Origin: Nocardioides anomalus
Lineage (GTDB): Bacteria; Actinomycetota; Actinomycetes; Propionibacteriales; Nocardioidaceae
Assembly: GCF_011046535.1 (NCBI RefSeq)
Contig: NZ_CP049257.1
Location: 4,030,001 to 4,094,000 of the forward strand
Direction of reading: 5' to 3'
DNA length: 64,000 nucleotides
Shown one piece after another: positions 1-64,000 of this stretch. Positions within the stretch are counted from its first letter, which is position 1; the number at the start of each line of letters is the position of its first letter. The notes under the pieces were generated by a model. It was not told where the DNA came from and did no database searches. It saw nothing but the letters and a program-made list of their open reading frames with translations. The position numbers and the translations under genes were made by a program.

Positions 1-369
1 GCACGGCTTCTCCCGGACGACCCGGACACCGCCGCCACCTGGGCGGTCGCGGTCATGGAGCTCGGCGCGCTCGTCTGCACCGCGGCCTCGCCGCGCTGCG
101 CGGAGTGCCCGATCGCGGACCGGTGCGCGTGGCGATCGGCCGGCTACCCGGCGTACGACGGACCGCCGCGGCGCGGCCAGGCCTGGGCCGGCACCGACCG
201 CCAGTGCCGCGGCCGCCTCATGGCCGTGCTGCGCGAGGCCGACGGCCCGGTGCACCGCAGCCGCCTGGACGCCGTGTGGCCGGACGCCTCGCAGCGCGAG
301 CGCTGCCTGGACTCGCTCCTCGTCGACAGACTGGCGCGCCGCACCGGGCCGGACAGCTACGCCCTCTGA
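1..369 (+). CDS. mutY: A/G-specific adenine glycosylase, C-terminal part
   Basis: This is the 3' end of a base-excision repair glycosylase that removes adenine mispaired with 8-oxoguanine. The reading frame is open from base 1 and ends in TGA at 367-369, so the start and the catalytic helix-hairpin-helix domain lie outside the window. What remains contains the [4Fe-4S] cluster ligands in the MutY/Nth spacing Cys-x6-Cys-x2-Cys-x5-Cys (CTAASPRCAECPIADRC), followed by about 70 residues of a short C-terminal region. Actinobacterial MutY proteins are often short here and lack the full NUDIX-like domain of E. coli MutY. The Cys spacing fits MutY or endonuclease III; the 'ELGALVCTA' context before the first Cys favours MutY. 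Confidence 0.88.
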   Translation, partial: ARLLPDDPDTAATWAVAVMELGALVCTAASPRCAECPIADRCAWRSAGYPAYDGPPRRGQAWAGTDRQCRGRLMAVLREADGPVHRSRLDAVWPDASQRERCLDSLLVDRLARRTGPDSYAL

Positions 370-373
370 GCGC

Positions 374-628
374 TCAGTCCCCAGTGACGAACAGCGCGAG
401 GTAGCCGCAGCGTCCGCAGCGGTGCGCCGCGATCGGGTAGCGCTGCTTGCCGAAGCGGGCCGCACCCCCGAACAGCCCCCGCTCCAGCGGCCCCGGGATC
501 CACCGCGCGTACCCCTGCGAGGCCTGGCCCATGTCCTCGACGAACCCCTCGCAGAACGAGGTCCCCTGGCAGTGCGGGCACACCCGCGGTTCCGTGGCAG
601 CCGGGGTGGACTCAGGCGTCTCGCTCAC
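374..628 (-). CDS. small zinc-ribbon protein, function unknown
   Basis: An 84-residue protein starting at GTG. It has two CxxC pairs, CPHC near residue 17 and CGRCG near residue 72, which would together bind one zinc ion as a zinc ribbon. The N-terminal 15 residues are acidic and Pro/Thr-rich, probably disordered. It lies downstream of clpC on the same strand but beyond a strong hairpin, so it is probably transcribed separately. Its end abuts the convergent mutY. Small paired-CxxC proteins can be nucleic-acid binding or structural; nothing here decides between them. Confidence 0.6.
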   Translation of the reverse strand: MSETPESTPAATEPRVCPHCQGTSFCEGFVEDMGQASQGYARWIPGPLERGLFGGAARFGKQRYPIAAHRCGRCGYLALFVTGD

Positions 629-643
629 CCACCCATCATGCGA

Positions 644-675
644 CGACCCGCCCCTCCGGTCGGAGAGGCGGGTCG
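644..675 (-). terminator. hairpin terminator downstream of clpC
   Basis: A 9-bp stem (CGACCCGCC at 644-652 with GGCGGGTCG at 667-675) encloses a second stem CTCCG/CGGAG after one mismatch. It begins about 20 nt past the clpC stop. There is no T-tract, as is usual for actinobacterial terminators. Confidence 0.7.
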
Positions 676-696
676 CCAGGGTCGTGCGAGGTGCGC

Positions 697-3273
697 TCAG
701 TCCTCCGAGCGCGGGACGTCGATCGGCCCGTCGGAGTCGTCGGGGCCGTCGGCCGGCGCCTCGAGGGCACCGATCTCGGCGGTCTCGAACGGCGGCAGGT
801 CGGGCAGCTCGCCGACCTTCTGGCCGTCGAAGGTGAACGACGCCGTTGCACCCTCGCCCTCGACGTCGACCAGGACGATCTGGCCCGGGCCGACCTCGCC
901 GTACAGCATCTTCTCGGCCAGCACGTCCTCGATCTCGCGCTGGACCGTGCGACGCAGCGGCCGAGCGCCCAGGACCGGGTCGAAGCCCCGCTCGGCGAGC
1001 AGGTTCTTCGCGTTCTGGGTGAGCTCGATGCGCATGTCGCGGTCCTTCAACCGGACCTCGACGGAGGCGATCATGTTGTCGACCATGTGGACGATCTGCT
1101 CGCGCGACAGCGGCGGGAACACGATGATCTCGTCGACACGGTTGAGGAACTCCGGCCGGAAGTGCTGCTTGAGCTCCTCCGACACCTTGTTCTTCATCCG
1201 CTCATAAGAGCCCGCCGCGTCACCGGACTGGTTGAAGCCCAGGTGCACGCCCTTGGCGATGTCGCGGGTGCCGAGGTTGGTGGTCATGATGATGACGGTG
1301 TTCTTGAAGTCGACCACCCGACCCTGGGAGTCGGTCAGGCGACCTTCCTCCAGGATCTGCAGCAGGCTGTTGAAGATGTCCGGGTGCGCCTTCTCGACCT
1401 CGTCGAACAGCACGACCGAGAACGGCTTGCGCCGCACCTTCTCGGTCAGCTGACCGCCCTCCTCGTAGCCGACGTAGCCGGGAGGCGAGCCGAAGAGCCG
1501 CGAGACGGTGTGCTTCTCGCCGTACTCCGACATGTCGAGCTGGATGAGCGCGTCCTCGTCGCCGAAGAGGAACTCCGCCAGCGTCTTGGACAGCCACGTC
1601 TTGCCGACGCCCGAGGGGCCGGCGAAGATGAACGACCCGCCGGGACGCTTGGGGTCCTTCAGACCCGCTCGCGTGCGCCGGATCGCCCGCGACAGGGCCT
1701 TGACGGCCTCGTCCTGGCCGATGACGCGCTTGTGGAGCTCGTCCTCCATCTTGAGCAGCCGGGTCGACTCCTCCTCGGAGAGCTTGACGATCGGGATGCC
1801 GGTCGCCACAGCGAGGACCTCGGCGATGAGCTCCTCGTCGACCTCGGCGACCTCGTCCATGTCGCCCGCGCGCCACTGCTTCTCGCGCTCGGACTTCTTG
1901 AGGATCAGCTGCTTCTCCTCGTCGCGCAGGCGGGCCGCGGCCTCGAAGTCCTGCCCGTCGATCGCCGCCTCCTTGCGCTGGCGGACGTCGCTGATCTTGT
2001 CGTCGTACTCGCGCAGGTCCGCGGGCGCCGTCATCCGGCGGATCCGCAGCCGCGAGCCGGCCTCGTCGATGAGGTCGATGGCCTTGTCGGGCAGGAACCG
2101 GTCGGAGATGTAGCGGTCGGCCAGCGTCGCGGCCGAGACCAGCGCCTCGTCGGTGATCGTCACCCGGTGGTGCGCCTCGTAGCGGTCGCGCAGGCCCTTG
2201 AGCATCTCGATGGTGTGCGCGATCGAGGGCTCGGCGACCTGGATCGGCTGGAAGCGGCGCTCGAGCGCGGCGTCCTTCTCGAGGTACTTGCGGTACTCGT
2301 CGAGCGTCGTCGCGCCGATGGTCTGCAGCTCACCACGAGCCAGCATCGGCTTGAGGATCGAGGCCGCGTCGATCGCGCCCTCGGCCGCACCGGCACCGAC
2401 GAGGGTGTGGATCTCGTCGATGAAGAGCACGATGTCGCCGCGGGTGCGGATCTCCTTGAGGACCTTCTTCAGCCGCTCCTCGAAGTCACCGCGGTAGCGC
2501 GAGCCGGCCACCAGGGCACCGAGGTCAAGGGTGTAGATCTGCTTGTCCTTGAGCGTCTCGGGCACGTTGCCCTTGACGATGTCCTGGGCCAGGCCCTCGA
2601 CGATCGTCGTCTTGCCGACGCCCGGCTCACCGATCAGCACGGGGTTGTTCTTCGTGCGGCGCGACAGGATCTGCATCACGCGCTCGATCTCCTGCTCGCG
2701 CCCGATGACCGGGTCGAGCTTGCCCTCGCGCGCGTCCTGGGTCAGGTTGCGACCGAACTGGTCGAGCACCAGGCTCGAGCTGGGCGCGTCGCCCCCGCCG
2801 GCCGCGGCCGCCGCCGAGGCGGTCGACTCCTTGCCCTGGAAGCCCGACAGCAGCTGGATGACCTGCTGGCGGACCCGGTTGAGGTCCGCGCCGAGCTTCT
2901 GCAGCACCTGCGCCGCGACACCCTCGCCCTCACGGATGAGGCCGAGCAGGATGTGCTCGGTCCCGATGTAGCTGTGGCCGAGCTGCAGCGCCTCGCGCAG
3001 GGACAGCTCGAGCACCTTCTTGGCCCGCGGCGTGAACGGGATGTGCCCGCTCGGCGCCTGCTGACCCTGGCCGATGATCTCCTCGACCTGGGCGCGCACG
3101 GCCTCCAGCGAGATGTCGAGGCTCTCGAGGGCCTTCGCGGCCACGCCCTCGCCCTCGTGGATGAGCCCGAGCAGGATGTGCTCGGTCCCGATGTAGTTGT
3201 GGGAGAGCATGCGGGCCTCTTCCTGGGCCAGCACGACCACCCGGCGGGCACGATCCGTGAACCGCTCGAACAT
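697..3273 (-). CDS. clpC: ATP-dependent Clp protease ATP-binding subunit ClpC
   Basis: An 858-residue AAA+ unfoldase that feeds proteins into the ClpP protease; actinobacterial ClpC1 is usually about 850 residues. Two Clp N-terminal repeats cover roughly residues 1-145 (both contain '[11 protein letters not shown]'). AAA module D1 has Walker A GEPGVGKT near residue 217 and Walker B '[10 protein letters not shown]'. A UVR-type coiled middle segment follows (about 415-470). AAA module D2 has Walker A GPSGVGKT near residue 556 and ends in a ClpB-type small domain with an acidic tail. The ATG is preceded by GAGGAG at good spacing. Upstream lie a SigH/SigR-like promoter and a ClgR-like box, matching the stress control known for clpC in this phylum. 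A hairpin terminator follows. Confidence 0.97.
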
Positions 3274-3308
3274 GCAATCTCCTCAAGACTTCGTGGGGTC
3301 GCTCAGCA

Positions 3309-3336
3309 CAACCCGACTTCGAGCCTACGCGTTCCC
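3309..3336 (-). promoter_or_regulatory. SigH/SigR-type promoter of clpC
   Basis: Read on the minus strand, GGGAAC (3331-3336) is followed by exactly 18 nt and GTTG (3309-3312). This matches the disulfide-stress ECF sigma consensus (GGGAAT/GGGAAC, N18-19, GTT). Transcription would begin roughly 30 nt upstream of the clpC start codon. Confidence 0.65.
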
Positions 3337-3357
3337 GCCTGAGGTGAGGAGAGCATC

Positions 3358-3368
3358 CGCTGAGAGCG
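3358..3368. promoter_or_regulatory. ClgR-like operator upstream of clpC
   Basis: CGCTGAGAGCG fits the CGCY-N3-RGCG core of ClgR boxes, which activate clp genes in actinobacteria. On the minus strand it reads TTCGCTCTCAGCGGA and sits about 22 bp upstream of the candidate -35, a suitable activator position. No ClgR gene is in the window. Confidence 0.5.
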
Positions 3369-3388
3369 AACAGCGCCGCTCCCAGCGC

Positions 3389-3730
3389 TCAGTGAGCCGA
3401 CTCGTACGCCTCACGCACGTCGGCCGGGATCCGACCACGCTCCGGCACGTCGTGGCCGTTCTCGCGCGCCCACTCGCGGATCTCCCTGGCGCTGGCGCCG
3501 CCGTTGCCGTTGGCGGCGGGGGTGCTCGAGCGGCGACCGCCGCCGCGACGACTGCCGCTCACCTTGCGCGCGTGGCCGACGTACGTCGCGAGCGCGTCAC
3601 GCATCTTGGCGGCGTTGTCGTCGTTGAGGTCGATCTCGTAGCTCGTGCCGTCGAGCGCGAAGGAGACAGTCTCGGTGGCCTCCGAGCCGTCGATGTCGTC
3701 TTCGAGGACGATGTGCACTTTCTGCGCCAT
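3389..3730 (-). CDS. lsr2: Lsr2-family nucleoid-associated protein
   Basis: A 113-residue DNA-bridging protein, the actinobacterial counterpart of H-NS, which silences AT-rich and horizontally acquired DNA. The N-terminal dimerisation domain starts MAQKVHIVLEDD and includes the typical 'YEIDLNDDNAAKMRDAL'. A basic, Gly/Ser-rich linker follows (about 60-75). The C-terminal DNA-binding domain has the family's REIREWARENGHDVPERGRI region, including the RGR AT-hook-like motif that enters the minor groove. The ATG at 3730 is preferred over an upstream in-frame start because it matches the family N-terminus and follows an AAAAGAGAA ribosome-binding site. The upstream region is unusually AT-rich, so autoregulation is plausible. 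Confidence 0.95.
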   Translation of the reverse strand: MAQKVHIVLEDDIDGSEATETVSFALDGTSYEIDLNDDNAAKMRDALATYVGHARKVSGSRRGGGRRSSTPAANGNGGASAREIREWARENGHDVPERGRIPADVREAYESAH

Positions 3731-3779
3731 GTGAATTCTCTTTTCTCGCTGACACGGTCCCCCGAATTCGAACGCCGAC

Positions 3780-3809
3780 AATATGGCACACCACTTTTGG
3801 GCACACCAA
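3780..3809 (-). promoter_or_regulatory. candidate lsr2 promoter
   Basis: On the minus strand, TTGGTG (3804-3809) and CATATT (3780-3785) form a -35/-10 pair with an 18-nt spacer. The predicted start site lies about 40 nt before the lsr2 ATG. The spacer contains the 9-bp direct repeat listed separately. Confidence 0.45.
3785..3808. repeat. 9-bp direct repeat across the lsr2 promoter spacer
   Basis: GGCACACCA occurs perfectly at 3785-3793 and 3800-3808, giving a 15-bp start-to-start period. It overlaps the candidate -35 and spacer and could be a regulator site. Confidence 0.55.
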
Positions 3810-3844
3810 TCGAAATGCCGAATTGCCGGGACTTCCTGACGCTC

Positions 3845-3860
3845 ATAATTGGCAAATTAT
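3845..3860. repeat. AT-rich inverted repeat upstream of lsr2
   Basis: ATAATT-GGCA-AATTAT is a perfect inverted repeat within an AT-rich island (about 3775-3865) in otherwise very GC-rich DNA. It may be a binding site for Lsr2 or another regulator. Confidence 0.5.
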
Positions 3861-3943
3861 TTGTCCAGCAAACACTGCTGCATCGACCTCGACGCGTCGC
3901 CCAGTGTGGTCGGGGCCTCCACCTAGCCGTCGGGGGCGTGGCG

Positions 3944-4672
3944 TCAGGTGCCCACCATGGCGGCGCGTCGGCCACCGACCGGCCGGAGAAGCCGACGCTC
4001 GACCGGGCCCTCGAAGGCGGTGTGCGGCACCCAGGGCGCGAGCACCGCCACCGCGGCACACAAGCACATCCAGCCCATCCGGGCGGGGCGAGGTGGTCAG
4101 TGCACACCCAGATCTCTTCCACCCCGTCAGCAGCGGTGCGCGCAAGAGGTACAGCGCGTAGGACCAGCCGCCGAGTGCGACCAGTGGACGCAGCCCGACC
4201 GGGCTCGACGCCCTCGCCGCAGGTCGGTCCCCCCGCGGCCACGATCAGGTAGGCCAGAGGTGGGAGCTCGACGAAGTCCGAGAACAGCTCGGTCTGGCGG
4301 AACGGCAACAGCGGCCCGTCCCATTGCAGGAGTGCTGCTCGGCAACCCAGTAGGCGGCGACGACGCAGGCCACGGCCCGCAGTGCGACCGTGCGGAACGC
4401 CGCCACCACAGCACGAGGGTTCCGGACCGCCAGAACCAGGCGAGCACGAACCCGGAGAGCACGACGAAGAAGCCGACGGCGGTGTAGCCGAAGTACACGA
4501 AGCCCGCCCCGTCGAGGCTCGGCCTGCCGGTCAAGGGACACCACGAGTGGAAGACGAGCGCGACGGTCGCGGCGAAGAACCGCAGCGCGGCCCGCGAGTC
4601 GAGCCCTGGGCGATGACGAGCCCAAGGCGACCGCCTCGCCCGCCGGGCGCCTCGCACGACGCCCCGGTGCAC
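3944..4672 (-). pseudogene. broken acyltransferase-3 (OafA/YrhL-type) gene
   Basis: Remains of a membrane O-acyltransferase can be read only by changing frame. The 5' part (frame of the ATG at 4672) carries the family N-terminus 'LDSRAALRFFAATVALVFH' and 'FGYTAVGFFVVLSGFVLAW'. A further stretch in the frame ending at 3559, 'LFSDFVELPPLAYLIVAAGG', looks like a later transmembrane segment. The last part, in another frame, gives a hydrophobic helix and 'PHTAFEGPVERRLLRPVGG', the typical cytoplasmic C-terminus, ending in TGA at 3944-3946. The remnant spans about 730 bp against more than 1,000 bp for an intact gene, so there is internal loss as well as frameshifts. An intact paralogue lies at 24544. 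The assignment is by motif reading; the exact breakpoints are uncertain. Confidence 0.7.
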
Positions 4673-4799
4673 CCTGCTGACCTGGCGCCCGGTCGGGCTG
4701 GATACCGCGGGGAAACGAGCAGCGGCCGCGCCCGAACTGCGAACCGCCGCGACGCGGGAGCGGCCGCTCGCCGATAGCGGCGCAAGGCCGCCGCGTTGT

Positions 4800-4805
4800 T
4801 AAGGT
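4800..4805 (+). promoter_or_regulatory. leaderless -10 element of the heptose glycan operon
   Basis: TAAGGT fits TANNNT and ends 7 nt before the GTG at 4813, the geometry of actinobacterial leaderless promoters. The overlapping AAGGTGAGG could alternatively act as a Shine-Dalgarno sequence; both readings support GTG 4813 as start. Confidence 0.5.
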
Positions 4806-4812
4806 GAGGCGC

Positions 4813-6132
4813 GTGCCGGACGTGCTCGAATCCCTGACGCCCGTGGGCACCGAGGTTCCCGCCGGTCTCGAGGCCGCCTGTGCGGTGCCCGGGGTCCGCG
4901 CGTTCACCTCCCCCACCGACCCCGAGGTGACCCTCCTCGTCCCTGCCGACGACGAGCCGGACCCCGAGGTCACCATCCTCATCCCCGCCGTCAACGAGCG
5001 GATCACGATGGAGGAGTTCGTGCAGTGGTGCCACCGGGGGCTGCGCGAGGCTGGGGTGAAGGGCGAGATCCTCATCGTCGACGCCTCGAGTGACGAGACT
5101 CCCGAGATCGCGCTGCGCGGGGGCGCCCGCGTGCTGCACACGCCGCTGCGCGGCCTGGGTCGGGCCTACATCGACTCGATCCCCTACGTGCGCGGCCGGT
5201 ACGTCGTGATGGGCGATGCGGACTGCACCTACGACTTCCGCAACCTGAAGCCGTTCGTGGACGCGATGCGCGGCGGGGCCGAGTACGCCATGGGCTCGCG
5301 CTGGAAGGGGACCATCGAGAAGGGCGCGATGCCGCCCCTGCACCAGTACTTCGGCACGCCGCTCACGACCTGGATCCTCAACCGGCTCTACGGCAGCCAC
5401 TTCAGCGACATCCACTGCGGGATGCGCGGCATCACCCGCGAGGCGCTGGTCCGGATGGGCATCGTCTCCCAGTCGTGGGAGTACGCCTCGGAGATGGTGC
5501 TCAAGTCCGTGCGGATGGAACTGAAGACCACCGAGGTCCCGGTCACCTTCCTCAAGGACCAGGAGGGGCGCCTCTCCCACCACAAGCGGTCCGGCTGGTT
5601 CTCGCCGTTCGCAGCGGCCTGGATCAACCTGCGCGCGATGTTCATCCACGGCGCCGAGTTCTTCCTCTTCAAGCCCGGCATCGTGCTCACGGTGCTCGGC
5701 CTGCTGCTGACGCTGCCGCTCTCCTTCGGCGACATCACCGTCGCGGGCGTGACCTTCAGCCTGCTGACCATGCTGGTCGGCGTCGCGCTGACCGTGATCG
5801 GGCTGCAGAGCATCTACTTCGGCGGCCTCGCGCACATGTTCCTCGACTACGGCGGACGACTGCGCGAACGCTGGCGCCGCATCTTCACCTACACCAAGAT
5901 GATGGTGATCAGCGGCAGCCTCTTCACGCTCGGCCTTGTGCTCGACGTGGTGCTGCTCGCGACCTTCATCAGCAACGACGCGTCGTTGCCCGACCCGTCG
6001 GCGACCGTGCCGCACCTCGGGGTGCTCGGTCTCATGCTCATGATCGTCGGCTTCTCGACGTTCTGCTTCACCCTCCTGCTCCACGCCACCAGCGTCAGCT
6101 ACGGCCCCGCCGCCGCCCGCCGCAGTGAGTGA
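4813..6132 (+). CDS. polyprenyl-phosphate sugar synthase-like GT2 glycosyltransferase with C-terminal membrane domain
   Basis: A 439-residue protein and first gene of the glycan operon. The catalytic domain (about 45-270) is a GT-A fold of the dolichyl-phosphate-mannose synthase/GtrB group: 'VTILIPAVNE' at its start, nucleotide-binding 'ILIVDASSDETPE', and the acidic metal-binding 'VMGDADCTYDF'. 'FSDIHCGMRGI' is also typical of this group. About four transmembrane helices follow (roughly residues 280-430). Such enzymes load a sugar from a nucleotide donor onto a polyprenyl phosphate for use outside the membrane. GTG at 4813 is chosen over an in-frame GTG at 4804 because of the promoter/SD geometry. 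The next gene overlaps its stop by 8 nt. Confidence 0.9.
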   Translation: MPDVLESLTPVGTEVPAGLEAACAVPGVRAFTSPTDPEVTLLVPADDEPDPEVTILIPAVNERITMEEFVQWCHRGLREAGVKGEILIVDASSDETPEIALRGGARVLHTPLRGLGRAYIDSIPYVRGRYVVMGDADCTYDFRNLKPFVDAMRGGAEYAMGSRWKGTIEKGAMPPLHQYFGTPLTTWILNRLYGSHFSDIHCGMRGITREALVRMGIVSQSWEYASEMVLKSVRMELKTTEVPVTFLKDQEGRLSHHKRSGWFSPFAAAWINLRAMFIHGAEFFLFKPGIVLTVLGLLLTLPLSFGDITVAGVTFSLLTMLVGVALTVIGLQSIYFGGLAHMFLDYGGRLRERWRRIFTYTKMMVISGSLFTLGLVLDVVLLATFISNDASLPDPSATVPHLGVLGLMLMIVGFSTFCFTLLLHATSVSYGPAAARRSE

Positions 6133-6760
6133 GCCCGTCGCGGGCCGCTCCAGCTCCTTCGGTGAGAGCGGCGACGTCACGGCGGTCGACCGGTTCGGGG
6201 TCTGGCTGTCCAAGCGCCAGATCGAGAAGGTCGTCGGCCCGCTGACGGGCAAGGACGTCGGCGACATCGGGTGCGGGTACGACGCGACCTTCATGCGCAA
6301 CGTGCTCGGCCAGGTCCGGACGGCCACGCTCATCGACGTCTCGCTGGCACCCGACCTGAGCCAGCACCCGAAGGTGCGCGCCGTCGAGGGCTACCTGCCC
6401 GAGGCCATGGAGCAGGTCCCCGACGCCTCCCTCGACGTCGTGCTCTGCATGTCGGTCGTCGAGCACCTCTGGGAGCCCGAGCAGACCCTCGCCCACTTCC
6501 GTCGCGTCCTGCGTCCCGGTGGCGTGTGCGCCGTGAACGTCCCCTCCTGGTGGGGCAAGCGCGCGCTGGAGTACTCCGCGTTCCGGCTCGGGACCTCGCC
6601 GGCGGAGGAGATGGACGACCACAAGATGTACTACGACCCGCGCGACCTGTGGCCCCTGATGGTGAAGGCCGGCTTCTGGCCCCACGCCATCAAGTGCTTC
6701 CGGCACAAGTTCGGCCTCAACACGTTCGCGGTCGCCACCGTCACCGAGCAGCACGTCTAG
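6125..6760 (+). CDS. class I SAM-dependent methyltransferase
   Basis: A 211-residue protein with a Rossmann methyltransferase core. Motif I is 'VGDIGCGYDATF' (about residues 40-51). Then come an acidic strand end 'LIDVSLAPDL' and 'VVLCMSVVEHLWEPEQTL', the Methyltransf_11 post-II motif, followed by 'HFRRVLRPGGVCAVNVPSW'. The GTG start overlaps the previous gene by 8 nt, so the two are translationally coupled. Its place between the lead glycosyltransferase and the isomerase suggests methylation of a sugar, lipid carrier or glycan end, but the substrate cannot be read from the sequence. Confidence 0.85.
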   Translation: MSEPVAGRSSSFGESGDVTAVDRFGVWLSKRQIEKVVGPLTGKDVGDIGCGYDATFMRNVLGQVRTATLIDVSLAPDLSQHPKVRAVEGYLPEAMEQVPDASLDVVLCMSVVEHLWEPEQTLAHFRRVLRPGGVCAVNVPSWWGKRALEYSAFRLGTSPAEEMDDHKMYYDPRDLWPLMVKAGFWPHAIKCFRHKFGLNTFAVATVTEQHV

Positions 6761-6769
6761 GAGTTCCGC

Positions 6770-7366
6770 ATGTCCTTCACCGACGACTTCCTCAAGGAGA
6801 CCGTCGCCATCGTCCAGTCCCTCGACAGCGACAGCGTGGAGGCGCTGGCCGAGGGGATCGCCGCGGTCCGCGAGCGTGAGGGTCGGCTCTTCATCCTGGG
6901 CGTCGGCGGCTCGGCCGGATCGGCCAGCCACGCCGTCAACGACTTCCGCAAGATCTGCAACGTCGAGTCCTACTCCCCCATCGACAACGTCTCCGAGCTG
7001 ACCGCCCGGGCGAACGACGAGGGCTGGGACACCACGTTCAGCGAGTGGCTCAGGGGCTCGCGGATCGGTGACCGCGACGCCGTCCTGGTCTTCTCGGTCG
7101 GCGGCGGCAACCGCGAGAAGCAGGTCTCGACCAACATCGTGGCGGCCCTCGACACCGCCAAGGCGGCCGGCGCCTCGGTCTTCGGCATCGTCGGCCGCGA
7201 CGGCGGCTACACCGCCCAGCTCGCCGACGCCTGCGTCGTCGTGCCGCCGACCTACGCTCCCCACATCACCCCGCACACCGAGGGTCTGTGCTGCGTGATC
7301 TGGCACCTGCTGGTCAGCCACCCGGCGCTCGCCGTGGCCGCGACAAAGTGGGAGTCCGTCGTATGA
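6770..7366 (+). CDS. SIS-domain sugar isomerase, sedoheptulose-7-phosphate isomerase-like (GmhA-like)
   Basis: A 198-residue SIS (phosphosugar isomerase) protein of the size of GmhA, which converts sedoheptulose 7-phosphate to glycero-manno-heptose 7-phosphate. The phosphate-binding loop is 'GVGGSAGSASHAVNDF' (about residues 44-59), and a second SIS motif is 'VLVFSVGGGNREKQV'. The ATG follows TAGGAGTT at good spacing. By eye, the Glu and His that serve as the acid/base pair in E. coli GmhA are not at the expected places ('VNDF' and 'TEGLCCVIWH'). The substrate may therefore differ, or the chemistry may use other residues. Neighbouring gmhB-, hddA- and hddC-like genes strongly suggest a heptose pathway. 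Confidence 0.8.
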   Translation: MSFTDDFLKETVAIVQSLDSDSVEALAEGIAAVREREGRLFILGVGGSAGSASHAVNDFRKICNVESYSPIDNVSELTARANDEGWDTTFSEWLRGSRIGDRDAVLVFSVGGGNREKQVSTNIVAALDTAKAAGASVFGIVGRDGGYTAQLADACVVVPPTYAPHITPHTEGLCCVIWHLLVSHPALAVAATKWESVV

Positions 7367-8361
7367 GCGACGGCAGCGAGCGCCTGCGCCGCGTCTGCGT
7401 CGTCGGCGGCGCGGGCTTCATCGGCAGCCACTTCGTGAAGCGGCTGCTGTCCGACGAGGCCACCGAGCAGGTCACCGTCTACGACAACTTCTCGTCCGGT
7501 CGCGACTGGCACCTCGAGCCGGTCAAGGACGATCCGCGGCTGAGCGTGGTCCGCGCCGAGGTGGGCGACCTGCCCGCGCTCACCGACGCGTTCCGCGGCC
7601 ACACCGCCGCCATCCACCTGGCCTCGAACCCCGACATCGCGGCCGCGGTGGCCAACCCGGCCATCGACTTCGACCAGGGCACACTGCTCACCCACCACGT
7701 GGCCGAGGCGGCCCGGATGGCCGAGGTCCAGCTGGTGCTCTACGCCTCCGGATCGGGCGTGTACGGCGACCTCGGGGAGGTCGAGGCCACCGAGGACCAC
7801 GGTCCGATGGTCCCGACCTCGACGTACGGCGCGAGCAAGCTGTCCGGCGAGGCGATCCTGGCGGCGTACGCGGCGATGTTCGACTTCACCGTCCGCGCCT
7901 TCCGGTTCGGCAACGTCGTGGGGCCGAGCCAGACCCACGGCGTCGGGTTCGACTTCGTGCGCCGCCTGCTCGACGACCCGACGAGGCTGCGGATCCTGGG
8001 CGACGGACGCCAGAGCAAGTCCTACATCTACGTCGAGGACGTCATCGACGCGGTGCTGCTCGCCGGCTCGCTGGCCGACACGCCTTTCGACGCGTTCAAC
8101 GTCGCGACCGGCGACTACGTGACGGTCACCGAGATCGCCGAGCTGGCCATGCAGGTGGTCGGGCTCGAGCCGGGCTCGACGACCTTCGAGTACACCGGTG
8201 GCGACCGCGGCTGGAAGGGCGACGTCCCCGTCGTCCGGATCGGCACCGACAAGGTCCGCTCGCTCGGCTGGGGCAACCGCCGCACCGGCCCCGAGGCGCT
8301 GCGCGACTCGATGACCGCGATGCTCGACCAGGCCCGGGCGGGGCTCCTCGACGGGAAGTGA
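7363..8361 (+). CDS. NAD-dependent epimerase/dehydratase (extended SDR)
   Basis: A 332-residue extended short-chain dehydrogenase acting on nucleotide sugars. The NAD-binding motif is 'VVGGAGFIGSHFVKRL' near the N-terminus. The catalytic Ser/Thr and Tyr-x3-Lys lie in 'STYGASKLSGE' (about residue 150), and 'SKSYIYVEDVIDAVLL' is the typical substrate-side segment. ATG 7363 overlaps the isomerase stop as ATGA; an earlier in-frame start would lie inside the isomerase gene. In this operon it could epimerise or dehydrate the activated heptose, but the family also contains UDP-glucose 4-epimerases and dTDP-glucose dehydratases. The reaction is not assigned. Confidence 0.87.
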   Translation: MSDGSERLRRVCVVGGAGFIGSHFVKRLLSDEATEQVTVYDNFSSGRDWHLEPVKDDPRLSVVRAEVGDLPALTDAFRGHTAAIHLASNPDIAAAVANPAIDFDQGTLLTHHVAEAARMAEVQLVLYASGSGVYGDLGEVEATEDHGPMVPTSTYGASKLSGEAILAAYAAMFDFTVRAFRFGNVVGPSQTHGVGFDFVRRLLDDPTRLRILGDGRQSKSYIYVEDVIDAVLLAGSLADTPFDAFNVATGDYVTVTEIAELAMQVVGLEPGSTTFEYTGGDRGWKGDVPVVRIGTDKVRSLGWGNRRTGPEALRDSMTAMLDQARAGLLDGK

Positions 8362-8915
8362 CGGCGGCGGTGGGCCGCCCGGCCGTCTTCCTGGACCGTG
8401 ACGGCGTCCTCAACCGCGCCTTCGAGCGGGACGGGGTGCCCGTGCCGCCGCGGACCCTCGACGAGTTCGAGGTGCTGCCCGGCGTGGCCGAGGCGTGCGC
8501 GGCCTTCCGCGCAGCCGGCCTCCTCCTCGTGGTGGTCACCAACCAGCCCGACCTCGCCCGCGGCACCCTGGACCCGACCCTGCTGCAGGCCTTCCACGAC
8601 AAGCTCCGCGCGGAGGTCCCGGTGGACGACATCGTCGTCTGCCCGCACAGCGGCCACGAGGGCTGCTGGTGCCGCAAACCGCGCCCCGGGATGATCCTCG
8701 ACGCCGCGCGGCGCCACGGCGTCGACCTCGACCGGAGCGTGGCGGCCGGCGACCGGTGGCGCGATGTCGACGCGGCCCACCGGGCCGGCGTGTCCTCGGT
8801 CTGGATCGACTGGGGACTCGGGGAACCGCTCCGAGACGCGCCGGGCGCGCGTTTTGGCTCGCTCGCGCAGGCACGGGAGTATGTCTTGGAGGTCTGCGGC
8901 GCCCCACGCGCCTGA
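8358..8915 (+). CDS. gmhB: D-glycero-D-manno-heptose-1,7-bisphosphate 7-phosphatase (HAD-IIIA)
   Basis: A 185-residue HAD-family phosphatase that would remove the 7-phosphate from heptose 1,7-bisphosphate. The nucleophile motif is 'FLDRDGVLNRAF' (residues 10-21), with both catalytic Asp residues. Motif II is 'VVVTNQPD'. The GmhB zinc-binding loop is clear in 'CPHSGHEGCWCRKPRPGM' (Cys, His, Cys, Cys). Motifs III/IV are the Lys in 'CRKPRPGM' and 'AAGDRWRDVDAA'. Length fits E. coli GmhB. The related histidinol-phosphatase shares this fold and loop, but the neighbouring heptose kinase and nucleotidyltransferase genes favour GmhB. GTG 8358 overlaps the SDR stop as GTGA. Confidence 0.88.
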   Translation: MTAAVGRPAVFLDRDGVLNRAFERDGVPVPPRTLDEFEVLPGVAEACAAFRAAGLLLVVVTNQPDLARGTLDPTLLQAFHDKLRAEVPVDDIVVCPHSGHEGCWCRKPRPGMILDAARRHGVDLDRSVAAGDRWRDVDAAHRAGVSSVWIDWGLGEPLRDAPGARFGSLAQAREYVLEVCGAPRA

Positions 8916-8950
8916 CCTCCAGCACGGCACATGACGGACTTGGAGCCCCA

Positions 8951-9643
8951 GTGAAGATCTACGCAGACGGCGCTGACCTCGAGAGCATCATCGCCTTGGC
9001 GCAGGACCCCCGCATCTCCGGGTTCACCACGAACCCGACGCTGATGCGCAAGGCCGGGGTCGACGACTACGAGGCGTTCGCACGCAAGGTGCTCGAGACG
9101 ATCACGACGCACCCGATCTCCTTCGAGGTCTTCGCCGACCAGCCGGCCGAGATGGTGCGCCAGGCCCGACTCATCGCCTCGTGGGGCGAGAACGTCTACG
9201 TCAAGGTGCCGATCACCAACACCCAGGGTGTCCCGAGCGACGACGTCGTCCGGGAGCTCTCGCAGGACGGCGTGCACCTCAACGTGACTGCGCTGATGAC
9301 GGTCGCGCAGGTCGAGGCCGTGGCTCGGGCCTCCGAGGGCGGTCCGGGGCACGTGGTCTCGGTCTTCGCCGGCCGGATCGCCGACACCGGCCGCGACCCG
9401 ATGCCGATCATGGCGGAGGCCCTCGAGGTGCTCCGCCCCCAGCCCGAGCTCGAGCTGCTCTGGGCCAGCCCCCGCGAGGTCCTCAACGTCCGGCAGGCCG
9501 AGCAGGTCGGCGTGCACATCATCACCGCCACCCCGGACCTGATCGGCAAGATGGCCTCCTTCGACAAGGACCTCGACCAGTTCTCGCTCGAGACCGTCCG
9601 CATGTTCCACGACGACGCCGCCGCCGCCGGCTTCACGCTGTGA
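8951..9643 (+). CDS. small transaldolase / fructose-6-phosphate aldolase-family protein
   Basis: A 230-residue class I aldolase of the TalC/MipB/FSA type, a single TIM barrel. The Schiff-base lysine is in 'VYVKVPITNTQG' (about residue 83). The family's early 'FTTNPTLMRKAG' and late 'ASPREVLNV' and 'ADTGRDP' segments are present. GTG at 8951 follows a TTGGAG site. Placed inside a heptose operon, it may supply sedoheptulose 7-phosphate by transaldolase chemistry, giving the isomerase a dedicated substrate source. Aldolase activity on other sugars is possible. The overlap with the next gene (GTGA) supports co-expression. Confidence 0.87.
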   Translation: MKIYADGADLESIIALAQDPRISGFTTNPTLMRKAGVDDYEAFARKVLETITTHPISFEVFADQPAEMVRQARLIASWGENVYVKVPITNTQGVPSDDVVRELSQDGVHLNVTALMTVAQVEAVARASEGGPGHVVSVFAGRIADTGRDPMPIMAEALEVLRPQPELELLWASPREVLNVRQAEQVGVHIITATPDLIGKMASFDKDLDQFSLETVRMFHDDAAAAGFTL

Positions 9644-10449
9644 GCGACGCGGCCCCGGTCCGCCTCAACGCCGACGGGACTGACCAGGACGACTGGGACG
9701 ACCACTGGGACAAGTACGGCGAGGCCGCGAAGGGCAACCCGGCCAACGACTACCGCCACGCCATGATCCTCAAGCTGCTCGGCCCGCTCCCGAAGGGTGC
9801 AGTGGTCCTCGACATCGGCAGCGGGCAGGGCCAGTTCGGCGTCGACCTCCAGGAGGCCAACCCGCAGGCGTCGGTCTTCGGCGTCGAGTACAGCGCCGAG
9901 GGCGTGCGCCGCGCCAACCAGGCGGCTGAGCGGGCCGGCGTCCCGGCGTACTTCTACGAGCGCAACCTGCTCGAGCCGGTCACCCGCGACGAGCGGCAGC
10001 CCCCGGCCACCCACGCGGTGTGCTCGGAGGTGCTCGAGCACGTCGACGACCCGACCACGCTGATGCGCGAGGCGCGTGCCCTGCTGGCCCCCGGCGCCAA
10101 GGTCGTGGTCACCGTCCCCGGCGGCCCGCGCTCGGCGTTCGACAAGCACATCGGCCACTGGCGCCACTTCACCGCGCCGCTGCTCCAGACCGTGCTCACC
10201 GACGCCGGCTTCGACGTGGACCGGGTCCTGCGCACGGGCTTCCCGTTCTTCAACCTCTACAAGCTCGCGGTCATCGCGCGTGGCCAGAAGCTCGTCGACG
10301 ACATGGAGCACCGCTCCCCCGGCACCGAGCCGTCGGGACTGGAGAAGGCGGTCACCGGCTTCTTCGCCAAGGCCTTCCCCCGCAACCGCGACGACGCGCG
10401 GCTCGGCTGGCAGCTCGCCGCCGTCGCGCACGTCCCACTGGTGGGCTGA
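9640..10449 (+). CDS. class I SAM-dependent methyltransferase
   Basis: A 269-residue methyltransferase. Motif I is 'VVLDIGSGQGQFGVDL' (about residues 52-67), followed by 'VFGVEYSAEGVRRA' and 'HAVCSEVLEHVDDPTTLM'. 'GAKVVVTVPGGPRSAFDKH' and 'HWRHFTAPLL' are typical of glycan-cluster Methyltransf_11/23 proteins. The acidic N-terminal 30 residues (DGTDQDDWDDHW) precede the fold. The GTG start overlaps the transaldolase stop as GTGA. The substrate is unknown; a methylated heptose or a terminal sugar would suit the context. Confidence 0.85.
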   Translation: MSDAAPVRLNADGTDQDDWDDHWDKYGEAAKGNPANDYRHAMILKLLGPLPKGAVVLDIGSGQGQFGVDLQEANPQASVFGVEYSAEGVRRANQAAERAGVPAYFYERNLLEPVTRDERQPPATHAVCSEVLEHVDDPTTLMREARALLAPGAKVVVTVPGGPRSAFDKHIGHWRHFTAPLLQTVLTDAGFDVDRVLRTGFPFFNLYKLAVIARGQKLVDDMEHRSPGTEPSGLEKAVTGFFAKAFPRNRDDARLGWQLAAVAHVPLVG

Positions 10450-10454
10450 GCGTC

Positions 10455-11435
10455 GTGCTCATCACCCGGACCCCCCTGCGGATCACGCTCGGCGGCGGTG
10501 GCACCGACCTGCCGTCGTACTACGAGGAGCACGGCGGCATGGTCGTCTCCGCGGCCATCACCAAGCACATCTACATCTCGGTCAACCGCACGTTCACCGA
10601 CGACTACTTCCTCAAGTACAGCCAGCTCGAGAGGGTGGACGAGCCCGGGCAGATCGAGCACCCGATCGTGCGCGAGGTCCTCAAGGCCCACGACATCGGG
10701 CCCAGCGTGGAGATCGTCTCGACCGCCGACATCCCGTCGGGGACCGGGCTCGGCTCCTCCGGCTCGTTCACCGTGGGGCTGCTCAAGGCGGTCCACGCGA
10801 TGCAGCGCAACCACGTCTCGGCCTCCGACCTCGGCCGCGAGGCCTGCGAGATCGAGATCGACCGGCTCGGCCGCACCGTCGGCAAGCAGGACCAGTACAT
10901 CGCCTCCTTCGGCGGCATCACCCGCTTCGACTTCAACCCTGACGGCTCGGTGGACGTCGCCCCGGCGCGCCTGTCCAGCGACACGGTGCACGACCTCGAG
11001 CAGCACCTGCTGATGTTCTTCACCGGCTACTCCCGCGCCGCCGACGAGGTGCTGGCCGAGCAGGTGGTGAAGTCGCAGCAGCGCGACCAGTCGATGATCG
11101 ACAACCTGCACTTCGTCAAGGACCTCGGACTGCGCCAGCTGGACGCCCTGGAGAGGGACGACGTGTCGGGCTTCGCGGAGCTGATGCACGAGCACTGGCT
11201 GAACAAGAAGAAGCGCTCGAGCTCGATGTCGAACCCGCGCATCGACCACCTGTACGACCTCGGTCGCGACGCCGGCGCGCGGGGCGGCAAGCTCGTGGGC
11301 GCAGGCGCCGGCGGCTTCCTGATGTTCTACGCCGAGGACACCCGCCGGGTGCGCGCGGCGATGCGCGAGGAGGGGTTGAGCGAACTCCGGTTCGGCATCG
11401 ACCCCGCGGGCAGCACCATGCTCGTGCGCGAGTAG
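10455..11435 (+). CDS. hddA: GHMP-family sugar kinase, D-glycero-alpha-D-manno-heptose-7-phosphate kinase-like
   Basis: A 326-residue GHMP kinase. The N-terminus 'TPLRITLGGGGTDLPSYY' is characteristic of HddA and related 7-phosphate/L-fucose kinases. The ATP-binding GHMP motif is 'IPSGTGLGSSGSF' (about residues 94-106). The C-terminal 'GGKLVGAGAGGFLMFY' is the third GHMP motif. HddA phosphorylates C1 of heptose 7-phosphate to give the alpha-1,7-bisphosphate, the substrate of GmhB two genes upstream. GTG at 10455 places the family N-terminus correctly. Adjacent gmhB- and hddC-like genes support the assignment; without them a fucose/galactose-type kinase would be possible. Confidence 0.87.
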   Translation: MLITRTPLRITLGGGGTDLPSYYEEHGGMVVSAAITKHIYISVNRTFTDDYFLKYSQLERVDEPGQIEHPIVREVLKAHDIGPSVEIVSTADIPSGTGLGSSGSFTVGLLKAVHAMQRNHVSASDLGREACEIEIDRLGRTVGKQDQYIASFGGITRFDFNPDGSVDVAPARLSSDTVHDLEQHLLMFFTGYSRAADEVLAEQVVKSQQRDQSMIDNLHFVKDLGLRQLDALERDDVSGFAELMHEHWLNKKKRSSSMSNPRIDHLYDLGRDAGARGGKLVGAGAGGFLMFYAEDTRRVRAAMREEGLSELRFGIDPAGSTMLVRE

Positions 11436-11446
11436 CCGGCCTCATC

Positions 11447-12154
11447 GTGCAGTGCATCATCCTGGCCGGCGGGCTCGGCACTCGTATGTGGCCGGTCGCC
11501 AAGACCATCCCGAAGACGTTGCTCCCCGTGGCCGGCCGGCCGTTCGCCGACTGGCAACTGGAGTGGCTGAGCGCCGCCGGTGTCGACTCGGTCGTCTACT
11601 GCGTCGGCTACCTCGGTGACCAGGTCCGCGAGCACGTCGGTGACGGTTCTGCGCACGGCCTGACGGTGACGTACGTCGACGAGGGCCGCGATCTGCGCGG
11701 CACGGGCGGTGCGCTGCGGCTGGCCCACGACGAAGGCGCCCTGGAGGCACGCTTCCTCGTTCTCTACGGCGACTCCTGGCTCCAGGTCGACCCCGCGGCG
11801 GTGCACGCAGCCCACGAGGCTTCCGGGCTGCCCGCGCTGATGACGGTCTACGAGAACGACGGCCGGTTCGACACCAGCAATGTCGAGTACGCCGAGGGCC
11901 GGGTCGTGCGCTACGAGAAGGGGCTCGAAAGCGTCCCGGCGTCGATGCGCTGGATCGACTACGGCCTGTCGGTGTTCGAGCGGAGCCTCATCGAAGAGCG
12001 GATCCCGGCCGACACGGCCTTCGACCTCTCAAGTCTGTGCCATGCGCTGTCATTGGAAGGGGCACTGTCGGGCTACCTGGTGTCAGACCGCTTCTACGAG
12101 ATCGGATCCCCTTCCGGGCTGGCCGAGGTCACCATGTTGCTCGCGCAGCGGTGA
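11447..12154 (+). CDS. hddC: sugar-1-phosphate nucleotidyltransferase, heptose-1-phosphate type
   Basis: A 235-residue NTP-transferase. The activating motif is 'IILAGGLGTRMWPVAKTIPK' near the N-terminus with the signature G-G-x-G-T-R and the downstream Lys. 'FLVLYGDSWLQVDP' carries the metal-binding Asp and 'DRFYEIGSPSGLAE' the substrate-side loop. The length matches short GDP-heptose pyrophosphorylases (HddC) rather than RmlA or ManC. It would convert heptose 1-phosphate to an NDP-heptose, completing the pathway. The base used (GTP or other) cannot be read by eye. Confidence 0.85.
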   Translation: MQCIILAGGLGTRMWPVAKTIPKTLLPVAGRPFADWQLEWLSAAGVDSVVYCVGYLGDQVREHVGDGSAHGLTVTYVDEGRDLRGTGGALRLAHDEGALEARFLVLYGDSWLQVDPAAVHAAHEASGLPALMTVYENDGRFDTSNVEYAEGRVVRYEKGLESVPASMRWIDYGLSVFERSLIEERIPADTAFDLSSLCHALSLEGALSGYLVSDRFYEIGSPSGLAEVTMLLAQR

Positions 12155-13407
12155 GCGGCTCGAGGCGCGGGGCAGCGATCCCGCTCCTCGCCGGCCTGGT
12201 CACTCAGGCGGGGACCACCTACCTGGTGCTGGTGCTCGCCGGGCGCTCACTCGGGCCAGCCGGGTTCGGCGCGCTTTCGAGCCTCTACCTCTTGGTCACG
12301 AGCGTGGCCACGGGGCTCTTCACCCCGCTCGAACAGGAGGTGACACGCCGTCGAGGCGTAGAACGATCACGCCACACGTGGGATCGTTCCCTCACCCGAC
12401 GGGCGCTGGGTCACGGGCAAGCCGCCGCCGGAGCCGCGCTCGTCCTGGCGCTCGCGGCGTACCCCCTGACGGTCCGAGTCCTGGGCGATCAGGACTGGCT
12501 CGTCGTGTCGCTGTGCCTCGCGCTACCCGGGTACGCCGCATGGTTCGAGGTCCGTGGAGAGCTTGCAGGTCAAGGGCACCTGCGACGTTACGGCACTCAG
12601 CTGGTCGTGGACGGAGCGAGCCGTATGGTCGGCGCGCTGGCGCTCGTGCTGACCGGAGGAGAGTCTGTGGCGACATTCGGACTGCTCTTCGGGCTGTCGC
12701 CTTGGATCACCTTGCTCCTGACCCTTCCGGGTTGGCGCCTCGCACCTGAGCAACGAAGAGCCGGGCCCGCCGACCCGCTGGCGCGGCCACTCGCGCTGCT
12801 GGTGCTGAGTGCGCTCGCCTCTCAGTTGCTCATCAACGCCGGACCCCTCGTGGTCAACCTGTTGGCGACCGACGACGAGCGGGACCTTGCGGGCGTGTAC
12901 CTCGCAGTCCTCGTGGTCGTGCGCATCCCGGTGTTCCTCTTCAGCGCGGTGCAGCCCGGATACTTGCGCTCCTTGGCGGAATACGTCGGCGGTGGCGACC
13001 GCCAGGCGTTCGACGAGCTGGTACGGCGCGTCCTGATGACCGTCGCCGGCGTCAGCGCAGCGGTCTGCCTGGCTTCGACGGCTCTGGCCCCGCCGCTCGT
13101 GAGCTGGGTGTTCGGCTTCGACCAGAGGCTCGACCGCGCCACCTGTCTCCTGCTCACCCTCGCCGTCGGGCTCTTTCTCGTCGCCGTGGTCCTCGCCCAA
13201 GCTCTCCTCGCTCTGGGACACCACGTCTGGGTCACCACCGGCTGGCTGCTGGGACTCGCCGGACTCGCCCTCGGTGCGGCACCCGACACGGGAGTCGTCA
13301 CCAGGGCGACACTCGCCCTGCTGGCAGGTGCCGCAGTCGCCACCGCGAGCCTGGCCTTGCTGCTGCGGCGCGAACGCGCCCAGTGGGCCATGATTGGCCC
13401 GTCATGA
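12151..13407 (+). CDS. polysaccharide flippase-like membrane protein (Wzx/MATE fold)
   Basis: A 418-residue integral membrane protein with about 12 predicted helices. It starts 'RRGAAIPLLAGLVTQAGTTY', followed by 'GRSLGPAGFGALSSLY', the typical first two helices of Wzx-type flippases ('LGPxxFG'). A basic loop around residues 65-80 (VTRRRGVERSRH) would be cytoplasmic. Members flip lipid-linked oligosaccharide across the membrane. GTG 12151 overlaps the preceding stop as GTGA, and the next gene starts within its last codons, so it belongs to the heptose operon. Sequence identity in this family is low, so the call rests on topology and context. Confidence 0.78.
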   Translation: MSGSRRGAAIPLLAGLVTQAGTTYLVLVLAGRSLGPAGFGALSSLYLLVTSVATGLFTPLEQEVTRRRGVERSRHTWDRSLTRRALGHGQAAAGAALVLALAAYPLTVRVLGDQDWLVVSLCLALPGYAAWFEVRGELAGQGHLRRYGTQLVVDGASRMVGALALVLTGGESVATFGLLFGLSPWITLLLTLPGWRLAPEQRRAGPADPLARPLALLVLSALASQLLINAGPLVVNLLATDDERDLAGVYLAVLVVVRIPVFLFSAVQPGYLRSLAEYVGGGDRQAFDELVRRVLMTVAGVSAAVCLASTALAPPLVSWVFGFDQRLDRATCLLLTLAVGLFLVAVVLAQALLALGHHVWVTTGWLLGLAGLALGAAPDTGVVTRATLALLAGAAVATASLALLLRRERAQWAMIGPS

Positions 13408-15359
13408 GCGCGACGACGACCGGACGCGGGGAAGCCCCTCCCTCGGGTCCGGTCCCCCAGGCACCTGCCCGCGACTTCCTCAGCGCACCTGTGTACGCCG
13501 GGCTGGCCGCGCTCTGTGGGCTCCTGACGTTGCTCCTCGTGTGGCTGACCCAACGCCGCTACTCGCAGTTCTTCGCCGACGACTTCGTCTACCTGCAGCT
13601 CGCTCGTGACGGCGAGCTGACCCCGTCCTGGCTAGTCAGGGACAACTACGGACACTTCGCGCCGCTCACACGTCTCGCGTACTTCGCGGTCCAGCGCACC
13701 GTTGGCCTTGACTACCCCGTCGCCGCGCTGCTTCCAGCCGTCGTGGTCAGCGGCATCTTCTTGGCGCAGGCGTGGCTTCACCGTGAGTTGATCGGCCGCC
13801 GCCCGCTGGCGCTTCTCGTCGCCCTGGCCGGCACCGCCTCGGTGCCAGTGCTGAAAACCGTGCTCTGGTGGGGCGCCGCGGTGCACGTGCTCGGAGCAGC
13901 CTTCCTGATGACGCTCTGCACCGCTGCCTTCGTCGTCTACTGCCAGCACCGTCGCGAGTGGCAGCGCGCGGTGTCAGTGCTCGCTCTTGTCGCTGCATTG
14001 CTGGTGCAGGAGCGGCCAATCCTGACCATCGGCTACCTCGTGCTCATCCGCTACCTGTTTGGTCTCGGCTTCGCGCGTCGACCTGGTTGGCTGACACGTG
14101 AGGCTCGGCTGTGGGCGCCCTACGTCGTGGTGGAACTCGTCTACCTCGTGTACCGCGCCTTCATCTTCAACTCCTCTCCTGAGCCCGGTAGCGTCGGCGG
14201 GACGGTACGGCTGGTCTGGGAGAGCGTCTGGCGCGGCTATCTCCCCACACTGGTGGGCTCACGCACCTCGGCCGCGGACCCGTTGATCACGCTGCAGGCG
14301 GTGGTCGGCCTCGCCGCGTTGGTGGCTGCCACGGCCCTTCTCGGACGTCTTCGCCGGGGCGTGTGGCGCGTGGTGGCGTTTCTCGTGGCCATCTACGCCG
14401 CCAACCTTGCGATCGTGGCGGCTGGCCGGCTCGATGTCTCGAGCATTGCTGTGATCGTGGTGGACCTGCAGTACTACGTCGACGTGCACATCGGTTCGTT
14501 GCTTGCCTTCGCTCTGGGTTACGCGACGCTGCCCGAGCGGGAGAGGTCCCCGCGCGACGGACGCCGGACATGGCTCGTGCTGGCGTCGTTGGCCTCGACG
14601 GCCGTGGCCCTCTCGACGCTGGTCACGCTGCACGACGTCTCTGAGCACAACCAGACGACGCCAGCGCACTCGTACGTCACCGCGGTCACTCGCCAGCTCG
14701 AGGCGCGTCCCGGTCCCTACGACCTGCTCCGCACCAAGCTGCCCGTTGACATAGCGCCAACGTTCATCGAGCCTTTCACCGCTGTGTCCGACGTCTTCGC
14801 CTTGGACCCCGACGTCTCCGCGAGGCTGGATCCGACGGCCGACGAGCGGCTGCTGGTGACGTCGACGGGCCGACTCGTCAGGGCTCACCCGACGACCCTG
14901 GCCAACATCCCGCTGAACGCCGGGACCGTCGAGGCGCGCGTCGGCACGGTGGTCGACTCGGCCGACGGTGCGTGCCTGAGCGGCCCGGCGGGATCCAACG
15001 TCCTCATCACCCTGCCCAAGCGGCTCGCGTCGGACAGCTTGTTCTACGCGCTGACCTACAGCAGTGCGAGCGACCGAGCGGTCCGACCCGTCATGCTCGG
15101 CCCTGATCCGCAGTACAACCAGGTCCTGAGCCCTCTACCCGCCGGAGACGACGTCACCGTGGTGGACCGACTTGACGGTCGCAGAGCCCGGAGCATCGTT
15201 CTCGGGTTCGAGTCACCCCTGCGGAACCTCTGCCTGCAGAGGTTGTCCATCGGACGGCTGTCGGCCGTAGTCGGGGGACGCTGCCGCGTGGTGACGGTCT
15301 ACGGGAAGCCCTCGAGGGCATCCTCGGACTGCGACGCCAGCTGGCCCGTCGTCGACTAG
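13404..15359 (+). CDS. large GT-C-like membrane protein, paralogue of the protein at 21015-22889
   Basis: A 651-residue protein with about ten to eleven transmembrane helices in the first 400 residues and a soluble, probably extracytoplasmic C-terminal domain of about 230 residues. After the first helix comes 'FFADDFVYLQLARDG', an acidic pair in the first loop as in GT-C glycosyltransferases that use polyprenyl-phosphate sugars. 'YGHFAPLTRLAYF' and 'LKTVLWWGAAVHVLGAAF' follow. The same ordered motifs occur in the minus-strand protein at 21015. A GT-C glycosyltransferase using the product of the lead gene is my inference; the family is not named from the sequence. ATG 13404 overlaps the flippase stop as ATGA. 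It is the last gene of the operon. Confidence 0.7.
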   Translation: MSATTTGRGEAPPSGPVPQAPARDFLSAPVYAGLAALCGLLTLLLVWLTQRRYSQFFADDFVYLQLARDGELTPSWLVRDNYGHFAPLTRLAYFAVQRTVGLDYPVAALLPAVVVSGIFLAQAWLHRELIGRRPLALLVALAGTASVPVLKTVLWWGAAVHVLGAAFLMTLCTAAFVVYCQHRREWQRAVSVLALVAALLVQERPILTIGYLVLIRYLFGLGFARRPGWLTREARLWAPYVVVELVYLVYRAFIFNSSPEPGSVGGTVRLVWESVWRGYLPTLVGSRTSAADPLITLQAVVGLAALVAATALLGRLRRGVWRVVAFLVAIYAANLAIVAAGRLDVSSIAVIVVDLQYYVDVHIGSLLAFALGYATLPERERSPRDGRRTWLVLASLASTAVALSTLVTLHDVSEHNQTTPAHSYVTAVTRQLEARPGPYDLLRTKLPVDIAPTFIEPFTAVSDVFALDPDVSARLDPTADERLLVTSTGRLVRAHPTTLANIPLNAGTVEARVGTVVDSADGACLSGPAGSNVLITLPKRLASDSLFYALTYSSASDRAVRPVMLGPDPQYNQVLSPLPAGDDVTVVDRLDGRRARSIVLGFESPLRNLCLQRLSIGRLSAVVGGRCRVVTVYGKPSRASSDCDASWPVVD

Positions 15360-15365
15360 GCCCGA

Positions 15366-16139
15366 TCACCCGTTGCGTTCGAACACCAGCCTCAGGCCCC
15401 GCAACGTCAGCCACGGGTCCCGCTCGGTGAAGCAGGCGCACTCGTCGACGACCAGGCCGGCGAGATAGCCGGTCGCGATCACGGTGACCTCGGCGCGATC
15501 CGCTCCGAGCTCGGCGAGCATGCGCCCGACCAGGCCGTCGACCTGGGCGGCGACACCGAAGATCAGGCCGGACTGGAGCGCCTCGACGGTGTTTTTGGCG
15601 ATGGCGGTGCGGGGGCGGACGAGCTCGACCTCGCGGAGCTGGGCGCCGCGGCGGCCGAGAGCCTCGAGGGAGATCTCGATGCCGGGGGCGATGGCGCCGC
15701 CGACGTACTGGCCCTTGGCGTTGACGACGTCGAAGGTGGTGGCGGTGCCGCCGAAGTCGACGACGACGGCGGGGCCGCCGTAGAGGGTGGCGGCGGCGAG
15801 GGCGTTGACGATGCGGTCCGAGCCGACCTCGCGGGGATTGTCGGTGAGGACGGGGATGCCGGTGCGGACGCCGGGCTCGACCACGACCGCGGTCACGTCG
15901 GCGAGGTGGCGGGTGAGCATCTCGCGCCACTCGAGGAGGACGGCGGGGACGGTGGAGCAGACGGCGACGCCGTCGAGGCCGGTGAGGCGGTCGCCGAGGA
16001 GGCCGCGGAGCAGGGCGGCCCACTCGTCGGCGGAGCGGCGCACGTCGGTCGACACGCGCCAGTCGGCGACGACCTCGCCGTCCTCGAGCAGGCCGAGGAC
16101 GGTGTGGCTGTTGCCGATGTCGGCGGCGAGGAGGGGCAC
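15366..16139 (-). CDS. coaX: type III pantothenate kinase
   Basis: A 257-residue enzyme that phosphorylates pantothenate, the first step to coenzyme A. The ASKHA-fold phosphate motif is 'AADIGNSHTVLGL' at the N-terminus. The pantothenate-side motif is 'TDNPREVGSDRIVNALAA' (about residues 117-134), and the second nucleotide motif is 'VVDFGGTATTFDVV'. Length matches CoaX. It starts at GTG two bases after the nadC stop, so it is the last gene of the pan-nad operon and directly uses its pantothenate product. Its 3' end converges with the glycan operon only 6 nt away, with no clear terminator between. Confidence 0.95.
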   Translation of the reverse strand: MPLLAADIGNSHTVLGLLEDGEVVADWRVSTDVRRSADEWAALLRGLLGDRLTGLDGVAVCSTVPAVLLEWREMLTRHLADVTAVVVEPGVRTGIPVLTDNPREVGSDRIVNALAAATLYGGPAVVVDFGGTATTFDVVNAKGQYVGGAIAPGIEISLEALGRRGAQLREVELVRPRTAIAKNTVEALQSGLIFGVAAQVDGLVGRMLAELGADRAEVTVIATGYLAGLVVDECACFTERDPWLTLRGLRLVFERNG

Positions 16140-16141
16140 GG

Positions 16142-17014
16142 CTAGCCCTCGCTGAGGTCCAGCCCGAGGTCGAAGACCTTGACCGAGTGGGTCAGGGCGC
16201 CGACGGAGATGAAGTCCACGCCGGTCTCGGCCACCTCCCGGGCCCGGTCGAAGGTCAGGCCGCCGGAAGCCTCCAGGCTGGCGCGGCCGGCGGTGATGGC
16301 GACCGCCTCGGCCATGGCCTCGGTGGGCATGTTGTCGAGCAGGATCTCCTCGCAGCCGGCCTCGAGCAGCTCGCGGAGCTGGTCGAGGTCGGTCACCTCG
16401 ACCTCGACACGCAGGTCCGGGTACGCCGCGCGCACGGCGCGGTAGGCCGGCACGACGCCGCCGGCGGCCACGACGTGGTTGTCCTTGACCATCGCGCGGT
16501 CCGAGAGGCTCATCCGGTGGTTGAGGCCGCCACCGCAGCGCACGGCGTACTTCTCCAGGTGGCGCCAGCCGGGCAGCGTCTTGCGGGTGTCGAGGACCCG
16601 GGCGCTCGTGCCCTCGAGGGCGTCGACCCAGGCCGCGGTGGCGGTGGCCACGCCGGAGAGGTGGCAGGCGAAGTTCAGCGCGGTCCGCTCGGCGGTGAGC
16701 AGGCCGCGGGTCGGGCCGGCGACCCGCATGACCACGTCGCCCGGGCCGACGCGGGTGCCGTCGGGCACGCGGTCGGTGACGGTGACCTCCTCGCCGAGGA
16801 CGGTCTCGAAGACGAGGGCCGCGACGACCAGGCCGGCGACCGTCCCGGGCTCGCGGGCCGCGAAGACGCCGTCGCCGCGGGCGTCCTCGGCGATGGTGGC
16901 CACGCTGGTCACGTCCTCGGTGGGGACGTCCTCGGCCAGGGCCCGGTCCACGTGCGCCTGCACCTCGTCGGGGTCGAGCCCGGCCGCGGCCAGCTCGTCG
17001 CGCAGGGTGCTCAC
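16142..17014 (-). CDS. nadC: nicotinate-nucleotide diphosphorylase (carboxylating), quinolinate phosphoribosyltransferase
   Basis: A 290-residue enzyme converting quinolinate and PRPP to nicotinate mononucleotide in de novo NAD synthesis. The signature is 'DTRKTLPGWRHLEKYAV' (Thr-Arg-Lys-Thr for phosphate contacts), then 'CGGGLNHRMSLSDRAMVKDN', 'EVEVTDLDQL', 'EEILLDNMP' and 'EASGGLTFDRA', in the family's usual order. The N-terminal domain has 'ALAEDVPTEDVTS', typical of NadC. GTG at 17014 overlaps the nadB stop as GTGA, confirming both ends and the coupling. Confidence 0.96.
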   Translation of the reverse strand: MSTLRDELAAAGLDPDEVQAHVDRALAEDVPTEDVTSVATIAEDARGDGVFAAREPGTVAGLVVAALVFETVLGEEVTVTDRVPDGTRVGPGDVVMRVAGPTRGLLTAERTALNFACHLSGVATATAAWVDALEGTSARVLDTRKTLPGWRHLEKYAVRCGGGLNHRMSLSDRAMVKDNHVVAAGGVVPAYRAVRAAYPDLRVEVEVTDLDQLRELLEAGCEEILLDNMPTEAMAEAVAITAGRASLEASGGLTFDRAREVAETGVDFISVGALTHSVKVFDLGLDLSEG

Positions 17015-18666
17015 AGCGTGTCCGTGGGCGGGCTCGCGACGTACTCCAGCCGGAGCTCGCCGTCCTGGGCGCGGACGTCGACGTGGCCGGCGAAGCGCTC
17101 GTCGTCGCGGTCGGGGAAGTCCTCGCGCCAGTGCGAGCCGCGGGTCTCCTCGCGCAGCGCGGCGGCGTCGGCGAGCGCGGTGCTGATGGTGACCAGGTTG
17201 GTGGTCTCCCAGGACTCGAGGTCGACGGCCTCGGCGGGTACGCCGGCGAGCTTCTCCAGCACGGCGACGGCGTCCGCCAGGCCCGCGGCCGTGCGGAGCA
17301 CGCCGACCTGGGACGTCATCGTCTCCTGCAGCTCGCGGCGCAGAGTGCCGGCCACCAGGCCGGCGCTGCGCTCGTCCGGAGCGGGGTCGGCCCAGTCGCG
17401 CAGCTCGCCGGGCAGCACCTCGGCGATCCTGCGGGAGAAGACCAGGCCCTCGAGCAGGGAGTTCGAGGCCAGCCGGTTGGCGCCGTGCACGCCCGAGCAG
17501 GCCACCTCGCCGGTGGCGTAGAGCCCGGGCACGCTGGAGCGGCCCCAGAGGTCCGTGTGCACGCCGCCACTGGCGTAGTGGCAGGCCGGCGCGACCGGGA
17601 TGAGCTCGGTGACCGGGTCGACGCCGTACGAGCGGGCGGTGGCCAGGATCGTCGGGAACCGGCGCTCCCAGAACTCCGCACCGAGGTGGCGGGCGTCCAG
17701 CCACATGTGCGGGTGCCCGGTGTCGAGCATCCGGCGCATGATCGCCTTGGCCACCACGTCGCGGGGCGCGAGGTCGGCGAGCTCGTGCACGCCCTGCATG
17801 AACCGGCGGCCCTCGAAGTCGACGAGGAACGCGCCCTCGCCGCGCACCGCCTCCGAGATGAGCGGCTGCTGGCCGCGGGAGTCGGGACCGAGGTACATGA
17901 CGGTGGGGTGGAACTGGACGTACTCCAGGTCGCGCAGGGTCGCGCCGGCCCGCAGCGCGAGGGCCATGCCGTCGCCGGTGGAGACGGCCGGGTTGGTGGT
18001 CTGGGAGAAGACCTGGCCCAGACCGCCGGAGGCCAGGACCACGGCACGGCAGCGGACGGCACCGACTCCGTCGCGCTGGCCCTCGCCCATGACGTGCAGG
18101 GTCACCCCGGCCACCCCGCCGTCCTCCGCGAGGAGCAGGTCGACGGCCAGGGCGTGCTGGACGACCTCGATCTCGGGTGCGCGCTCGATCGCGGCGATGA
18201 GCGCCCGCTGGATCTCGGCTCCCGTGGCGTCGCCGCCTGCGTGCGCGATCCGGTCGCGGTGGTGGCCGCCCTCGCGGGTCAGCGACAGCTCGCCGTCCGG
18301 GTCGTGGTCGAAGTTGGTGCCGAGCGCGATCAGCTCGCGGACGGCCTCGGGTCCCTCCTCGACCAGCACGCGTACGGCGGCCAGGTCGCACGCGCCCGCG
18401 CCGGCGACGAGGGTGTCGACCTCGTGCTGCGCCGGGGTGTCGCCCGGGCCGAGGGCCGCGGCGATGCCGCCCTGCGCCCACTGGGTCGACCCGGCGTTGA
18501 GGACGTCCTTGGTGACGACCAGGACCTTGTCCACGCGGTCGCGCAGGCGCAGGGCCGCGGTGAGGCCGGCGATGCCGGAGCCGATGACGACCACGTCGGC
18601 CGTCGTGGTCCAACCGGGCTCCGGCGCGGTGAGGCGGCCCGGGAGCCGGCGTACGGGTGCGGTCAC
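17011..18666 (-). CDS. nadB: L-aspartate oxidase
   Basis: A 551-residue flavoprotein oxidising aspartate to iminoaspartate for quinolinate synthesis. The FAD-binding 'VVVIGSGIAGLTAALRL' is near the N-terminus. The catalytic fumarate-reductase-family segments are 'STQWAQGGIAAAL', 'YATGEVACSGVHGANRLASN' and 'ACHYASGGVHTD'. The helical C-terminal domain completes the usual length. GTG at 18666 is chosen over a TTG three codons upstream because TAGATT ends 7 nt before it, a leaderless promoter geometry. No nadA (quinolinate synthase) gene is in the window. Confidence 0.94.
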   Translation of the reverse strand: MTAPVRRLPGRLTAPEPGWTTTADVVVIGSGIAGLTAALRLRDRVDKVLVVTKDVLNAGSTQWAQGGIAAALGPGDTPAQHEVDTLVAGAGACDLAAVRVLVEEGPEAVRELIALGTNFDHDPDGELSLTREGGHHRDRIAHAGGDATGAEIQRALIAAIERAPEIEVVQHALAVDLLLAEDGGVAGVTLHVMGEGQRDGVGAVRCRAVVLASGGLGQVFSQTTNPAVSTGDGMALALRAGATLRDLEYVQFHPTVMYLGPDSRGQQPLISEAVRGEGAFLVDFEGRRFMQGVHELADLAPRDVVAKAIMRRMLDTGHPHMWLDARHLGAEFWERRFPTILATARSYGVDPVTELIPVAPACHYASGGVHTDLWGRSSVPGLYATGEVACSGVHGANRLASNSLLEGLVFSRRIAEVLPGELRDWADPAPDERSAGLVAGTLRRELQETMTSQVGVLRTAAGLADAVAVLEKLAGVPAEAVDLESWETTNLVTISTALADAAALREETRGSHWREDFPDRDDERFAGHVDVRAQDGELRLEYVASPPTDTL

Positions 18667-18673
18667 CGAAATC

Positions 18674-18679
18674 AATCTA
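18674..18679 (-). promoter_or_regulatory. leaderless -10 of nadB overlapping the panD stop codon
   Basis: On the minus strand TAGATT ends 7 nt before GTG 18666. Its first three bases are the TAG stop of panD (18677-18679). It would allow nadB-nadC-coaX to be transcribed apart from the pan genes. Confidence 0.5.
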
Positions 18680-19093
18680 GTGCGTGGTCAGGTCGCCGCG
18701 AGCCAGCGTGGGGTCCCCGAAGGTCTCGGCGGGGTCGAAGCCGGTGGCCAGGATCTTGTTGTCGGCGTCGACGAAGACCACGTGTGGCTTGAGGTCCTGG
18801 GCCTCGGCGGTCTCCATCTGGCCGTAGCCGATGAGGATCACCAGGTCGCCGGGGTGCACGAGGCGGGCGGCGGCGCCGTTGATGCCGATGACGCCCGAGC
18901 CGCGCTCGCCGGCGATCGTGTAGGTCTCCAGACGGGCGCCGTTGGTGATGTCGACGATGTGGACGAGCTCGCCGGGGAGCAGGTCGGCGGCCTCGAGCAG
19001 GTCCTCGTCGACGGTCACCGAGCCGACGTAGTGCAGGTCGGCCTGGGTGACGGTGGCGCGGTGGATCTTGCTCTTCATCATGGTGCGGAGCAT
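18677..19093 (-). CDS. panD: aspartate 1-decarboxylase
   Basis: A 138-residue pyruvoyl enzyme making beta-alanine from aspartate for pantothenate. The proenzyme self-cleaves between Gly24 and Ser25 ('[11 protein letters not shown]'). With the ATG at 19093 the serine is residue 25, as in E. coli PanD, which confirms the start. '[20 protein letters not shown]' includes the active-site region and 'VILIGYGQM' follows. Length is normal. ATG overlaps the panC stop as ATGA. Its TAG stop doubles as part of the candidate nadB -10. Confidence 0.97.
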
Positions 19094-19941
19094 CAGGGGT
19101 GTCCAATCGTGAGGGGCATGTTGTCGATGAGGCGGGTGGAGCCGAGCTTGGCGGCGATGAGCACGCGCGCCTCGGTGCCGGGGGGTGCGTCGCGGGGCAG
19201 CTCGCCGAGGTCGGGATCGGTGACGACCAGGTAGTCCAGGTCGACGCCGTGGCCGGTGCGCAGGGCGGCGCGGGCGGCGCCCAGGGCGGCGTCCACGCCG
19301 CGGACGGCGTCCTCCTGGGCGCGGTGCAGGGCCTTGCTGAGGACGGCGGCCTCGCGGCGTTGGTCGGGGTCGAGGTAGCGGTTGCGGCTGGACAGGGCCA
19401 GGCCGTCGGGCTCGCGGACGGTCTCGGCGCCGACGACCTCGACGCCGAGGCACAGGTCGTCGACCATCCGGCGGACCAGGACCAGCTGCTGGTAGTCCTT
19501 CTGGCCGAAGACCGCGACGTCGGGCCGGACCAGCCCGAACAGCTTGGCCACGACGGTCAGCACGCCGCGGAAGTGGCCGGGCCGGGTGCGGCCCTCGAGC
19601 ACGGTGGCGAGCGGGCCGGGCTCGACCGTGACCTGGGGTTGGGCGGGCCAGCCGGGGTAGACCTCCTCGACCGCGGGGGCGAAGACCAGGTCGACGCCCT
19701 CCTTGTCGCAGATCCGGAGGTCCTCGTCGAGCGTGCGCGGGTAGCGCTCGAGGTCCTCGCCGGCGCCGAACTGCAGCGGGTTGACGAACACGCTCGTCAC
19801 GACGACCTCCGCGCGCCCTCGCGCCTCGCGCAGCAGGCTGGCGTGCCCGTCGTGGAGCGCGCCCATGGTGGGCACCAGGGCGACCGAGGCCTTCCCGGCG
19901 AGCCGCTCGCGGAGCTCGGTCCGGGTGGGGACGAGCTCCAT
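19093..19941 (-). CDS. panC: pantothenate synthetase (pantoate-beta-alanine ligase)
   Basis: A 282-residue ligase joining pantoate and beta-alanine with ATP. '[18 protein letters not shown]' carries the HxGH nucleotide-binding motif (HDGH). '[20 protein letters not shown]' binds pantoate, '[18 protein letters not shown]' is the family signature, and '[12 protein letters not shown]' is the KMSKS-like loop. Length is normal. ATG at 19941 overlaps the upstream reductase-like gene as ATGA. Together with panD and coaX it provides most of a route from aspartate and pantoate to phosphopantothenate. Confidence 0.97.
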
Positions 19942-20834
19942 CAGCGCACCCGGACGCGGGCCCGGGTCTCCGCGGCGTCGAGCGCCTCGCGGATGCGCTG
20001 GGCGCGGAGCGGCACCAGCCGGCCGTCGGTGACGGCGCGGCCGAGGGTGGCCCGCGCCAGCGCGACGTACGACGCCAGGGTCTGCGGGGCGTTGGCCTCC
20101 ACGTCGCGCAGGTGGGCCTCGACGGTGCCGAGGTCGCCGCGGACGATGGGTCCGGTGAGCGCGGCGTCGCCGTGGGCCAGCGCGTTGTCCAGGGCCGCGG
20201 TGAGCAGCGGGCGCAGCGTGCCGGCCGGGTCGTCGGCCCCGGCCGCGGAGAGGATCTCCATGGCCTCGGTGACCAGGGTGACCAGGTGGTTGGCGCCGTG
20301 GGCCAGGCCCGCGTGGTACAGCGTGCGCATCTCCTCGGGCACCCACATCGGCGTACCCCCCAGGTCGGCGACCAGGCCCTCGACCACGGCGCGCTCGGCC
20401 GGGTCGGCGGTGAGGCCGAAGACGGTCCCGGTCAGCCGCTCGAGGTCGACCGCCGTGCCGGTGAAGGTCATCGCCGGGTGCATCGCCGCGATCCGCGCGC
20501 CGACCGCGCGGGCCGGCTCGAGGACGGCCAGCCCGTGGCGGCCCGAGGTGTGCACGACGAGCTGACCCGGGCGCAGGGCGCCGCTGTCGGCCAGCATCGT
20601 CACCACGTTGCCCAACATGTCGTCGGGCACCGCGAGCAGCAGCAGGCCGGCGGTCCGGGCCACGGCTGTCGGCTTGCGGCGGGGTACGCCCGGCAGCAGC
20701 GAAGCGATGCGGCTGCGCGAGGCGTCGGACTCACCGGCGGCCGCGACCACGTCGTGGCCGGCCGCGCGGAGCGCAGCACTCAGGACGGCGCCGACGCGAC
20801 CTGCGCCGACGACGCCCACCCTCAGGGCGGACAT
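19941..20834 (-). CDS. Rossmann-like/DUF2520 oxidoreductase, candidate ketopantoate reductase
   Basis: A 297-residue protein and first gene of the pan-nad-coaX operon. The N-terminus '[20 protein letters not shown]' is a dinucleotide-binding fold, and '[19 protein letters not shown]' and '[14 protein letters not shown]' continue the Rossmann-like domain to about residue 130. '[11 protein letters not shown]' links to a helical DUF2520 domain. The overall plan resembles ketopantoate reductase, proline reductase and NADP-dependent dehydrogenases. It overlaps panC by ATGA, and no PanE-type gene is visible nearby, so ketopantoate reduction is an attractive inference rather than a demonstrated function. 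The ATG follows a GAGG ribosome-binding site. Confidence 0.82.
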
Positions 20835-21014
20835 CTCATTGACCTCGTTTTCGTTCCCGTCCCTCCGACCACTCCCGCGCCGATCGCTGCCTGCTCGATC
20901 GGTGCTGGAGCCGGTGTGGGTACCGGACTACTTCCTGTGCCAGTTCAACGACAACGGTACGGCGAAGTTTCCCGCCGCGGGAGCGGTACCCGCGTGACCT
21001 GGGCGACACCCGGG

Positions 21015-22889
21015 TCAGCTGACAAGGCGCCCGACCTCGACCGACTTCACGCAGACATCGACGCCCGGGTCGAAGCCCTTCACCCTGAGGGTGGCGATGG
21101 AGGTCGCCTGCACATTGTCGAGGACGCCAGGCCGGCGAGGGGTGAGCGAGTGGTCGTCCGGGTTCGCGCGGTCAAAGGTGGTCGCGCCGGTTCGGCGGAC
21201 GACGGTCCTCAGGCCGGTGGGCGAGCTGACCTCAGCTGTGGTCCGCACGACGAGGCCGGGTCCCTCGACAGGCTCGCCGAGAGCCCAGATCACCGAGACG
21301 TCGCGGGTGCTCGTGAAGCAGAGCTGGTTGCCTGACCTGATGGCCCGGTTCGGCGCATTCCGCAGCCTCAACTCTAATGGTCCGGCCACGCGGACCCACT
21401 CGATGTGCGCGGGTACCAGGTTCCCGCTGTCGTCGACGCGGTACAGGCGTCGGTCAGGATCGTCGAAGTGCAGATCCGGGACCGTCAGCCGCAGGACCCG
21501 GCCGACCCGGTTGTAGGGGCGGAAGTCGCCCGGCACCACGAAACCGGGTACATCACCACCCAGCACGGCGAAGGGCTGACCATCAGCTCCGATCACGGAG
21601 GCCGACTCACGTGCGTGCTCGACGTAATCCGGCGTCGCACCTTCCGGGAGCTGGTAACGGGCAGTAGGTCCGGTGGACCATGCGTAGCCGCCGAGCATGA
21701 CCACGATGGCGGACGCCACCATCGCGCGCCGTGCCACGGGAGGCGGCCGCAGCCGGCGGCCTCGGAGCCGGGCCGGCGATCGCCACGCCTCGAGCATTCC
21801 GACGGCGAACAGCGCCGTTGGCAGGTGGAAGTAGATGACGTTGTCCACGACGTGCACACCGAAGATGGACACCCGGTTCAGCACGAGCGCCAGAGTAGGC
21901 AGGAGCCAACCCGCCGCAGCGAACAACAGACCCTTCCACGCCGCCTCACGGGTAACCAAGAGCCACAGGACTGCGAGGCTGAGGGTGACGCAGCCGACGA
22001 TCAGGCTGAAGGCCGAGAAGCCGGTGGACCGCGGGTCGTGGAACCCGAGTGCGGTCGGCACGAGGGTGTGGACGAGGGAACGCACCAAGGCGTGCGCCGT
22101 GTCCGTGACCGACGGCCTGGGGACCGGGTCGTAGTAGTTCAGCCGGTAGTTGAGGGCCGCCGCCAGACAGATGGTCGCCAAGCCGGCCCAGGTCCACCAC
22201 GTGCGACGAGCGAGCACCCCCAGCGATTCGGCGGTCACGCGATCACGGAAGAGCAGGACCCAGAGCCCGAGGTACCCGATGAGCAGCATGGGCAACTCGT
22301 AGTCGAGCACCCCGAGCGCTGCGCCGGCCCAGCAGAGGATCGAGAAGCGTGACCCCCTGCCACGTACCACCTCGACCATTGCGGCGAACGAGAGGTAGCA
22401 ACCGATCAAGGCCGGCATGATGTTGACCCCGGCCGTCCACCAGTTGCCGAGCTGGAGCAAGGTGAGCGACGGCGCCACGACCACGCATCCCACAAAGGCG
22501 TAGCCCGTGCGCCCGTGCAGCACGACCATGAGCCAGACGACGCTGGCGACGACCCCCGCGAGCAGGACGAACAGCACGCACGGGATGACCCACGGGTGGT
22601 CTGCCACCGAGTCGGCCACCATGAGATCGACCAAACGAGACACGGGCGAGAAGTGTCGGAACAGGCCCATCGTCAGGTAGTCCCGACTCAGGTCGTTCTC
22701 TTGGGCCTCGCCCAGGAAGATGAAATCGTCCCAGAACAAGAACACGTTCCGCGACAGTCCGATCAAGAGCCCCGCGGACACCGCGGCGACAACGAGGAAG
22801 ACCGACCGCGGGAGCTCCGCGGCGGCCCATCCCCGGCCATGACCGCCACAGCTTGCCCGCGGCTCCCTCAGCGACCCCGGCGCGCCCAC
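21015..22889 (-). CDS. large GT-C-like membrane protein, paralogue of the protein at 13404-15359
   Basis: A 624-residue protein with about ten transmembrane helices (roughly residues 28-400) and a soluble C-terminal domain. After the first helix comes 'FLFWDDFIFLGEAQENDL', then 'LFRHFSPVSRLVDLM' and 'LLQLGNWWTAGVNIMPALIG', matching the plus-strand paralogue motif for motif. The C-terminal halves share 'G-N/R-LV-x-AH' and a closing 'SVEVGRL' element. The two are clearly related but divergent. A membrane glycosyltransferase using a polyprenyl-linked sugar is inferred from topology and the acidic pair. The GTG start at 22889 overlaps the upstream GT2-methyltransferase gene by 22 nt and is not certain. 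Confidence 0.68.
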   Translation of the reverse strand: MGAPGSLREPRASCGGHGRGWAAAELPRSVFLVVAAVSAGLLIGLSRNVFLFWDDFIFLGEAQENDLSRDYLTMGLFRHFSPVSRLVDLMVADSVADHPWVIPCVLFVLLAGVVASVVWLMVVLHGRTGYAFVGCVVVAPSLTLLQLGNWWTAGVNIMPALIGCYLSFAAMVEVVRGRGSRFSILCWAGAALGVLDYELPMLLIGYLGLWVLLFRDRVTAESLGVLARRTWWTWAGLATICLAAALNYRLNYYDPVPRPSVTDTAHALVRSLVHTLVPTALGFHDPRSTGFSAFSLIVGCVTLSLAVLWLLVTREAAWKGLLFAAAGWLLPTLALVLNRVSIFGVHVVDNVIYFHLPTALFAVGMLEAWRSPARLRGRRLRPPPVARRAMVASAIVVMLGGYAWSTGPTARYQLPEGATPDYVEHARESASVIGADGQPFAVLGGDVPGFVVPGDFRPYNRVGRVLRLTVPDLHFDDPDRRLYRVDDSGNLVPAHIEWVRVAGPLELRLRNAPNRAIRSGNQLCFTSTRDVSVIWALGEPVEGPGLVVRTTAEVSSPTGLRTVVRRTGATTFDRANPDDHSLTPRRPGVLDNVQATSIATLRVKGFDPGVDVCVKSVEVGRLVS

Positions 22890-24379
22890 ACGACCGAGCG
22901 AGGCGCGGGGACCGGCTCGACCTCGACCACGAACTGGTACGCGAACATCGTCGGCCGGAGTTTGACCAGCAGTGCGTCCAGGGCCAAGACGGCGCGCTTG
23001 ACCAGCGAGCGCTTGCCCGAGACGACGTCGACCGGCAGACCCGTCATCTCCATGCGGGTGACCTTGAAGCCGTTCTTCTGGATCATCCGCAGCAGGCTGC
23101 GCCGGGTGAAGAAGCGGACGTGGGTCTTGTCCAGGATGCCGCGCTGGTCGTAGTCGAAGACGCCCAGAACGGTGCGCGCGCGGGGGTACCAGTGACCGAA
23201 GTTCGGGACCGAGATGATGATTTTGCCGTTTTCGTTGAGCCGGCTACCCATCTCGCGCAGGAGCTGGTCGGAGTTGCGGAGGTGCTCGAGCACGTCGGCG
23301 GCTACGGCGAGGTCGTAGCCACCGCCCACCTCCTCCGGCAGCCCTTGCTCGAGGTCGGCCTGGAAGAACTCATCGACCCGCTTGTCGACGCCTGGGATTT
23401 CGAGGTAGTCGACGCCGGTGACGTGGTGGCCCCGGTCGCGCAGCAGCTCGCCGAGGAGTCCGCCCGAGCAGCCGACATCGAGCACACGGCCGGCCGGCAT
23501 GTCCTCAAGGAGGTGCTGTATGACAGTGTGCGAAGAGCCTTCGGACTCCTTGAGGTCGTACTCGTCGCCGACCTGGGCGAGCTCACCGGGCGTGAAGCCC
23601 ATCTTTGCCAGCCGGTAGACAGCAACGTCGGCGACCACGTCGGCGGCGTACTGCATGCCGTTGACGTAGCAGATCTCGTCGCCGTAGAACGTGGGGATGG
23701 GGATCTCGACGATCTTCTTGCCGTGGCTGTGCAGCGCGATGATGATCTGGGTGTCGAAGTTGAAGCCGTCGGAGGTCGCGGACAGGTCGAGCTCAGAGAG
23801 CGTGTGCACGTTGTACGCGCGGTACCCCGAGTGGAACTCGGAGAGGTCCGAGCCGAGCATCTTGTTCTCGACGCGAGTGAGCACCTTGTTGCCGACGTAC
23901 TTGTAGAGCGGCATGCCACCCTTCCGGGCCGCGCCGCGCTCCATCATCCGCGAGCCGAAAACGGCATCGCACTCGCCGCTGACCAAAGGCTCGACCATCG
24001 CGGGCAAGAACTCGGGCGCGTACTGCCCGTCCGCGTGGAGCATCACGATGATGTCGAGGTCGTGCTCGGCGGCGAGCTTGTAGCCGGCCTTCTGGTTGCC
24101 TCCGTAGCCGAGATTGCGCTCGTGGCGGATGACGCTGATCGGGAGATCGTGCGCCGACTTCTGGTAGTCGAGGCCTACCAAGTAGGTACGGTCGGGACTC
24201 GCGTCATCGCAGACAAACACCTCCGCGATCTTCGACCTGAAGGACTCGGGAATGCGGTCGAGCGTCTCGGGAAGGGTGGAGGCAGCGTTGTACGCCACGA
24301 CCAGCACTCCGATGCGGGGCTCCCTACCGAAAGGCGAGGTCGGCGGAGTGGTGGCGTCGAGGCTTGCGCGGTCAGTCAT
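22868..24379 (-). CDS. bifunctional GT2 glycosyltransferase - methyltransferase fusion
   Basis: A 503-residue protein with two recognisable domains. Residues about 20-260 form a dolichyl-phosphate-mannose-synthase-like GT2: 'RIGVLVVAYNAASTLPETL', 'EVFVCDDASPDRT', 'NLGYGGNQKAGYKLA' and the metal site 'VMLHADGQYAPE'. Residues about 295-470 form a class I methyltransferase: 'GRVLDVGCSGGLLGELL', 'YDLAVAADVLEHLRNSDQLL' and 'GKIIISVPNFGHWYPR'. The ATG follows AAGGATCTCA. It would transfer and also methylate a sugar, or modify two sites in one glycan. It is probably co-transcribed with the GT-C-like gene that overlaps its end. Confidence 0.88.
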   Translation of the reverse strand: MTDRASLDATTPPTSPFGREPRIGVLVVAYNAASTLPETLDRIPESFRSKIAEVFVCDDASPDRTYLVGLDYQKSAHDLPISVIRHERNLGYGGNQKAGYKLAAEHDLDIIVMLHADGQYAPEFLPAMVEPLVSGECDAVFGSRMMERGAARKGGMPLYKYVGNKVLTRVENKMLGSDLSEFHSGYRAYNVHTLSELDLSATSDGFNFDTQIIIALHSHGKKIVEIPIPTFYGDEICYVNGMQYAADVVADVAVYRLAKMGFTPGELAQVGDEYDLKESEGSSHTVIQHLLEDMPAGRVLDVGCSGGLLGELLRDRGHHVTGVDYLEIPGVDKRVDEFFQADLEQGLPEEVGGGYDLAVAADVLEHLRNSDQLLREMGSRLNENGKIIISVPNFGHWYPRARTVLGVFDYDQRGILDKTHVRFFTRRSLLRMIQKNGFKVTRMEMTGLPVDVVSGKRSLVKRAVLALDALLVKLRPTMFAYQFVVEVEPVPAPRSVVWARRGR

Positions 24380-24531
24380 TGAGATCCTTGTTCGCCGGAG
24401 TCAGCGTCAGGTGAGCGACGGCGGCAGCGCACCATGAGGACGCTCCAACACGGTAACAGCGGATGCCCGTGCTCGAAGCATTGGCGGGCCTGACGACGCC
24501 GCGTCGATTCGGACCGGTCCTGGCCACGCCC

Positions 24532-24537
24532 TAGAAT
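24532..24537 (+). promoter_or_regulatory. leaderless -10 element of the acyltransferase gene
   Basis: TAGAAT ends 6 nt before the GTG at 24544. There is no Shine-Dalgarno sequence, so translation is probably from a leaderless mRNA. Confidence 0.55.
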
Positions 24538-24543
24538 TCCGGG

Positions 24544-26661
24544 GTGACCGAGGTGGCCCGAGCTCAGTCGGAGGCCACGGTGGCCGGCTCGCGCCGCACT
24601 GCACCAGCACGACAGGGCGCGCCGAGCACTGGTTCCCCCGACACCAGCAAGCAGCACCGTCTCGACATCCAGGCGTTGAGGGCCGTTGCCGTGCTCGGCG
24701 TCGTGACCTATCACCTGTTCCCAGGCGCTCTCCCTGGCGGCTTCGTCGGAGTCGACGTCTTCTTCGTCATCTCCGGCTTTCTCATCACGAGTCACCTGCT
24801 CAGCCGGCCACCTCAGCGGCTCGCCGACTTCGGCCGGTTCTGGAGTCGACGCGCCCTCCGCCTGCTGCCGCCAGTGGGCGCCGTCATCTTGACGACCCTG
24901 GGTGGTGGCATCCTCTTCATGTCGCCTGGTCAGTGGAAGGCCCTGGCTCGCGAGGCCATCACCTCGATGCTCTACGTCCAGAACTGGCAACTCGTCTCCG
25001 AGTCGACCGATTACCTGGACGCGCAGCGCGCAGTGTCACCCTTCCAGCACTTCTGGTCGCTGTCGGTCGAGGAGCAGTACTACGTCGCCTGGCCCATCGT
25101 CGTCGGGGCCTTGACGTGGTGCGCGGTTCGCTCTGGGCGCTCTGCACGCGCGTTGGTGGGCTGGGGCTTCGTGATCGCAGTTGCGGCTTCCTTCGGGTGG
25201 GGCCTGGCCCAGACCTACTCCGCTCCGGCGGTGGCCTACTTCTCGACGTGGACCCGCATGTGGGAGCTCGGCATCGGCAGCCTGCTCGCGGCGACCTACC
25301 CTGTCCTTCTCCGGCGTCTTGAGCCGTCGGTCCGCATCACCCTGTTCTGGGGCGGGGTCGTCGGCATCGCGACGGCCTTCGCCGTCATCACCGTGGACAC
25401 GCCCTTCCCGGGCTACGCGGCGCTCCTTCCGACTCTCGCCACCGCGGCGGTCATCCTCGCCACCGACCCTGGCCACGCCGGGAACCCGCGGTGGCTGACC
25501 AGGTCAGCGCCAGTACAGCTGATCGGGGACTGCTCGTACGCGCTGTACCTGTGGCACTGGCCGCTGATCGTCATCGCGCCCTACGCGCTGGGCCACGACA
25601 CCGCTTGGTGGGACAAGGTGGTGTTGCTCGTCCTCGCTCTGCTGCTCGCCTGGGGCAGCACCACGTTCCTCGAAGGTCCGGTGCGCGGCTCGTCGTGGCT
25701 CAGGGCCCGCCTCCGGCGCGTGTTCGTCATGTCGCTCGCCATCACCGCACTGGTCGTGGTCGCCGGCGTCGCTCTGACTGCCCACACGAACAGCGAGATC
25801 GCCGCAGCCTCAGCCAAGGTCGAGAAGGCGATCACGAGCGGCCGTCCGTGCTTCGGAGCCGGCGCCATGGACCCCGCGCACGACTGCCCCCGAACCGACA
25901 AGCTCATCACGTCCCCCGAGTTCGCGAAGGACGACTACTCCGACGGCATCACCGACAAGAAGTGCCTGAACTGGCCGCCGTACCACGAGACACCTGTCGT
26001 GTGCCACCGAGGCGACATCACCGACCCGGTGAAGCGGGTCGCCCTCTTCGGGAACTCCCACGCTGGTCAGTGGGTCGAGGCCATGTCGAAGATCGGTCGT
26101 CAGAACCACTGGCAGGTGGACACCTACATCGTCGGCAGCTGCTACTCCACCTTCGACCCCAACCCGAGCTTCTGCGACGACATCATGAGTGACAGCGCTG
26201 CGGAGTTGTTGGCCGGGAAGTACGACCTCGTGGTCATGTCGACCCTGGACCGCGCCGACTCCAGCTCAGCCGAGATGTACGAGCCGACAGTGAGACGGGC
26301 GGCCGAGGACGGCGGCGCAGTCCTGGTCATACGTGACACCCCGGCGCCGGCGGACCCCACCAACGTCACGCCCGACTGCGTCGCTGCCCACCTCGACGAC
26401 TTCGGCGCATGCGCGGGCCGACCTCGCAAGTGGATCGGCGTCGACTACCTCACCGCCGCGGCCAAGCGGGTAGCCAAGGACGACGACAGGGTCTTCAGGG
26501 TCAACCTCAACAAGTACCTCTGTCGGCGCGGGACCTGCCCGGCCGTCATCGGAGGCGTGATCCCTTACCGCGACGAGAACCACCTGACGGTGACCTTCGC
26601 GCAATCGCTCGTCCCCTACCTGACCCCAGCGGTCGAAAGGGCCTTGTCCGGATCGTCGTGA
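24544..26661 (+). CDS. OafA-type membrane acyltransferase with SGNH domain
   Basis: A 705-residue O-acyltransferase of the OafA/OatA type. The acyltransferase-3 domain begins 'LDIQALRAVAVLGVVTYHLF', with the catalytic-type His, and 'GGFVGVDVFFVISGFLITS'. About ten helices run to residue 415. The C-terminal extracytoplasmic SGNH domain has the nucleophile block 'VALFGNSHAGQWVEAM' (GNSH, Ser in place) and the Asp-x2-His pair in 'YRDENHLTVTFAQSL'. Such proteins move an acyl group, often acetyl, from the cytoplasm onto an exported glycan. It stands alone on the plus strand among minus-strand glycan genes with its own leaderless promoter. A degenerate relative lies at 3944-4672. Confidence 0.9.
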   Translation: MTEVARAQSEATVAGSRRTAPARQGAPSTGSPDTSKQHRLDIQALRAVAVLGVVTYHLFPGALPGGFVGVDVFFVISGFLITSHLLSRPPQRLADFGRFWSRRALRLLPPVGAVILTTLGGGILFMSPGQWKALAREAITSMLYVQNWQLVSESTDYLDAQRAVSPFQHFWSLSVEEQYYVAWPIVVGALTWCAVRSGRSARALVGWGFVIAVAASFGWGLAQTYSAPAVAYFSTWTRMWELGIGSLLAATYPVLLRRLEPSVRITLFWGGVVGIATAFAVITVDTPFPGYAALLPTLATAAVILATDPGHAGNPRWLTRSAPVQLIGDCSYALYLWHWPLIVIAPYALGHDTAWWDKVVLLVLALLLAWGSTTFLEGPVRGSSWLRARLRRVFVMSLAITALVVVAGVALTAHTNSEIAAASAKVEKAITSGRPCFGAGAMDPAHDCPRTDKLITSPEFAKDDYSDGITDKKCLNWPPYHETPVVCHRGDITDPVKRVALFGNSHAGQWVEAMSKIGRQNHWQVDTYIVGSCYSTFDPNPSFCDDIMSDSAAELLAGKYDLVVMSTLDRADSSSAEMYEPTVRRAAEDGGAVLVIRDTPAPADPTNVTPDCVAAHLDDFGACAGRPRKWIGVDYLTAAAKRVAKDDDRVFRVNLNKYLCRRGTCPAVIGGVIPYRDENHLTVTFAQSLVPYLTPAVERALSGSS

Positions 26662-26674
26662 CCCGCGGACGACC

Positions 26675-27487
26675 TCAACCTCCCGCGCGCGTCAACACCA
26701 GGTTGATCTGGCCGTTGGGGCCGGCCTGATCGCAGATCCGCACCATCTCGACGGGTCTAGCGGTAGACAGGTGCTCACCCACCTGGCCGCGCACCTGCAG
26801 TCCGAGCTTGCGGTACCCGTGCAGTACGGCGATCGGATCGAGGTCGCGCTCTCGCAGCGCGGAAGGCCAGAACTCGGCCACGACCACGACACCGGGGCTG
26901 CGTTCGAGCATCCCGGCCATGCCGCCGATAACCTCCGGCTCGAAACCCTGAACGTCGATCTTGACCAAGTCGAAGACGGCGGCGGGCAGCACCTCGTCCA
27001 GCGGAGCCGCCGGCGACAGCGACGTGCCCGCGCCGGTGGCACGCGCTCTGGTGTCACCCAGATTCGACTCCGCGGTGGTCAGCGCGAGCACCCGGTCCCC
27101 GTCGGACAGCGCAAGCGCGTGGCTGGTGATGTCCGCATTGCTGGCCCACGCGTTGAGAGCGAGGACTTTGCTCGTGAGGGGGTGCGGCTCGAACGCGTGC
27201 ACACGGGCGCCGGGGCAGTGCTTGGCGGCGAAGAGGGAGAAGTAGCCGACGTTCGCGCCGACGTCGAGGAAGCGCAGACCGGGTCGGAAGAACTCGCTCA
27301 GCAGCATCCCCTCCTCGGGCTCCCACGTGCCGCGCTCCTCGAGGAACGGCCGCATGACCCCGTCGGCCGCCGGGATCCACAGCGGGCCGGCGTCGGTCAA
27401 CAGCTGCACCAGCTCTTCGCCGACGTAGGGCTCGGGAGCAGGTCGAGGCGCCGGTGCTGGACGTGACGGCCCCAGGCTGAGCTTCAT
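26675..27487 (-). CDS. FkbM-family methyltransferase
   Basis: A 270-residue SAM-dependent O-methyltransferase of the FkbM type, often found in exopolysaccharide clusters. Motif I is 'LRFLDVGANVGYFSLFAAK' (about residues 72-90). 'VHAFEPHPLTSKVLALNAW' supplies the acidic SAM-binding residue, and 'FDLVKIDVQGFEPEVIGGM' is the FkbM signature (VKIDVQGxE). ATG 27487 is chosen over an in-frame start 89 codons upstream because AGGAG lies 9 nt before it. Its stop faces the acyltransferase stop 13 nt away. The hydroxyl acceptor is unknown. Confidence 0.9.
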   Translation of the reverse strand: MKLSLGPSRPAPAPRPAPEPYVGEELVQLLTDAGPLWIPAADGVMRPFLEERGTWEPEEGMLLSEFFRPGLRFLDVGANVGYFSLFAAKHCPGARVHAFEPHPLTSKVLALNAWASNADITSHALALSDGDRVLALTTAESNLGDTRARATGAGTSLSPAAPLDEVLPAAVFDLVKIDVQGFEPEVIGGMAGMLERSPGVVVVAEFWPSALRERDLDPIAVLHGYRKLGLQVRGQVGEHLSTARPVEMVRICDQAGPNGQINLVLTRAGG

Positions 27488-27519
27488 GGTGGTGACTCCT
27501 GACGAGGTGCTGAGGCGGC

Positions 27520-28689
27520 TCAGACGCGGGAAGGGTAGTTCCCGTGCCGCTGGGAAAGCGTCGCGAACTCCGACTGCAGGGACGTCGACAGGGCGCCCCG
27601 GTCGCGGAGGTTCACCGCCGACGGGGCTCGCCCGCCGAAGAACTCCTGCAGGGCCGCGCCCACGCTGAAGGCGTCGACGTCCTCGAGGACGTGCTGGAAC
27701 CCGAGGTGCTCCATCGAGACGGTCCCGTCCATGCCATCGGGTGCGATCGTGCAACGGACCAGGTCGGGTCCGGCCTCGCTGGGCGGCAGCCAGCCGGCGT
27801 CGATGGTGTATCCGGATTCCGCTCCGGCCCGACGCATCACCGCGTCGACGCCGTAGAGCTGGGCTTCGGCCAGGATGCCGGAGGCCGCGAAGCCGCCGAC
27901 CTGTCCCCGGAAGAGTGGGTAGCGCAGGTCGATGATGTCCTCGTTCTCAGGCACCGAGGTGTGGTCTCGTGTCACCAGGCCCGCTTCCAGGCTGGACCCT
28001 CGACCGGCGTGGTAGACGAAGGTGCCCGGGGCCAGACCGATGCGGTAGCCGGCGGCGAGGCTGCGCAGCGACCAGTCGGTCTCCTCGCAGTAGCCACGCC
28101 CGAAGACGGGGTCCATCACCCCGACGTCGCGGACCACGGGGGTCGGGACGATCATGCAGAAGGAGATCCCGGCCGGGATGTCCATCACGGCGTCGTCGTA
28201 GTGCGCGGCGAGCGTCTCGCTCAGCCAGTCGACCCTGTCCTGGTCGGCGAGGTGCCGGTCGGGGTCGGCGTTCTGCAGCGAGTACATCGACACGTTGTTC
28301 GACCAGGCCGTCACCGAGCCCACGCCGTCCATCGCGACCGCCCGGAGCAGCTGGGACAACAAGTTGCGCGGGTACACGACATCGCTGTTGCTGATGATGA
28401 CGTGGTCGTAGCCCTCCTCGACCGCGGTCAGCATCCCGAGCGAGACGTTGCGCGGGATGCCGAGATTGCGCGGGCTGCGGTAGTAGCCGATGCCCCGGGC
28501 CTCGCACATCGCGGCCAGACGACCACTGAACCCCGGTGCCGGGCTGCAGTCGTCAAGCACGACGACGTCGAGCTCGGCGTCGCCAGGATCGATCTGCAGG
28601 GCCGAGTCGAGGGTCCGGGCGATGAAGGCCTCACCGTTGTACGCCGTGATGACCAGCAGGACGCGGGGTTCGGCCATCGGCCCGGTCAC
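27520..28689 (-). CDS. GT2-family glycosyltransferase
   Basis: A 389-residue inverting GT-A glycosyltransferase, rhamnosyl/galactofuranosyl-transferase-like in appearance. 'RVLLVITAYNGEAFIARTL' opens the domain. 'VVVLDDCSPAP' and 'YYRSPRNLGIPRNVSLGM' are nucleotide-binding, 'HVIISNSDVVYPRNLL' holds the metal-binding acidic residues, and 'GRGYCEETDWSLR' carries the catalytic ED-type motif. About 110 extra C-terminal residues are unassigned. The GTG start overlaps the coiled-coil gene stop as GTGA; an ATG four codons later is an alternative. It belongs to a minus-strand run continuing from 32033. Confidence 0.86.
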   Translation of the reverse strand: MTGPMAEPRVLLVITAYNGEAFIARTLDSALQIDPGDAELDVVVLDDCSPAPGFSGRLAAMCEARGIGYYRSPRNLGIPRNVSLGMLTAVEEGYDHVIISNSDVVYPRNLLSQLLRAVAMDGVGSVTAWSNNVSMYSLQNADPDRHLADQDRVDWLSETLAAHYDDAVMDIPAGISFCMIVPTPVVRDVGVMDPVFGRGYCEETDWSLRSLAAGYRIGLAPGTFVYHAGRGSSLEAGLVTRDHTSVPENEDIIDLRYPLFRGQVGGFAASGILAEAQLYGVDAVMRRAGAESGYTIDAGWLPPSEAGPDLVRCTIAPDGMDGTVSMEHLGFQHVLEDVDAFSVGAALQEFFGGRAPSAVNLRDRGALSTSLQSEFATLSQRHGNYPSRV

Positions 28690-29024
28690 CTCCCCAGCCG
28701 CGAGCGTGCGGCGCCGAGCACACGCTGCGCGGTGCTGGCCGAACGGAACGCCCGCGAGCCCTTGATCTGGTCGAGCTCCGCCACCAGCTTCCGGTTGCGC
28801 AGCTTGGCCTGCTGGAGCTCGCTCGTGGTGCGGCGCAGCTCCTTGGTCAGCGTCGTCAGCCGCTTGGTGAGGTCGATGACCCGGGCGTTGGCCACGTCGA
28901 CGTCGAGCAGCGCCTGGGTGAGCGAGATCTGGTCGAGGTCGGCGGTGTTCTTCACCGTCTCGTGGTCGTCCTTGGGAGCGGGGTTCTGGTCAGCCATGTC
29001 TTCCTCGCGTGGTTCGGTGGTCAT
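28686..29024 (-). CDS. small coiled-coil protein with a glycosyltransferase-tail-like C-terminus
   Basis: A 112-residue protein. Residues about 30-88 are a continuous coiled coil with heptad spacing ('VIDLTKRLTTLTKELRRTT', 'LQQAKLRNRKLVAELDQIK'). The last 24 residues are basic ('GSRAFRSASTAQRVLGAA'), resembling the Ser-Arg-aromatic-Arg tail that follows coiled coils at the ends of many surface-glycan glycosyltransferases. It overlaps both neighbours by 4 nt, between a GT4 and a GT2 enzyme. It may act in trans as a length-control or scaffolding element for them. That role is inference; no enzymatic motif is present. Confidence 0.72.
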   Translation of the reverse strand: MTTEPREEDMADQNPAPKDDHETVKNTADLDQISLTQALLDVDVANARVIDLTKRLTTLTKELRRTTSELQQAKLRNRKLVAELDQIKGSRAFRSASTAQRVLGAARSRLGR

Positions 29025-30946
29025 CGGACCGGCTCGGCCAACAGCAGCCGGTAGGCACGGACGAGCCGGGCCGCCGTCTCGTCCCAGGTGTAGCGGTCAC
29101 CACACTTGAGCGTCGCGGTCACCTGCTCGATCGACAGCTGCGGGTCGTCCAGGAGCCGCTGGCAGGCCGCCGCGAGGTCCTCCGGGTCCCAGCTGCTCGC
29201 GGCCACGGGTACGCCGTCCAGCACCTCGGCAAGGGGACCCATGCGCGTGAACACCGTCGGCGTCCCGAAGCGCGCGGCCTCGAAAGGCACGAGGCCGAAA
29301 CCCTCGTTGGACGTGGGGTAGAGGCAGATCGCGGCGTGCCGCAGCAGCCAGTTCCGCTCCTCGGAGGTGACGTCCGGCAGGGTCACCACGCCGTCGGTCT
29401 CGCGCAGCTCCAGCGACTCCAACACCCTGCTCGAGCCCTCGGCAACGGCGACTCCGGCGAGCACCAGTCCGAGCGAGGGGTTGCGCTCGCGCAGTCGGCG
29501 CAGGACGCGGATCGCCACGTCGCGGTTCTTGTGGGCGTAGTTGGCTCCCAGCACGACCAGGAATTCACGCGCCCCCCACCCGCGCGCCAGCAACTCGGCG
29601 GGGAACTCTTCCGCCTCGTCGCCCCGCAGGTGGTCGGTGCCGTTCTCGACGACGAAGGTCCGCTCCGTCACCAGCGGCAGCCGCTCGCGCCGGAGGTCGG
29701 CGTCGACGTCGTGGGAGATGACGACGACCCCGTCGGCCCTGCGCACCGCCTGCTTGATGCCCCGTCGGTAGCGCAGCCAGCCGCCCGGCTCGTCGTGGTA
29801 AGCGCCGACCCCGTAGGCGATGAGGTCCTGCAGTGTGATGAGGACGCGGTCGGCCGACTTGCGCCAGTTCGTCCACGGCAGGCTGCCGGTCGGCTGGAAC
29901 GGACGGTGGAGGACATCAGCCCGCTGGCTGTCGGTGAAGCGGAGTCCAGTGGTCTTGAGCACGCGCACATCGGGATGGGCGAGCACACGCTCGGCGTAGC
30001 GGGGCACCGCTCCGCCGAGACCCACCCCGACCCACTTGACGTCGTCGCGCCGGGCCAGCGCCTCGACCAGGGCGAGCGTCTGGACCTGGGTGCCGTTCTC
30101 GATCGGGCCGAGGCAGCTCCCGTCGACGAGGATCCGGAGGCCGCGGACCTTCGCTCGCGCCGTGCCCATGACCAGGCCGAGCGGCATGTCCACGCGACGA
30201 CGCTGCGCGTCGTGCAGACGCAAAGCCGCGGGGTGCCTCTCCCGCAGCAGGGCTCGGACCTGCTCGTCGTCGAGAGGGGTCGTGCGCCAGTGCGCCCCTT
30301 CCCAGAGGCGGGCGACGTAGGTCGAGGGGTCGAGCACAGCCCTCAGGCCACGGCGGCCCGCCCGCATCACCATCTCGGCCACGGCGGCCTCCGGGTTGCC
30401 AGCGAAGACGTCGTCGGGGCCCTTGGTCATCACCAGGCAGTTGCGACTGACGAGCGTGGCCGCGCCCGCTGGCGCTGCGATCGGCGCCGGGTCGAGGACC
30501 GGGTCGCTCTCGCGCAACCGCTGGGTCATCGTGGTCTCGTCGTGGCCCTGGTAGGAGTATTGAGTAGGCCTGTTCTTCTGCGGGAAGCTCAGGTGGCCGG
30601 CGGCGTTGCTCAATAACGACACCGAGACGACGCGAAGATCGCCTTCCAAGGCGTGCAGGGCCGGGTCTATGCCGTCGGTGGGCAGGAGCACGGGCGCGGT
30701 CAGCAGCAGGACCGGCCCGTCGACGATGTCGGGCAGGGCCGCGACGGTGGCGGCGAACGATTCCGCCGCAACGACCTGGACCCGGTCGTCGTGGGGCAGG
30801 TGGTCCAGGCTCCGCAAGGGACCAGCGGCCACGAGCACCCGTTCGCAGCCGGGCACCTCCAGCAGTCGGTCGATCGCCGGGAGCCACGGATCGAGCATCC
30901 CCTCGACCCACGCGAAGGCGGTGAACCCGTCAGCCAAGGAACCCAC
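29021..30946 (-). CDS. two-domain protein with C-terminal GT4 glycosyltransferase
   Basis: A 641-residue protein. The C-terminal half (about 270-635) is a GT-B GT4 enzyme: 'LRILVDGSCLGPIENGTQ' opens it, 'FLVVLGANYAHKNRDVAI' starts the second Rossmann domain, and 'CLYPTSNEGFGLVPFEAARF' has the E-x7-E donor-binding motif. The N-terminal 250 residues are a separate alpha/beta domain with repeated hydrophobic strands ('RVLVAAGPLRSLDHL', 'GPVLLLTAPVLLP') that I do not recognise; it resembles a decayed glycosyltransferase-like or NDP-sugar-binding fold. The start overlaps the SDR gene by 17 nt, and its stop overlaps the small coiled-coil gene. Confidence 0.82.
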   Translation of the reverse strand: MGSLADGFTAFAWVEGMLDPWLPAIDRLLEVPGCERVLVAAGPLRSLDHLPHDDRVQVVAAESFAATVAALPDIVDGPVLLLTAPVLLPTDGIDPALHALEGDLRVVSVSLLSNAAGHLSFPQKNRPTQYSYQGHDETTMTQRLRESDPVLDPAPIAAPAGAATLVSRNCLVMTKGPDDVFAGNPEAAVAEMVMRAGRRGLRAVLDPSTYVARLWEGAHWRTTPLDDEQVRALLRERHPAALRLHDAQRRRVDMPLGLVMGTARAKVRGLRILVDGSCLGPIENGTQVQTLALVEALARRDDVKWVGVGLGGAVPRYAERVLAHPDVRVLKTTGLRFTDSQRADVLHRPFQPTGSLPWTNWRKSADRVLITLQDLIAYGVGAYHDEPGGWLRYRRGIKQAVRRADGVVVISHDVDADLRRERLPLVTERTFVVENGTDHLRGDEAEEFPAELLARGWGAREFLVVLGANYAHKNRDVAIRVLRRLRERNPSLGLVLAGVAVAEGSSRVLESLELRETDGVVTLPDVTSEERNWLLRHAAICLYPTSNEGFGLVPFEAARFGTPTVFTRMGPLAEVLDGVPVAASSWDPEDLAAACQRLLDDPQLSIEQVTATLKCGDRYTWDETAARLVRAYRLLLAEPVR

Positions 30947-32033
30947 CCCGCTCGAGCCAGTCGGAGACCGCGGCGCTGCCGTCCCGGAAGCTCCAGGTCG
31001 GCTCCCAGCCGAGAGCCTCGCGGGTGGCCGTGACGTCGGCCCACGCCGAGCGCACGTCGCCGTCGCGGAACCGTCCCGAGACCTTCGGTTCGGGCGCGCC
31101 GTGGTGCTCAGCGATCATGCGGGCGGCATCGTGGATGGTCGTGCGCACGCCGCTGCCGATGTCGAGGACCCGCTGGGCGTCCGGTGGGGCCGCGACGGCG
31201 GCGGCCAGGGCCGAGACGACGTCGTCGATGTAGACGAAGTCGCGGTTGATCTCGCCGTCCTCGTAGACGTCGAGGGTCTCGCCGCGCGAGGCGAGACGGT
31301 GGAAGAGCGTGATGATCCCGGTGTAGGGGTTGTGCGGCGATTGGCCCGGGCCGTAGACGTTCTGGGGCCGGAACACCGAGAGCGGGATCCCGAAGCTGGC
31401 TGACCAGTTGCGGAGCACGAGCTCCTGGGCCAGCTTGGTCGAGCCGTAGACGCTGCTCGGGTTGTACGGCGCGGTGGCGGCCTCGGTGGCCAGCGGGGTG
31501 GCCGGCTGGCCCGAGGGGTCGAGGTGGTCCCACTCGGCGGCCTCGAGCTGGGCGTGCGAGCGCGGAGGCGGAGAGAACACACTGCCGTCCGCGGCCCGCC
31601 ACGGTCCCTCGCCGTACACCGCGCGGGTCGAGGTCAGCACGACGTGGTTCGGGAAGGCGTCGTGGCGCACCAGTGCGTCGAGCATGGTGGTGGTGCCGAC
31701 GACGTTGGTGGTGGCGTGCCGGGTCGACTCCGTCAGCGACTGGGCCGTGCCCGTCTCGGCCGCGAGGTGGACCACCAGCTCGGGGCGGACGCGGCTCAGC
31801 AGCTCGTCCCACACGTGCGGATCCGCCACGTCGCCCTCGACGAGCCCGACCTGCTCCGGCAGTGCAGCGGGCCGGGCCCGGCCGGGGTGCACCTGCTCGA
31901 GCAGGTTGTCCACCGCTACGACGGGCAGCCCGAGCTCGAGGAGCTGGGGGGCCAGGGCGCAGCCGATGAAGCCGGCCCCACCCGTGACCAGCACGGCTCG
32001 CGACTGCCCGGACGACGCGGTCAACTCATCCAC
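30930..32033 (-). CDS. NAD-dependent epimerase/dehydratase (extended SDR)
   Basis: A 367-residue extended SDR for nucleotide sugars. NAD binding is by 'AVLVTGGAGFIGCALAPQL'. Catalytic residues are in 'VVLTSTRAVYGEGPW' and 'SSVYGSTKLAQE' (Tyr-x3-Lys). 'FRPQNVYGPGQSPHNPYTG' and 'INRDFVYIDDVVSAL' are typical of dTDP-glucose 4,6-dehydratase/UDP-sugar epimerase relatives. An insertion near residues 135-165 (Pro- and acidic-rich) is unusual. GTG 32033 is used as start; the Shine-Dalgarno sequence is weak. The sugar product presumably feeds the downstream GT4 and GT2 genes, but which sugar is unknown. Confidence 0.86.
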   Translation of the reverse strand: MDELTASSGQSRAVLVTGGAGFIGCALAPQLLELGLPVVAVDNLLEQVHPGRARPAALPEQVGLVEGDVADPHVWDELLSRVRPELVVHLAAETGTAQSLTESTRHATTNVVGTTTMLDALVRHDAFPNHVVLTSTRAVYGEGPWRAADGSVFSPPPRSHAQLEAAEWDHLDPSGQPATPLATEAATAPYNPSSVYGSTKLAQELVLRNWSASFGIPLSVFRPQNVYGPGQSPHNPYTGIITLFHRLASRGETLDVYEDGEINRDFVYIDDVVSALAAAVAAPPDAQRVLDIGSGVRTTIHDAARMIAEHHGAPEPKVSGRFRDGDVRSAWADVTATREALGWEPTWSFRDGSAAVSDWLERGGFLG

Positions 32034-32102
32034 CTCAACACATCTGACGGCACTCGCTGCGCAACCGTCTCGACGACCGTCGCACTCTACCTACCCCCAC
32101 TG

Positions 32103-32119
32103 GGCGAACGCCGTTCGCC
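32103..32119. repeat. perfect inverted repeat between a methyltransferase and an SDR gene
   Basis: GGCGAAC-GCC-GTTCGCC has 7-bp arms and a 3-nt centre. It lies in the 100-bp gap upstream of the SDR gene. It could be an operator or a weak terminator; there is no T-tract. Confidence 0.5.
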
Positions 32120-32133
32120 ACACCTGGGGAGAC

Positions 32134-32949
32134 TCAGCGACGGACGGCCAGGATCGTGCACCCGTCGATGGCCAGTCGGCTCAGGGGGATGCGCTCGAGC
32201 CCCGGCGGGACGTGGACTGAGGCGCCGCTCAGCGACACCTTGCCGATGCCGAAACCGGAGTCCAGCAGGGCGCTCTGGATGTCGTCGACGGTGTGTCTGT
32301 TGCACGACTCGTAGAGGTCGTACATGGACTGCGCGAGCTGTCGGTCCCCGATCCTCTCGCGCAGGTGGTCGAGGATCTCCGCTGGCGAGCGGGTGAGGTG
32401 GACGAACGTCTCGTCGAAGAAGGGCCACAAGTGCGACCCGTGCTCGGAGTACCACAGCGGCCAGACCTGGATGAACAGCACGCCTCCGGGCCGGAGCACG
32501 CGGTGCACGTCCCGCAGGAGGGGTCGCGGTTCGGTCACGTGCTCGAAGACCGACCAGGCCGTGGCCAAGTCGAACGAGCCGTCGGGGAAGGGTGCGGTGT
32601 CGGGGGCCGACTGGACGAACGAGAGCGAGTCCGTCGTCTCGACAGGGCGAACGCCGTGGTGTCGGGCCTGGGCCTCGAGGAAGGCCTGGTCGGTGGGGAC
32701 GATGTCCATGCCCACCACACGCGCGAAGTCACCGCGGCGCACCAGCCCCAGCGTGATGATGCCGTCGCCGCAACCCACGTCGAGCAGCTCGCGCCCGGCC
32801 GTCGCCACACCGCTGCCGTGCAGCTCGCTCAGCGCTTGGTCGGCGGCCGACTCGAAGTGGTCGTGCCACCACCCCGGCTGGGTCGCGAACCACCGGGCAG
32901 CGGAGCCGTCGTGCCCGGCGAATGCGCGTTCGTTGGCCGTGGGCTTCAC
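32134..32949 (-). CDS. class I SAM-dependent methyltransferase
   Basis: A 271-residue methyltransferase. Motif I is 'GRELLDVGCGDGIITLGLV' (about residues 52-70), followed by 'RVVGMDIVPTDQAF', 'GSFDLATAWSVFEHVTEP' (motif II region) and 'LLRDVHRVLRPGGVLFIQVW'. 'WYSEHGSHLWPFF' after motif III is seen in several glycan-cluster methyltransferases. The GTG start overlaps the preceding GT2 gene as GTGA. The substrate is unknown, most likely a sugar of the same polysaccharide. Confidence 0.88.
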   Translation of the reverse strand: MKPTANERAFAGHDGSAARWFATQPGWWHDHFESAADQALSELHGSGVATAGRELLDVGCGDGIITLGLVRRGDFARVVGMDIVPTDQAFLEAQARHHGVRPVETTDSLSFVQSAPDTAPFPDGSFDLATAWSVFEHVTEPRPLLRDVHRVLRPGGVLFIQVWPLWYSEHGSHLWPFFDETFVHLTRSPAEILDHLRERIGDRQLAQSMYDLYESCNRHTVDDIQSALLDSGFGIGKVSLSGASVHVPPGLERIPLSRLAIDGCTILAVRR

Positions 32950-33905
32950 GAGGCGCTCTCCTGCTCGACCAGCCGGCGCTGGGCCGGGGACAGCGGCGCG
33001 AGCTCGGGGAGACCCACCTCGAGCGGGCGGGGGGCCTGCGGGAGCCAGGTCTGGGTCACGAAGTCGACGATGTGGGTGCCCTCGGGAGCGGTGATCTCGT
33101 GGACGCCGGGGAGGACCTCGCCGTTGAGCAGGGCGTTGTGGACGGTCCACTCGCGGCGCTTGCGCTTGTTGCGGTACGACGTGGCGAAGCTCGCGGGGTC
33201 GGTCCAGTGGGCGAACTCGTCGCCGTCGAGGTGCTTGAGCTCGACGCAGAGGCCGTGGGGCAGGCCGATGGAGCGGACGTGCTCGGGGGTGGTGCGGATC
33301 TCCCACTCGTAGGCCTTGGTGAAGACGAAGTCGGGGCCGATGGGGAAGCCCCACTCCTCGGCGTTCTTCAGGCCGAGGTCGAGGTAGCCCAAGGTGTCGC
33401 TCTCGAGGTAGAGGCCGTGGCGGGGCACGCGGATGATCGACTGGACGTCGCCGACCTGCCAGCCGAGGTCGCCGATCGAGACCTCGCCCTCGGTGGTGAG
33501 CACCATGTCGCCGTCCCACTTCCAGGAGTAGCGGGTGCGGACCTGGGCGAAGCACCAGTTGTAGAAGTAGGCCAGCGAGTGCACGCTGCGCTCGGGGGTG
33601 GCCAGGTGCTCGGCGCCGGCGCGCGAGACGGGGAACGGGTAGGTCAGCTGTTCCAGCTTGTGGGCCAGGCCGGCCTTCTCGGCGCTCTCGCGGGCCACGT
33701 CGGGGGTGCCGTCGGTGGAACCGTTGTCGACGACGAGGACGTGGTCGGTGGCGCGCAGCAGGGGTGGGAGCACCCAGGGCAGGTTGATGGCCTCGTCCTT
33801 GACGCGCAGGACGGCGGTGGCGCCGGGGCGCAGGCCGCCGGGCTGGTTCCAGGGCCAGGTGACGTCGTACTCGGTGTGCCCCTCGAGGTTGGCCAGGTCA
33901 GCCAT
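32946..33905 (-). CDS. GT2-like glycosyltransferase
   Basis: A 319-residue GT-A family protein. 'ATAVLRVKDEAINLPWVLP' and 'HVLVVDNGSTDGTPDVARE' form the nucleotide-binding half. 'YSWKWDGDMVLTTEGE' has a DxD-type metal site, and 'LYLESDTLGYLDLGLKNAE' follows. ATG 33905 gives the natural N-terminus MADLANLEG and overlaps the true stop of the sulfotransferase gene (33898) by 8 nt. As sequenced, the frame is also open upstream into that gene and gives a false 677-residue fusion; see the sulfotransferase entry. Confidence 0.82.
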   Translation of the reverse strand: MADLANLEGHTEYDVTWPWNQPGGLRPGATAVLRVKDEAINLPWVLPPLLRATDHVLVVDNGSTDGTPDVARESAEKAGLAHKLEQLTYPFPVSRAGAEHLATPERSVHSLAYFYNWCFAQVRTRYSWKWDGDMVLTTEGEVSIGDLGWQVGDVQSIIRVPRHGLYLESDTLGYLDLGLKNAEEWGFPIGPDFVFTKAYEWEIRTTPEHVRSIGLPHGLCVELKHLDGDEFAHWTDPASFATSYRNKRKRREWTVHNALLNGEVLPGVHEITAPEGTHIVDFVTQTWLPQAPRPLEVGLPELAPLSPAQRRLVEQESAS

Positions 33906-34979
33906 CGGTGGGCCGCTCCCGGCCGACGGCCTTGCGGAGCCCCTTGCGGACCGAGGGCGGGATGGCCGCGCGTACGCCGTGCGGGATCCGGTCGGCGACG
34001 CCGCCGGACGCCGGGGTGGGGGCGGGGGCCGCTGGCGCTTGAGTCGCTGCTCGGCGGCCACGACGCTGGAGCGGCTGATGGCGGCGGACTCCTCGTAGAG
34101 GTCGACGTACGCCGCACGCAGCTGGTCGAGGGCCTCGTGGACGGCCGGTACGTCGCCGCCGGGGTCGGCCAGCTTGTTGAGCTCCTCCCACGTGCCGGCG
34201 GTGAGCTCGTGCAGCTGCTTCGGGAGTCCCAGGTCGGCGAGGGTCTGGCTCATCCGGCGCAGGGTGGGGTCGACGAAGCGGTGTCCCTCGCGGATCTGCT
34301 CGCTGTCGGCGTGCAGGACGTGCTGGAGCTGGAGGGTCTCGGCGACGTGCATCGAGGTCTTGACCCAGTCGGTCAGCAGGTCCTCGTAGCGCACGAAGAC
34401 CCGGCCGCCGTCCGCCACCGACTCCCGGGTGCCGCGCTCGGTGTGCAGCATCATGTTGAGCCAGCTCGCGGCCAGGTGGGCCGAGCCCAGCCGGTTGGCG
34501 TAGTAGGTCTGCTTGGAGCCGACCACCTCGGCCGGCGGTCGCAGCATGGTGGCGAAGACCGGGGTCGCGCCCGTGCGGACCGCGGCGACCCGCCAGAGCC
34601 CGATGAACCAGCCCAGCCGCGGGTCCTTGACCACCAGCTCGGGGCTCACCCGGAAGTGGCTGTCCAGCCACTCGGCGGTGGCGATCCGCTCGGGCTCGCG
34701 GGTGCTGACCCGGCCGGTCTCGAACCACGCCTCCGGCCGGCTGTCGCTGACCTGGACCAGCGCCTCCTTGAGCAGCCGGTCGTGGTGGTCCACCACCCAC
34801 CGCGGCTCCCCGAACCCCTTGGGGTTGGTCTCGTCCGCGACGACCTCGGGCTGGGGCACGTGCAGGCCCATGATCCGCATCAGACCGGCCAGCGTGCTGG
34901 TGCCGCTGCGGCCCGCGCCGGCGACGAACAGCACCTTGCGGGGGTACGTCGTCGGGTCGGTCAGGCTCAGCTCCGTCAC
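33898..34979 (-). CDS. sulfotransferase-family protein, apparent frameshift near the 3' end
   Basis: About 360 residues, a PAPS-type sulfotransferase. The 5'-phosphosulfate loop is 'KVLFVAGAGRSGTSTLAGLM' near the N-terminus, and the second PAPS contact region is 'ATMLRPPAEVVGSKQTYY'. 'HVPQPEVVADETNPKGFGEP' is shared almost word for word with the sulfotransferase at 50554. Up to about residue 316 the frame is that of the GTG at 34979. The natural C-terminus 'IPPSVRKGLRKAVGRE' then appears in the next frame, ending in TGA at 33898. The shift lies in a G/C homopolymer stretch (about 34015-34032), and one extra base would restore one gene. Either a sequencing error or a real mutation is possible. 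Confidence 0.75.
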
Positions 34980-34987
34980 GGGGTGAG

Positions 34988-34993
34988 AGCCTA
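34988..34993 (-). promoter_or_regulatory. leaderless -10 element of the sulfotransferase gene
   Basis: On the minus strand TAGGCT ends 8 nt before GTG 34979, in the 20-bp gap to the divergent GT2 gene at 35000. It would drive the minus-strand run from 34979 downward. Confidence 0.45.
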
Positions 34994-34999
34994 TCGGCC

Positions 35000-36083
35000 A
35001 TGCCGTTTCGCCGACGCCCGCTGCTGAGCGTGGTGGTGCCGGCGTACGACGTGGCGGCGTACCTCCCGGAGTGCCTGGACTCGGTCCTGGCCCAGGAGGG
35101 TCCCCTCGAGGTGGTCGTCGTCGACGACGGCTCGAGGGACCAGACGGGCGACGTGGCCGAGGCGTACGCCGCGCGCGAGGCGCGGGTGCGCGTCGTCCAC
35201 ACCGAGAACCGCGGCCTGGGCGCGGCCCGCAACGAGGGGCTGCGGCACGTGACCGGCGACCTGCTGGCCTTCGCCGACTCCGACGACGTGGTGCCGCCCG
35301 GCGCCTACGCGGCCCTGCGCTCGGCGCTGGGCCGGGGGACGGCGTTCGCGGTGGGCTCGGTGGCGCGCCTGGAGGACGGCGGGCTCGCCGAGCTGCCGTG
35401 GATGGCGCGGCTGCACCGGGAGCGGCGGACGGTGGGGATCGACGAGCACCCCGAGCTGCTCGGGGACGTGTTCGCCTGGAACAAGCTGTTCCGGATGGAC
35501 TTCTGGCGCTCGGCCGGGCTGTCGTGGCCCGAGAAGACCCGCTACGAGGACCAGCCGACCACCACCGAGGCGTACCTCCGCGCGCGCCGGTTCGCGGTCC
35601 TGCCCGAGGTGGTCTACCACTGGCGGATCCGCTCGGACGGCTCCTCGATCACCCAGCAGCGCTCGTCGCTGGAGGACCTGCGCGACCGGTTCGCGACCAA
35701 GCGGGCCTCGCTGGTCTCCGTCGTCGGCCACGGCGTGCCGGGCACGACCGAGGTCTTCGTGGACCGGGTGCTGGCCGGCGACCTGCACCGCTACTTCGCC
35801 GAGCTTCCCGGCTGCTCCGACGAGTGGTGGGCGCTGCTGCGCTCCGGGATCGTCGAGCTCTGGGGCACCCGCTCGCTGACCCGCTCCGGACTGCTGCCCG
35901 CCGACCGGCTGATCGGCTGGCTGGTGGAGCAGGACCGCCGCGCGGAGGCCGAGGCCGTGGCCGCGCTGCCGCGGCCGCTGCCGCGCACGGAAGACGGCAC
36001 CCAGCTGGCGCCCCCCGCCCGACGTGCTCGACGTGGCCACCGTCGCGCCCGAGGCGCTGGAGGTCCGGGCCGCAGAGCGCTAG
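35000..36083 (+). CDS. GT2-family glycosyltransferase, apparent frameshift near the 3' end
   Basis: About 360 residues, a capsule/teichoic-type GT2 enzyme. 'LLSVVVPAYDVAAYLPECL' opens the GT-A domain, 'LEVVVVDDGSRDQTGDVAE' is nucleotide-binding, 'NRGLGAARNEGL' and 'LLAFADSDDVVPPGAY' carry the metal-binding acidic residues, and 'DVFAWNKLFRMDFW' and 'YEDQPTTTEAYL' follow. At the C6 run 36011-36016 the frame slips. In the other frame the expected end 'DVLDVATVAPEALEVRAAER' leads to TAG at 36081-36083, whereas the uncorrected frame reads on for about 290 Arg/Ala-rich residues. One C fewer would restore the gene. Divergent from the sulfotransferase gene by 20 bp. Confidence 0.78.
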
Positions 36084-36420
36084 AGGCGGGGCATCGCGCG
36101 GCCGGCGTGCAGGTACGCCGCGCCGTCCGTGTCATCGCCGACGAACGCCACCGTGCCGGCCCGCCCGCCGTCCGCGCTCACCGCCTGGAGCCGCTCGCCC
36201 TCGAGGCGGCGCAGCTCGACGGTCGTCGGGGCGACATCGACGCCGGCGCTCTCGAGCTGCTCGGCGCCCTCCACCGACACCGGCTCGGGCAGCGGCGGCT
36301 CCGGCGGGGCGACGTCGGCGTACGCCGCCAGCAGCTCGGCGCCCAGCGTGGTCAGCAGCGCGAGCATCGCCCCACCGTTGGCCACGAGCGCGACCGACAG
36401 CCGGCAGTCCGGTGCGCCTC
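36080..36420 (-). pseudogene. 3' remnant of a serine hydrolase (beta-lactamase-family) gene
   Basis: About 110 residues at the end of a minus-strand frame look like the C-terminal beta-domain of secreted class C beta-lactamase-like serine hydrolases: 'RLSVALVANGGAMLALLTTL', a Pro-rich linker (PPEPPLPEP), and the ending 'AAYLHAGRAMPRL'. The catalytic domain (Ser-x-x-Lys, Tyr-x-Asn) is absent and upstream sequence is unrelated. The TAG stop overlaps the GT2 stop region on the other strand. The likeness is by pattern only. Confidence 0.5.
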
Positions 36421-36507
36421 GCGACGTGGCGGCGGCGCAGTCGCGACCGCTCCGCCCGGGGGTCGAGCAGCGGCCGTTCGGGTCGGTCGGGCCGAGGCAC
36501 CGGACGA

Positions 36508-36564
36508 GAGCGAGGAGCCCGAGGACGTGGCCAAGCAGGTCCGCACCGACCACGGACTGCTCGG
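36508..36564 (+). pseudogene. inverted fragment of the osmoprotectant-binding-protein gene 3' end
   Basis: The plus strand encodes 'EEPEDVAKQVRTDHGLL', closely matching 'EKPEDVAKQFLTDNGLL', the last residues of the minus-strand substrate-binding protein (stop at 36646). Nucleotide identity over about 55 bp is high by eye. The fragment points the opposite way, suggesting a partial inverted duplication followed by decay. Confidence 0.6.
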
Positions 36565-36591
36565 TGCGGCACCTGGCCGCGCGCACGCGCG

Positions 36592-36621
36592 GAGGGGCGC
36601 CACCGTCCGGTGGCGCCCCTC
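36592..36621 (-). terminator. strong hairpin terminator after the ABC transporter operon
   Basis: A perfect 13-bp stem (GAGGGGCGCCACC / GGTGGCGCCCCTC) with loop GTCC. It lies 25 bp past the binding-protein stop and separates it from the remnants. There is no T-tract. Confidence 0.75.
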
Positions 36622-36645
36622 GCCTGCGGGTGGATCAGGTGGTGC

Positions 36646-37644
36646 TCAGAGCAGCCCGTTGTCGGTGAGGAACTGCTTCGCGACGTCCTCGGGCTTCTCG
36701 CGGTCGACGGCGATCTTGCCGTTGAGCTCGGTGAGGTTCTCCGTGGTCAGCGCCGCCATCAGCGGGTTGAGGATGTCGGCGACGTCCGGGTGGGCGGTGA
36801 GGAACTCGGTGGAGACGGCCGGCACGAGGTTCTGGGCCGGCTGGATCTGCTTGTCGTCGTCGAGGATCACCAGGCCCTGGGACTCCAGGGTGCCGTCGGT
36901 GGTGGAGGTCTCGCCCAGCTCGGACTCGCCGGAGATCACCGACTGGTAGGTCTGGTCGCTGGCGTAGCCGAGCGGCAGCACCTCGGTGATGTCGATGCCG
37001 TACTGGTCGGACAGGCCGCCCTCGCAGTCCAGGCGCCCCTCGCAGTCGGGGGCGGCGGCGAGCTTGACGCTCTTGCCCTCGAGGTCGGAGAGCTTGGTGA
37101 CGCCGTTCTCGTCGGAGTAGTCCTGGGTCACCATGAACGCGTTGGTGTCGGTGGCCTCGGACACGGGGAGCAGGGTGATGCCCGCGGCGTCGAGGAGCTG
37201 CTTGCCGTCCTCGGCCAGCTGGGTCCCGTCGCCGGCCTCGAAGGGCGTGGCGTTGTCGCCGTTGGCCTGGGAGTTGAGGAAGTTGACGATGCCGCCGACG
37301 TACTCCGGGACGATGTCCACGCCGCCGGGGAAGTCGGCCATGTAGCCGTCCCGGCTGTCGACCAGCTTGGTGGTGACGTCGTAGCCGGCCTTGGTGAGCA
37401 GCTGCTCGTACATCGAGGCGACCAGGGTGGCCTCGGGGAAGTTCTGGCCGGCGAGCGTGATGGGGCCGCCGGCGGAGGTCGAGGCGGACTCCGAGGTGGA
37501 GGCCGAGGTGGACGTGGACGCGGTGGCGGACGAGTCGCTGCCGGAGCTGTCCGAGCCCGAGTCGAGGTCGTCGCCGGCGCAGCCGACGGCGAGGAAGAGG
37601 GTGCCGACGGAGAGCACCGCCGCGAGCTGTCGTCTGATCGACAT
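36646..37644 (-). CDS. glycine betaine/choline-type ABC transporter substrate-binding lipoprotein
   Basis: A 332-residue OpuAC/OsmX-type binding protein. The N-terminus 'MSIRRQLAAVLSV' leads to the lipobox 'LFLAVGC' (Cys about residue 22), so it is a lipoprotein. A Ser/Thr/Asp low-complexity linker follows (about 25-60). The mature domain has 'LAGQNFPEATLVASMYEQLL', 'VDIVPEYVGGIVNFL' and 'YSDENGVTKLSDLEGKSV', typical of quaternary-amine binders. ATG 37644 follows AAGGAA. It is the last gene of a minus-strand operon with two permeases and ends before a strong hairpin. The exact ligand (betaine, choline, proline betaine) is not determined. Confidence 0.92.
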   Translation of the reverse strand: MSIRRQLAAVLSVGTLFLAVGCAGDDLDSGSDSSGSDSSATASTSTSASTSESASTSAGGPITLAGQNFPEATLVASMYEQLLTKAGYDVTTKLVDSRDGYMADFPGGVDIVPEYVGGIVNFLNSQANGDNATPFEAGDGTQLAEDGKQLLDAAGITLLPVSEATDTNAFMVTQDYSDENGVTKLSDLEGKSVKLAAAPDCEGRLDCEGGLSDQYGIDITEVLPLGYASDQTYQSVISGESELGETSTTDGTLESQGLVILDDDKQIQPAQNLVPAVSTEFLTAHPDVADILNPLMAALTTENLTELNGKIAVDREKPEDVAKQFLTDNGLL

Positions 37645-37715
37645 GGTGTTCCTTCTGTGTCCCCTGGGTCTGTCCCAGGCGTGTCCGGATGAGGCAGCCG
37701 GGTGGTGCGCGAACC

Positions 37716-38489
37716 TCACTGAGCGCCGACGGTGTCGGCGCTGGGCTCAACCGTAGGCGACGTCACCGACATTCCCGGCCCGCCGGGGGTCCGGCCGGCC
37801 CTGGCCCCCCGCATGGGGTCGGCCAGGCGCTGCAGGGTGGCGGCGATCAGCTCGAGGACCAGGGCCACCAGGCCGACCACGATGGCGCCGGCGATGCCCT
37901 TGCCGTAGTTGGTGCGGAAGAAGCCGTCGGTGATGACCCGGCCGAGGCCGGGACCGGCCACGAGGGCGGCGATGGTGGCGGTGGCCCAGACCTGCACGAG
38001 CGCGAGGCGTACGCCGGACATCACCAGCGGCAGGGCGAGCGGCAGCTCCACCCGGAGGAACTTCTGGAGCCCGGTCATGCCCATGCCGTCGGCGGCCTGC
38101 TTGACCTCGGCCGGGACCTCGCGGACCGCGACGTAGGAGTTGGTGATCAGCGGCGGCAGCGCGAACAGGGCGAGCGCGAAGAGCGTGGCCAGCCCGGCCC
38201 GGCCGAAGGGACCGAGCACGCCGGTGCCGGGGAAGTCCGCGGTCACGAACAGCGCCAGCAGCGCGAAGGTCGGGACCGCGCGTCCGATGTTGGAGATGTT
38301 GATGGCCAGGAAGCCGCCGCGGCCGAGGTGGCCGAGCCACAGCGCGATCGGCAGCCCGATGACCAGGGCGATGGCCAGCGCGGTCACGGTCAGCAGCAGC
38401 TGCTGCAGGAGCAGGTGCAGCATGCCGGCGTCGCCGGTCCAGTTGGCCGAGGTCGTGAGGTAGGTCCAGGCGTCGGAGAGGACGGTCAT
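37716..38489 (-). CDS. osmoprotectant ABC transporter permease
   Basis: A 257-residue BPD-type permease with about six helices. 'LLLTVTALAIALVIGLPIAL' begins the conserved core; 'AINISNIGRAVPTFALLALF' and 'EVKQAADGMGMTGLQKFLRV' (the EAA loop contacting the ATPase) follow. The C-terminal tail after residue 230 is Pro/Gly-rich and probably disordered. ATG 38489 overlaps the first permease as ATGA. With the other permease it should form the membrane channel of an OpuC/ProU-like importer. Confidence 0.93.
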   Translation of the reverse strand: MTVLSDAWTYLTTSANWTGDAGMLHLLLQQLLLTVTALAIALVIGLPIALWLGHLGRGGFLAINISNIGRAVPTFALLALFVTADFPGTGVLGPFGRAGLATLFALALFALPPLITNSYVAVREVPAEVKQAADGMGMTGLQKFLRVELPLALPLVMSGVRLALVQVWATATIAALVAGPGLGRVITDGFFRTNYGKGIAGAIVVGLVALVLELIAATLQRLADPMRGARAGRTPGGPGMSVTSPTVEPSADTVGAQ

Positions 38490-39181
38490 GCCCGCACTCC
38501 CCTCGTCCACGGCGTGAGCAGCCGTTGGGCCAGCACGATGATCACGTCGAGCGCCACGGCCAGCACCACGCAGAGCACCGCGGCGGTGAAGAGCTCGGCG
38601 CGGAAGTTGGTCTGCACGCCGTCCTTGATGAGGTTGCCGAGCCCGCCGTAGGCGACCAGCGAGCCGATGGTCGTCAGCGCCACGGTGGAGACCGTGGCCA
38701 CCCGCAGGCCGGCCATGATCACCGGCAGCGCCAGCGGCAGCTCGACGCGGAACAGCAGCCGCCCGGCGCCGTACCCCAAGCCGGTCGCGGACTCCACGAC
38801 CTCCTCCGGCACGGCGCGCAGCCCCTCGAGCACGGAGCGGACCAGGATGGTCAGCGCGTAGAGGGCCAGCGCGATCACCACCGTGGTCTTCGACAGCCCG
38901 GTGAACGGCACCATCAGCGGCAGCAGGGCCAGCGACGGGATCGTGTAGATGCCCGTCGCGATGCCCAGGATGGTCGACTCCAGAGGGTGGAACCGGCGGG
39001 CCGCGAGAGCGAGCGGGAAGGCGATGAGGATGCCGAGGAGGACGGCCAGCGCGGTGATCTCGAGGTGCTCGAGCGTCGCGTGCTGCAGCTCCTCGCGGCG
39101 GTCCGTGACGTACTGTCCACAGATCCACTCGTTCGTCAGTCGGCTGTAGCACGTCGGGCCGTCAGCAGAGGCTCCGAGCAC
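38486..39181 (-). CDS. osmoprotectant ABC transporter permease
   Basis: A 231-residue permease paralogous to the next gene. 'EHLEITALAVLLGILIAFPL' starts the core, followed by 'LGIATGIYTIPSLALLPLM' and the EAA loop 'EEVVESATGLGYGAGRLLFR'. The hydrophilic N-terminus of about 35 residues ('TCYSRLTNEWICGQYV') is typical of OpuCB-like permeases. GTG 39181 is preferred over GTG 39202 because TACCTT ends 8 nt before it on this strand. That promoter overlaps the -10 of the divergent ATPase gene. Confidence 0.9.
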   Translation of the reverse strand: MLGASADGPTCYSRLTNEWICGQYVTDRREELQHATLEHLEITALAVLLGILIAFPLALAARRFHPLESTILGIATGIYTIPSLALLPLMVPFTGLSKTTVVIALALYALTILVRSVLEGLRAVPEEVVESATGLGYGAGRLLFRVELPLALPVIMAGLRVATVSTVALTTIGSLVAYGGLGNLIKDGVQTNFRAELFTAAVLCVVLAVALDVIIVLAQRLLTPWTRGVRA

Positions 39182-39189
39182 CGCCCCTG

Positions 39190-39199
39190 AAGGTAGGGT
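39190..39199. promoter_or_regulatory. overlapping divergent -10 elements of the osmoprotectant transporter
   Basis: Plus strand: TAGGGT (39194-39199), 6 nt before ATG 39206. Minus strand: TACCTT (39190-39195), 8 nt before GTG 39181. The two hexamers share the TA at 39194-39195, so one 10-bp element could start both leaderless transcripts. Confidence 0.55.
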
Positions 39200-39205
39200 C
39201 ACCGC

Positions 39206-40197
<992 letters not shown>

Positions 40198-40201
<4 letters not shown>

Positions 40202-40767
40202 CCCCGCAGCCGGCGCACCAGCCCGGGGCCGACCGAGAGCACGACGGCGGTGACCATGACCACCACGATCGCGGTGGTGTCGTCGTCGAAGACGGAGTCG
40301 CCGAGGACGCCGACGGCGCTGTAGAGCAGCGACCAGAGCAGGCACGAGGCGATGGCCGCCGTCACGAACTTCAGCCACGGGTAGCCGGTCAGCGAGGCCA
40401 CGAGCAGCACCGGGATCCGCCCCGCCGGCACCAGCCGCGAGACGACGAGGGTGCGCAGCTCGTGGGACTCGATGCCCTCGCGCAGGCGGGTCAGCCCGTT
40501 CTCCTCGTCGCCCTCCTGGAGCCAGCCCAGCCGGCGGGCGAGCGGCGTCCCGGCGGCGCTGAGCGCGCCGTAGGTGACCAGGTCGCCGGCGTAGGCCCCG
40601 GCCGCGCCGATGAGCACCACGAGGGCGATCTCCAGCGGCTCCTCCAGGCCGGCGAGGACGGCGGCGCCGGACACCGCGGCGCCGGTCGGGACCACGGGGA
40701 TGATCGAGCCGAAGGCCACGATCCCCCAGAGCACCAGCAGCGTGGCCGGCGTGATGTCGTCGATCAC
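40198..40767 (-). CDS. DedA-family membrane protein
   Basis: A 189-residue membrane protein with about five hydrophobic segments. 'FGSIIPVVPTGAAVSGAAVL' is the re-entrant helix with conserved prolines. 'SHELRTLVVSRLVPAGRIPV' matches the DedA (VTT/SNARE-associated) signature with the conserved Arg residues, followed by 'GYPWLKFVTAAIASCLLWS'. DedA proteins act as scramblases or in recycling of polyprenyl phosphate. GTG 40767 overlaps the metallohydrolase gene as GTGA. In a genome region rich in polyprenyl-dependent glycan genes, carrier recycling is possible. Confidence 0.85.
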
Positions 40768-41507
40768 CGCTCCACCCGCTCCCCCGGTACGGCGACGACC
40801 GCCTCGGTGCCCGAGCCCTCGAGGGCCGTGGCGAACCGCGACCCCGGCGTGGTGAACAGCCGGTGGTGGTTGGCCCGCGCCACGCGCTGCAGCCCGACCG
40901 GCCAGAACGTCCCCCAGTGCACCGGGACCGCCCAGCTCGCCCCGACCCGGGCGACCGCCTCGGCGGCCTGGGTCGGGTCCATGTGCCCGTCGCCGAGGGT
41001 CGGCCCCCAGCCACCGACCGGGACCAGGGCCAGGTCCACCGGGTCCACGTCGTGCATGTCGCCGCGCAGCTCGGTGTCGCCGGGGTACCACCACGTGCCG
41101 CCCGCGGCAGAGACGCGGAAGCCCAGCGCGGGCGGTGCGTCCCGGGCGAGCGGGTGCCGCCGGCCGTCGTGGGACGCGGCCAGGACCTCCACGCGCACGC
41201 CGGCGCGCTCGACCACGTCGCCGGGCCCGACCGGCACCACCCGGTCCCGACCCAGCCCCGCGACGTACCGCTCCCCGCCGCGCGGCACCACGATCGGCAC
41301 CGCGTCCCCGAAGCGGGCCAGCGAGGGCAGGTGGCAGTGGTCGTGGTGCAGGTGCGAGACGAGGACCAGGTCGGCGTCGACCGCGGCCGCCGGCGGGGAG
41401 GCGGTGTGGCGGACCAGGTGGAAGAGCCGGTCGGTGAGCAGCGGGTCGACGGCGACCCGGCCCACCGTGGCCGAGGCGTGCCCCCACCACGTGACGTCGA
41501 GGCTCAC
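40764..41507 (-). CDS. metallo-beta-lactamase-fold hydrolase (UlaG-like)
   Basis: A 247-residue MBL-fold protein. 'VTWWGHASATVGRVAVDPLL' at the N-terminus and the metal motif 'LVLVSHLHHDHCHLPSL' (His-x-His-x-Asp-His) are clear. 'WWYPGDTELRGDM' supplies the bridging Asp, and 'VPVHWGTFWPVGL' the last His. This is the UlaG/YtnP/NAPE-PLD-like class, which includes phospholipid phosphodiesterases and lactonases. GTG 41507 overlaps the upstream phosphodiesterase stop as GTGA. Together with that gene and DedA it forms a three-gene unit perhaps concerned with membrane lipids. Confidence 0.85.
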   Translation of the reverse strand: MSLDVTWWGHASATVGRVAVDPLLTDRLFHLVRHTASPPAAAVDADLVLVSHLHHDHCHLPSLARFGDAVPIVVPRGGERYVAGLGRDRVVPVGPGDVVERAGVRVEVLAASHDGRRHPLARDAPPALGFRVSAAGGTWWYPGDTELRGDMHDVDPVDLALVPVGGWGPTLGDGHMDPTQAAEAVARVGASWAVPVHWGTFWPVGLQRVARANHHRLFTTPGSRFATALEGSGTEAVVAVPGERVER

Positions 41508-43588
41508 CGCAGCCCCAGCTCCTCGAGCCGGCCGACCAGCGCCGCGTGCACCTGCCGGCCCGAGAGGTCGCCGGTGGGCAGCGCGGACCAGCCGACCGGG
41601 TGGAGCACGAACGCGTCGGCCTGCCAGCCACCGATCCCGCCGTGGGAGCCGACCAGCTCCTCGAAGGCCACCACCTCGCCCAGGCTCGGGTCGTAGCGCC
41701 CGAAGGCCACCAGGTCCCCGACGTGGTCCTTGCCGTCCAGGGCGAGCAGGTCGCCGAGCACCTCCGGGCCGTGCGCCGCGAGCGGGTCGTCGCCGTCGCC
41801 GCCGACGCGGTCCGGCCCGCGGTAGGCCCGCCAGCCGCCGGCGGCGTCGAGGACCAGGCACCCGTCGGCGCGACGGGTGAGCACCAGCCCGACGTGCTCC
41901 TGCTCGGCCAGGCCGCGGACCAGGCGCGGGTGCAGGGCGTCGAGGCGCTCCCGACTCATCCGCCCGGGCTCGTCGGGGCAGTAGACGTGGGCCAGGCTGC
42001 CGGAGACGGCCACGACCAGCCCGGCCTCGCGCGGCGTCTGCGGCGCCGGCTCCTCGGTGCGGCCCGCGGCCAGCCGGCGCACGCCCCGCACCACCATCCG
42101 GGCGGGTCCGGTGAGCGCGCTCAGCAGCAGCTGCACCGGCACCCAGGCCTCGTCGTGCGGCTCGCGCTCGGGCTCGGCCGGGGCGGAGGCCGTGGTCGGC
42201 GTCGCGGACAGGTCGGCGACCACGTCGCGCAGGGTGCGGCCGGTGAGCTGGAGGAAGGTCGAGCCCTGGGCCTGGCCGTGGTCGGAGACGACGACGATCT
42301 CGTAGCGGCGCCCGACCTCGCGGGCCAGCTGGTCGAGCACGCCCAGGACGCGGTCCATGTTCTCCAGCGTGCGCAGCGACTCCGGTCGCGACGGCCCGGC
42401 GTGGTGGGCCACCTCGTCGTAGTCCACGAAGTCGACGTAGACCACCGGCGCGCCGCGGGTCAGCTGCTCGGCCACCACGGCGACGTTCAGGTCGCGGAGC
42501 ACGACGGTGGTCAGCCCGCGCAGGAACAGGAAGGCCCCGCCGCGGCGGATCCGCGGGACGACGCCGCGGATGCGCTGGCGGCGGGCCTGGTACCACTCGA
42601 TGACCACCTGACCGACGAAGAGGGCCACGGAGCGCAGGAAGCCGAAGCGCAGCGACGCGAACGACGCCGAGCCGGGGTCGGTGCCGGGGAGCTTGGCGTG
42701 ACTGACCGTGAGCACCCGATCCGGGGCGTCGCCGGAGAACAGGTTGCTGACGCTCGCGCCGCCGTGGGCCAGCAGGCCGTGGCCGTCCGAGAGCTCCTTC
42801 TCGATCTCGGCCGCGTCCGCGGGTCGGCTGGCCGCCAGCAGCCGCCCGCGCTCCTTGTCGTACCACCGGAAGCCGGGCACCGCGGTGTCGTTGCCGTGCA
42901 GCAGCACGGCCTGGCCCGCGGGCGTGGTCGCGGGGATGCCGGTGTGCCAGCGCCGCAGCCGGTGCGAGCCCTGGCGGACCCAGCGCGAGACCGTCGGCAC
43001 GGCCCCGGACGTGATGGCCTGGCGCAGCAGCGGCTCGCTGACGCCGTCGAGCTGGACCACGAGCAGCCCGGGGCCGTCCGCCCCGGCCTGCGGGGTGGCC
43101 CGCACCGCGCGGCCCAGGACCTGGCCGAGGAAGACCTGGTCGCTGGAGGTGTCGACCAGCCAGTTGAAGACGGCCGCGGCCACCGCCGCCGCCCAGCTGG
43201 CCAGCACCACCTCGCCGAGCGAGAACGGCTCGACCGTCGGCACCGCGGACAGGGCCAGGCCCAGCACCACGGCCTGGGCCAGGAGGCCGAAGAACAGCAG
43301 CCCGACCACGCCGGTGATGACGGTGAGCCGGGTGATGAGCGGGCGCAGCAGCGCGCCGATGCCCAGCACGAAGAGGGCCAGGTTGGCCACCGAGTAGGCG
43401 CCCTCGGTGACCTGGGTGCCGGGCAGCAGCTGGAGGCTGACGGTGAGCGCGACGAACGAGGTCAGGAACGAGCGCACCACCCCGCGCAGCCACGCCCACG
43501 ACGGCCGCCACGACCCGAGCAGCGACAGGCCGATGCGCGTCTGGCGCGCGACCGGGCGACTGCTGCGTCGCACCGCCCCCTCGCTCAC
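41504..43588 (-). CDS. membrane-anchored alkaline phosphatase-superfamily phosphodiesterase
   Basis: A 694-residue protein. Residues about 20-160 hold three to four hydrophobic helices with a PIN/holin-like look ('LFVLGIGALLRPLITRL'). The rest is an alkaline phosphatase-fold domain: 'LLVVQLDGVSEPLLRQAI' gives the first metal-binding Asp, 'TGIPATTPAGQAVLLHGND' the nucleophile region, 'VYVDFVDYDEVAHHAGPSRP' a second metal set, and 'IVVVSDHGQAQGSTFL' the SDHG motif of nucleotide pyrophosphatases/phosphodiesterases. GTG 43588 fits a leaderless promoter at 43596. The substrate is unknown; phospholipid head groups or glycan phosphodiesters are possible. Confidence 0.82.
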   Translation of the reverse strand: MSEGAVRRSSRPVARQTRIGLSLLGSWRPSWAWLRGVVRSFLTSFVALTVSLQLLPGTQVTEGAYSVANLALFVLGIGALLRPLITRLTVITGVVGLLFFGLLAQAVVLGLALSAVPTVEPFSLGEVVLASWAAAVAAAVFNWLVDTSSDQVFLGQVLGRAVRATPQAGADGPGLLVVQLDGVSEPLLRQAITSGAVPTVSRWVRQGSHRLRRWHTGIPATTPAGQAVLLHGNDTAVPGFRWYDKERGRLLAASRPADAAEIEKELSDGHGLLAHGGASVSNLFSGDAPDRVLTVSHAKLPGTDPGSASFASLRFGFLRSVALFVGQVVIEWYQARRQRIRGVVPRIRRGGAFLFLRGLTTVVLRDLNVAVVAEQLTRGAPVVYVDFVDYDEVAHHAGPSRPESLRTLENMDRVLGVLDQLAREVGRRYEIVVVSDHGQAQGSTFLQLTGRTLRDVVADLSATPTTASAPAEPEREPHDEAWVPVQLLLSALTGPARMVVRGVRRLAAGRTEEPAPQTPREAGLVVAVSGSLAHVYCPDEPGRMSRERLDALHPRLVRGLAEQEHVGLVLTRRADGCLVLDAAGGWRAYRGPDRVGGDGDDPLAAHGPEVLGDLLALDGKDHVGDLVAFGRYDPSLGEVVAFEELVGSHGGIGGWQADAFVLHPVGWSALPTGDLSGRQVHAALVGRLEELGLR

Positions 43589-43595
43589 GGGGTCC

Positions 43596-43601
43596 AGGCT
43601 A
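43596..43601 (-). promoter_or_regulatory. leaderless -10 overlapping the stop codon of the upstream gene
   Basis: On the minus strand TAGCCT ends 7 nt before GTG 43588. Its TAG (43599-43601) is the stop codon of the gene at 43599-44942. Confidence 0.5.
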
Positions 43602-44942
43602 GGAGGCCGGTTCGCGGCGTCGGCGGATCGCCCGCGTCGTGCGGACCGACAGCAGCACCGCGAACAGGGCGCCCAGGACCGAGCCCACGATGGTGACCAG
43701 CCTGACCACGGCACCGGTGTCGGCCGAGCCCTGGGCGAACTGCGCCACCGCGACCACGCTGGCGACCAGGCTGAACGCCGTGAAGACGTAGATCATGAAG
43801 TTGACCCGGGCCGCGCGTCCGTTGGAGATCTGCGAGAGCACCTCGGCGTACGCGCGGGTGAGCACCGTCAGCTTCTGGTCGACCGCCGCGATCCGGTAGG
43901 GCAGGTCCCACGCCGCCGCGAGGGCGTGCCAGGCCCGCAGGTCGCGGGCGCCCGAGGCGACGTTGAGGGAGTCGAGGCGCGACCTCAGCAGGCTGACCCG
44001 CGTCGACACGTCGTGCAGGACCTCCGCACGGGTCTGGAGCTCGGCCAGGGCCTGGGTCTCGAGGTTGGCCTCCAGCCTCAGCTGGAGGGCCAGCAGGACG
44101 CGGTCCAGTCGCCAGAACAGGGTCCACCAGGAGTCCTGGCGGCGAGGCGCCCGCGCCAGGAAGTCCCCGTCCGCCCACCGCTCCGGCGTCGAGCAGACGA
44201 CGGAGGCGTGCACCCCGGCGGCCAGGGTGTGGTCCCGCAGCTCCAGCACCTCGGCGTCGTTGGGGCACACGACGGCGGCGACCGACCGGGCCAGCGCCGG
44301 GTGGTCCGCCCCGGTCAGGGTCAGCACGTGCCACAGCCAGAGCACCTCACCCACGGGTGGCAGGACCGCGACCGACTCGAGGTCCAGACCGTGGGAGAGG
44401 TCGAGCCGGGCCGGGTCGTCGTGCAGCGCGTCGGCGCACGCGTGGGCCACGAGCGGGGCGAGCTCGGCGACTGCGACCGTGCTCGCCGTCGTGAGGGCGG
44501 CGAGGACCGCGTCGAGGGCGGGGACGGCCACCGCCGCGTCGACGTGCGGCTCCCAGCGGAGCACGAGCATCCCGACGCCGTAGTCGTGGACGTCGCACTC
44601 GACCGAGCGCAGGGTCCAGCCCTCCGGGCTCGCGCTCGGGTCCGCCTGGTCCAGGAGCCAGCCGGGGTCGACCGTCGCCAGGGTGCGCGGGACCACCTCG
44701 GTCCCGTGCTCGGAGCCGCTCACCGCGTAGAACAAACCGCCGCCGGTCTGCGCGGCGGCGTGGCTCGAGCGCATCGGGACCGTCGACGACCGGGCCAGCC
44801 GACCGCCCGGTCCCTCGTCGGTCGGGTCCAGCAGGGACGTCGCGACGTCGACCTCGACGCCGGTGAGGAAGGTCGCGCCCATCTCGACCGAGCGGAGGGC
44901 GCCACCCTCCACCGTGACCGCAGGCGCCTGCACCGAGCTCAT
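43599..44942 (-). CDS. CorA-like two-helix membrane protein, function unknown
   Basis: A 447-residue protein I cannot name. About 370 residues are soluble and mainly helical toward the end, with a long helix region ('LQLRLEANLETQALAELQT', 'VLHDVSTRVSLLRSRLDSL'). Two transmembrane helices follow near the C-terminus ('FMIYVFTAFSLVASVVAVA' and 'VTIVGSVLGALFAVLLSV') and then a basic tail. This plan, a long stalk helix then two helices, recalls CorA/ZntB, but the GMN selectivity motif is missing. The ATG follows GGGGAGATCG. A TAGCCT about 50 nt upstream may be its -10. Its TAG stop forms part of the next gene's promoter. Confidence 0.72.
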   Translation of the reverse strand: MSSVQAPAVTVEGGALRSVEMGATFLTGVEVDVATSLLDPTDEGPGGRLARSSTVPMRSSHAAAQTGGGLFYAVSGSEHGTEVVPRTLATVDPGWLLDQADPSASPEGWTLRSVECDVHDYGVGMLVLRWEPHVDAAVAVPALDAVLAALTTASTVAVAELAPLVAHACADALHDDPARLDLSHGLDLESVAVLPPVGEVLWLWHVLTLTGADHPALARSVAAVVCPNDAEVLELRDHTLAAGVHASVVCSTPERWADGDFLARAPRRQDSWWTLFWRLDRVLLALQLRLEANLETQALAELQTRAEVLHDVSTRVSLLRSRLDSLNVASGARDLRAWHALAAAWDLPYRIAAVDQKLTVLTRAYAEVLSQISNGRAARVNFMIYVFTAFSLVASVVAVAQFAQGSADTGAVVRLVTIVGSVLGALFAVLLSVRTTRAIRRRREPAS

Positions 44943-44990
44943 CGATCTCCCCGTTCCCCGTACGGCCGCCCCGGGCCGCGCGCGGACAGG

Positions 44991-46046
44991 CTACGGCCCG
45001 GTGGGTGCTCGGCCCGGGACGGGCACGTCGCGGTGCCACGACTGGGTGACGTACGACGTCTCCCAGCCCATCGATCGGTAGAGCCGGTCCGCGCCGGTCG
45101 GGCTGTCCGCATCGACCTCGAGGCCGACGGCGTCGCGGCCGCGGGCCGCCGCGTCGGCGATGACCGTGCGCAGCAGCCCCTTGGCCACGCCGCGCCCGCG
45201 GGCGCGCTCGACGACGCCGACGTAGGCGACGTACGACGAGGAGCCGGACTCGGTGCCGACCAGCGCGCCGGCGGGCTCGCCGTCGACCGTGGCGATCCAC
45301 CAGTGGTCCCAGCGGTGGCCCGGGTCCTCGCGGAGCCGGAAGAGGAACTCGTCGAAGGTCTCCGGCTTGGAGTTGAAGTGGTCGGTGAACGCCGTCTCCA
45401 GGACGTCGTGGACCGCGCGCAGGTCGTCCTCACCATCGACCAGGCGCACGACGACGCCGTCGCGCTCCCAGCGGGCGGGGTCGTCGACCAGGGTGCGCTC
45501 GTCGGGGGTGACCGGCCGCGTCATCTGCCACCAGGTGCGGACCCGGCGGAAGCCGCTCGCCGCCAGCCACCGCTGCTGCCGCTCGTCGTCGGCGTAGGCG
45601 CCGGTGTCGATCTGCTGGGTGGTCAGCCCGCGCGCGGAGCCGACCTCGCGGGCCTGGCCGACGGCCCAGGCGACCAGCACGTCGGAGCAGCAGCGGGCGG
45701 GCGTCTCGTCGAGGGTGCGGTCCACGACGTGCACGAACAGCATCCGGCCGCTGGCGCGGTCGTGCACGCTGCCCCAGGCGCGGATGGTCCCGGCGTCGTC
45801 GCGGACCACGACGTTCTCGCGGGTGCGCAGCCCGTGGTCGGAGACCTCGACCAGGACGTCCTGCTTGCCGGCTCCGGCCCACCCGCGGCCCTCGCGCTCG
45901 TGGGCGCGCAGCAGCTCGGTCAGCCGGCGCACGTCGTCGAGGTCGTCGGGGTCGGGCGTCCCGACCGTCCAGCCGTCCGGCAGCCGGCCCTGGGCGTCGA
46001 CCAGCTCGTCGGGGTCCGGCTCGAAGCGGCTCTCCTCGGGGATCAC
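44991..46046 (-). CDS. tandem GNAT-domain acetyltransferase
   Basis: A 351-residue protein with two GNAT-like halves, as in mycothiol synthase and related tandem enzymes. The C-terminal half (about 195-340) is the better preserved: 'YVAYVGVVERARGRGVAKGL' contains the acetyl-CoA motif (R-G-x-G-x-A), followed by 'AVGLEVDADSPTGADRLYRS'. The N-terminal half shows weaker motifs ('AGKQDVLVEVSDHGL'). It is not MshD by location, since no mycothiol genes are nearby. The substrate is unknown. The GTG start at 46046 has no strong ribosome-binding site. Confidence 0.82.
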   Translation of the reverse strand: MIPEESRFEPDPDELVDAQGRLPDGWTVGTPDPDDLDDVRRLTELLRAHEREGRGWAGAGKQDVLVEVSDHGLRTRENVVVRDDAGTIRAWGSVHDRASGRMLFVHVVDRTLDETPARCCSDVLVAWAVGQAREVGSARGLTTQQIDTGAYADDERQQRWLAASGFRRVRTWWQMTRPVTPDERTLVDDPARWERDGVVVRLVDGEDDLRAVHDVLETAFTDHFNSKPETFDEFLFRLREDPGHRWDHWWIATVDGEPAGALVGTESGSSSYVAYVGVVERARGRGVAKGLLRTVIADAAARGRDAVGLEVDADSPTGADRLYRSMGWETSYVTQSWHRDVPVPGRAPTGP

Positions 46047-46128
46047 GACCCGCCATCATGCCGCGCCGGACGCAGCCGACCCGCCCGGGAGGCCTCGGGC
46101 GGGTCGGTCCGTGTGGTGCGTGTCGCCC

Positions 46129-46713
46129 TCAGGCGTGGCGGCGCTGGTGCTCCGCGGCGTGCCAGGCGGCGGTGACGGTGTCCAGCTCCGCGCGCAGGGC
46201 CAGCACCTCCTGCTCGAGCTCGACGACGCGCAGCTGGGCCGCGGCGGCGCGCTCCTCGGCCTCGCCGACACGGGCCTGCAGGCCCGCGGCCCGACGGCCC
46301 TCGGCGTTGCGCTTGCGGGTGGACGTCGCGGCACGGCGCTGCGACAGCGACAGGGCGAGCTCGAGCTCGTCGAGCGCGTGCTCCTTCTCGGCGATCCGGG
46401 CCTGCACGTCGGCCAGGTGCGTCGCGTGCTCGGCCGAGCGCTCGTCGGCCAGGACGTTGTACGCCGCCGCCTGGGTGGCACGGTCGCGGGCCGCCTCGAC
46501 CCGTGACGCGACCAGCTCGGTGTGGGTGATGCGGGTGGCCGCGGCGCCGAGGAGCACACCGAGCCCGGCAGCGACCGTGACCACGAGCCACGACCCGCTG
46601 AAGGCGGCACCGGCGACGACCAGTGCGGCCAGCACGACCAAGCCCACGGCGGTCGTCACGCGGACGGACCGCTGACGCCTTCGTGTGACTCGTGTTGCAG
46701 ATGGGGAAGCCAT
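46129..46713 (-). CDS. membrane-anchored coiled-coil protein, function unknown
   Basis: A 194-residue protein. A basic N-terminus (RVTRRRQRSVR) precedes two hydrophobic helices ('VGLVVLAALVVAGAAFSGSW' and 'LVVTVAAGLGVLLGAAATR'). From about residue 70 to the end it is an Ala/Glu/Arg-rich coiled coil ('ARIAEKEHALDELELALSL', 'VVELEQEVLALRAELDTV'). The ATG is 6 nt past TAGCCT, a leaderless arrangement. Such proteins could bridge membrane and cytoskeletal or nucleoid components; no partner is evident. Confidence 0.75.
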   Translation of the reverse strand: MASPSATRVTRRRQRSVRVTTAVGLVVLAALVVAGAAFSGSWLVVTVAAGLGVLLGAAATRITHTELVASRVEAARDRATQAAAYNVLADERSAEHATHLADVQARIAEKEHALDELELALSLSQRRAATSTRKRNAEGRRAAGLQARVGEAEERAAAAQLRVVELEQEVLALRAELDTVTAAWHAAEHQRRHA

Positions 46714-46719
46714 GGTCGC

Positions 46720-46725
46720 AGGCTA
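46720..46725 (-). promoter_or_regulatory. leaderless -10 element of the coiled-coil gene
   Basis: On the minus strand TAGCCT ends 6 nt before ATG 46713, with no Shine-Dalgarno sequence. Confidence 0.5.
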
Positions 46726-46799
46726 GGGCCCCGCGACGCGCGCGCCGGCGCGACACGCACGCGGGGGCCGCCCAGGCTCAGGCTGCGGCCCGCGCGGGC

Positions 46800-47321
46800 T
46801 CAGCGCTGGTCGCGGTCGGACCGCACGCGGCAGGCCCGCTCGAGCAGCAGCGCGCCGACGACCATGCCGACGCCGGCCAGCACCGCGACGACCGAGCGCA
46901 GGATGCGCTGCCCGGCCAGCTCGGCCGGGTCGCCGATCCAGGCCACGGCGTAGCCGGCGTACCCGCCGGCCACCAGGGCTCCGACCAGTGCCCCGGCCCG
47001 GGCCAGGACCAGCCTGTTGACGGCGCGGTGCGGCTCGAGGCGCTCGCGGCGCACCTGGACGGCGCGGTAGGTCTGCCACCAGGTCATGAGCAGCACGGCG
47101 GCGACCAGCCACAGCGCGGCCGGCTGGGCCCAGGACACGACGGGGGCGGTGCCGTTGACGCTCTCGGCAATGCGCTTCCACAGCCAGCCGAGCACGAGCC
47201 CGCCGAGCGCCCAGGCCGTGACCACGGCGTACGACGTCGGCTGGAGCCGCCCCTGCGGATCCGGCTCGTCCTGGTCGTCGTCGGGGCCGGGCCCGAGGTG
47301 GGGATCGACGTCCCGGGTCAC
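46800..47321 (-). CDS. DUF3180-family membrane protein
   Basis: A 173-residue membrane protein with four helices ('VVTAWALGGLVLGWLWKRIA', 'WAQPAALWLVAAVLLMTWW', 'AGALVGALVAGGYAGYAVAW', 'VVAVLAGVGMVVGALLLERA'). Actinobacteria often carry DUF3180 genes at the end of the folate operon, directly after folK, as here. The first 25 residues are acidic and Pro-rich. Its GTG start overlaps the folK stop by one base. The function is unknown; the conserved position suggests a link to the operon rather than to folate chemistry itself. Confidence 0.88.
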   Translation of the reverse strand: MTRDVDPHLGPGPDDDQDEPDPQGRLQPTSYAVVTAWALGGLVLGWLWKRIAESVNGTAPVVSWAQPAALWLVAAVLLMTWWQTYRAVQVRRERLEPHRAVNRLVLARAGALVGALVAGGYAGYAVAWIGDPAELAGQRILRSVVAVLAGVGMVVGALLLERACRVRSDRDQR

Positions 47322-47890
47322 TACTCGAGCTCGAGGACGAGGTCGTCGCGGCGCTTGATGCCGTCCTCGCCGACGGCGGCCAGCAGGTCGGCCACGGGAC
47401 CGCGGTCGGGGAACTCCGCCTGCGGGTCCAGGTCGAGCCAGGGCCGCAGCACGAAGGCGCGCTCGGTGGCGCGCGGGTGCGGCAGCCGCAGGTGCTCGTC
47501 GTCGGCGCGGCGGTCGCCCACCACGATCAGGTCGACGTCGAGGGTGCGCGGGGCGTTCTTGACCTCGCTGCGCTCGCGGTCGAAGGCGTCCTCGATGGCC
47601 AGGGCGCGGTCCAGCAGCCGGTTGGCGGCCAGCGTGGTGTCGGCCAGCACGATCGCGTTGAGGTACTGCTCGGAGCCCTCCGGCGCGTCCACCGGGTCGG
47701 TCTCGTAGACCGGCGAGACGCCGGTGACCCACACGTCGGGGGTGTCGGCCAGCGCGCGCACGGCGCCCTGGAGGTAGTCGATCCGCTCGCCCAGGTTGGA
47801 GCCGAGTGCCAGGACCGCCCGCCGGATCGGCCGCATCTCCCCCGTGAGGGTGTCGGCGTCGATGATGTTCGGGTTCGGCGTCTCGGTCAC
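47321..47890 (-). CDS. folK: 2-amino-4-hydroxy-6-hydroxymethyldihydropteridine pyrophosphokinase
   Basis: A 189-residue HPPK, which pyrophosphorylates the pterin for dihydropteroate synthesis. 'VLALGSNLGERIDYLQGAV' is the N-terminal signature, 'SPVYETDPV' binds pterin, and 'RSEVKNAPRTLDVDLIVV' contains the family's PRxxDxDLL-type motif for ATP and magnesium. 'LPHPRATERAFVLRPW' completes the pattern. GTG 47890 adds about 25 residues before the usual start and overlaps the folB stop as GTGA; an internal ATG (MRPIRRAVLALGS) is an alternative start. Confidence 0.95.
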   Translation of the reverse strand: MTETPNPNIIDADTLTGEMRPIRRAVLALGSNLGERIDYLQGAVRALADTPDVWVTGVSPVYETDPVDAPEGSEQYLNAIVLADTTLAANRLLDRALAIEDAFDRERSEVKNAPRTLDVDLIVVGDRRADDEHLRLPHPRATERAFVLRPWLDLDPQAEFPDRGPVADLLAAVGEDGIKRRDDLVLELE

Positions 47891-48264
47891 GGGCTGCCTT
47901 CCTCGCCCCTGCTGCGGGCGATGGTCAGCGCGACGTCCCAGAACGTCGCGGTGATGGGTGCATCCGGTTTGTGGACCGTGACGCGCACCCATTCAACACG
48001 GGAGTCCAAGAGGCAGACGTCCGCGATCCGCTGGGCCAGCGTCTCGATCAGGTCGACCGGATCGGTCTCGACGGCGGCTTTCACCGACATGGCGAGACTT
48101 CCGTAGTCCACGGTCGCTGACAAGTCGTCGGAGGCGGCCGCGGGACGGGTGTCGACGCCCAGGACGAGGTCGACGACGAACTTCTGGCCGTCGCGCCGCT
48201 CGTGCTCGAAGACGCCGTGGTGACCCCAGCACTCCAGCCCGGTCAGGGCCAGCTCGTCAACCAT
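47887..48264 (-). CDS. folB: dihydroneopterin aldolase
   Basis: A 125-residue enzyme cleaving dihydroneopterin to 6-hydroxymethyldihydropterin. 'LTGLECWGHHGVFEHERRDG' is the substrate-binding segment with the family's Gly-x-x-Gly-x-x-x-x-Glu pattern. 'DLSATVDYGSLAMSVKAAV' and 'DLIETLAQRIADVCL' follow, and 'VTVHKPDAPI' carries the catalytic Lys. The ATG lies within the last 8 nt of folP. Length is normal for the family. Confidence 0.95.
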   Translation of the reverse strand: MVDELALTGLECWGHHGVFEHERRDGQKFVVDLVLGVDTRPAAASDDLSATVDYGSLAMSVKAAVETDPVDLIETLAQRIADVCLLDSRVEWVRVTVHKPDAPITATFWDVALTIARSRGEEGSP

Positions 48265-49099
48265 CCGCGCGCCCTTCCCGAGCCGTCTCCAGCGCCGCCA
48301 GGACCCGCAGCGCGTCGCGGGTGGAGCGTACGTGGTGGACGCGGACGCCCCAGACGCCCGCCTGGGCCAGGACGACGCTCAGCGCGGTGGTGGCGTCCTC
48401 GCGCTCGTCGACGGCCCGCGGGGTGCCGTCGGCGTCGGCCAGGAGCCGCCCGAGGAAGGACTTGCGGCTGGCCCCCACCAGCAGCGGGTGGCCCAACGCC
48501 TGCAGCGGCCCCAGGTCGGCCAGCAGCTCCCAGTTGTGCCGGCCGCGCTTGGCGAAGCCCAGCCCGGGGTCCAGCACCAGCCGCTCCGGGGCGATCCCCG
48601 CGGCCAGCGCGGCCTCGACCCGCTGGGCCAGCTCGTCGCGCACGGCCGCCACCACGCCGCCCGGACCGTCGTACGTCGCGAAGTCGGCCATGTGGTCGGC
48701 GTGCGCGCGCCAGTGCATGGCGACGTACGTCGCGCCGGCGTCGGCCGCGACGCGCAGGATCCCGGGGTCGGCCAGCCCGCCGGAGACGTCGTTGACGATC
48801 GTCGCCCCCGCCGCCAGCGCCGCCGCGGCGACCTCGTGGCGCATGGTGTCGACCGAGACCACGGCCCCGTCCCCGGCCAGCGCGCTGATGACCGGCACCA
48901 CCCGTCCGAGCTCCTCCTCGACCAGCGGCCGGGTCGCCCCCGGCCGGGTCGACTCACCGCCCACGTCGAGGATGTCGGCGCCCTCGGCCAGCAGGCGCCG
49001 ACCGTGGGCGATCGCCGAGGCCTCGTCGGCGTGCTGGCCGCCGTCGCTGAAGGAGTCGGGGGTGACGTTGACCACGCCCATCACCAGCGGGAGGGCCAT
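48257..49099 (-). CDS. folP: dihydropteroate synthase
   Basis: A 280-residue TIM-barrel enzyme joining para-aminobenzoate to the pterin pyrophosphate; it is the sulfonamide target. Signatures are 'VMGVVNVTPDSFSDGGQHAD' at the N-terminus, 'DILDVGGESTRPGATRP', 'SVDTMRHEVAAAALAAGA', 'IVNDVSGGL', 'LDPGLGFAKRGRHNWELL' and 'VGASRKSFLG'. The ATG at 49099 overlaps the stop of a sulfotransferase gene as ATGA. In most actinobacteria the gene upstream is folE, so this junction is unusual. Transcription of folP-folB-folK may now rely on the sulfotransferase promoter. Confidence 0.96.
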   Translation of the reverse strand: MALPLVMGVVNVTPDSFSDGGQHADEASAIAHGRRLLAEGADILDVGGESTRPGATRPLVEEELGRVVPVISALAGDGAVVSVDTMRHEVAAAALAAGATIVNDVSGGLADPGILRVAADAGATYVAMHWRAHADHMADFATYDGPGGVVAAVRDELAQRVEAALAAGIAPERLVLDPGLGFAKRGRHNWELLADLGPLQALGHPLLVGASRKSFLGRLLADADGTPRAVDEREDATTALSVVLAQAGVWGVRVHHVRSTRDALRVLAALETAREGRADG

Positions 49100-49737
49100 C
49101 AGAAGTCGTACCCGTAGGCGTCGAGGTCGGCGGCGAACAGCTCGGCCACCCGGTCGCGCATGGCGGGGGTGTACTGCTCGCGGTAGGGCGGGCGCTGCGC
49201 CGCGCCCGGGTCCGCGTTGCGGCGGGGCTCCTCCGGCGGCGCCTCGATGCCGAGGTGCTCGCACGCCGTGCGGAAGTCGGCGCCGAAGCTCTCGGTGCGG
49301 CCGGTGAAGTCGGCCTCGCGCTCCCCCGCCCGCAGGTAGTCGCGCTGGGGCGTGCGCAGGCGCGCGAACCGGTCCGGACCCTCGAGGACGAACCGCTCGA
49401 ACGTCTCCAGCTCCAGCGTCCCGCGCCAGAACGCGTTGTTGGCGATGCGCCGGTCGGCCCACGCGTTGCCCCCGGCGCGCTGGTCCTCGCGGCGGCTGAT
49501 CATCGACCACCACGACCACAGCCGGGCCCACGGGTTGCGGACGAAGCCGAAGGTCCAGTACGTCGCGAGGCCCGGGTCGTGGGCGAGGGCGTCGGTCAGG
49601 TGCGCGTGCTTGGCGCCGGGCAGGCCGGCCAGCTTCTCCGCACCGGGCAGCCGCTCCAGCAGCACCGACTGGACGCTGCTCCCACCGGTCTTCTGCACGT
49701 GCACGAACAGCACGCGCGCCGGGTGGGAGACGATCAC
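49099..49737 (-). CDS. sulfotransferase family protein (Sulfotransfer_2-like)
   Basis: A 212-residue PAPS-dependent sulfotransferase. The 5'-phosphosulfate loop 'VLFVHVQKTGGSSVQSVLLE' (Lys-Thr-Gly-Gly-Ser) is at the N-terminus. The 3'-phosphate site is 'WTFGFVRNPWARLWSWWSM' (Arg-Asn-Pro-Trp), and the C-terminal 'PAMRDRVAELFAADLDAYGY' is typical of the YrrM/heparan 2-O-type class. GTG 49737 is supported by TAGGGT ending 7 nt upstream. It is translationally coupled to folP. The target is probably a surface carbohydrate, by inference. Confidence 0.88.
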   Translation of the reverse strand: MIVSHPARVLFVHVQKTGGSSVQSVLLERLPGAEKLAGLPGAKHAHLTDALAHDPGLATYWTFGFVRNPWARLWSWWSMISRREDQRAGGNAWADRRIANNAFWRGTLELETFERFVLEGPDRFARLRTPQRDYLRAGEREADFTGRTESFGADFRTACEHLGIEAPPEEPRRNADPGAAQRPPYREQYTPAMRDRVAELFAADLDAYGYDF

Positions 49738-49744
49738 CCACCGG

Positions 49745-49761
49745 ACCCTAACGACTACGGT
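49745..49761. promoter_or_regulatory. divergent leaderless promoters for two sulfotransferase genes
   Basis: Minus strand: TAGGGT (49745-49750), 7 nt before GTG 49737. Plus strand: TACGGT (49756-49761), 7 nt before GTG 49769. Only 31 bp separate the two starts. Confidence 0.55.
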
Positions 49762-49768
49762 CGGCCCT

Positions 49769-50629
49769 GTGGAACGGACCTTCCTGCTCGGCGTGGGCGC
49801 CATGAAGGCGGGGACGACCTGGCTCCACGACCACCTGGCCGCCTCGCCGCAGTGCGATCCCGGGGTCCGCAAGGAGTACCACGTCTTCGACAGCCTCGAC
49901 CTCGAGCAGGAGCGCTTCATGCTCGGCCGGGTCGTGGACCGGGCGCGGGCGTCGCTGGACGTGGTGGCCGAGGGGCGCCCGACCGACCCGACGTTCCTGC
50001 TCCAGACGGCGATGGTGGCCGACGAGCAGCTCTACTACGACCACTTCACCGCGCTGTTCGCCCGCGACCCGCGGACCCGGCTCACGATGGACATCACCCC
50101 GGCCTACGCCCTGCTGTCCGCGCAGCGGCTGGCCACGGTGCGCGCGGAGTTCGAGCGGCGCGGGGTGCGTGCGGTGGCCGCGTTCCTTCTCCGCGACCCG
50201 GTGGAGCGGATCTGGTCGCAGGTGCGGATGCAGAAGCGGCGCCGACCGGCGCAGAACCCCGAGCCCGCCGAGGAGCTGGTCGCGCAGCGCTTCGCCGACG
50301 CCTCCTACGCCGACCGCACGCGCTACGAGCACACCCTGACCGCCCTGGACGCGTCCTTCGCCGAGGCCTACGTCGGGTTCTACGAGGAGCTGTTCGACCC
50401 GGCGCGGTCCGGGCCCGAGCTGGGCCGGCTGAGCGCGCTGCTCGGGATCGAGCCCCACGCCCCCGACCTGGACGCGTCGTTCAACGTCTCCCCGCGCACC
50501 GCCGCGCTGCCCGAGGCCACCGTGCGCGCGGTGGCCGAGCACTTCCGGGCGACCTACGAGTCGGTGGCCGCGCGCTTCCCCGACCGCGACCTGCGCACGA
50601 TCTGGCCGAGCAGCCGCTTCGTGCTCTGA
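49769..50629 (+). CDS. sulfotransferase domain protein
   Basis: A 286-residue sulfotransferase. The PAPS loop is 'FLLGVGAMKAGTTWLHDHL' (Lys-Ala-Gly-Thr-Thr) and the 3'-phosphate site 'AAFLLRDPVERIWSQVRMQK' (Arg-Asp-Pro, then Ser). 'RLTMDITPAYALLS' carries the Ser/Pro-rich acceptor segment typical of the heparan N-deacetylase/sulfotransferase-like class. The C-terminus ends 'FPDRDLRTIWPSSRFVL'. Its last 76 nt overlap the convergent sulfotransferase gene. It is unlike its neighbours in class, so the cluster is not a simple tandem duplication. Confidence 0.87.
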   Translation: MERTFLLGVGAMKAGTTWLHDHLAASPQCDPGVRKEYHVFDSLDLEQERFMLGRVVDRARASLDVVAEGRPTDPTFLLQTAMVADEQLYYDHFTALFARDPRTRLTMDITPAYALLSAQRLATVRAEFERRGVRAVAAFLLRDPVERIWSQVRMQKRRRPAQNPEPAEELVAQRFADASYADRTRYEHTLTALDASFAEAYVGFYEELFDPARSGPELGRLSALLGIEPHAPDLDASFNVSPRTAALPEATVRAVAEHFRATYESVAARFPDRDLRTIWPSSRFVL

Positions 50630-51615
50630 GGCTCCTCCGGCTCTGAGAGCAGGGCCTCGGCGCGCCGGCGCCGGGCGCGCTCCTCGCGGAGGCGGCCCCG
50701 GATCTTGGCCGCGCCCGTCGCGGTGCCGCGGCGCTCGCGGTGCCGGGCCTCGTCCAGGCTGACCGCGACGGCCTCGGCGTAGCGCGCGTCGTACGCCGCG
50801 CGGGTGGCGTCCAGCGCCGTGCTGGCGGTCGGATCGTCGACCAGGGCCCCGAGCTGCTGCCAGGTGTCCTCGGCCTGCTCGCGCAGCCAGTCGGGCACGT
50901 CGAGGTCGGCCCAGGTCAGCTGGGAGCGGCGCATGCCCGGGTCCAGGAACTCGTCCAGACCGCGCTCCTCGGCGACCGGCAGGTCCAGCCCGAGCTGGTC
51001 GCTCACGTGCGTCAGCGCCGCGCGCCAGTCGTCGAGCAGGTCGTGGTAGCGCAGGAAGGCCCGCCGCGTGCCCCGGCTGCCGGCCTCGGTGACCAGGGCG
51101 ACGTTGAGCCAGGCGGCGGTGTTGGAGGTCTCCTTGACCTTGCGCTCGGCCTCGGTGCGCCGGCCCTCGCCCCACGTCCGGTCCTGGGAGCCGACCACCT
51201 CGGCGGGGTGGCGCAGCGCGGTCAGGATCCGCAGGTCGCGGCCGGTGCGCTCCGCGGCGGCCCGCCAGGTCGGCAACAGCCAGGCGGCGTGCGGGTCCTT
51301 GACCACGATCCGGGGCTCGGCCTGCTCGGTCAGCCAGGCGGCGAGCTCACCCTCGAGGTCGTGCTGCGCGGCGTGCTGCTGGACGCGCTCGAGCGCCCGC
51401 GGGCTGCCGTCGCTGGGCCGGACCAGCGCGCCCCGCATCAGGCGCTTGTGGAACTCGATGACCCAGCGCGGCTCGAAGTGGCCCTTGGCGTTGCGCTCGG
51501 AGGCGGGGACCTCGGGCTGCGGCACGTGCCAGCCGAGCAGCTTGAGGCTGCCCGCCACGGAGCTGGTGCCGCTGCGCATCGAGCCGGTCACGAGGACCAC
51601 GGTGTGCTCTGCCAT
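50554..51615 (-). CDS. sulfotransferase family protein, paralogue of the gene at 33898-34979
   Basis: A 353-residue protein. 'VVLVTGSMRSGTSSVAGSLK' is the PAPS loop (Arg-Ser-Gly-Thr-Ser), and 'RILTALRHPAEVVGSQDRT' the 3'-phosphate site. 'GWHVPQPEVPASERNAKGHF' is shared with the sulfotransferase in the glycan block at 34 kb, so the two loci are related. The C-terminal 60 residues are Arg/Glu-rich and run into the coding region of the convergent gene, which makes the last about 25 residues doubtful. ATG 51615 follows a TAAGGT element by 8 nt. Confidence 0.85.
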   Translation of the reverse strand: MAEHTVVLVTGSMRSGTSSVAGSLKLLGWHVPQPEVPASERNAKGHFEPRWVIEFHKRLMRGALVRPSDGSPRALERVQQHAAQHDLEGELAAWLTEQAEPRIVVKDPHAAWLLPTWRAAAERTGRDLRILTALRHPAEVVGSQDRTWGEGRRTEAERKVKETSNTAAWLNVALVTEAGSRGTRRAFLRYHDLLDDWRAALTHVSDQLGLDLPVAEERGLDEFLDPGMRRSQLTWADLDVPDWLREQAEDTWQQLGALVDDPTASTALDATRAAYDARYAEAVAVSLDEARHRERRGTATGAAKIRGRLREERARRRRAEALLSEPEEPQSTKRLLGQIVRRSRSGKRAATDS

Positions 51616-51623
51616 CGCTCCGC

Positions 51624-51633
51624 ACCTTACGGT
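51624..51633. promoter_or_regulatory. overlapping divergent -10 elements between two sulfotransferase genes
   Basis: Minus strand: TAAGGT (51624-51629), 8 nt before ATG 51615. Plus strand: TACGGT (51628-51633), 7 nt before GTG 51641. The hexamers share two bases. Confidence 0.55.
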
Positions 51634-51640
51634 TCGGGGC

Positions 51641-52279
51641 GTGATCAGCTCCCACGAGCGCGGCTTCGTGTTCGTGGCGACCCGGATGACCGCCGCCCCC
51701 GCGGTGGAGATCGCCCTGTCTCGCGTCTGCGGCCCCGACGACGTCATCACCCCGCTGCCCGAGCGCGACGAGGTGCTCCGTCGCGCCGCGGGCGGCCGCG
51801 GACCCCAGCACTTCCTCGACCCGCCCCACCTCGGGCGCCGCGCCGCCCTGCACATGCCGCTGAGCGCGGTGCACCGGATGCTCGGCCCGGACGAGCTGGA
51901 GCGGCGCTTCTGCTTCGCCGTGGACCGCAACCCGTGGGACGCGGTCGTGGCGCTCTACCACCGCCGCTACCGCGACACCGAGCCCGAGGACTTCGCCGAG
52001 TACGTCGCCTCCGACGCGGTCGTCGCCTTCGCCGCGCGCAACCACCGCGCCTACCGCCTGCGTGGCCGGGTCGCCGTGGACCGGGTGCTGCGCTACGAGT
52101 CCCTGGCCGCCGACCTGGCCGACGTGTGGCGTCACCTCGACCTGCCCGGCACGCCCGAGCTCCCCCGGGTCGCCGAGCGCACCCGGCCGTCGTACCGCTC
52201 CTACTACGACCAGGCCTCCCGCGACCGGGTGGCCGAGCTGTTCGCCGACCCGATCCGCGAGCTCGGCTACTCGTTCTGA
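51641..52279 (+). CDS. sulfotransferase-like protein with divergent PAPS loop
   Basis: A 212-residue protein of the same length and C-terminal pattern as the sulfotransferase at 49099 ('ASRDRVAELFADPIRELGY'). 'FCFAVDRNPWDAVVALYHRR' is a good 3'-phosphate site. The N-terminal loop 'FVFVATRMTAAPAVEIALSR' aligns with the PAPS loop but lacks the usual Lys-Thr-Gly/Ala-Ser/Thr. It may bind PAPS differently or be inactive. The start follows TACGGT by 7 nt. The 3' end overlaps the convergent haemoglobin gene by 13 nt. Confidence 0.78.
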   Translation: MISSHERGFVFVATRMTAAPAVEIALSRVCGPDDVITPLPERDEVLRRAAGGRGPQHFLDPPHLGRRAALHMPLSAVHRMLGPDELERRFCFAVDRNPWDAVVALYHRRYRDTEPEDFAEYVASDAVVAFAARNHRAYRLRGRVAVDRVLRYESLAADLADVWRHLDLPGTPELPRVAERTRPSYRSYYDQASRDRVAELFADPIRELGYSF

Positions 52280-52695
52280 ACGACGGGGACGTCGAGCCCG
52301 TCCGGCACGTCGTCCGGTGCGGCGTAGTGGTGGTTGACGTGCTGGTTGGCCTCGCGGAACCACGTCACGAGCCGCTCGCGGTGCTCCTCGGGCACCCCGG
52401 TGTCGGCCAGGGAGTCCGCGAAGGCCTGCACCGCTCGCCGGTCCATCTCGTCGTGCTCGCCGTTGCCGCTGTGCAGGCGCACGACCTCGGACTCGCTGCC
52501 CATCGTCTCGCTGAACGTCGGCGGGCCGCCCAGCGCCTCGGCCCAGTACGCCGCGAGCCGCTCGGTGTGGTCGGCCCGGTAGCCGTGCTCGAAGGCGTGG
52601 CTGACCACCGGGTCCGCCAGCACCCGCTCGTGCCAGGCGTGCGCGAGCCTCAGCGCCCCGTCGTCGCCGCCGATGGCCTCGTAGAGCGTGCTCAT
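52267..52695 (-). CDS. truncated haemoglobin-family protein (group II-like)
   Basis: A 142-residue globin. 'LYEAIGGDDGALRLAHAWHE' is the start of the 2-on-2 globin fold, 'VLADPVVSHAFEH' helix B/C, 'RLAAYWAEALGGPPTFSE' the E-helix region, and 'VVRLHSGNGEHDEMDRRAVQ' carries the likely proximal His. Truncated globins bind oxygen and nitric oxide and may protect against nitrosative stress. The ATG at 52695 matches the family; an upstream ATG adds four residues. It lies between folE and the sulfotransferases, without obvious functional ties. Confidence 0.85.
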   Translation of the reverse strand: MSTLYEAIGGDDGALRLAHAWHERVLADPVVSHAFEHGYRADHTERLAAYWAEALGGPPTFSETMGSESEVVRLHSGNGEHDEMDRRAVQAFADSLADTGVPEEHRERLVTWFREANQHVNHHYAAPDDVPDGLDVPVVQNE

Positions 52696-52759
52696 GGCCC
52701 CCATCATGGCCGCCCGGGACCCCGATCGTCTTGGACGGACGGGAAGGACCCTCGAGGAG

Positions 52760-53370
52760 TCAGTGCGCGGCGGGCCGGTTGATGAACGCCATGGCCTCGG
52801 CGCGGGTGGTGGCGTTGGAGCGGAAGGAGCCGCGCACCGCCGAGGTGATCGTGCGCGCGCCGGCCTTCTTGACCCCGCGCATGGTCATGCAGAGGTGCTC
52901 GGCCTCGACGACCACGATGACGCCCCGGGCCTCGAGGATCTCCATGAGGGCGTCGGCGACCTGGGTCGTGAGCCGCTCCTGGACCTGGGGCCGCTTGGCG
53001 TAGACGTCGACCAGCCGGGCCAGCTTGGACAGGCCGGTGATCTTGCCGGTCTCGGCCGGGATGTAGCCGACGTGCGCGACGCCGGTGAACGGCACCAGGT
53101 GGTGCTCGCACATCGACCACAGCTCGATGTCGCGGACCAGGACCATCTCGTCGTGACCGAGGTCGAAGACGGTGGTCAGGACGTCCTCGGGGCTCTGGTG
53201 CAGGCCGGCGGTGAGCTCGGCGTACGCGCGGGCGACGCGGGCCGGGGTGCTCTTCAGGCCCTCGCGGTCGGGGTCCTCACCGATGGCGAAGAGCAGCTCG
53301 CGGACGGCGGCCTCGGCGCGCGCGTGGTCGAACGGCGGCACCTCGTCGGGCGACCGCAGGTCGTCCCGGG

Positions 53371-53374
<4 letters not shown>
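52760..53374 (-). CDS. folE: GTP cyclohydrolase I
   Basis: A 204-residue enzyme making dihydroneopterin triphosphate, the first step of folate synthesis. '[20 protein letters not shown]' contains the zinc Cys and His residues. '[20 protein letters not shown]' is the substrate-binding segment. '[19 protein letters not shown]' holds the second zinc Cys. Length is normal for bacterial FolE. The GTG start overlaps the ftsH stop as GTGA. Its usual partner folP is 3.7 kb away, separated by the sulfotransferase and globin genes. Confidence 0.97.
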
Positions 53375-55482
<2,108 letters not shown>

Positions 55483-55620
55483 GGACTTCTCTCAGTGACA
55501 GGGCGGGAAGGAGAGCCGACGGTACAGACCAGCGGCAACGTCCAGTCTCTCAGGTGGCCCCAGATCCGGCGAGCCGAACGGCGCTCGTTCGCTGTCAGAG
55601 GAAGGATCCTCAGCGCGCTT

Positions 55621-56184
55621 TCAGGAGTACACGTGGGGCGCGAGGGTCCCGATGTCGCGCAGGTTGCGGTAGCGCTCGCGGTAGTCCAGGCCGTAGCCGA
55701 CCACGAATTCGTTCGGGATGTCCCAGCCGACGTACTTCACGTCGACGGGCATGGTCAGCGCCTCCGGCTTGCGCAGCAGCGTGCAGATCTCGACGCTGGC
55801 GGGGTTGCGGGAGCTGAGGTTGGACGTCAGCCACGACAGGGTCAGGCCGGTGTCGATGATCTCGTCGACGATGACCACGTGACGCCCGGAGATGTCGGTG
55901 TCGAGGTCCTTGAGGATGCGCACGACGCCGGACGACTTGGTGCCCGAGCCGTAGGAGGAGACCGCCATCCAGTCCATCTCGATGTGGCGCGAGAAGGCCC
56001 GCGCCATGTCGGCCATGACCATGACCGCACCGCGCAGGATGCCGACGATGAGCAGGTCGGGCTCGCCGTCGGTGACGGGGTAGTCGCCCTCGATCTGCTG
56101 GGCCAGGCCGGCCAGCCGCTCCTGGATCTGCGCCTCGGTGAAGAGGACCTCGACCAGATCGGACTCGACGTCGGCTGCGTCCAC
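55621..56184 (-). CDS. hpt: hypoxanthine phosphoribosyltransferase
   Basis: A 187-residue purine-salvage enzyme. The PRPP-binding motif is 'RHVVIVDEIIDTGLTLSWL' (about residues 99-117). The flexible-loop region 'MAVSSYGSGTKSSGVVRI' and the purine-side 'VDVKYVGWDIPNEFVVGYGL' follow the HPRT order. Length fits. The GTG start lies 5 nt past the tilS stop, so it is probably co-transcribed with tilS and the DUF2342 gene. A 138-bp gap with no clear signal separates it from ftsH. Confidence 0.97.
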   Translation of the reverse strand: MDAADVESDLVEVLFTEAQIQERLAGLAQQIEGDYPVTDGEPDLLIVGILRGAVMVMADMARAFSRHIEMDWMAVSSYGSGTKSSGVVRILKDLDTDISGRHVVIVDEIIDTGLTLSWLTSNLSSRNPASVEICTLLRKPEALTMPVDVKYVGWDIPNEFVVGYGLDYRERYRNLRDIGTLAPHVYS

Positions 56185-56189
56185 GGGGG

Positions 56190-57200
56190 TCAGCCTTGCA
56201 CAGCGGTGCGCCGGAACCGCAGGCGGCCGTCGGGGCCGCCGGAGGTGAGGTAGGCCGTCACGTGACCGGGCAGCTGGGCCTCCTGGCCGCCGACGCGCGA
56301 GGCGACCAGCCGGTCCAGGGCGACGACGTGGACGTGGAACAGCTCGGCGCCGGTCGCGCCGGCGTCCAGGGCGGCCGACCGGAGCACCCGGGTCCGCAGG
56401 GCCGGCGCCAGCGCGGTGAGCTCGGCGACCGGGAGGTCGGGCTCGGCGCCGGCCACCTCGGCGTACGCCGCCGCGGCGAGCTCGTCCAGCAGCTCGCTGT
56501 CGGCGCGGAGCTGGTCGGCGGTGCGGGCCAGGGCGGCGGCGACGCCGGGGCCGAGCTCGTCCTCGAGCACGGGCAGGACCTTGCGACGCACGCGGACCCG
56601 GGCGTAGGCGGGGTCGAGGTTGTGCGGGTCGTTCCAGTACTCGATGCCCTCGACCTGGCAGGCGGTGACGGTGTCGGTGCGGGTCACGTCGAGCAGCGGG
56701 CGCCGGTAGCGGTCGAAGGCGCGCCGCATGCCGGCCAGCGAGCGGCCGCCCGAGCCGCGGGCCAGCCCGAGCAGGACGGTCTCGGCCTGGTCGTCGAGGG
56801 TGTGGCCGAGGAGGACGGCGGCGGCGCCGAAGTGCTCGGCCATCTGCTCCAGCACGGCGTAGCGGGCCTCGCGCGCGGCCGCCTCGGGTCCGCGACCGGA
56901 GTCGGCCTCGACGTGCACGCGCGCGGACGCGGTCTCGTCGGCGCCGAGGCCGGCCATCTGCTCGACGACGTGGGCGGCGTGCTCGCCCGAGCCCTCCTGG
57001 AGGCCGTGGTCGACGGTGGCACCGACGACCCGGAAGCCGAGCCTGGGCGCCTCGAAGACCGTGGCCGCCAGCAGCGCCAGCGAGTCGGCGCCGCCGGAGC
57101 AGGCCACGAGCACGGTGGTCCCGGACCCGGCCGGCGCGAGGTCGGCCAGCGTCCGGCGCACGGCGACCCGGACCGCGGCCACCGACGGGTGCAGGCTCAC
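56190..57200 (-). CDS. tilS: tRNA(Ile)-lysidine synthase
   Basis: A 336-residue essential enzyme that converts C34 of the minor isoleucine tRNA to lysidine so that it reads AUA. The ATP-pyrophosphatase loop is 'VLVACSGGADSLALLAATV' (SGGxDS). 'LGHTLDDQAETVLLGLARGS' is the conserved TilS segment, and 'NDPHNLDPAYARVRVRRKVL' the tRNA-contact motif. The C-terminal substrate domains are short, as in other actinobacteria. GTG 57200 overlaps the DUF2342 gene stop as GTGA. Confidence 0.96.
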   Translation of the reverse strand: MSLHPSVAAVRVAVRRTLADLAPAGSGTTVLVACSGGADSLALLAATVFEAPRLGFRVVGATVDHGLQEGSGEHAAHVVEQMAGLGADETASARVHVEADSGRGPEAAAREARYAVLEQMAEHFGAAAVLLGHTLDDQAETVLLGLARGSGGRSLAGMRRAFDRYRRPLLDVTRTDTVTACQVEGIEYWNDPHNLDPAYARVRVRRKVLPVLEDELGPGVAAALARTADQLRADSELLDELAAAAYAEVAGAEPDLPVAELTALAPALRTRVLRSAALDAGATGAELFHVHVVALDRLVASRVGGQEAQLPGHVTAYLTSGGPDGRLRFRRTAVQG

Positions 57201-58282
57201 GTGCGCAGGACGCGGGCCATCCAGGCGTCGGGGTCGCCTATCTCCGCGCGCGTGGGGAGGTGCTCGGGCGACTCCCAGACGACGTTGAAGCCCGACATCC
57301 CGGCCTTGTCGACGACGCCGCGGACGAACTTCGCGCCGTCGCGGTACTGCGCCATCTTGGCGTCCAGGCCGAGCAGCCGGCGCAGCAGCTTGTCCAGCAC
57401 GCCGACGCCCTTGCGGCGCTCGTTGAAGCGGGCGCGGATCCGGTCGACCGACGGGATCACGGTCGGCCCGACACCGTCCATCACCACGTCGGCGTGGCCC
57501 TCGAGCAGCGACATCACGCCCGTGAGGCCGTCGAGCAGCTGCTTCTGCTCGGGGGTGCCGACCACGTCGAGGATGCTGCCGGTCTGCCCGCCGCCGGAAC
57601 GGACGTTCTTGATGCCCTCGACGATGCGGGTCAGGCCGTCCTCGAGGAAGCCGGCCGGCTCCATGGTGTCGGCGAACGCGCTGATCTGGTCGAACATGTG
57701 CTGGCGCATCCACGGCACGGCGGTGAACTGCACCCGGTGGGTCTCCTCGTGCAGGCAGACCCAGAGCCGGAAGTCGTGCGGGTCGACCTCGAGCTCCTGC
57801 TCGACGTGGACGATGTTGGGGGCGATGAGCAGCAGCCGGCCGTCGGGCGGGGAGAACGGGTCGAACTGGCCGAGCACCTTGGAGGCCAGGAAGCCCAGCA
57901 CGCTGCCGACCTCGGCACCGGTGATGCGCGAGCCGACGGCCGCGGTCAGGCCGGTCGGCGGCTTCTTCTCGGTGAGCTTGTCCACGATCGGGGCGAGCAG
58001 GGTCGCGAAGGCGTCGGCGTTGGCCTGCACCCACCCGGCGCGGTCGACCACGAGCACCGGCGCGGTGTGGTCCTGCGCGACCAGCCCGGTGTAGTCCCGG
58101 ACCAGCCCGGTCGAGCGGTCCGCGCCGGCGCGGAGCTCGGCGACCACGCGCCGCGCCTCGTCGCGGGGCACGCTCGGCCCCTCGCCGGCGATGCGGCTGC
58201 CGATGCGCACGGCGAGGTCCCAGTCGACCATCTCGGCCCGTCCGCCCCCGTCGGTGCCGTCGGCGCGGAAGGCGTTGCTCAT
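57197..58282 (-). CDS. DUF2342 zinc-dependent metalloprotease-like protein
   Basis: A 361-residue protein of the actinobacterial DUF2342 ('coenzyme F420 biosynthesis-associated') family. It has a zincin motif 'LHEETHRVQFTAVPWMRQH' (HEETH, about residues 177-181) with a likely downstream Glu ligand in 'SLLEGHADVVMDGVG'. It is mainly helical, with no signal peptide. The neighbourhood with tilS, hpt and ftsH is conserved in this phylum. Despite the family's name, no F420 genes are in the window. The ATG is 7 nt past a TAGGTT element. Confidence 0.88.
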   Translation of the reverse strand: MSNAFRADGTDGGGRAEMVDWDLAVRIGSRIAGEGPSVPRDEARRVVAELRAGADRSTGLVRDYTGLVAQDHTAPVLVVDRAGWVQANADAFATLLAPIVDKLTEKKPPTGLTAAVGSRITGAEVGSVLGFLASKVLGQFDPFSPPDGRLLLIAPNIVHVEQELEVDPHDFRLWVCLHEETHRVQFTAVPWMRQHMFDQISAFADTMEPAGFLEDGLTRIVEGIKNVRSGGGQTGSILDVVGTPEQKQLLDGLTGVMSLLEGHADVVMDGVGPTVIPSVDRIRARFNERRKGVGVLDKLLRRLLGLDAKMAQYRDGAKFVRGVVDKAGMSGFNVVWESPEHLPTRAEIGDPDAWMARVLRT

Positions 58283-58289
58283 GGGTGCC

Positions 58290-58295
58290 AACCTA
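58290..58295 (-). promoter_or_regulatory. leaderless -10 element of the DUF2342-tilS-hpt unit
   Basis: On the minus strand TAGGTT ends 7 nt before ATG 58282, with no Shine-Dalgarno sequence. The divergent MFS gene starts 49 bp away. Confidence 0.5.
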
Positions 58296-58331
58296 CGCGT
58301 CGAGTGGGCACCGGGTGCGGGTGAGCGAGTG

Positions 58332-59774
58332 GTGAGCGAGCACGCGGTCGACGTACCCCCGGAGCGGGAGCACGACGACCGTGCGGAAGCGCCGGACCCG
58401 CGCCGGTGGCGCATCCTCGGCGTGACCCTGACGGTCGGCTTCATGTCGCTGCTCGACGTGTCGATCGTCAACGTGGCGATCCCCTCGATGCGCGAAGGGC
58501 TGCACACGTCCTCGGCCACGATCCAGTGGGTCGTGTCCGGCTACGCCCTGGCCTTCGGGCTGACGCTGGTGGCCGGCGGCCGGCTCGGGGACGCCTACGG
58601 CCGGCGCCGGATGATGCTCATCGGCCTCACCGGCTTCGTGCTGTCCTCGGCGGCCGTCGGCCTCGCGCCCAGCGTCGGGCTGGTCATCGCCGCCCGCCTC
58701 CTGCAGGGCGCGACGGCCGGCTTGCTGACGCCGCAGAGCTCGGGGCTCATCCAGCAGCTGTTCCGCGGCCCTGAGCGGGCCCGGGCGTTCGGGATGTTCG
58801 GCTTCACCGTGTCCACCGCGGCGGCCATCGGGCCGGTGCTCGGGGGTCTCATCATCGCGGCCGCCGGGGAGGCGGACGGCTGGCGCTGGTTGTTCCTCAT
58901 CAACGTGCCCATCGGCGCCGCCGCCCTGGTCGCCGTCGCCACGCTGGTGCCCCGGCGCCCCCCGGACCGGGTCGAGCACGGCGCGCGGATCGACGTGGTC
59001 GGCGCCGTGCTGCTCGGGCTGACCGTGCTCGCGCTCCTCTACCCCGTGGTCAGCGTCGAGAGCGGCGCCCGGCTCCCGCTGCTCCTGCTCGTCCTGGTGC
59101 CGGTCCTGGCCTTCGCCTTCGCCCGCTGGGAGCTGCACCTGCGGCGCCACGAACGGCCACCGCTGCTCGACGTCGAGCTGCTGCGGGGGCTGCCCGGCTA
59201 CGTCAACGGGCTCACCGTGGGGACGTTGTACTTCACCGGCTACACCGGTCTCATCCTGGTCATCTCCGTCTACCTCCAGGAGGCGCTGCACTACTCGCCG
59301 CTCGAGGCCGGGCTGCTCATCATCCCCTTCGCCGTCGGCTCGGCGGTCAGCGCGCCCCTGGCCGGGCGCTACGTGTCCGACGTCGGCCGCCGGCTCACCG
59401 TCGGGGCGCTGGTCGTGGTCATGACCGGCACCCTGCTGTTCCTGCTGCTGGCGCCGGGCCGGGACCCGCTCTGGGCCTGGGCGGTCCCGACCCTGCTGCT
59501 GGCCGGGCTCGGCGGCGGAGCGGTCATCTCGCCCAACATCACGCTCACCCTGGCCGACGTGCCTCCGCGGATGGGTGGTGCCGCGGGAGGCGCGCTGCAG
59601 ACCGGCCAGCGCATCGGCTCCTCCATCGGCGCGGCGCTGCTCGTCACGGCGTACGGGCTCGGCTCCACGCCCGTCGTGGGGCTCCGGCTGGCCCTCGGCA
59701 CGGGGCTGGTCCTGCTGAGCCTGGCGCTGGTGATGGCGGTGCGGGCCCTGCGGGTCCAGGATCAGGGGGCATGA
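58332..59774 (+). CDS. MFS drug-exporter-like transporter (DHA2, 14-helix type)
   Basis: A 480-residue major facilitator protein with about 14 hydrophobic segments. 'GFMSLLDVSIVNVAIPSMRE' is the DHA2 motif D1 (LDxTIVNVALP-like). 'AGGRLGDAYGRRRMMLIG' is MFS motif A, and 'GPVLGGLIIAAAG' motif C (antiporter). The hydrophilic N-terminus is acidic. GTG 58332 is a reasonable start (GTG 58329 is adjacent), but neither has a strong ribosome-binding site. The substrate is unknown. The next gene overlaps by ATGA. Confidence 0.88.
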   Translation: MSEHAVDVPPEREHDDRAEAPDPRRWRILGVTLTVGFMSLLDVSIVNVAIPSMREGLHTSSATIQWVVSGYALAFGLTLVAGGRLGDAYGRRRMMLIGLTGFVLSSAAVGLAPSVGLVIAARLLQGATAGLLTPQSSGLIQQLFRGPERARAFGMFGFTVSTAAAIGPVLGGLIIAAAGEADGWRWLFLINVPIGAAALVAVATLVPRRPPDRVEHGARIDVVGAVLLGLTVLALLYPVVSVESGARLPLLLLVLVPVLAFAFARWELHLRRHERPPLLDVELLRGLPGYVNGLTVGTLYFTGYTGLILVISVYLQEALHYSPLEAGLLIIPFAVGSAVSAPLAGRYVSDVGRRLTVGALVVVMTGTLLFLLLAPGRDPLWAWAVPTLLLAGLGGGAVISPNITLTLADVPPRMGGAAGGALQTGQRIGSSIGAALLVTAYGLGSTPVVGLRLALGTGLVLLSLALVMAVRALRVQDQGA

Positions 59775-60346
59775 GCTTCCTGAACGAGCCGGCACCGTCC
59801 CCCGCGGTGCAGGCGCGGTACGACGCCGACCTGGACGCCTACGGGTTCGTCATGAACCTCTCCCACGTGTGGGCGCACGTGCCCGGAGCACACACGCGGC
59901 TCTTCGAGCTGCTGGCCGAGGTCGGCTCGGCGTTCTCCTTCCGCGAGCGCGGCATCCTCATCACCGGCGCGGCGTCGACCATCGGCGACTCCTACTGCTC
60001 CCTGGCCTGGGGCTGGAAGCTGGCCGAGTCCGGCTCCGGAGACGCCGCGAGCGGCGTGCTGTCCGGCACCGACGCCGACCTCTCGCCACGCGAGGCCGCC
60101 CTGGCCACCTGGGCGCGCCGGGTCGCCGGCTCGGCCGACCGCACCACGGCCGCCGACGTCCAGGAGCTCCGCGACGCCGGGTTCAGCGACGAGGAGGTCG
60201 CCCGGGCCACGGTCTTCGTGGCCCTGCGCGCGGCGTTCTCGACGGTGAACGCCGCGCTCGGCGCCCAGCCCGACGCCGAGCTCGGCACCCTGGCCCCGCC
60301 CGAGGTCGCCGCGCTGGTGACCTGGGGCCGGCCGGTCGCGGACTAG
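59771..60346 (+). CDS. carboxymuconolactone decarboxylase/AhpD-family protein
   Basis: A 191-residue helical protein of the CMD superfamily. 'MNLSHVWAHVPGAHTRLFEL' and 'FSFRERGILITGAASTIGDS' resemble the N-terminal helices, followed by 'SYCSLAWGWKLAE'. AhpD-type peroxidase-related proteins have a Cys-x-x-Cys plus His here; only one Cys is present, so a disulfide redox role is doubtful. Co-transcription with the MFS exporter is likely (ATGA overlap). Its stop overlaps the convergent purB by 4 nt. Confidence 0.78.
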   Translation: MSFLNEPAPSPAVQARYDADLDAYGFVMNLSHVWAHVPGAHTRLFELLAEVGSAFSFRERGILITGAASTIGDSYCSLAWGWKLAESGSGDAASGVLSGTDADLSPREAALATWARRVAGSADRTTAADVQELRDAGFSDEEVARATVFVALRAAFSTVNAALGAQPDAELGTLAPPEVAALVTWGRPVAD

Positions 60347-61761
60347 AGGATCGCGCCGGGGGCGTACGCCGCGGCCTCGGGGTGGCGGGCGGTGACCTCC
60401 GCGATGCGGCGCACGACCTCCTGGGTCTGGGCCACCGCGGCACCGGTGAAGGTGATCGGCTCGGCCACGAGCGTGGCCAGCTGGTCGGCCGTCAGCCCGA
60501 GGCGCGGGTCGGCGGCGAGGCGGTCGAAGACGTCGTTCTCGGCCTGGCCGCGGCGCAGCTCGAGGGCGGTGTCGACGGCGGCCTCCTTGATCGCCTCGTG
60601 CGCGGCCTCGCGGCCCACGCCGTTGCGGACCGCGGCCATCAGCACCTTGGTGGTGGCCAGGAACGGCAGGTAGCGGTCCAGCTCGCGCTGCACCACGGCC
60701 GGGAAGGCGCCGAACTCGTCCAGCACGGTCAGAAAGGTCTCGAAGAGCCCGTCGGCGGCGAAGAACGCGTCCGGCAGCGCCACCCGGCGCACGACCGAGT
60801 CGGAGACGTCGCCCTCGTTCCACTGGTCGCCGGCCAGCTCGCTGACCATGGACAGGTGTCCGCGGAGCACGACGGCGAGGCCGTTGACGCGCTCGCAGGA
60901 GCGGGTGTTCATCTTGTGCGGCATCGCGCTCGAGCCGACCTGGCCCTCGGCGAAGCCCTCGGTGACCAGCTCCTGGCCGGCCATCAGCCGGATCGTGGTG
61001 GCCAGGTTGGACGGCGCGCTGACCAGCTGGACCAGCGCGGAGACCACGTCGAAGTCCAGCGAGCGCGGGTAGACCTGGCCGACGCTGGTCAGGACCTGCT
61101 CGAAGCCGAGGTGGTGCGCCACCCGGCGCTCGAGCTCCTCCAGCCGCGCGGCGTCGCCGTCGAGCAGGTCGAGCATGTCCTGGCTGGTGCCCATCGGCCC
61201 CTTGATGCCGCGCAGCGGGTAGCGGGCCAGCAGCTCCTCGACCCGCTGCAGCCCGACCAGCAGCTCGTCAGCCACGGTGGCGAACCGCTTGCCGAGCGTC
61301 GTGGCCTGCGCCGCGACGTTGTGGCTGCGACCGGCCATGACCAGGCCCTCGTGCTCGGCGGCGAGCCGGCCCAGTCGCGCCAACGCCGCCACCGCCCGGT
61401 CGCGCAGCAGCGCGAGGGACTGGCGGACCTGCAGCTGCTCGACGTTCTCGGTGAGGTCGCGGCTGGTCATGCCCTTGTGGATCTGCTCGTGGCCGGCCAG
61501 GGCGCTGAACTCCTCGATGCGCGCCTTGACGTCGTGGCGGGTCACCCGCTCCCGCGCCGCGATGGAGTCGAGGTCGACCTTGTCGACGACGTCCTCGTAG
61601 GCCTCCACCGCGCCGTCGGGAACCTCGACCCCGAGGTCGCGCTGGGCCTTGAGCACCGCGATCCACAGCCGCCGCTCGAGGACGATCTTGTGCTCGGGCG
61701 ACCAGGTCTGCGCCAGCTCCGCGCTGGCGTAGCGCGTCGCGAGGACGTTGGGGACGGGCAC
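60343..61761 (-). CDS. purB: adenylosuccinate lyase
   Basis: A 472-residue enzyme of purine synthesis and AMP formation in the fumarase/aspartase superfamily. The signature loop is 'VGSSAMPHKMNTRSCERVNG' (SSxMPxKxN). 'HKGMTSRDLTENVEQLQ' and 'MAGRSHNVAAQATTLGKRFA' are the other active-site segments, with the catalytic His. The helical core and length are normal. GTG 61761 is 6 nt past TAGAAT, a leaderless arrangement. It is close to purD at the window end, as in many actinobacteria. Confidence 0.96.
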   Translation of the reverse strand: MPVPNVLATRYASAELAQTWSPEHKIVLERRLWIAVLKAQRDLGVEVPDGAVEAYEDVVDKVDLDSIAARERVTRHDVKARIEEFSALAGHEQIHKGMTSRDLTENVEQLQVRQSLALLRDRAVAALARLGRLAAEHEGLVMAGRSHNVAAQATTLGKRFATVADELLVGLQRVEELLARYPLRGIKGPMGTSQDMLDLLDGDAARLEELERRVAHHLGFEQVLTSVGQVYPRSLDFDVVSALVQLVSAPSNLATTIRLMAGQELVTEGFAEGQVGSSAMPHKMNTRSCERVNGLAVVLRGHLSMVSELAGDQWNEGDVSDSVVRRVALPDAFFAADGLFETFLTVLDEFGAFPAVVQRELDRYLPFLATTKVLMAAVRNGVGREAAHEAIKEAAVDTALELRRGQAENDVFDRLAADPRLGLTADQLATLVAEPITFTGAAVAQTQEVVRRIAEVTARHPEAAAYAPGAIL

Positions 61762-61767
61762 GAGAGG

Positions 61768-61777
61768 ATTCTAGGTA
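61768..61777. promoter_or_regulatory. overlapping divergent -10 elements, purB and protease gene
   Basis: Minus strand: TAGAAT (61768-61773), 6 nt before the purB GTG. Plus strand: TAGGTA (61772-61777), 6 nt before GTG 61784. They share two bases. The plus-strand hexamer ends in A instead of T, so it is the weaker of the two. Confidence 0.5.
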
Positions 61778-61783
61778 CCCTCC

Positions 61784-62521
61784 GTGGCCATGGCGCGTCC
61801 CGTGCGGCTCCTCGTGGTCCCCGTGGTCCCCGTGGTCCCCGTGGTGCTCGCGCTCCTCGCGCTCGCGACTCCCGCCGACGCCCGCCCCGCGCCGTACTCC
61901 GAGCGCCCGGGCCGGTCGGGCGACCACACGTTCCTGTTCCAGGACCCCGTCGCCTGGCCGAGCTGCGGCGCGCTGACCTACCGCGTGAACCCCAGCAAGG
62001 CGCCGCGCGCGTGGAAGCCGCTGGTCCGCACCGCGGTCCGCAAGGCCCACCAGGCGACCGGCCTGCGCTTCCGTTACCTCGGGACGACCACCGCCAAGCC
62101 GACCCACGGCGGCACCAACCCCGACGGCACCGACCTCGTGGTCGCCTTCCTCGTCCCCGGCCAGACCGACATGCTCGGCGGGCCCGGTGTGGCCGGCGAG
62201 GGCGGCGCGGCCACGGACGGCAGCCGGCTGTTCGACGGCAAGATCGTGCTCAACGGCGCCGTGCTCGCGCGGATGGCGGACGGCTTCGGCCAGGGCCCGC
62301 GCTACGGCATCCAGGGCACCCGCGGCCAGGTGGTCATGCACGAGCTCGGCCACGCGCTCGGGCTCGGGCACGCGCGGGAGCGGACGCAGGTCATGTACCC
62401 CACCGCCACCCGCAAGCCGGCCGACTGGGGTGCCGGTGACTGGGCCGGGCTGAGACGGCTCGGCCAGGGCGGCTGCGACCAGCCGGCCGCCGGACGACCC
62501 CGCGCCCACGCGCTGCCCTAG
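61784..62521 (+). CDS. secreted matrixin-like zinc metalloprotease
   Basis: A 245-residue exported protease. The signal peptide has a basic start (MAMARPVRL), a Val/Pro/Leu hydrophobic core and an Ala-x-Ala-like site near residue 33 (PADARP). The catalytic motif is 'VVMHELGHALGLGHARERTQ' (HExxHxxGxxH, metzincin), followed by the Met-turn 'VMYP'. This is the M10 family plan without a prodomain cysteine switch that I can see. The core 'WKPLVRTAVRKAHQATGLRF' fits the N-terminal helix. GTG 61784 fits the leaderless promoter; ATG 61790 is an alternative. Confidence 0.85.
   Translation: MAMARPVRLLVVPVVPVVPVVLALLALATPADARPAPYSERPGRSGDHTFLFQDPVAWPSCGALTYRVNPSKAPRAWKPLVRTAVRKAHQATGLRFRYLGTTTAKPTHGGTNPDGTDLVVAFLVPGQTDMLGGPGVAGEGGAATDGSRLFDGKIVLNGAVLARMADGFGQGPRYGIQGTRGQVVMHELGHALGLGHARERTQVMYPTATRKPADWGAGDWAGLRRLGQGGCDQPAAGRPRAHALP
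61814..61840 (+). repeat. three tandem 9-bp repeats in a signal-peptide region
   Basis: GTGGTCCCC occurs three times head-to-tail and encodes Val-Val-Pro repeats in the hydrophobic core of the protease signal peptide. It can expand or contract without frame loss. Confidence 0.8.
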
Positions 62522-63261
62522 GCTCGCAGCGCCTCCGGCAGCCGCAGGGGCTCGTCCCACTCCGGCGGCGGGCGCCACCCCGACCACCCTTCGTCGAGCG
62601 GCCAGGCCGTCGGTGCGACCAGCTCGGCGCGGGCGAGGTCGGCGAGGTCGCGGATCAGCGCGCCCTGGGTCGGGGAGTACCAACCGGCGTCGACCCCGGC
62701 CGCCAGCTCGTCCTCGTCCTTGAGCCAGGTCTCCCCGTCGGCGACCCACAGGTCGAGGGTGAGGTCGCGGCTGTGGGTCCGGGCCGCGCCGTCCACGGGT
62801 CGCTGGTGCGGCACCTCGAGGTTGACGTACTCGCCGTCGCCGAAGAACCACACCGACCACGGCCGACCGGTGGGCGCGACGCGCAAGACGCCGTCACCCC
62901 GCCACTGCGTGACCGTCACGTCGTAGTCGCCGGCGACGAGCAGAGCCGCCCGCTCGGCCAGGCTGCGCTCACGCAGCCCTCGGCCGTCCCGCGGCGTGGC
63001 CGCCAGGCGCTCGGAGCCGGCGGGGAGCCAGGCGACCAGTCCGCGCTCGTCGTCGCGGACAACCCGCAGCACGTCCACGAAGCCCCGGTAGTGCCACGTG
63101 ACGACGGCGCCCGCCTCGAGGTGCGGCGCGGGGCCGGCCGGGCGCAGGCCGTCGGTCGAGGGCAGCGGCGGCAGGGCGGCGAGGTCCGGCGCCACCGGCC
63201 GCGGCGGTCCGCTGAGCCGCCGCATCGTCCCGCCGCTGTCGGAGACGACCTCGTCGCTCAC
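62518..63261 (-). CDS. DUF402-domain protein
   Basis: A 247-residue protein with the DUF402 (FomD/YgaC-like) fold in its C-terminal half: 'WSVWFFGDGEYVNLEVPHQR', 'SRDLTLDLWVADGETWLKDE' and 'AGVDAGWYSPTQGALIRDL'. The conserved acidic residues (D-x-D, DE) are metal ligands in FomD-like nucleoside diphosphatases and in the YgaC/SA1684-type Ntdp proteins. The N-terminal 60 residues ('GAVVTWHYRGFVDVLRVV') form the preceding beta strands. GTG 63261 overlaps the purD stop as GTGA; ATG 63225 is an alternative start. The substrate is unknown. Confidence 0.82.
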   Translation of the reverse strand: MSDEVVSDSGGTMRRLSGPPRPVAPDLAALPPLPSTDGLRPAGPAPHLEAGAVVTWHYRGFVDVLRVVRDDERGLVAWLPAGSERLAATPRDGRGLRERSLAERAALLVAGDYDVTVTQWRGDGVLRVAPTGRPWSVWFFGDGEYVNLEVPHQRPVDGAARTHSRDLTLDLWVADGETWLKDEDELAAGVDAGWYSPTQGALIRDLADLARAELVAPTAWPLDEGWSGWRPPPEWDEPLRLPEALRA

Positions 63262-64000
63262 GACGAGGCGGTCAGCGCGATGTCCGTGCGGTGCTGCGCG
63301 CCGTCGAAGGTGATCCGCTCGACGCCGGAGTACGCCGTGGCGCGGGCGGCCGCGACGTCGGGACCGGTGCCGACGACCGCGAGCACGCGCCCGCCGGCGG
63401 TGACCAGCTCACCGTCGCGCAGGGCGGTGCCGGCGTGCACGACGGTCACGCCCGGGAGCGCGGCGGCGTCGGCCACACCGGCGATGACGTCGCCGGAGGA
63501 CGAGGACTCGGGGTAGCCGCCCGAGGCCATCACGACGGCGACGGCGGCGCCCGCGGCGAAGCGCGGCGGCGCGACGTCGGCGAGGGTGCCGGTGGCCGAG
63601 GCCAGCAGGAGCTCGGCCAGGGGGGACTCGAGCAGGGCCAGCAGGGCCTGGGTCTCGGGGTCGCCCCAGCGGACGTTGAACTCCACCACACGCACGCCGC
63701 CCGAGGTGAGCGCGAGACCGGCGTACAGCAGGCCGGAGAACGGCGTCCCGCGGCGGGCCAGCTCGTCGATGGTGGGCTGGAGGACGGTGGCGCGCACCTC
63801 GTCGACCAGGCCGGCCGGCGCCCAGGGCAGCGGGGTGTAGGCGCCCATGCCGCCGGTGTTCGGGCCTTCGTCGCCGTCGCCGATGCGCTTGAAGTCCTGC
63901 GCGGGCTGGAGGGGGAGGACCGTGGTGCCGTCGGTGATCGCGAACAGCGAGACCTCGGGACCGTCGAGGTACTCCTCGACCACCACACGACCGCCGTCGG
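63258..64000 (-). CDS. purD: phosphoribosylamine-glycine ligase, C-terminal part
   Basis: The window ends inside this gene; about 246 C-terminal residues are present. The ATP-grasp core shows 'VVVEEYLDGPEVSLFAITDG', the family signature 'RIGDGDEGPNTGGMGAY', and the metal-binding 'GVRVVEFNVRWGDPETQALL'. The C-terminal domain has 'AAVAVVMASGGYPESSSSGD' and ends 'TDIALTASS'. GARS joins glycine to phosphoribosylamine in purine synthesis. Its stop overlaps the DUF402 gene as GTGA. The missing N-terminal domain lies beyond base 64000. Confidence 0.95.
   Translation of the reverse strand, partial: DGGRVVVEEYLDGPEVSLFAITDGTTVLPLQPAQDFKRIGDGDEGPNTGGMGAYTPLPWAPAGLVDEVRATVLQPTIDELARRGTPFSGLLYAGLALTSGGVRVVEFNVRWGDPETQALLALLESPLAELLLASATGTLADVAPPRFAAGAAVAVVMASGGYPESSSSGDVIAGVADAAALPGVTVVHAGTALRDGELVTAGGRVLAVVGTGPDVAAARATAYSGVERITFDGAQHRTDIALTASS

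What the first reader, a model, noticed from the sequence alone, without database searches (positions are those of the whole stretch)
6770..12154. Heptose-nucleotide pathway with an embedded transaldolase in an actinobacterial glycan operon
The operon holds a SIS isomerase, GmhB, HddA and HddC homologues, enough to turn sedoheptulose 7-phosphate into an NDP-heptose. M. tuberculosis has a comparable gmhA-gmhB-hddA group (Rv0113-Rv0115). Here a small TalC-type transaldolase with its Schiff-base Lys (VKVPIT) and an SDR epimerase are interleaved with GTGA/ATGA overlaps. A private transaldolase inside the cassette suggests local supply of sedoheptulose 7-phosphate, or use of a different aldol-derived sugar. 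The lead polyprenyl glycosyltransferase, flippase and GT-C-like protein would then build the sugar into a surface glycan.
Basis: partly seen in the sequence, partly recalled or inferred. Interest (0 to 1): 0.75.

Follow-up and report, generated by a model that had tools for sequence, protein, structure and literature searches.

The report
Octose-type sugar cassette in glycan operon
A soil actinobacterium carries an inserted set of sugar genes that looks like a heptose pathway but fits better, enzyme by enzyme, the eight-carbon sugar pathway known from the antibiotic lincomycin, and related sets in many other bacteria suggest that such sugars may be built into surface glycans.

Summary
The genes are real: a tight + strand operon (4804-15359) in a Nocardioides-like genome, inserted between lsr2 and coaX. 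The heptose reading is only partly supported. None of 16 heptose-type (hddA) loci matched the transaldolase queries, whereas this isomerase type has a transaldolase nearby in nearly every locus examined. The only characterised pathway known to me with this enzyme set is the lincosamide GDP-octose pathway. The window has counterparts of LmbR, N, P, K, O and M; many relatives also have those of LmbZ and LmbL; a cluster recognised as lmb by gene order holds all eight. The SIS protein shares with LmbN an enlarged loop (12 residues; GmhA 6) and Asp/Glu where GmhA has Glu/Gln. Searched from the SIS side, the enlarged loop went with a nearby transaldolase in 7 of 7 informative cases, the short loop in 0 of 2. 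Best explanation (about 0.57): an NDP-octose is made from F6P or S7P plus ribose 5-phosphate, methylated, lipid-linked and built into a surface glycan. Main rival: a heptose fed by private sedoheptulose 7-phosphate. The transaldolase, kinase and nucleotidyltransferase do not by themselves favour octose, and no enzyme here has been assayed.

The parts
4804..6132 (+). GT2 glycosyltransferase, likely polyprenyl-phosphate sugar transferase with C-terminal membrane part
   Evidence: PF00535 62 bits; AglJ model 124 of 325 bits, below cut-off
   Evidence: PF08241 47.9 bits
6770..7366 (+). SIS isomerase, LmbN-like: H54, D58, E171, H179 and enlarged loop S109-S120
   Evidence: PF13580 29.9 bits, gmhA 57 of 209 bits; alignment
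7363..8361 (+). SDR epimerase, LmbM-like (42% identical to the SDR of the lmb-type cluster of G828)
   Evidence: PF01370 140.7 bits
8358..8915 (+). HAD-IIIA phosphatase, GmhB/LmbK-like
   Evidence: TIGR01656 129 bits over cut-off, GmhB model 121 of 178; 49% to the HAD of G828
8951..9643 (+). small transaldolase, GTG start, K85, E59, F139
   Evidence: TIGR02134 310 of 282 bits
   Evidence: PF13489 65.1 bits
10455..11435 (+). GHMP kinase, HddA/LmbP-like
   Evidence: HddA model 165 of 600 bits; solved heptose kinases 3k85, 4n3o
11447..12154 (+). sugar-1-phosphate nucleotidyltransferase, HddC/LmbO-like
   Evidence: PF00483 67.7 bits; HddC model 67 of 300 bits
   Evidence: no Pfam or NCBIfam match; hydrophobic
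   Evidence: no Pfam match; a 42% relative lies beside the same cassette in G954
3782..15368 (.). insertion between lsr2 (3392-3781, -) and coaX (15369-16139, -)
   Evidence: Pfam Lsr2 and Pan_kinase; neighbouring genes in 20 of 20 fetched genus genomes

Best explanation
The operon makes a nucleotide-activated octose and builds it into a surface glycan. Inferred steps: the transaldolase moves a dihydroxyacetone unit from fructose 6-P (or sedoheptulose 7-P) onto ribose 5-P, giving octulose 8-P; the LmbN-like SIS enzyme turns it into an aldo-octose 8-P; the GHMP kinase phosphorylates C1; the HAD phosphatase removes the 8-phosphate; the nucleotidyltransferase makes NDP-octose (GDP by analogy with LmbO); the LmbM-like SDR epimerises it; the methyltransferases O-methylate; the GT2 protein loads it on polyprenyl phosphate; the two membrane proteins export and transfer it. 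Shown here: presence, order and conservation of the genes, the match to the lmb set, the shared SIS features. Every substrate assignment is inference.
For: (1) A cluster with the lmb gene order (G828) and a second one (G647) hold homologues of TAL, SIS, kinase, HAD, NTP and SDR of the window, and of the MocA and UGDH proteins of related loci; LmbR makes octulose from ribose 5-P, and LmbN, LmbK, LmbO have proven C8 functions (passages of PMC5854111 and PMC4351081). (2) SIS features: Asp58 in 62 of 63, Glu171 in 61 of 63, 12-residue loop in 61 of 63 cassette proteins; LmbN Asp 2 of 2, Glu 2 of 2, loop 12 and 15; GmhA Glu 20 of 20, Gln 20 of 20, loop 6 in 20 of 20. (3) No match to two transaldolase queries in 16 of 16 heptose-type loci. 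(4) Searched from the SIS side, 7 of 7 informative long-loop cases have a transaldolase nearby, 0 of 2 short-loop ones. (5) The transaldolases beside long-loop SIS proteins are of several types (107-181 bits in five genomes against at least 358 in the cassette type), as if the activity is what is kept. (6) The genome has another full-length transaldolase, so this one is not needed for general metabolism. (7) LmbK and LmbM score nearer the cassette than HAD and SDR proteins of heptose loci.
Against: The transaldolase type (TIGR02134) is not specific: it stands alone on an S. aureus plasmid and beside other genes on a Streptomyces plasmid, with the same post-lysine length. LmbR has Gln and Leu where 80 of 80 cassette proteins and 18 of 18 TalC have Glu and Phe. 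LmbP (307, 316 bits) scores below kinases of heptose loci (340-391), and LmbO (147, 146) overlaps their NTPs (105-161). The SIS tree has three separate groups and no root, so it does not show LmbN as sister of the cassette; the transaldolase tree joins long branches. Two short-loop SIS proteins without transaldolase also have Asp and Glu, and score 94-95 bits, close to LmbN's 97 and 103. SIS identity to LmbN is only 31-34%. Seven of 48 loci with wide flanks have a transaldolase but no SIS found. The window lacks the LmbL and LmbZ counterparts.
Confidence: 0.57

Rival explanations
1. The operon makes an NDP-D-glycero-D-manno-heptose or its C2 epimer, and the transaldolase makes sedoheptulose 7-P on the spot from F6P and erythrose 4-P.
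For: Closest solved structures of the kinase are heptose 7-phosphate or 1-phosphate kinases and of the SIS protein phosphoheptose isomerases. In 6 of 80 loci a reversed HldE-like kinase/adenylyltransferase stands in for the GHMP kinase, never together with it, as expected for heptose chemistry. The cassette transaldolase keeps the ordinary transaldolase residues.
Against: 0 of 16 heptose-type loci matched the transaldolase queries; sedoheptulose 7-P is a common metabolite made by transketolase (established knowledge), so a private source is not needed; the SIS loop and ligands match LmbN, not GmhA.
Confidence: 0.25
2. The transaldolase uses yet another aldose phosphate (for example arabinose 5-P), so that the pathway makes a different long-chain sugar.
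For: Transaldolases of several types accompany the isomerase; products of the cassette have not been studied in any paper seen.
Against: No sequence evidence points to a particular other acceptor; the lmb set is the only characterised parallel known to me.
Confidence: 0.13
3. The transaldolase is a passenger gene with no part in the sugar pathway.
For: The family is found outside such cassettes.
Against: Linkage to SIS in 63 and HAD in 62 of 80 loci, in eleven named phyla; 7 of 7 in the SIS-side search; GTGA overlap with the next gene.
Confidence: 0.05

Closest known systems
Lincosamide GDP-octose pathway (LmbR, LmbN, LmbP, LmbK, LmbO, LmbM, LmbZ, LmbL; Ccb homologues)
   Same: Same families for transaldolase, SIS isomerase, GHMP kinase, HAD phosphatase, nucleotidyltransferase and SDR; shared SIS loop and Asp/Glu.
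   Different: In a glycan operon, with GT2, methyltransferases and membrane proteins; no LmbL, LmbZ or LmbS counterpart in the window; SIS without carrier domain; identities 31-49%; transaldolase keeps Glu/Phe.
GDP-D-glycero-D-manno-heptose pathway (GmhA, HddA, GmhB, HddC)
   Same: Related families at four steps.
   Different: Scores far below curated cut-offs, different SIS loop and ligands, extra transaldolase.
TIGR02134 transaldolase (Staphylococcus type)
   Same: Full-length match above cut-off; catalytic positions kept.
   Different: Here in an NDP-sugar operon, not alone (compare).

Membership tests
Lincosamide-type NDP-octose pathway | Homologues of LmbR, LmbN, LmbP, LmbK and LmbO together in one cluster | tested here: met
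Lincosamide-type NDP-octose pathway | SIS enzyme with LmbN features (enlarged loop, Asp/Glu) | tested here: met
   only two LmbN-type sequences at hand
Lincosamide-type NDP-octose pathway | Counterparts of LmbM, LmbL, LmbZ, LmbS for later steps | tested here: not met
   only the LmbM counterpart is in the window operon; these are tailoring steps, present in part in related loci
Lincosamide-type NDP-octose pathway | Kinase and nucleotidyltransferase nearer LmbP and LmbO than heptose enzymes | tested here: inconclusive
   LmbP scores below, LmbO overlaps heptose-locus proteins
Lincosamide-type NDP-octose pathway | Octulose 8-P and GDP-octose as products | not testable with these tools
   needs enzyme assays
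GmhA phosphoheptose isomerase | Curated score and GmhA residues (Glu, Gln) with short loop | tested here: not met
   57 of 209 bits; Asp58, Glu171, 12-residue loop. Caution: 1 of 119 genomes had a match over that cut-off, so the cut-off is strict
HddA heptose 7-phosphate kinase | Curated score | tested here: not met
   165 of 600 bits; 0 of 119 genomes reached it, so little weight
Transaldolase TIGR02134 | Score over cut-off, Schiff-base Lys, transaldolase-type Glu and Phe | tested here: met
   310 of 282 bits; roles of the residues recalled

The most novel reading that the evidence does not exclude
NDP-octoses are common, overlooked building blocks of bacterial surface glycans. Cassettes of this type in eleven or more phyla make them, many with UGDH-, MocA- and SDR-type enzymes that tailor the octose further, and the lincosamide antibiotics share this pathway by common descent with surface-glycan synthesis. 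The enlarged SIS loop marks the C8 branch and lets octose clusters be called from sequence.
Probability: 0.42. Interest if true: 0.85.

Novelty: new variant of a known kind. Interest (0 to 1): 0.66.

Why it matters
Genes of this set are easily read as heptose genes (phosphoheptose isomerase, HddA, GmhB). If the product is an octose, a large group of bacterial glycan clusters has been misread, the lincomycin sugar has relatives outside antibiotic clusters, and a simple sequence mark (SIS loop length plus a linked transaldolase) would separate C7 from C8 pathways. The prediction can be tested by sugar analysis and two enzyme assays.

Tried and rejected
Heptose by curated families: not enough either way, since the cut-offs are so strict that 1 of 119 (gmhA) and 0 of 119 (HddA) sampled genomes reach them. 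Post-lysine length of the transaldolase as an octose mark (17 in 80 of 80 cassette and 2 of 2 LmbR, 13 in 18 of 18 TalC): dropped, because the S. aureus and Streptomyces sp. 3211 proteins share it. Asp/Glu ligands alone as an octose mark: weakened by two short-loop SIS proteins without transaldolase (L196, L213). Trees: quick trees without bootstrap, on about half of the usable cassette rows (at most 28 per family); they show GmhA as a separate group but do not resolve whether LmbN and the cassette are sisters, the transaldolase tree joins long branches, and the kinase tree gives no clean C7/C8 split. Structure prediction of the SIS protein: tool switched off. Papers: in the listings I saw none that links this octose pathway to surface-glycan cassettes; one search matched 38,196 papers and listed 25, and the library lacks most subscription journals. 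One abstract there (PMC4753412, start seen in the listing) says that branched octoses occur in polysaccharides of several Gram-negative genera, so octoses in glycans are not new as such. The original LmbR/LmbN and LmbK/LmbO papers are not held; their content comes from passages of PMC4351081, PMC5854111 and PMC12945683. Rfam and tRNA scans of the window gave nothing.
Full report
What is there. The finding lies in a + strand operon of eleven genes, 4804-15359, in a 5.12 Mb single-contig genome whose close protein relatives are named Nocardioides where they are named. Starts were read from the junctions: GT2 4804, MT1 6125, SIS 6770, SDR 7363, HAD 8358, transaldolase 8951, MT2 9640, kinase 10455, NTP 11447, flippase-like 12151, GT-C-like 13404. 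No heptose-named model reaches its cut-off; the transaldolase passes TIGR02134 and the HAD protein two broader models.

Where it sits. Pfam places Lsr2 at 3392-3781 and a type III pantothenate kinase (CoaX) at 15369-16139, with a ClpC-like protein at 700-3273. Of 25 other genomes drawn from the genus, 24 have CoaX; I fetched the stretch beside it in 20 of these 24. In 20 of 20, CoaX, Lsr2 and ClpC follow each other. The Lsr2 match starts within 1.2 kb of the CoaX match start in 18 of 20; L218 (5.5 kb) and L230 (2.9 kb) are the exceptions. No cassette gene was found in these stretches at E 1e-8. In the window 11.6 kb separate lsr2 and coaX, so the operon is an insertion there. It is rare among relatives: the SIS profile matched 3 of 245 family genomes at E 1e-20, and the transaldolase profile gave over 300 bits in 2 of 394 class genomes, this one and G309.

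A cassette, not a chance cluster. Window proteins found relatives in these 80 loci as follows: SIS 63, HAD 62, SDR 54, NTP 53, kinase 48, GT2 20, MT1 16, MT2 15, flippase-like 3, GT-C-like 0. Transaldolase, SIS, HAD, kinase and NTP are all found in 34 of 80. Many contigs are short; of 48 loci with at least 4 kb on both sides, SIS is in 41, kinase or reversed HldE in 42, HAD in 36, Gfo/Idh/MocA in 30; L060, L071, L077, L097, L098, L104 and L106 have no SIS. The 63 loci with SIS and transaldolase fall in eleven named phyla, plus 3 loci without a phylum. A frequent order outside the window's own type is SDR-UGDH-SDR-MocA-kinase-NTP-SIS-HAD-transaldolase. The window's nine-gene order, GT2 to NTP, is in L029, L030 and L031 and in G954 at 60-86% identity; its contig has the length listed for Nocardioides pocheonensis proteins.

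Heptose or not. From the HddA-like kinase matches I fetched 16 loci (all but one of the 17 best outside this genome). Fourteen hold a GmhA or SIS relative in the stretch and 12 a HAD relative, and none matches the two transaldolase queries (0 of 16); some flanks are short (L185 is 7.6 kb). A weaker match of that list, G092, was fetched later and does have a transaldolase, together with a long-loop SIS protein. The window's genome has another full-length transaldolase and one match each to the gmhA and HddA models, the genes described here. So a private transaldolase is not a usual part of the heptose pathway.

The octose match. LmbR makes octulose from F6P or S7P and ribose 5-P (PMC5854111, passage). 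LmbN, LmbK, LmbO and LmbR are listed with proven C8 functions and LmbP, LmbM, LmbL and LmbZ with predicted ones (PMC4351081, passages); functions of LmbM, LmbL, CcbZ and CcbS were later reported (PMC12945683, passage). In 392 genomes of the genus of G023 (Streptomyces by inference), 5 had a transaldolase match at E 1e-10. The two best, G828 and G647, carry in one stretch HAD, UGDH-like, SDR, SIS, MocA, kinase, NTP and transaldolase in the lmb order K-L-M-N-Z-P-O-R, with room for lmbS before R; in G647 about 4.9 kb lie between MocA and kinase. Identities of window proteins to G828 are HAD 49, SDR 42, NTP 37, kinase 34, SIS 31, transaldolase 31%; the UGDH (36%) and MocA (40%) matches were made with proteins of related loci, since the window has neither.

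Sequence marks. In the SIS alignment cassette proteins have Asp58 in 62 of 63, Glu171 in 61 of 63 (one gap, L099; one Gln, L095) and a 12-residue S109-S120 stretch in 61 of 63 (one 10, one 6). L095 is GmhA-like throughout. The two LmbN domains have Asp, Glu and lengths 12 and 15. All 20 GmhA proteins have Glu, Gln and 6. That these are metal ligands and the phosphate loop is recalled knowledge of GmhA. In an unrooted tree GmhA, LmbN and cassette form three separate groups (GmhA branch 97); it does not say which two are sisters. With cassette-trained profiles, LmbN scores 97 and 103 against 31-63 for the 20 GmhA loci, but a short-loop SIS of a heptose-type locus (L196) reaches 95. LmbK (227, 217) exceeds HADs of heptose loci (129-175), LmbM (385, 395) their SDRs (20-184; one SDR near a TalC locus has 266), and LmbR (165, 217) TalC (110-133). 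LmbO (147, 146) overlaps heptose-locus NTPs (105-161), and LmbP (307, 316) lies below heptose-locus kinases (340-391).

Test from the SIS side. To avoid choosing loci by their transaldolase, I searched SIS profile A3 in 245 family and 386 phylum genomes. Hits: G000, G954, G901, G092, G1145, G1148, G1275 (two), G1195, G061. With the long segment (9-15 residues), G000, G954, G901, G092, G1145, G1148 and G1275:C18 have a transaldolase in the examined stretch, in G1145 about 10 kb away; G1275:C70 has none, but its contig ends shortly after the HAD gene. With the short segment, G1195 and G061 have none in 19.9 kb. In the five genomes other than G000 and G954 the transaldolases score only 107-181 against the cassette profile, and that of G092 has the shorter TalC-type post-lysine stretch. 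Different transaldolases beside the same isomerase type suggest that the activity is what is needed. The sample is small.

Against. The transaldolase type is not specific, and LmbR lacks the Glu and Phe that 80 of 80 cassette proteins keep. Kinase and NTP do not favour the Lmb side. Six of 80 loci have a reversed HldE-like protein and no GHMP kinase, 48 the reverse, none both. The reversed arrangement is described for CBU0678 of Coxiella, where the same paper lists a phosphoheptose isomerase (CBU0674) and a UDP-glucose 4-epimerase (CBU0676) (PMC5843353, passages); whether that isomerase is of this type was not tested. Branched octoses are already known in polysaccharides (PMC4753412, start of abstract). 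Every substrate claim rests on analogy.

Conclusion. On checking I lowered octose from 0.60 and raised heptose from 0.22, because the SIS tree does not show LmbN as sister of the cassette. I file it as a new variant of a known kind: the lincosamide-type octose set in a glycan operon.

Noticed in passing
L091:10074-11624; also L074, L094, L097, L098, L104: HldE-like protein with reversed domain order (adenylyltransferase first, kinase second) in place of the GHMP kinase; in L097, L098 and L104 no SIS gene was found in the stretch.
   Followed up: partly
L204 (G092:C21:25000-44900): Cassette with HAD, SDRs, MocA, kinase, NTP and long-loop SIS but a transaldolase of another type, as if displaced.
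   Followed up: partly
L140 (G647:C1:3034000-3053900) and L203 (G901:C18:1-14000): Two further clusters with weak matches to the whole set; G647 has about 4.9 kb of other genes between MocA and kinase. Possible unknown octose natural products.
   Followed up: no
L238 (NC_008014.1 14331-30918); plasmid hits H1, H2, H20, H21: SIS and transaldolase genes lie close together on large Rhizobium plasmids; a Lawsonia intracellularis plasmid has SIS, HAD, transaldolase, nucleotide sugar dehydrogenase, SDR, Gfo/Idh/MocA, 'galactokinase' and nucleotidyltransferase in a row.
   Followed up: partly
L237 (NZ_CP020040.1 356827-375516): A transaldolase 60% identical to the window's lies beside an arabinono-lactone oxidase, a hexitol phosphatase and an MFS transporter: another use of this family.
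   Followed up: no
window 3782-15368: The lsr2-coaX junction holds this insertion; L218 and L230 also have extra DNA between the two genes, of unknown content.
   Followed up: partly
L078:7269-8855, among the five loci of neighbour cluster 35: B12-binding radical SAM proteins recur near the cassette in a few loci and may modify the sugar or a lipid.
   Followed up: no
L196 (G061:C8) and L213 (G1195:C4): SIS proteins with Asp/Glu but a short loop and no transaldolase nearby; L196 has kinase, HAD and NTP, so it may be an intermediate or a further sugar pathway.
   Followed up: partly
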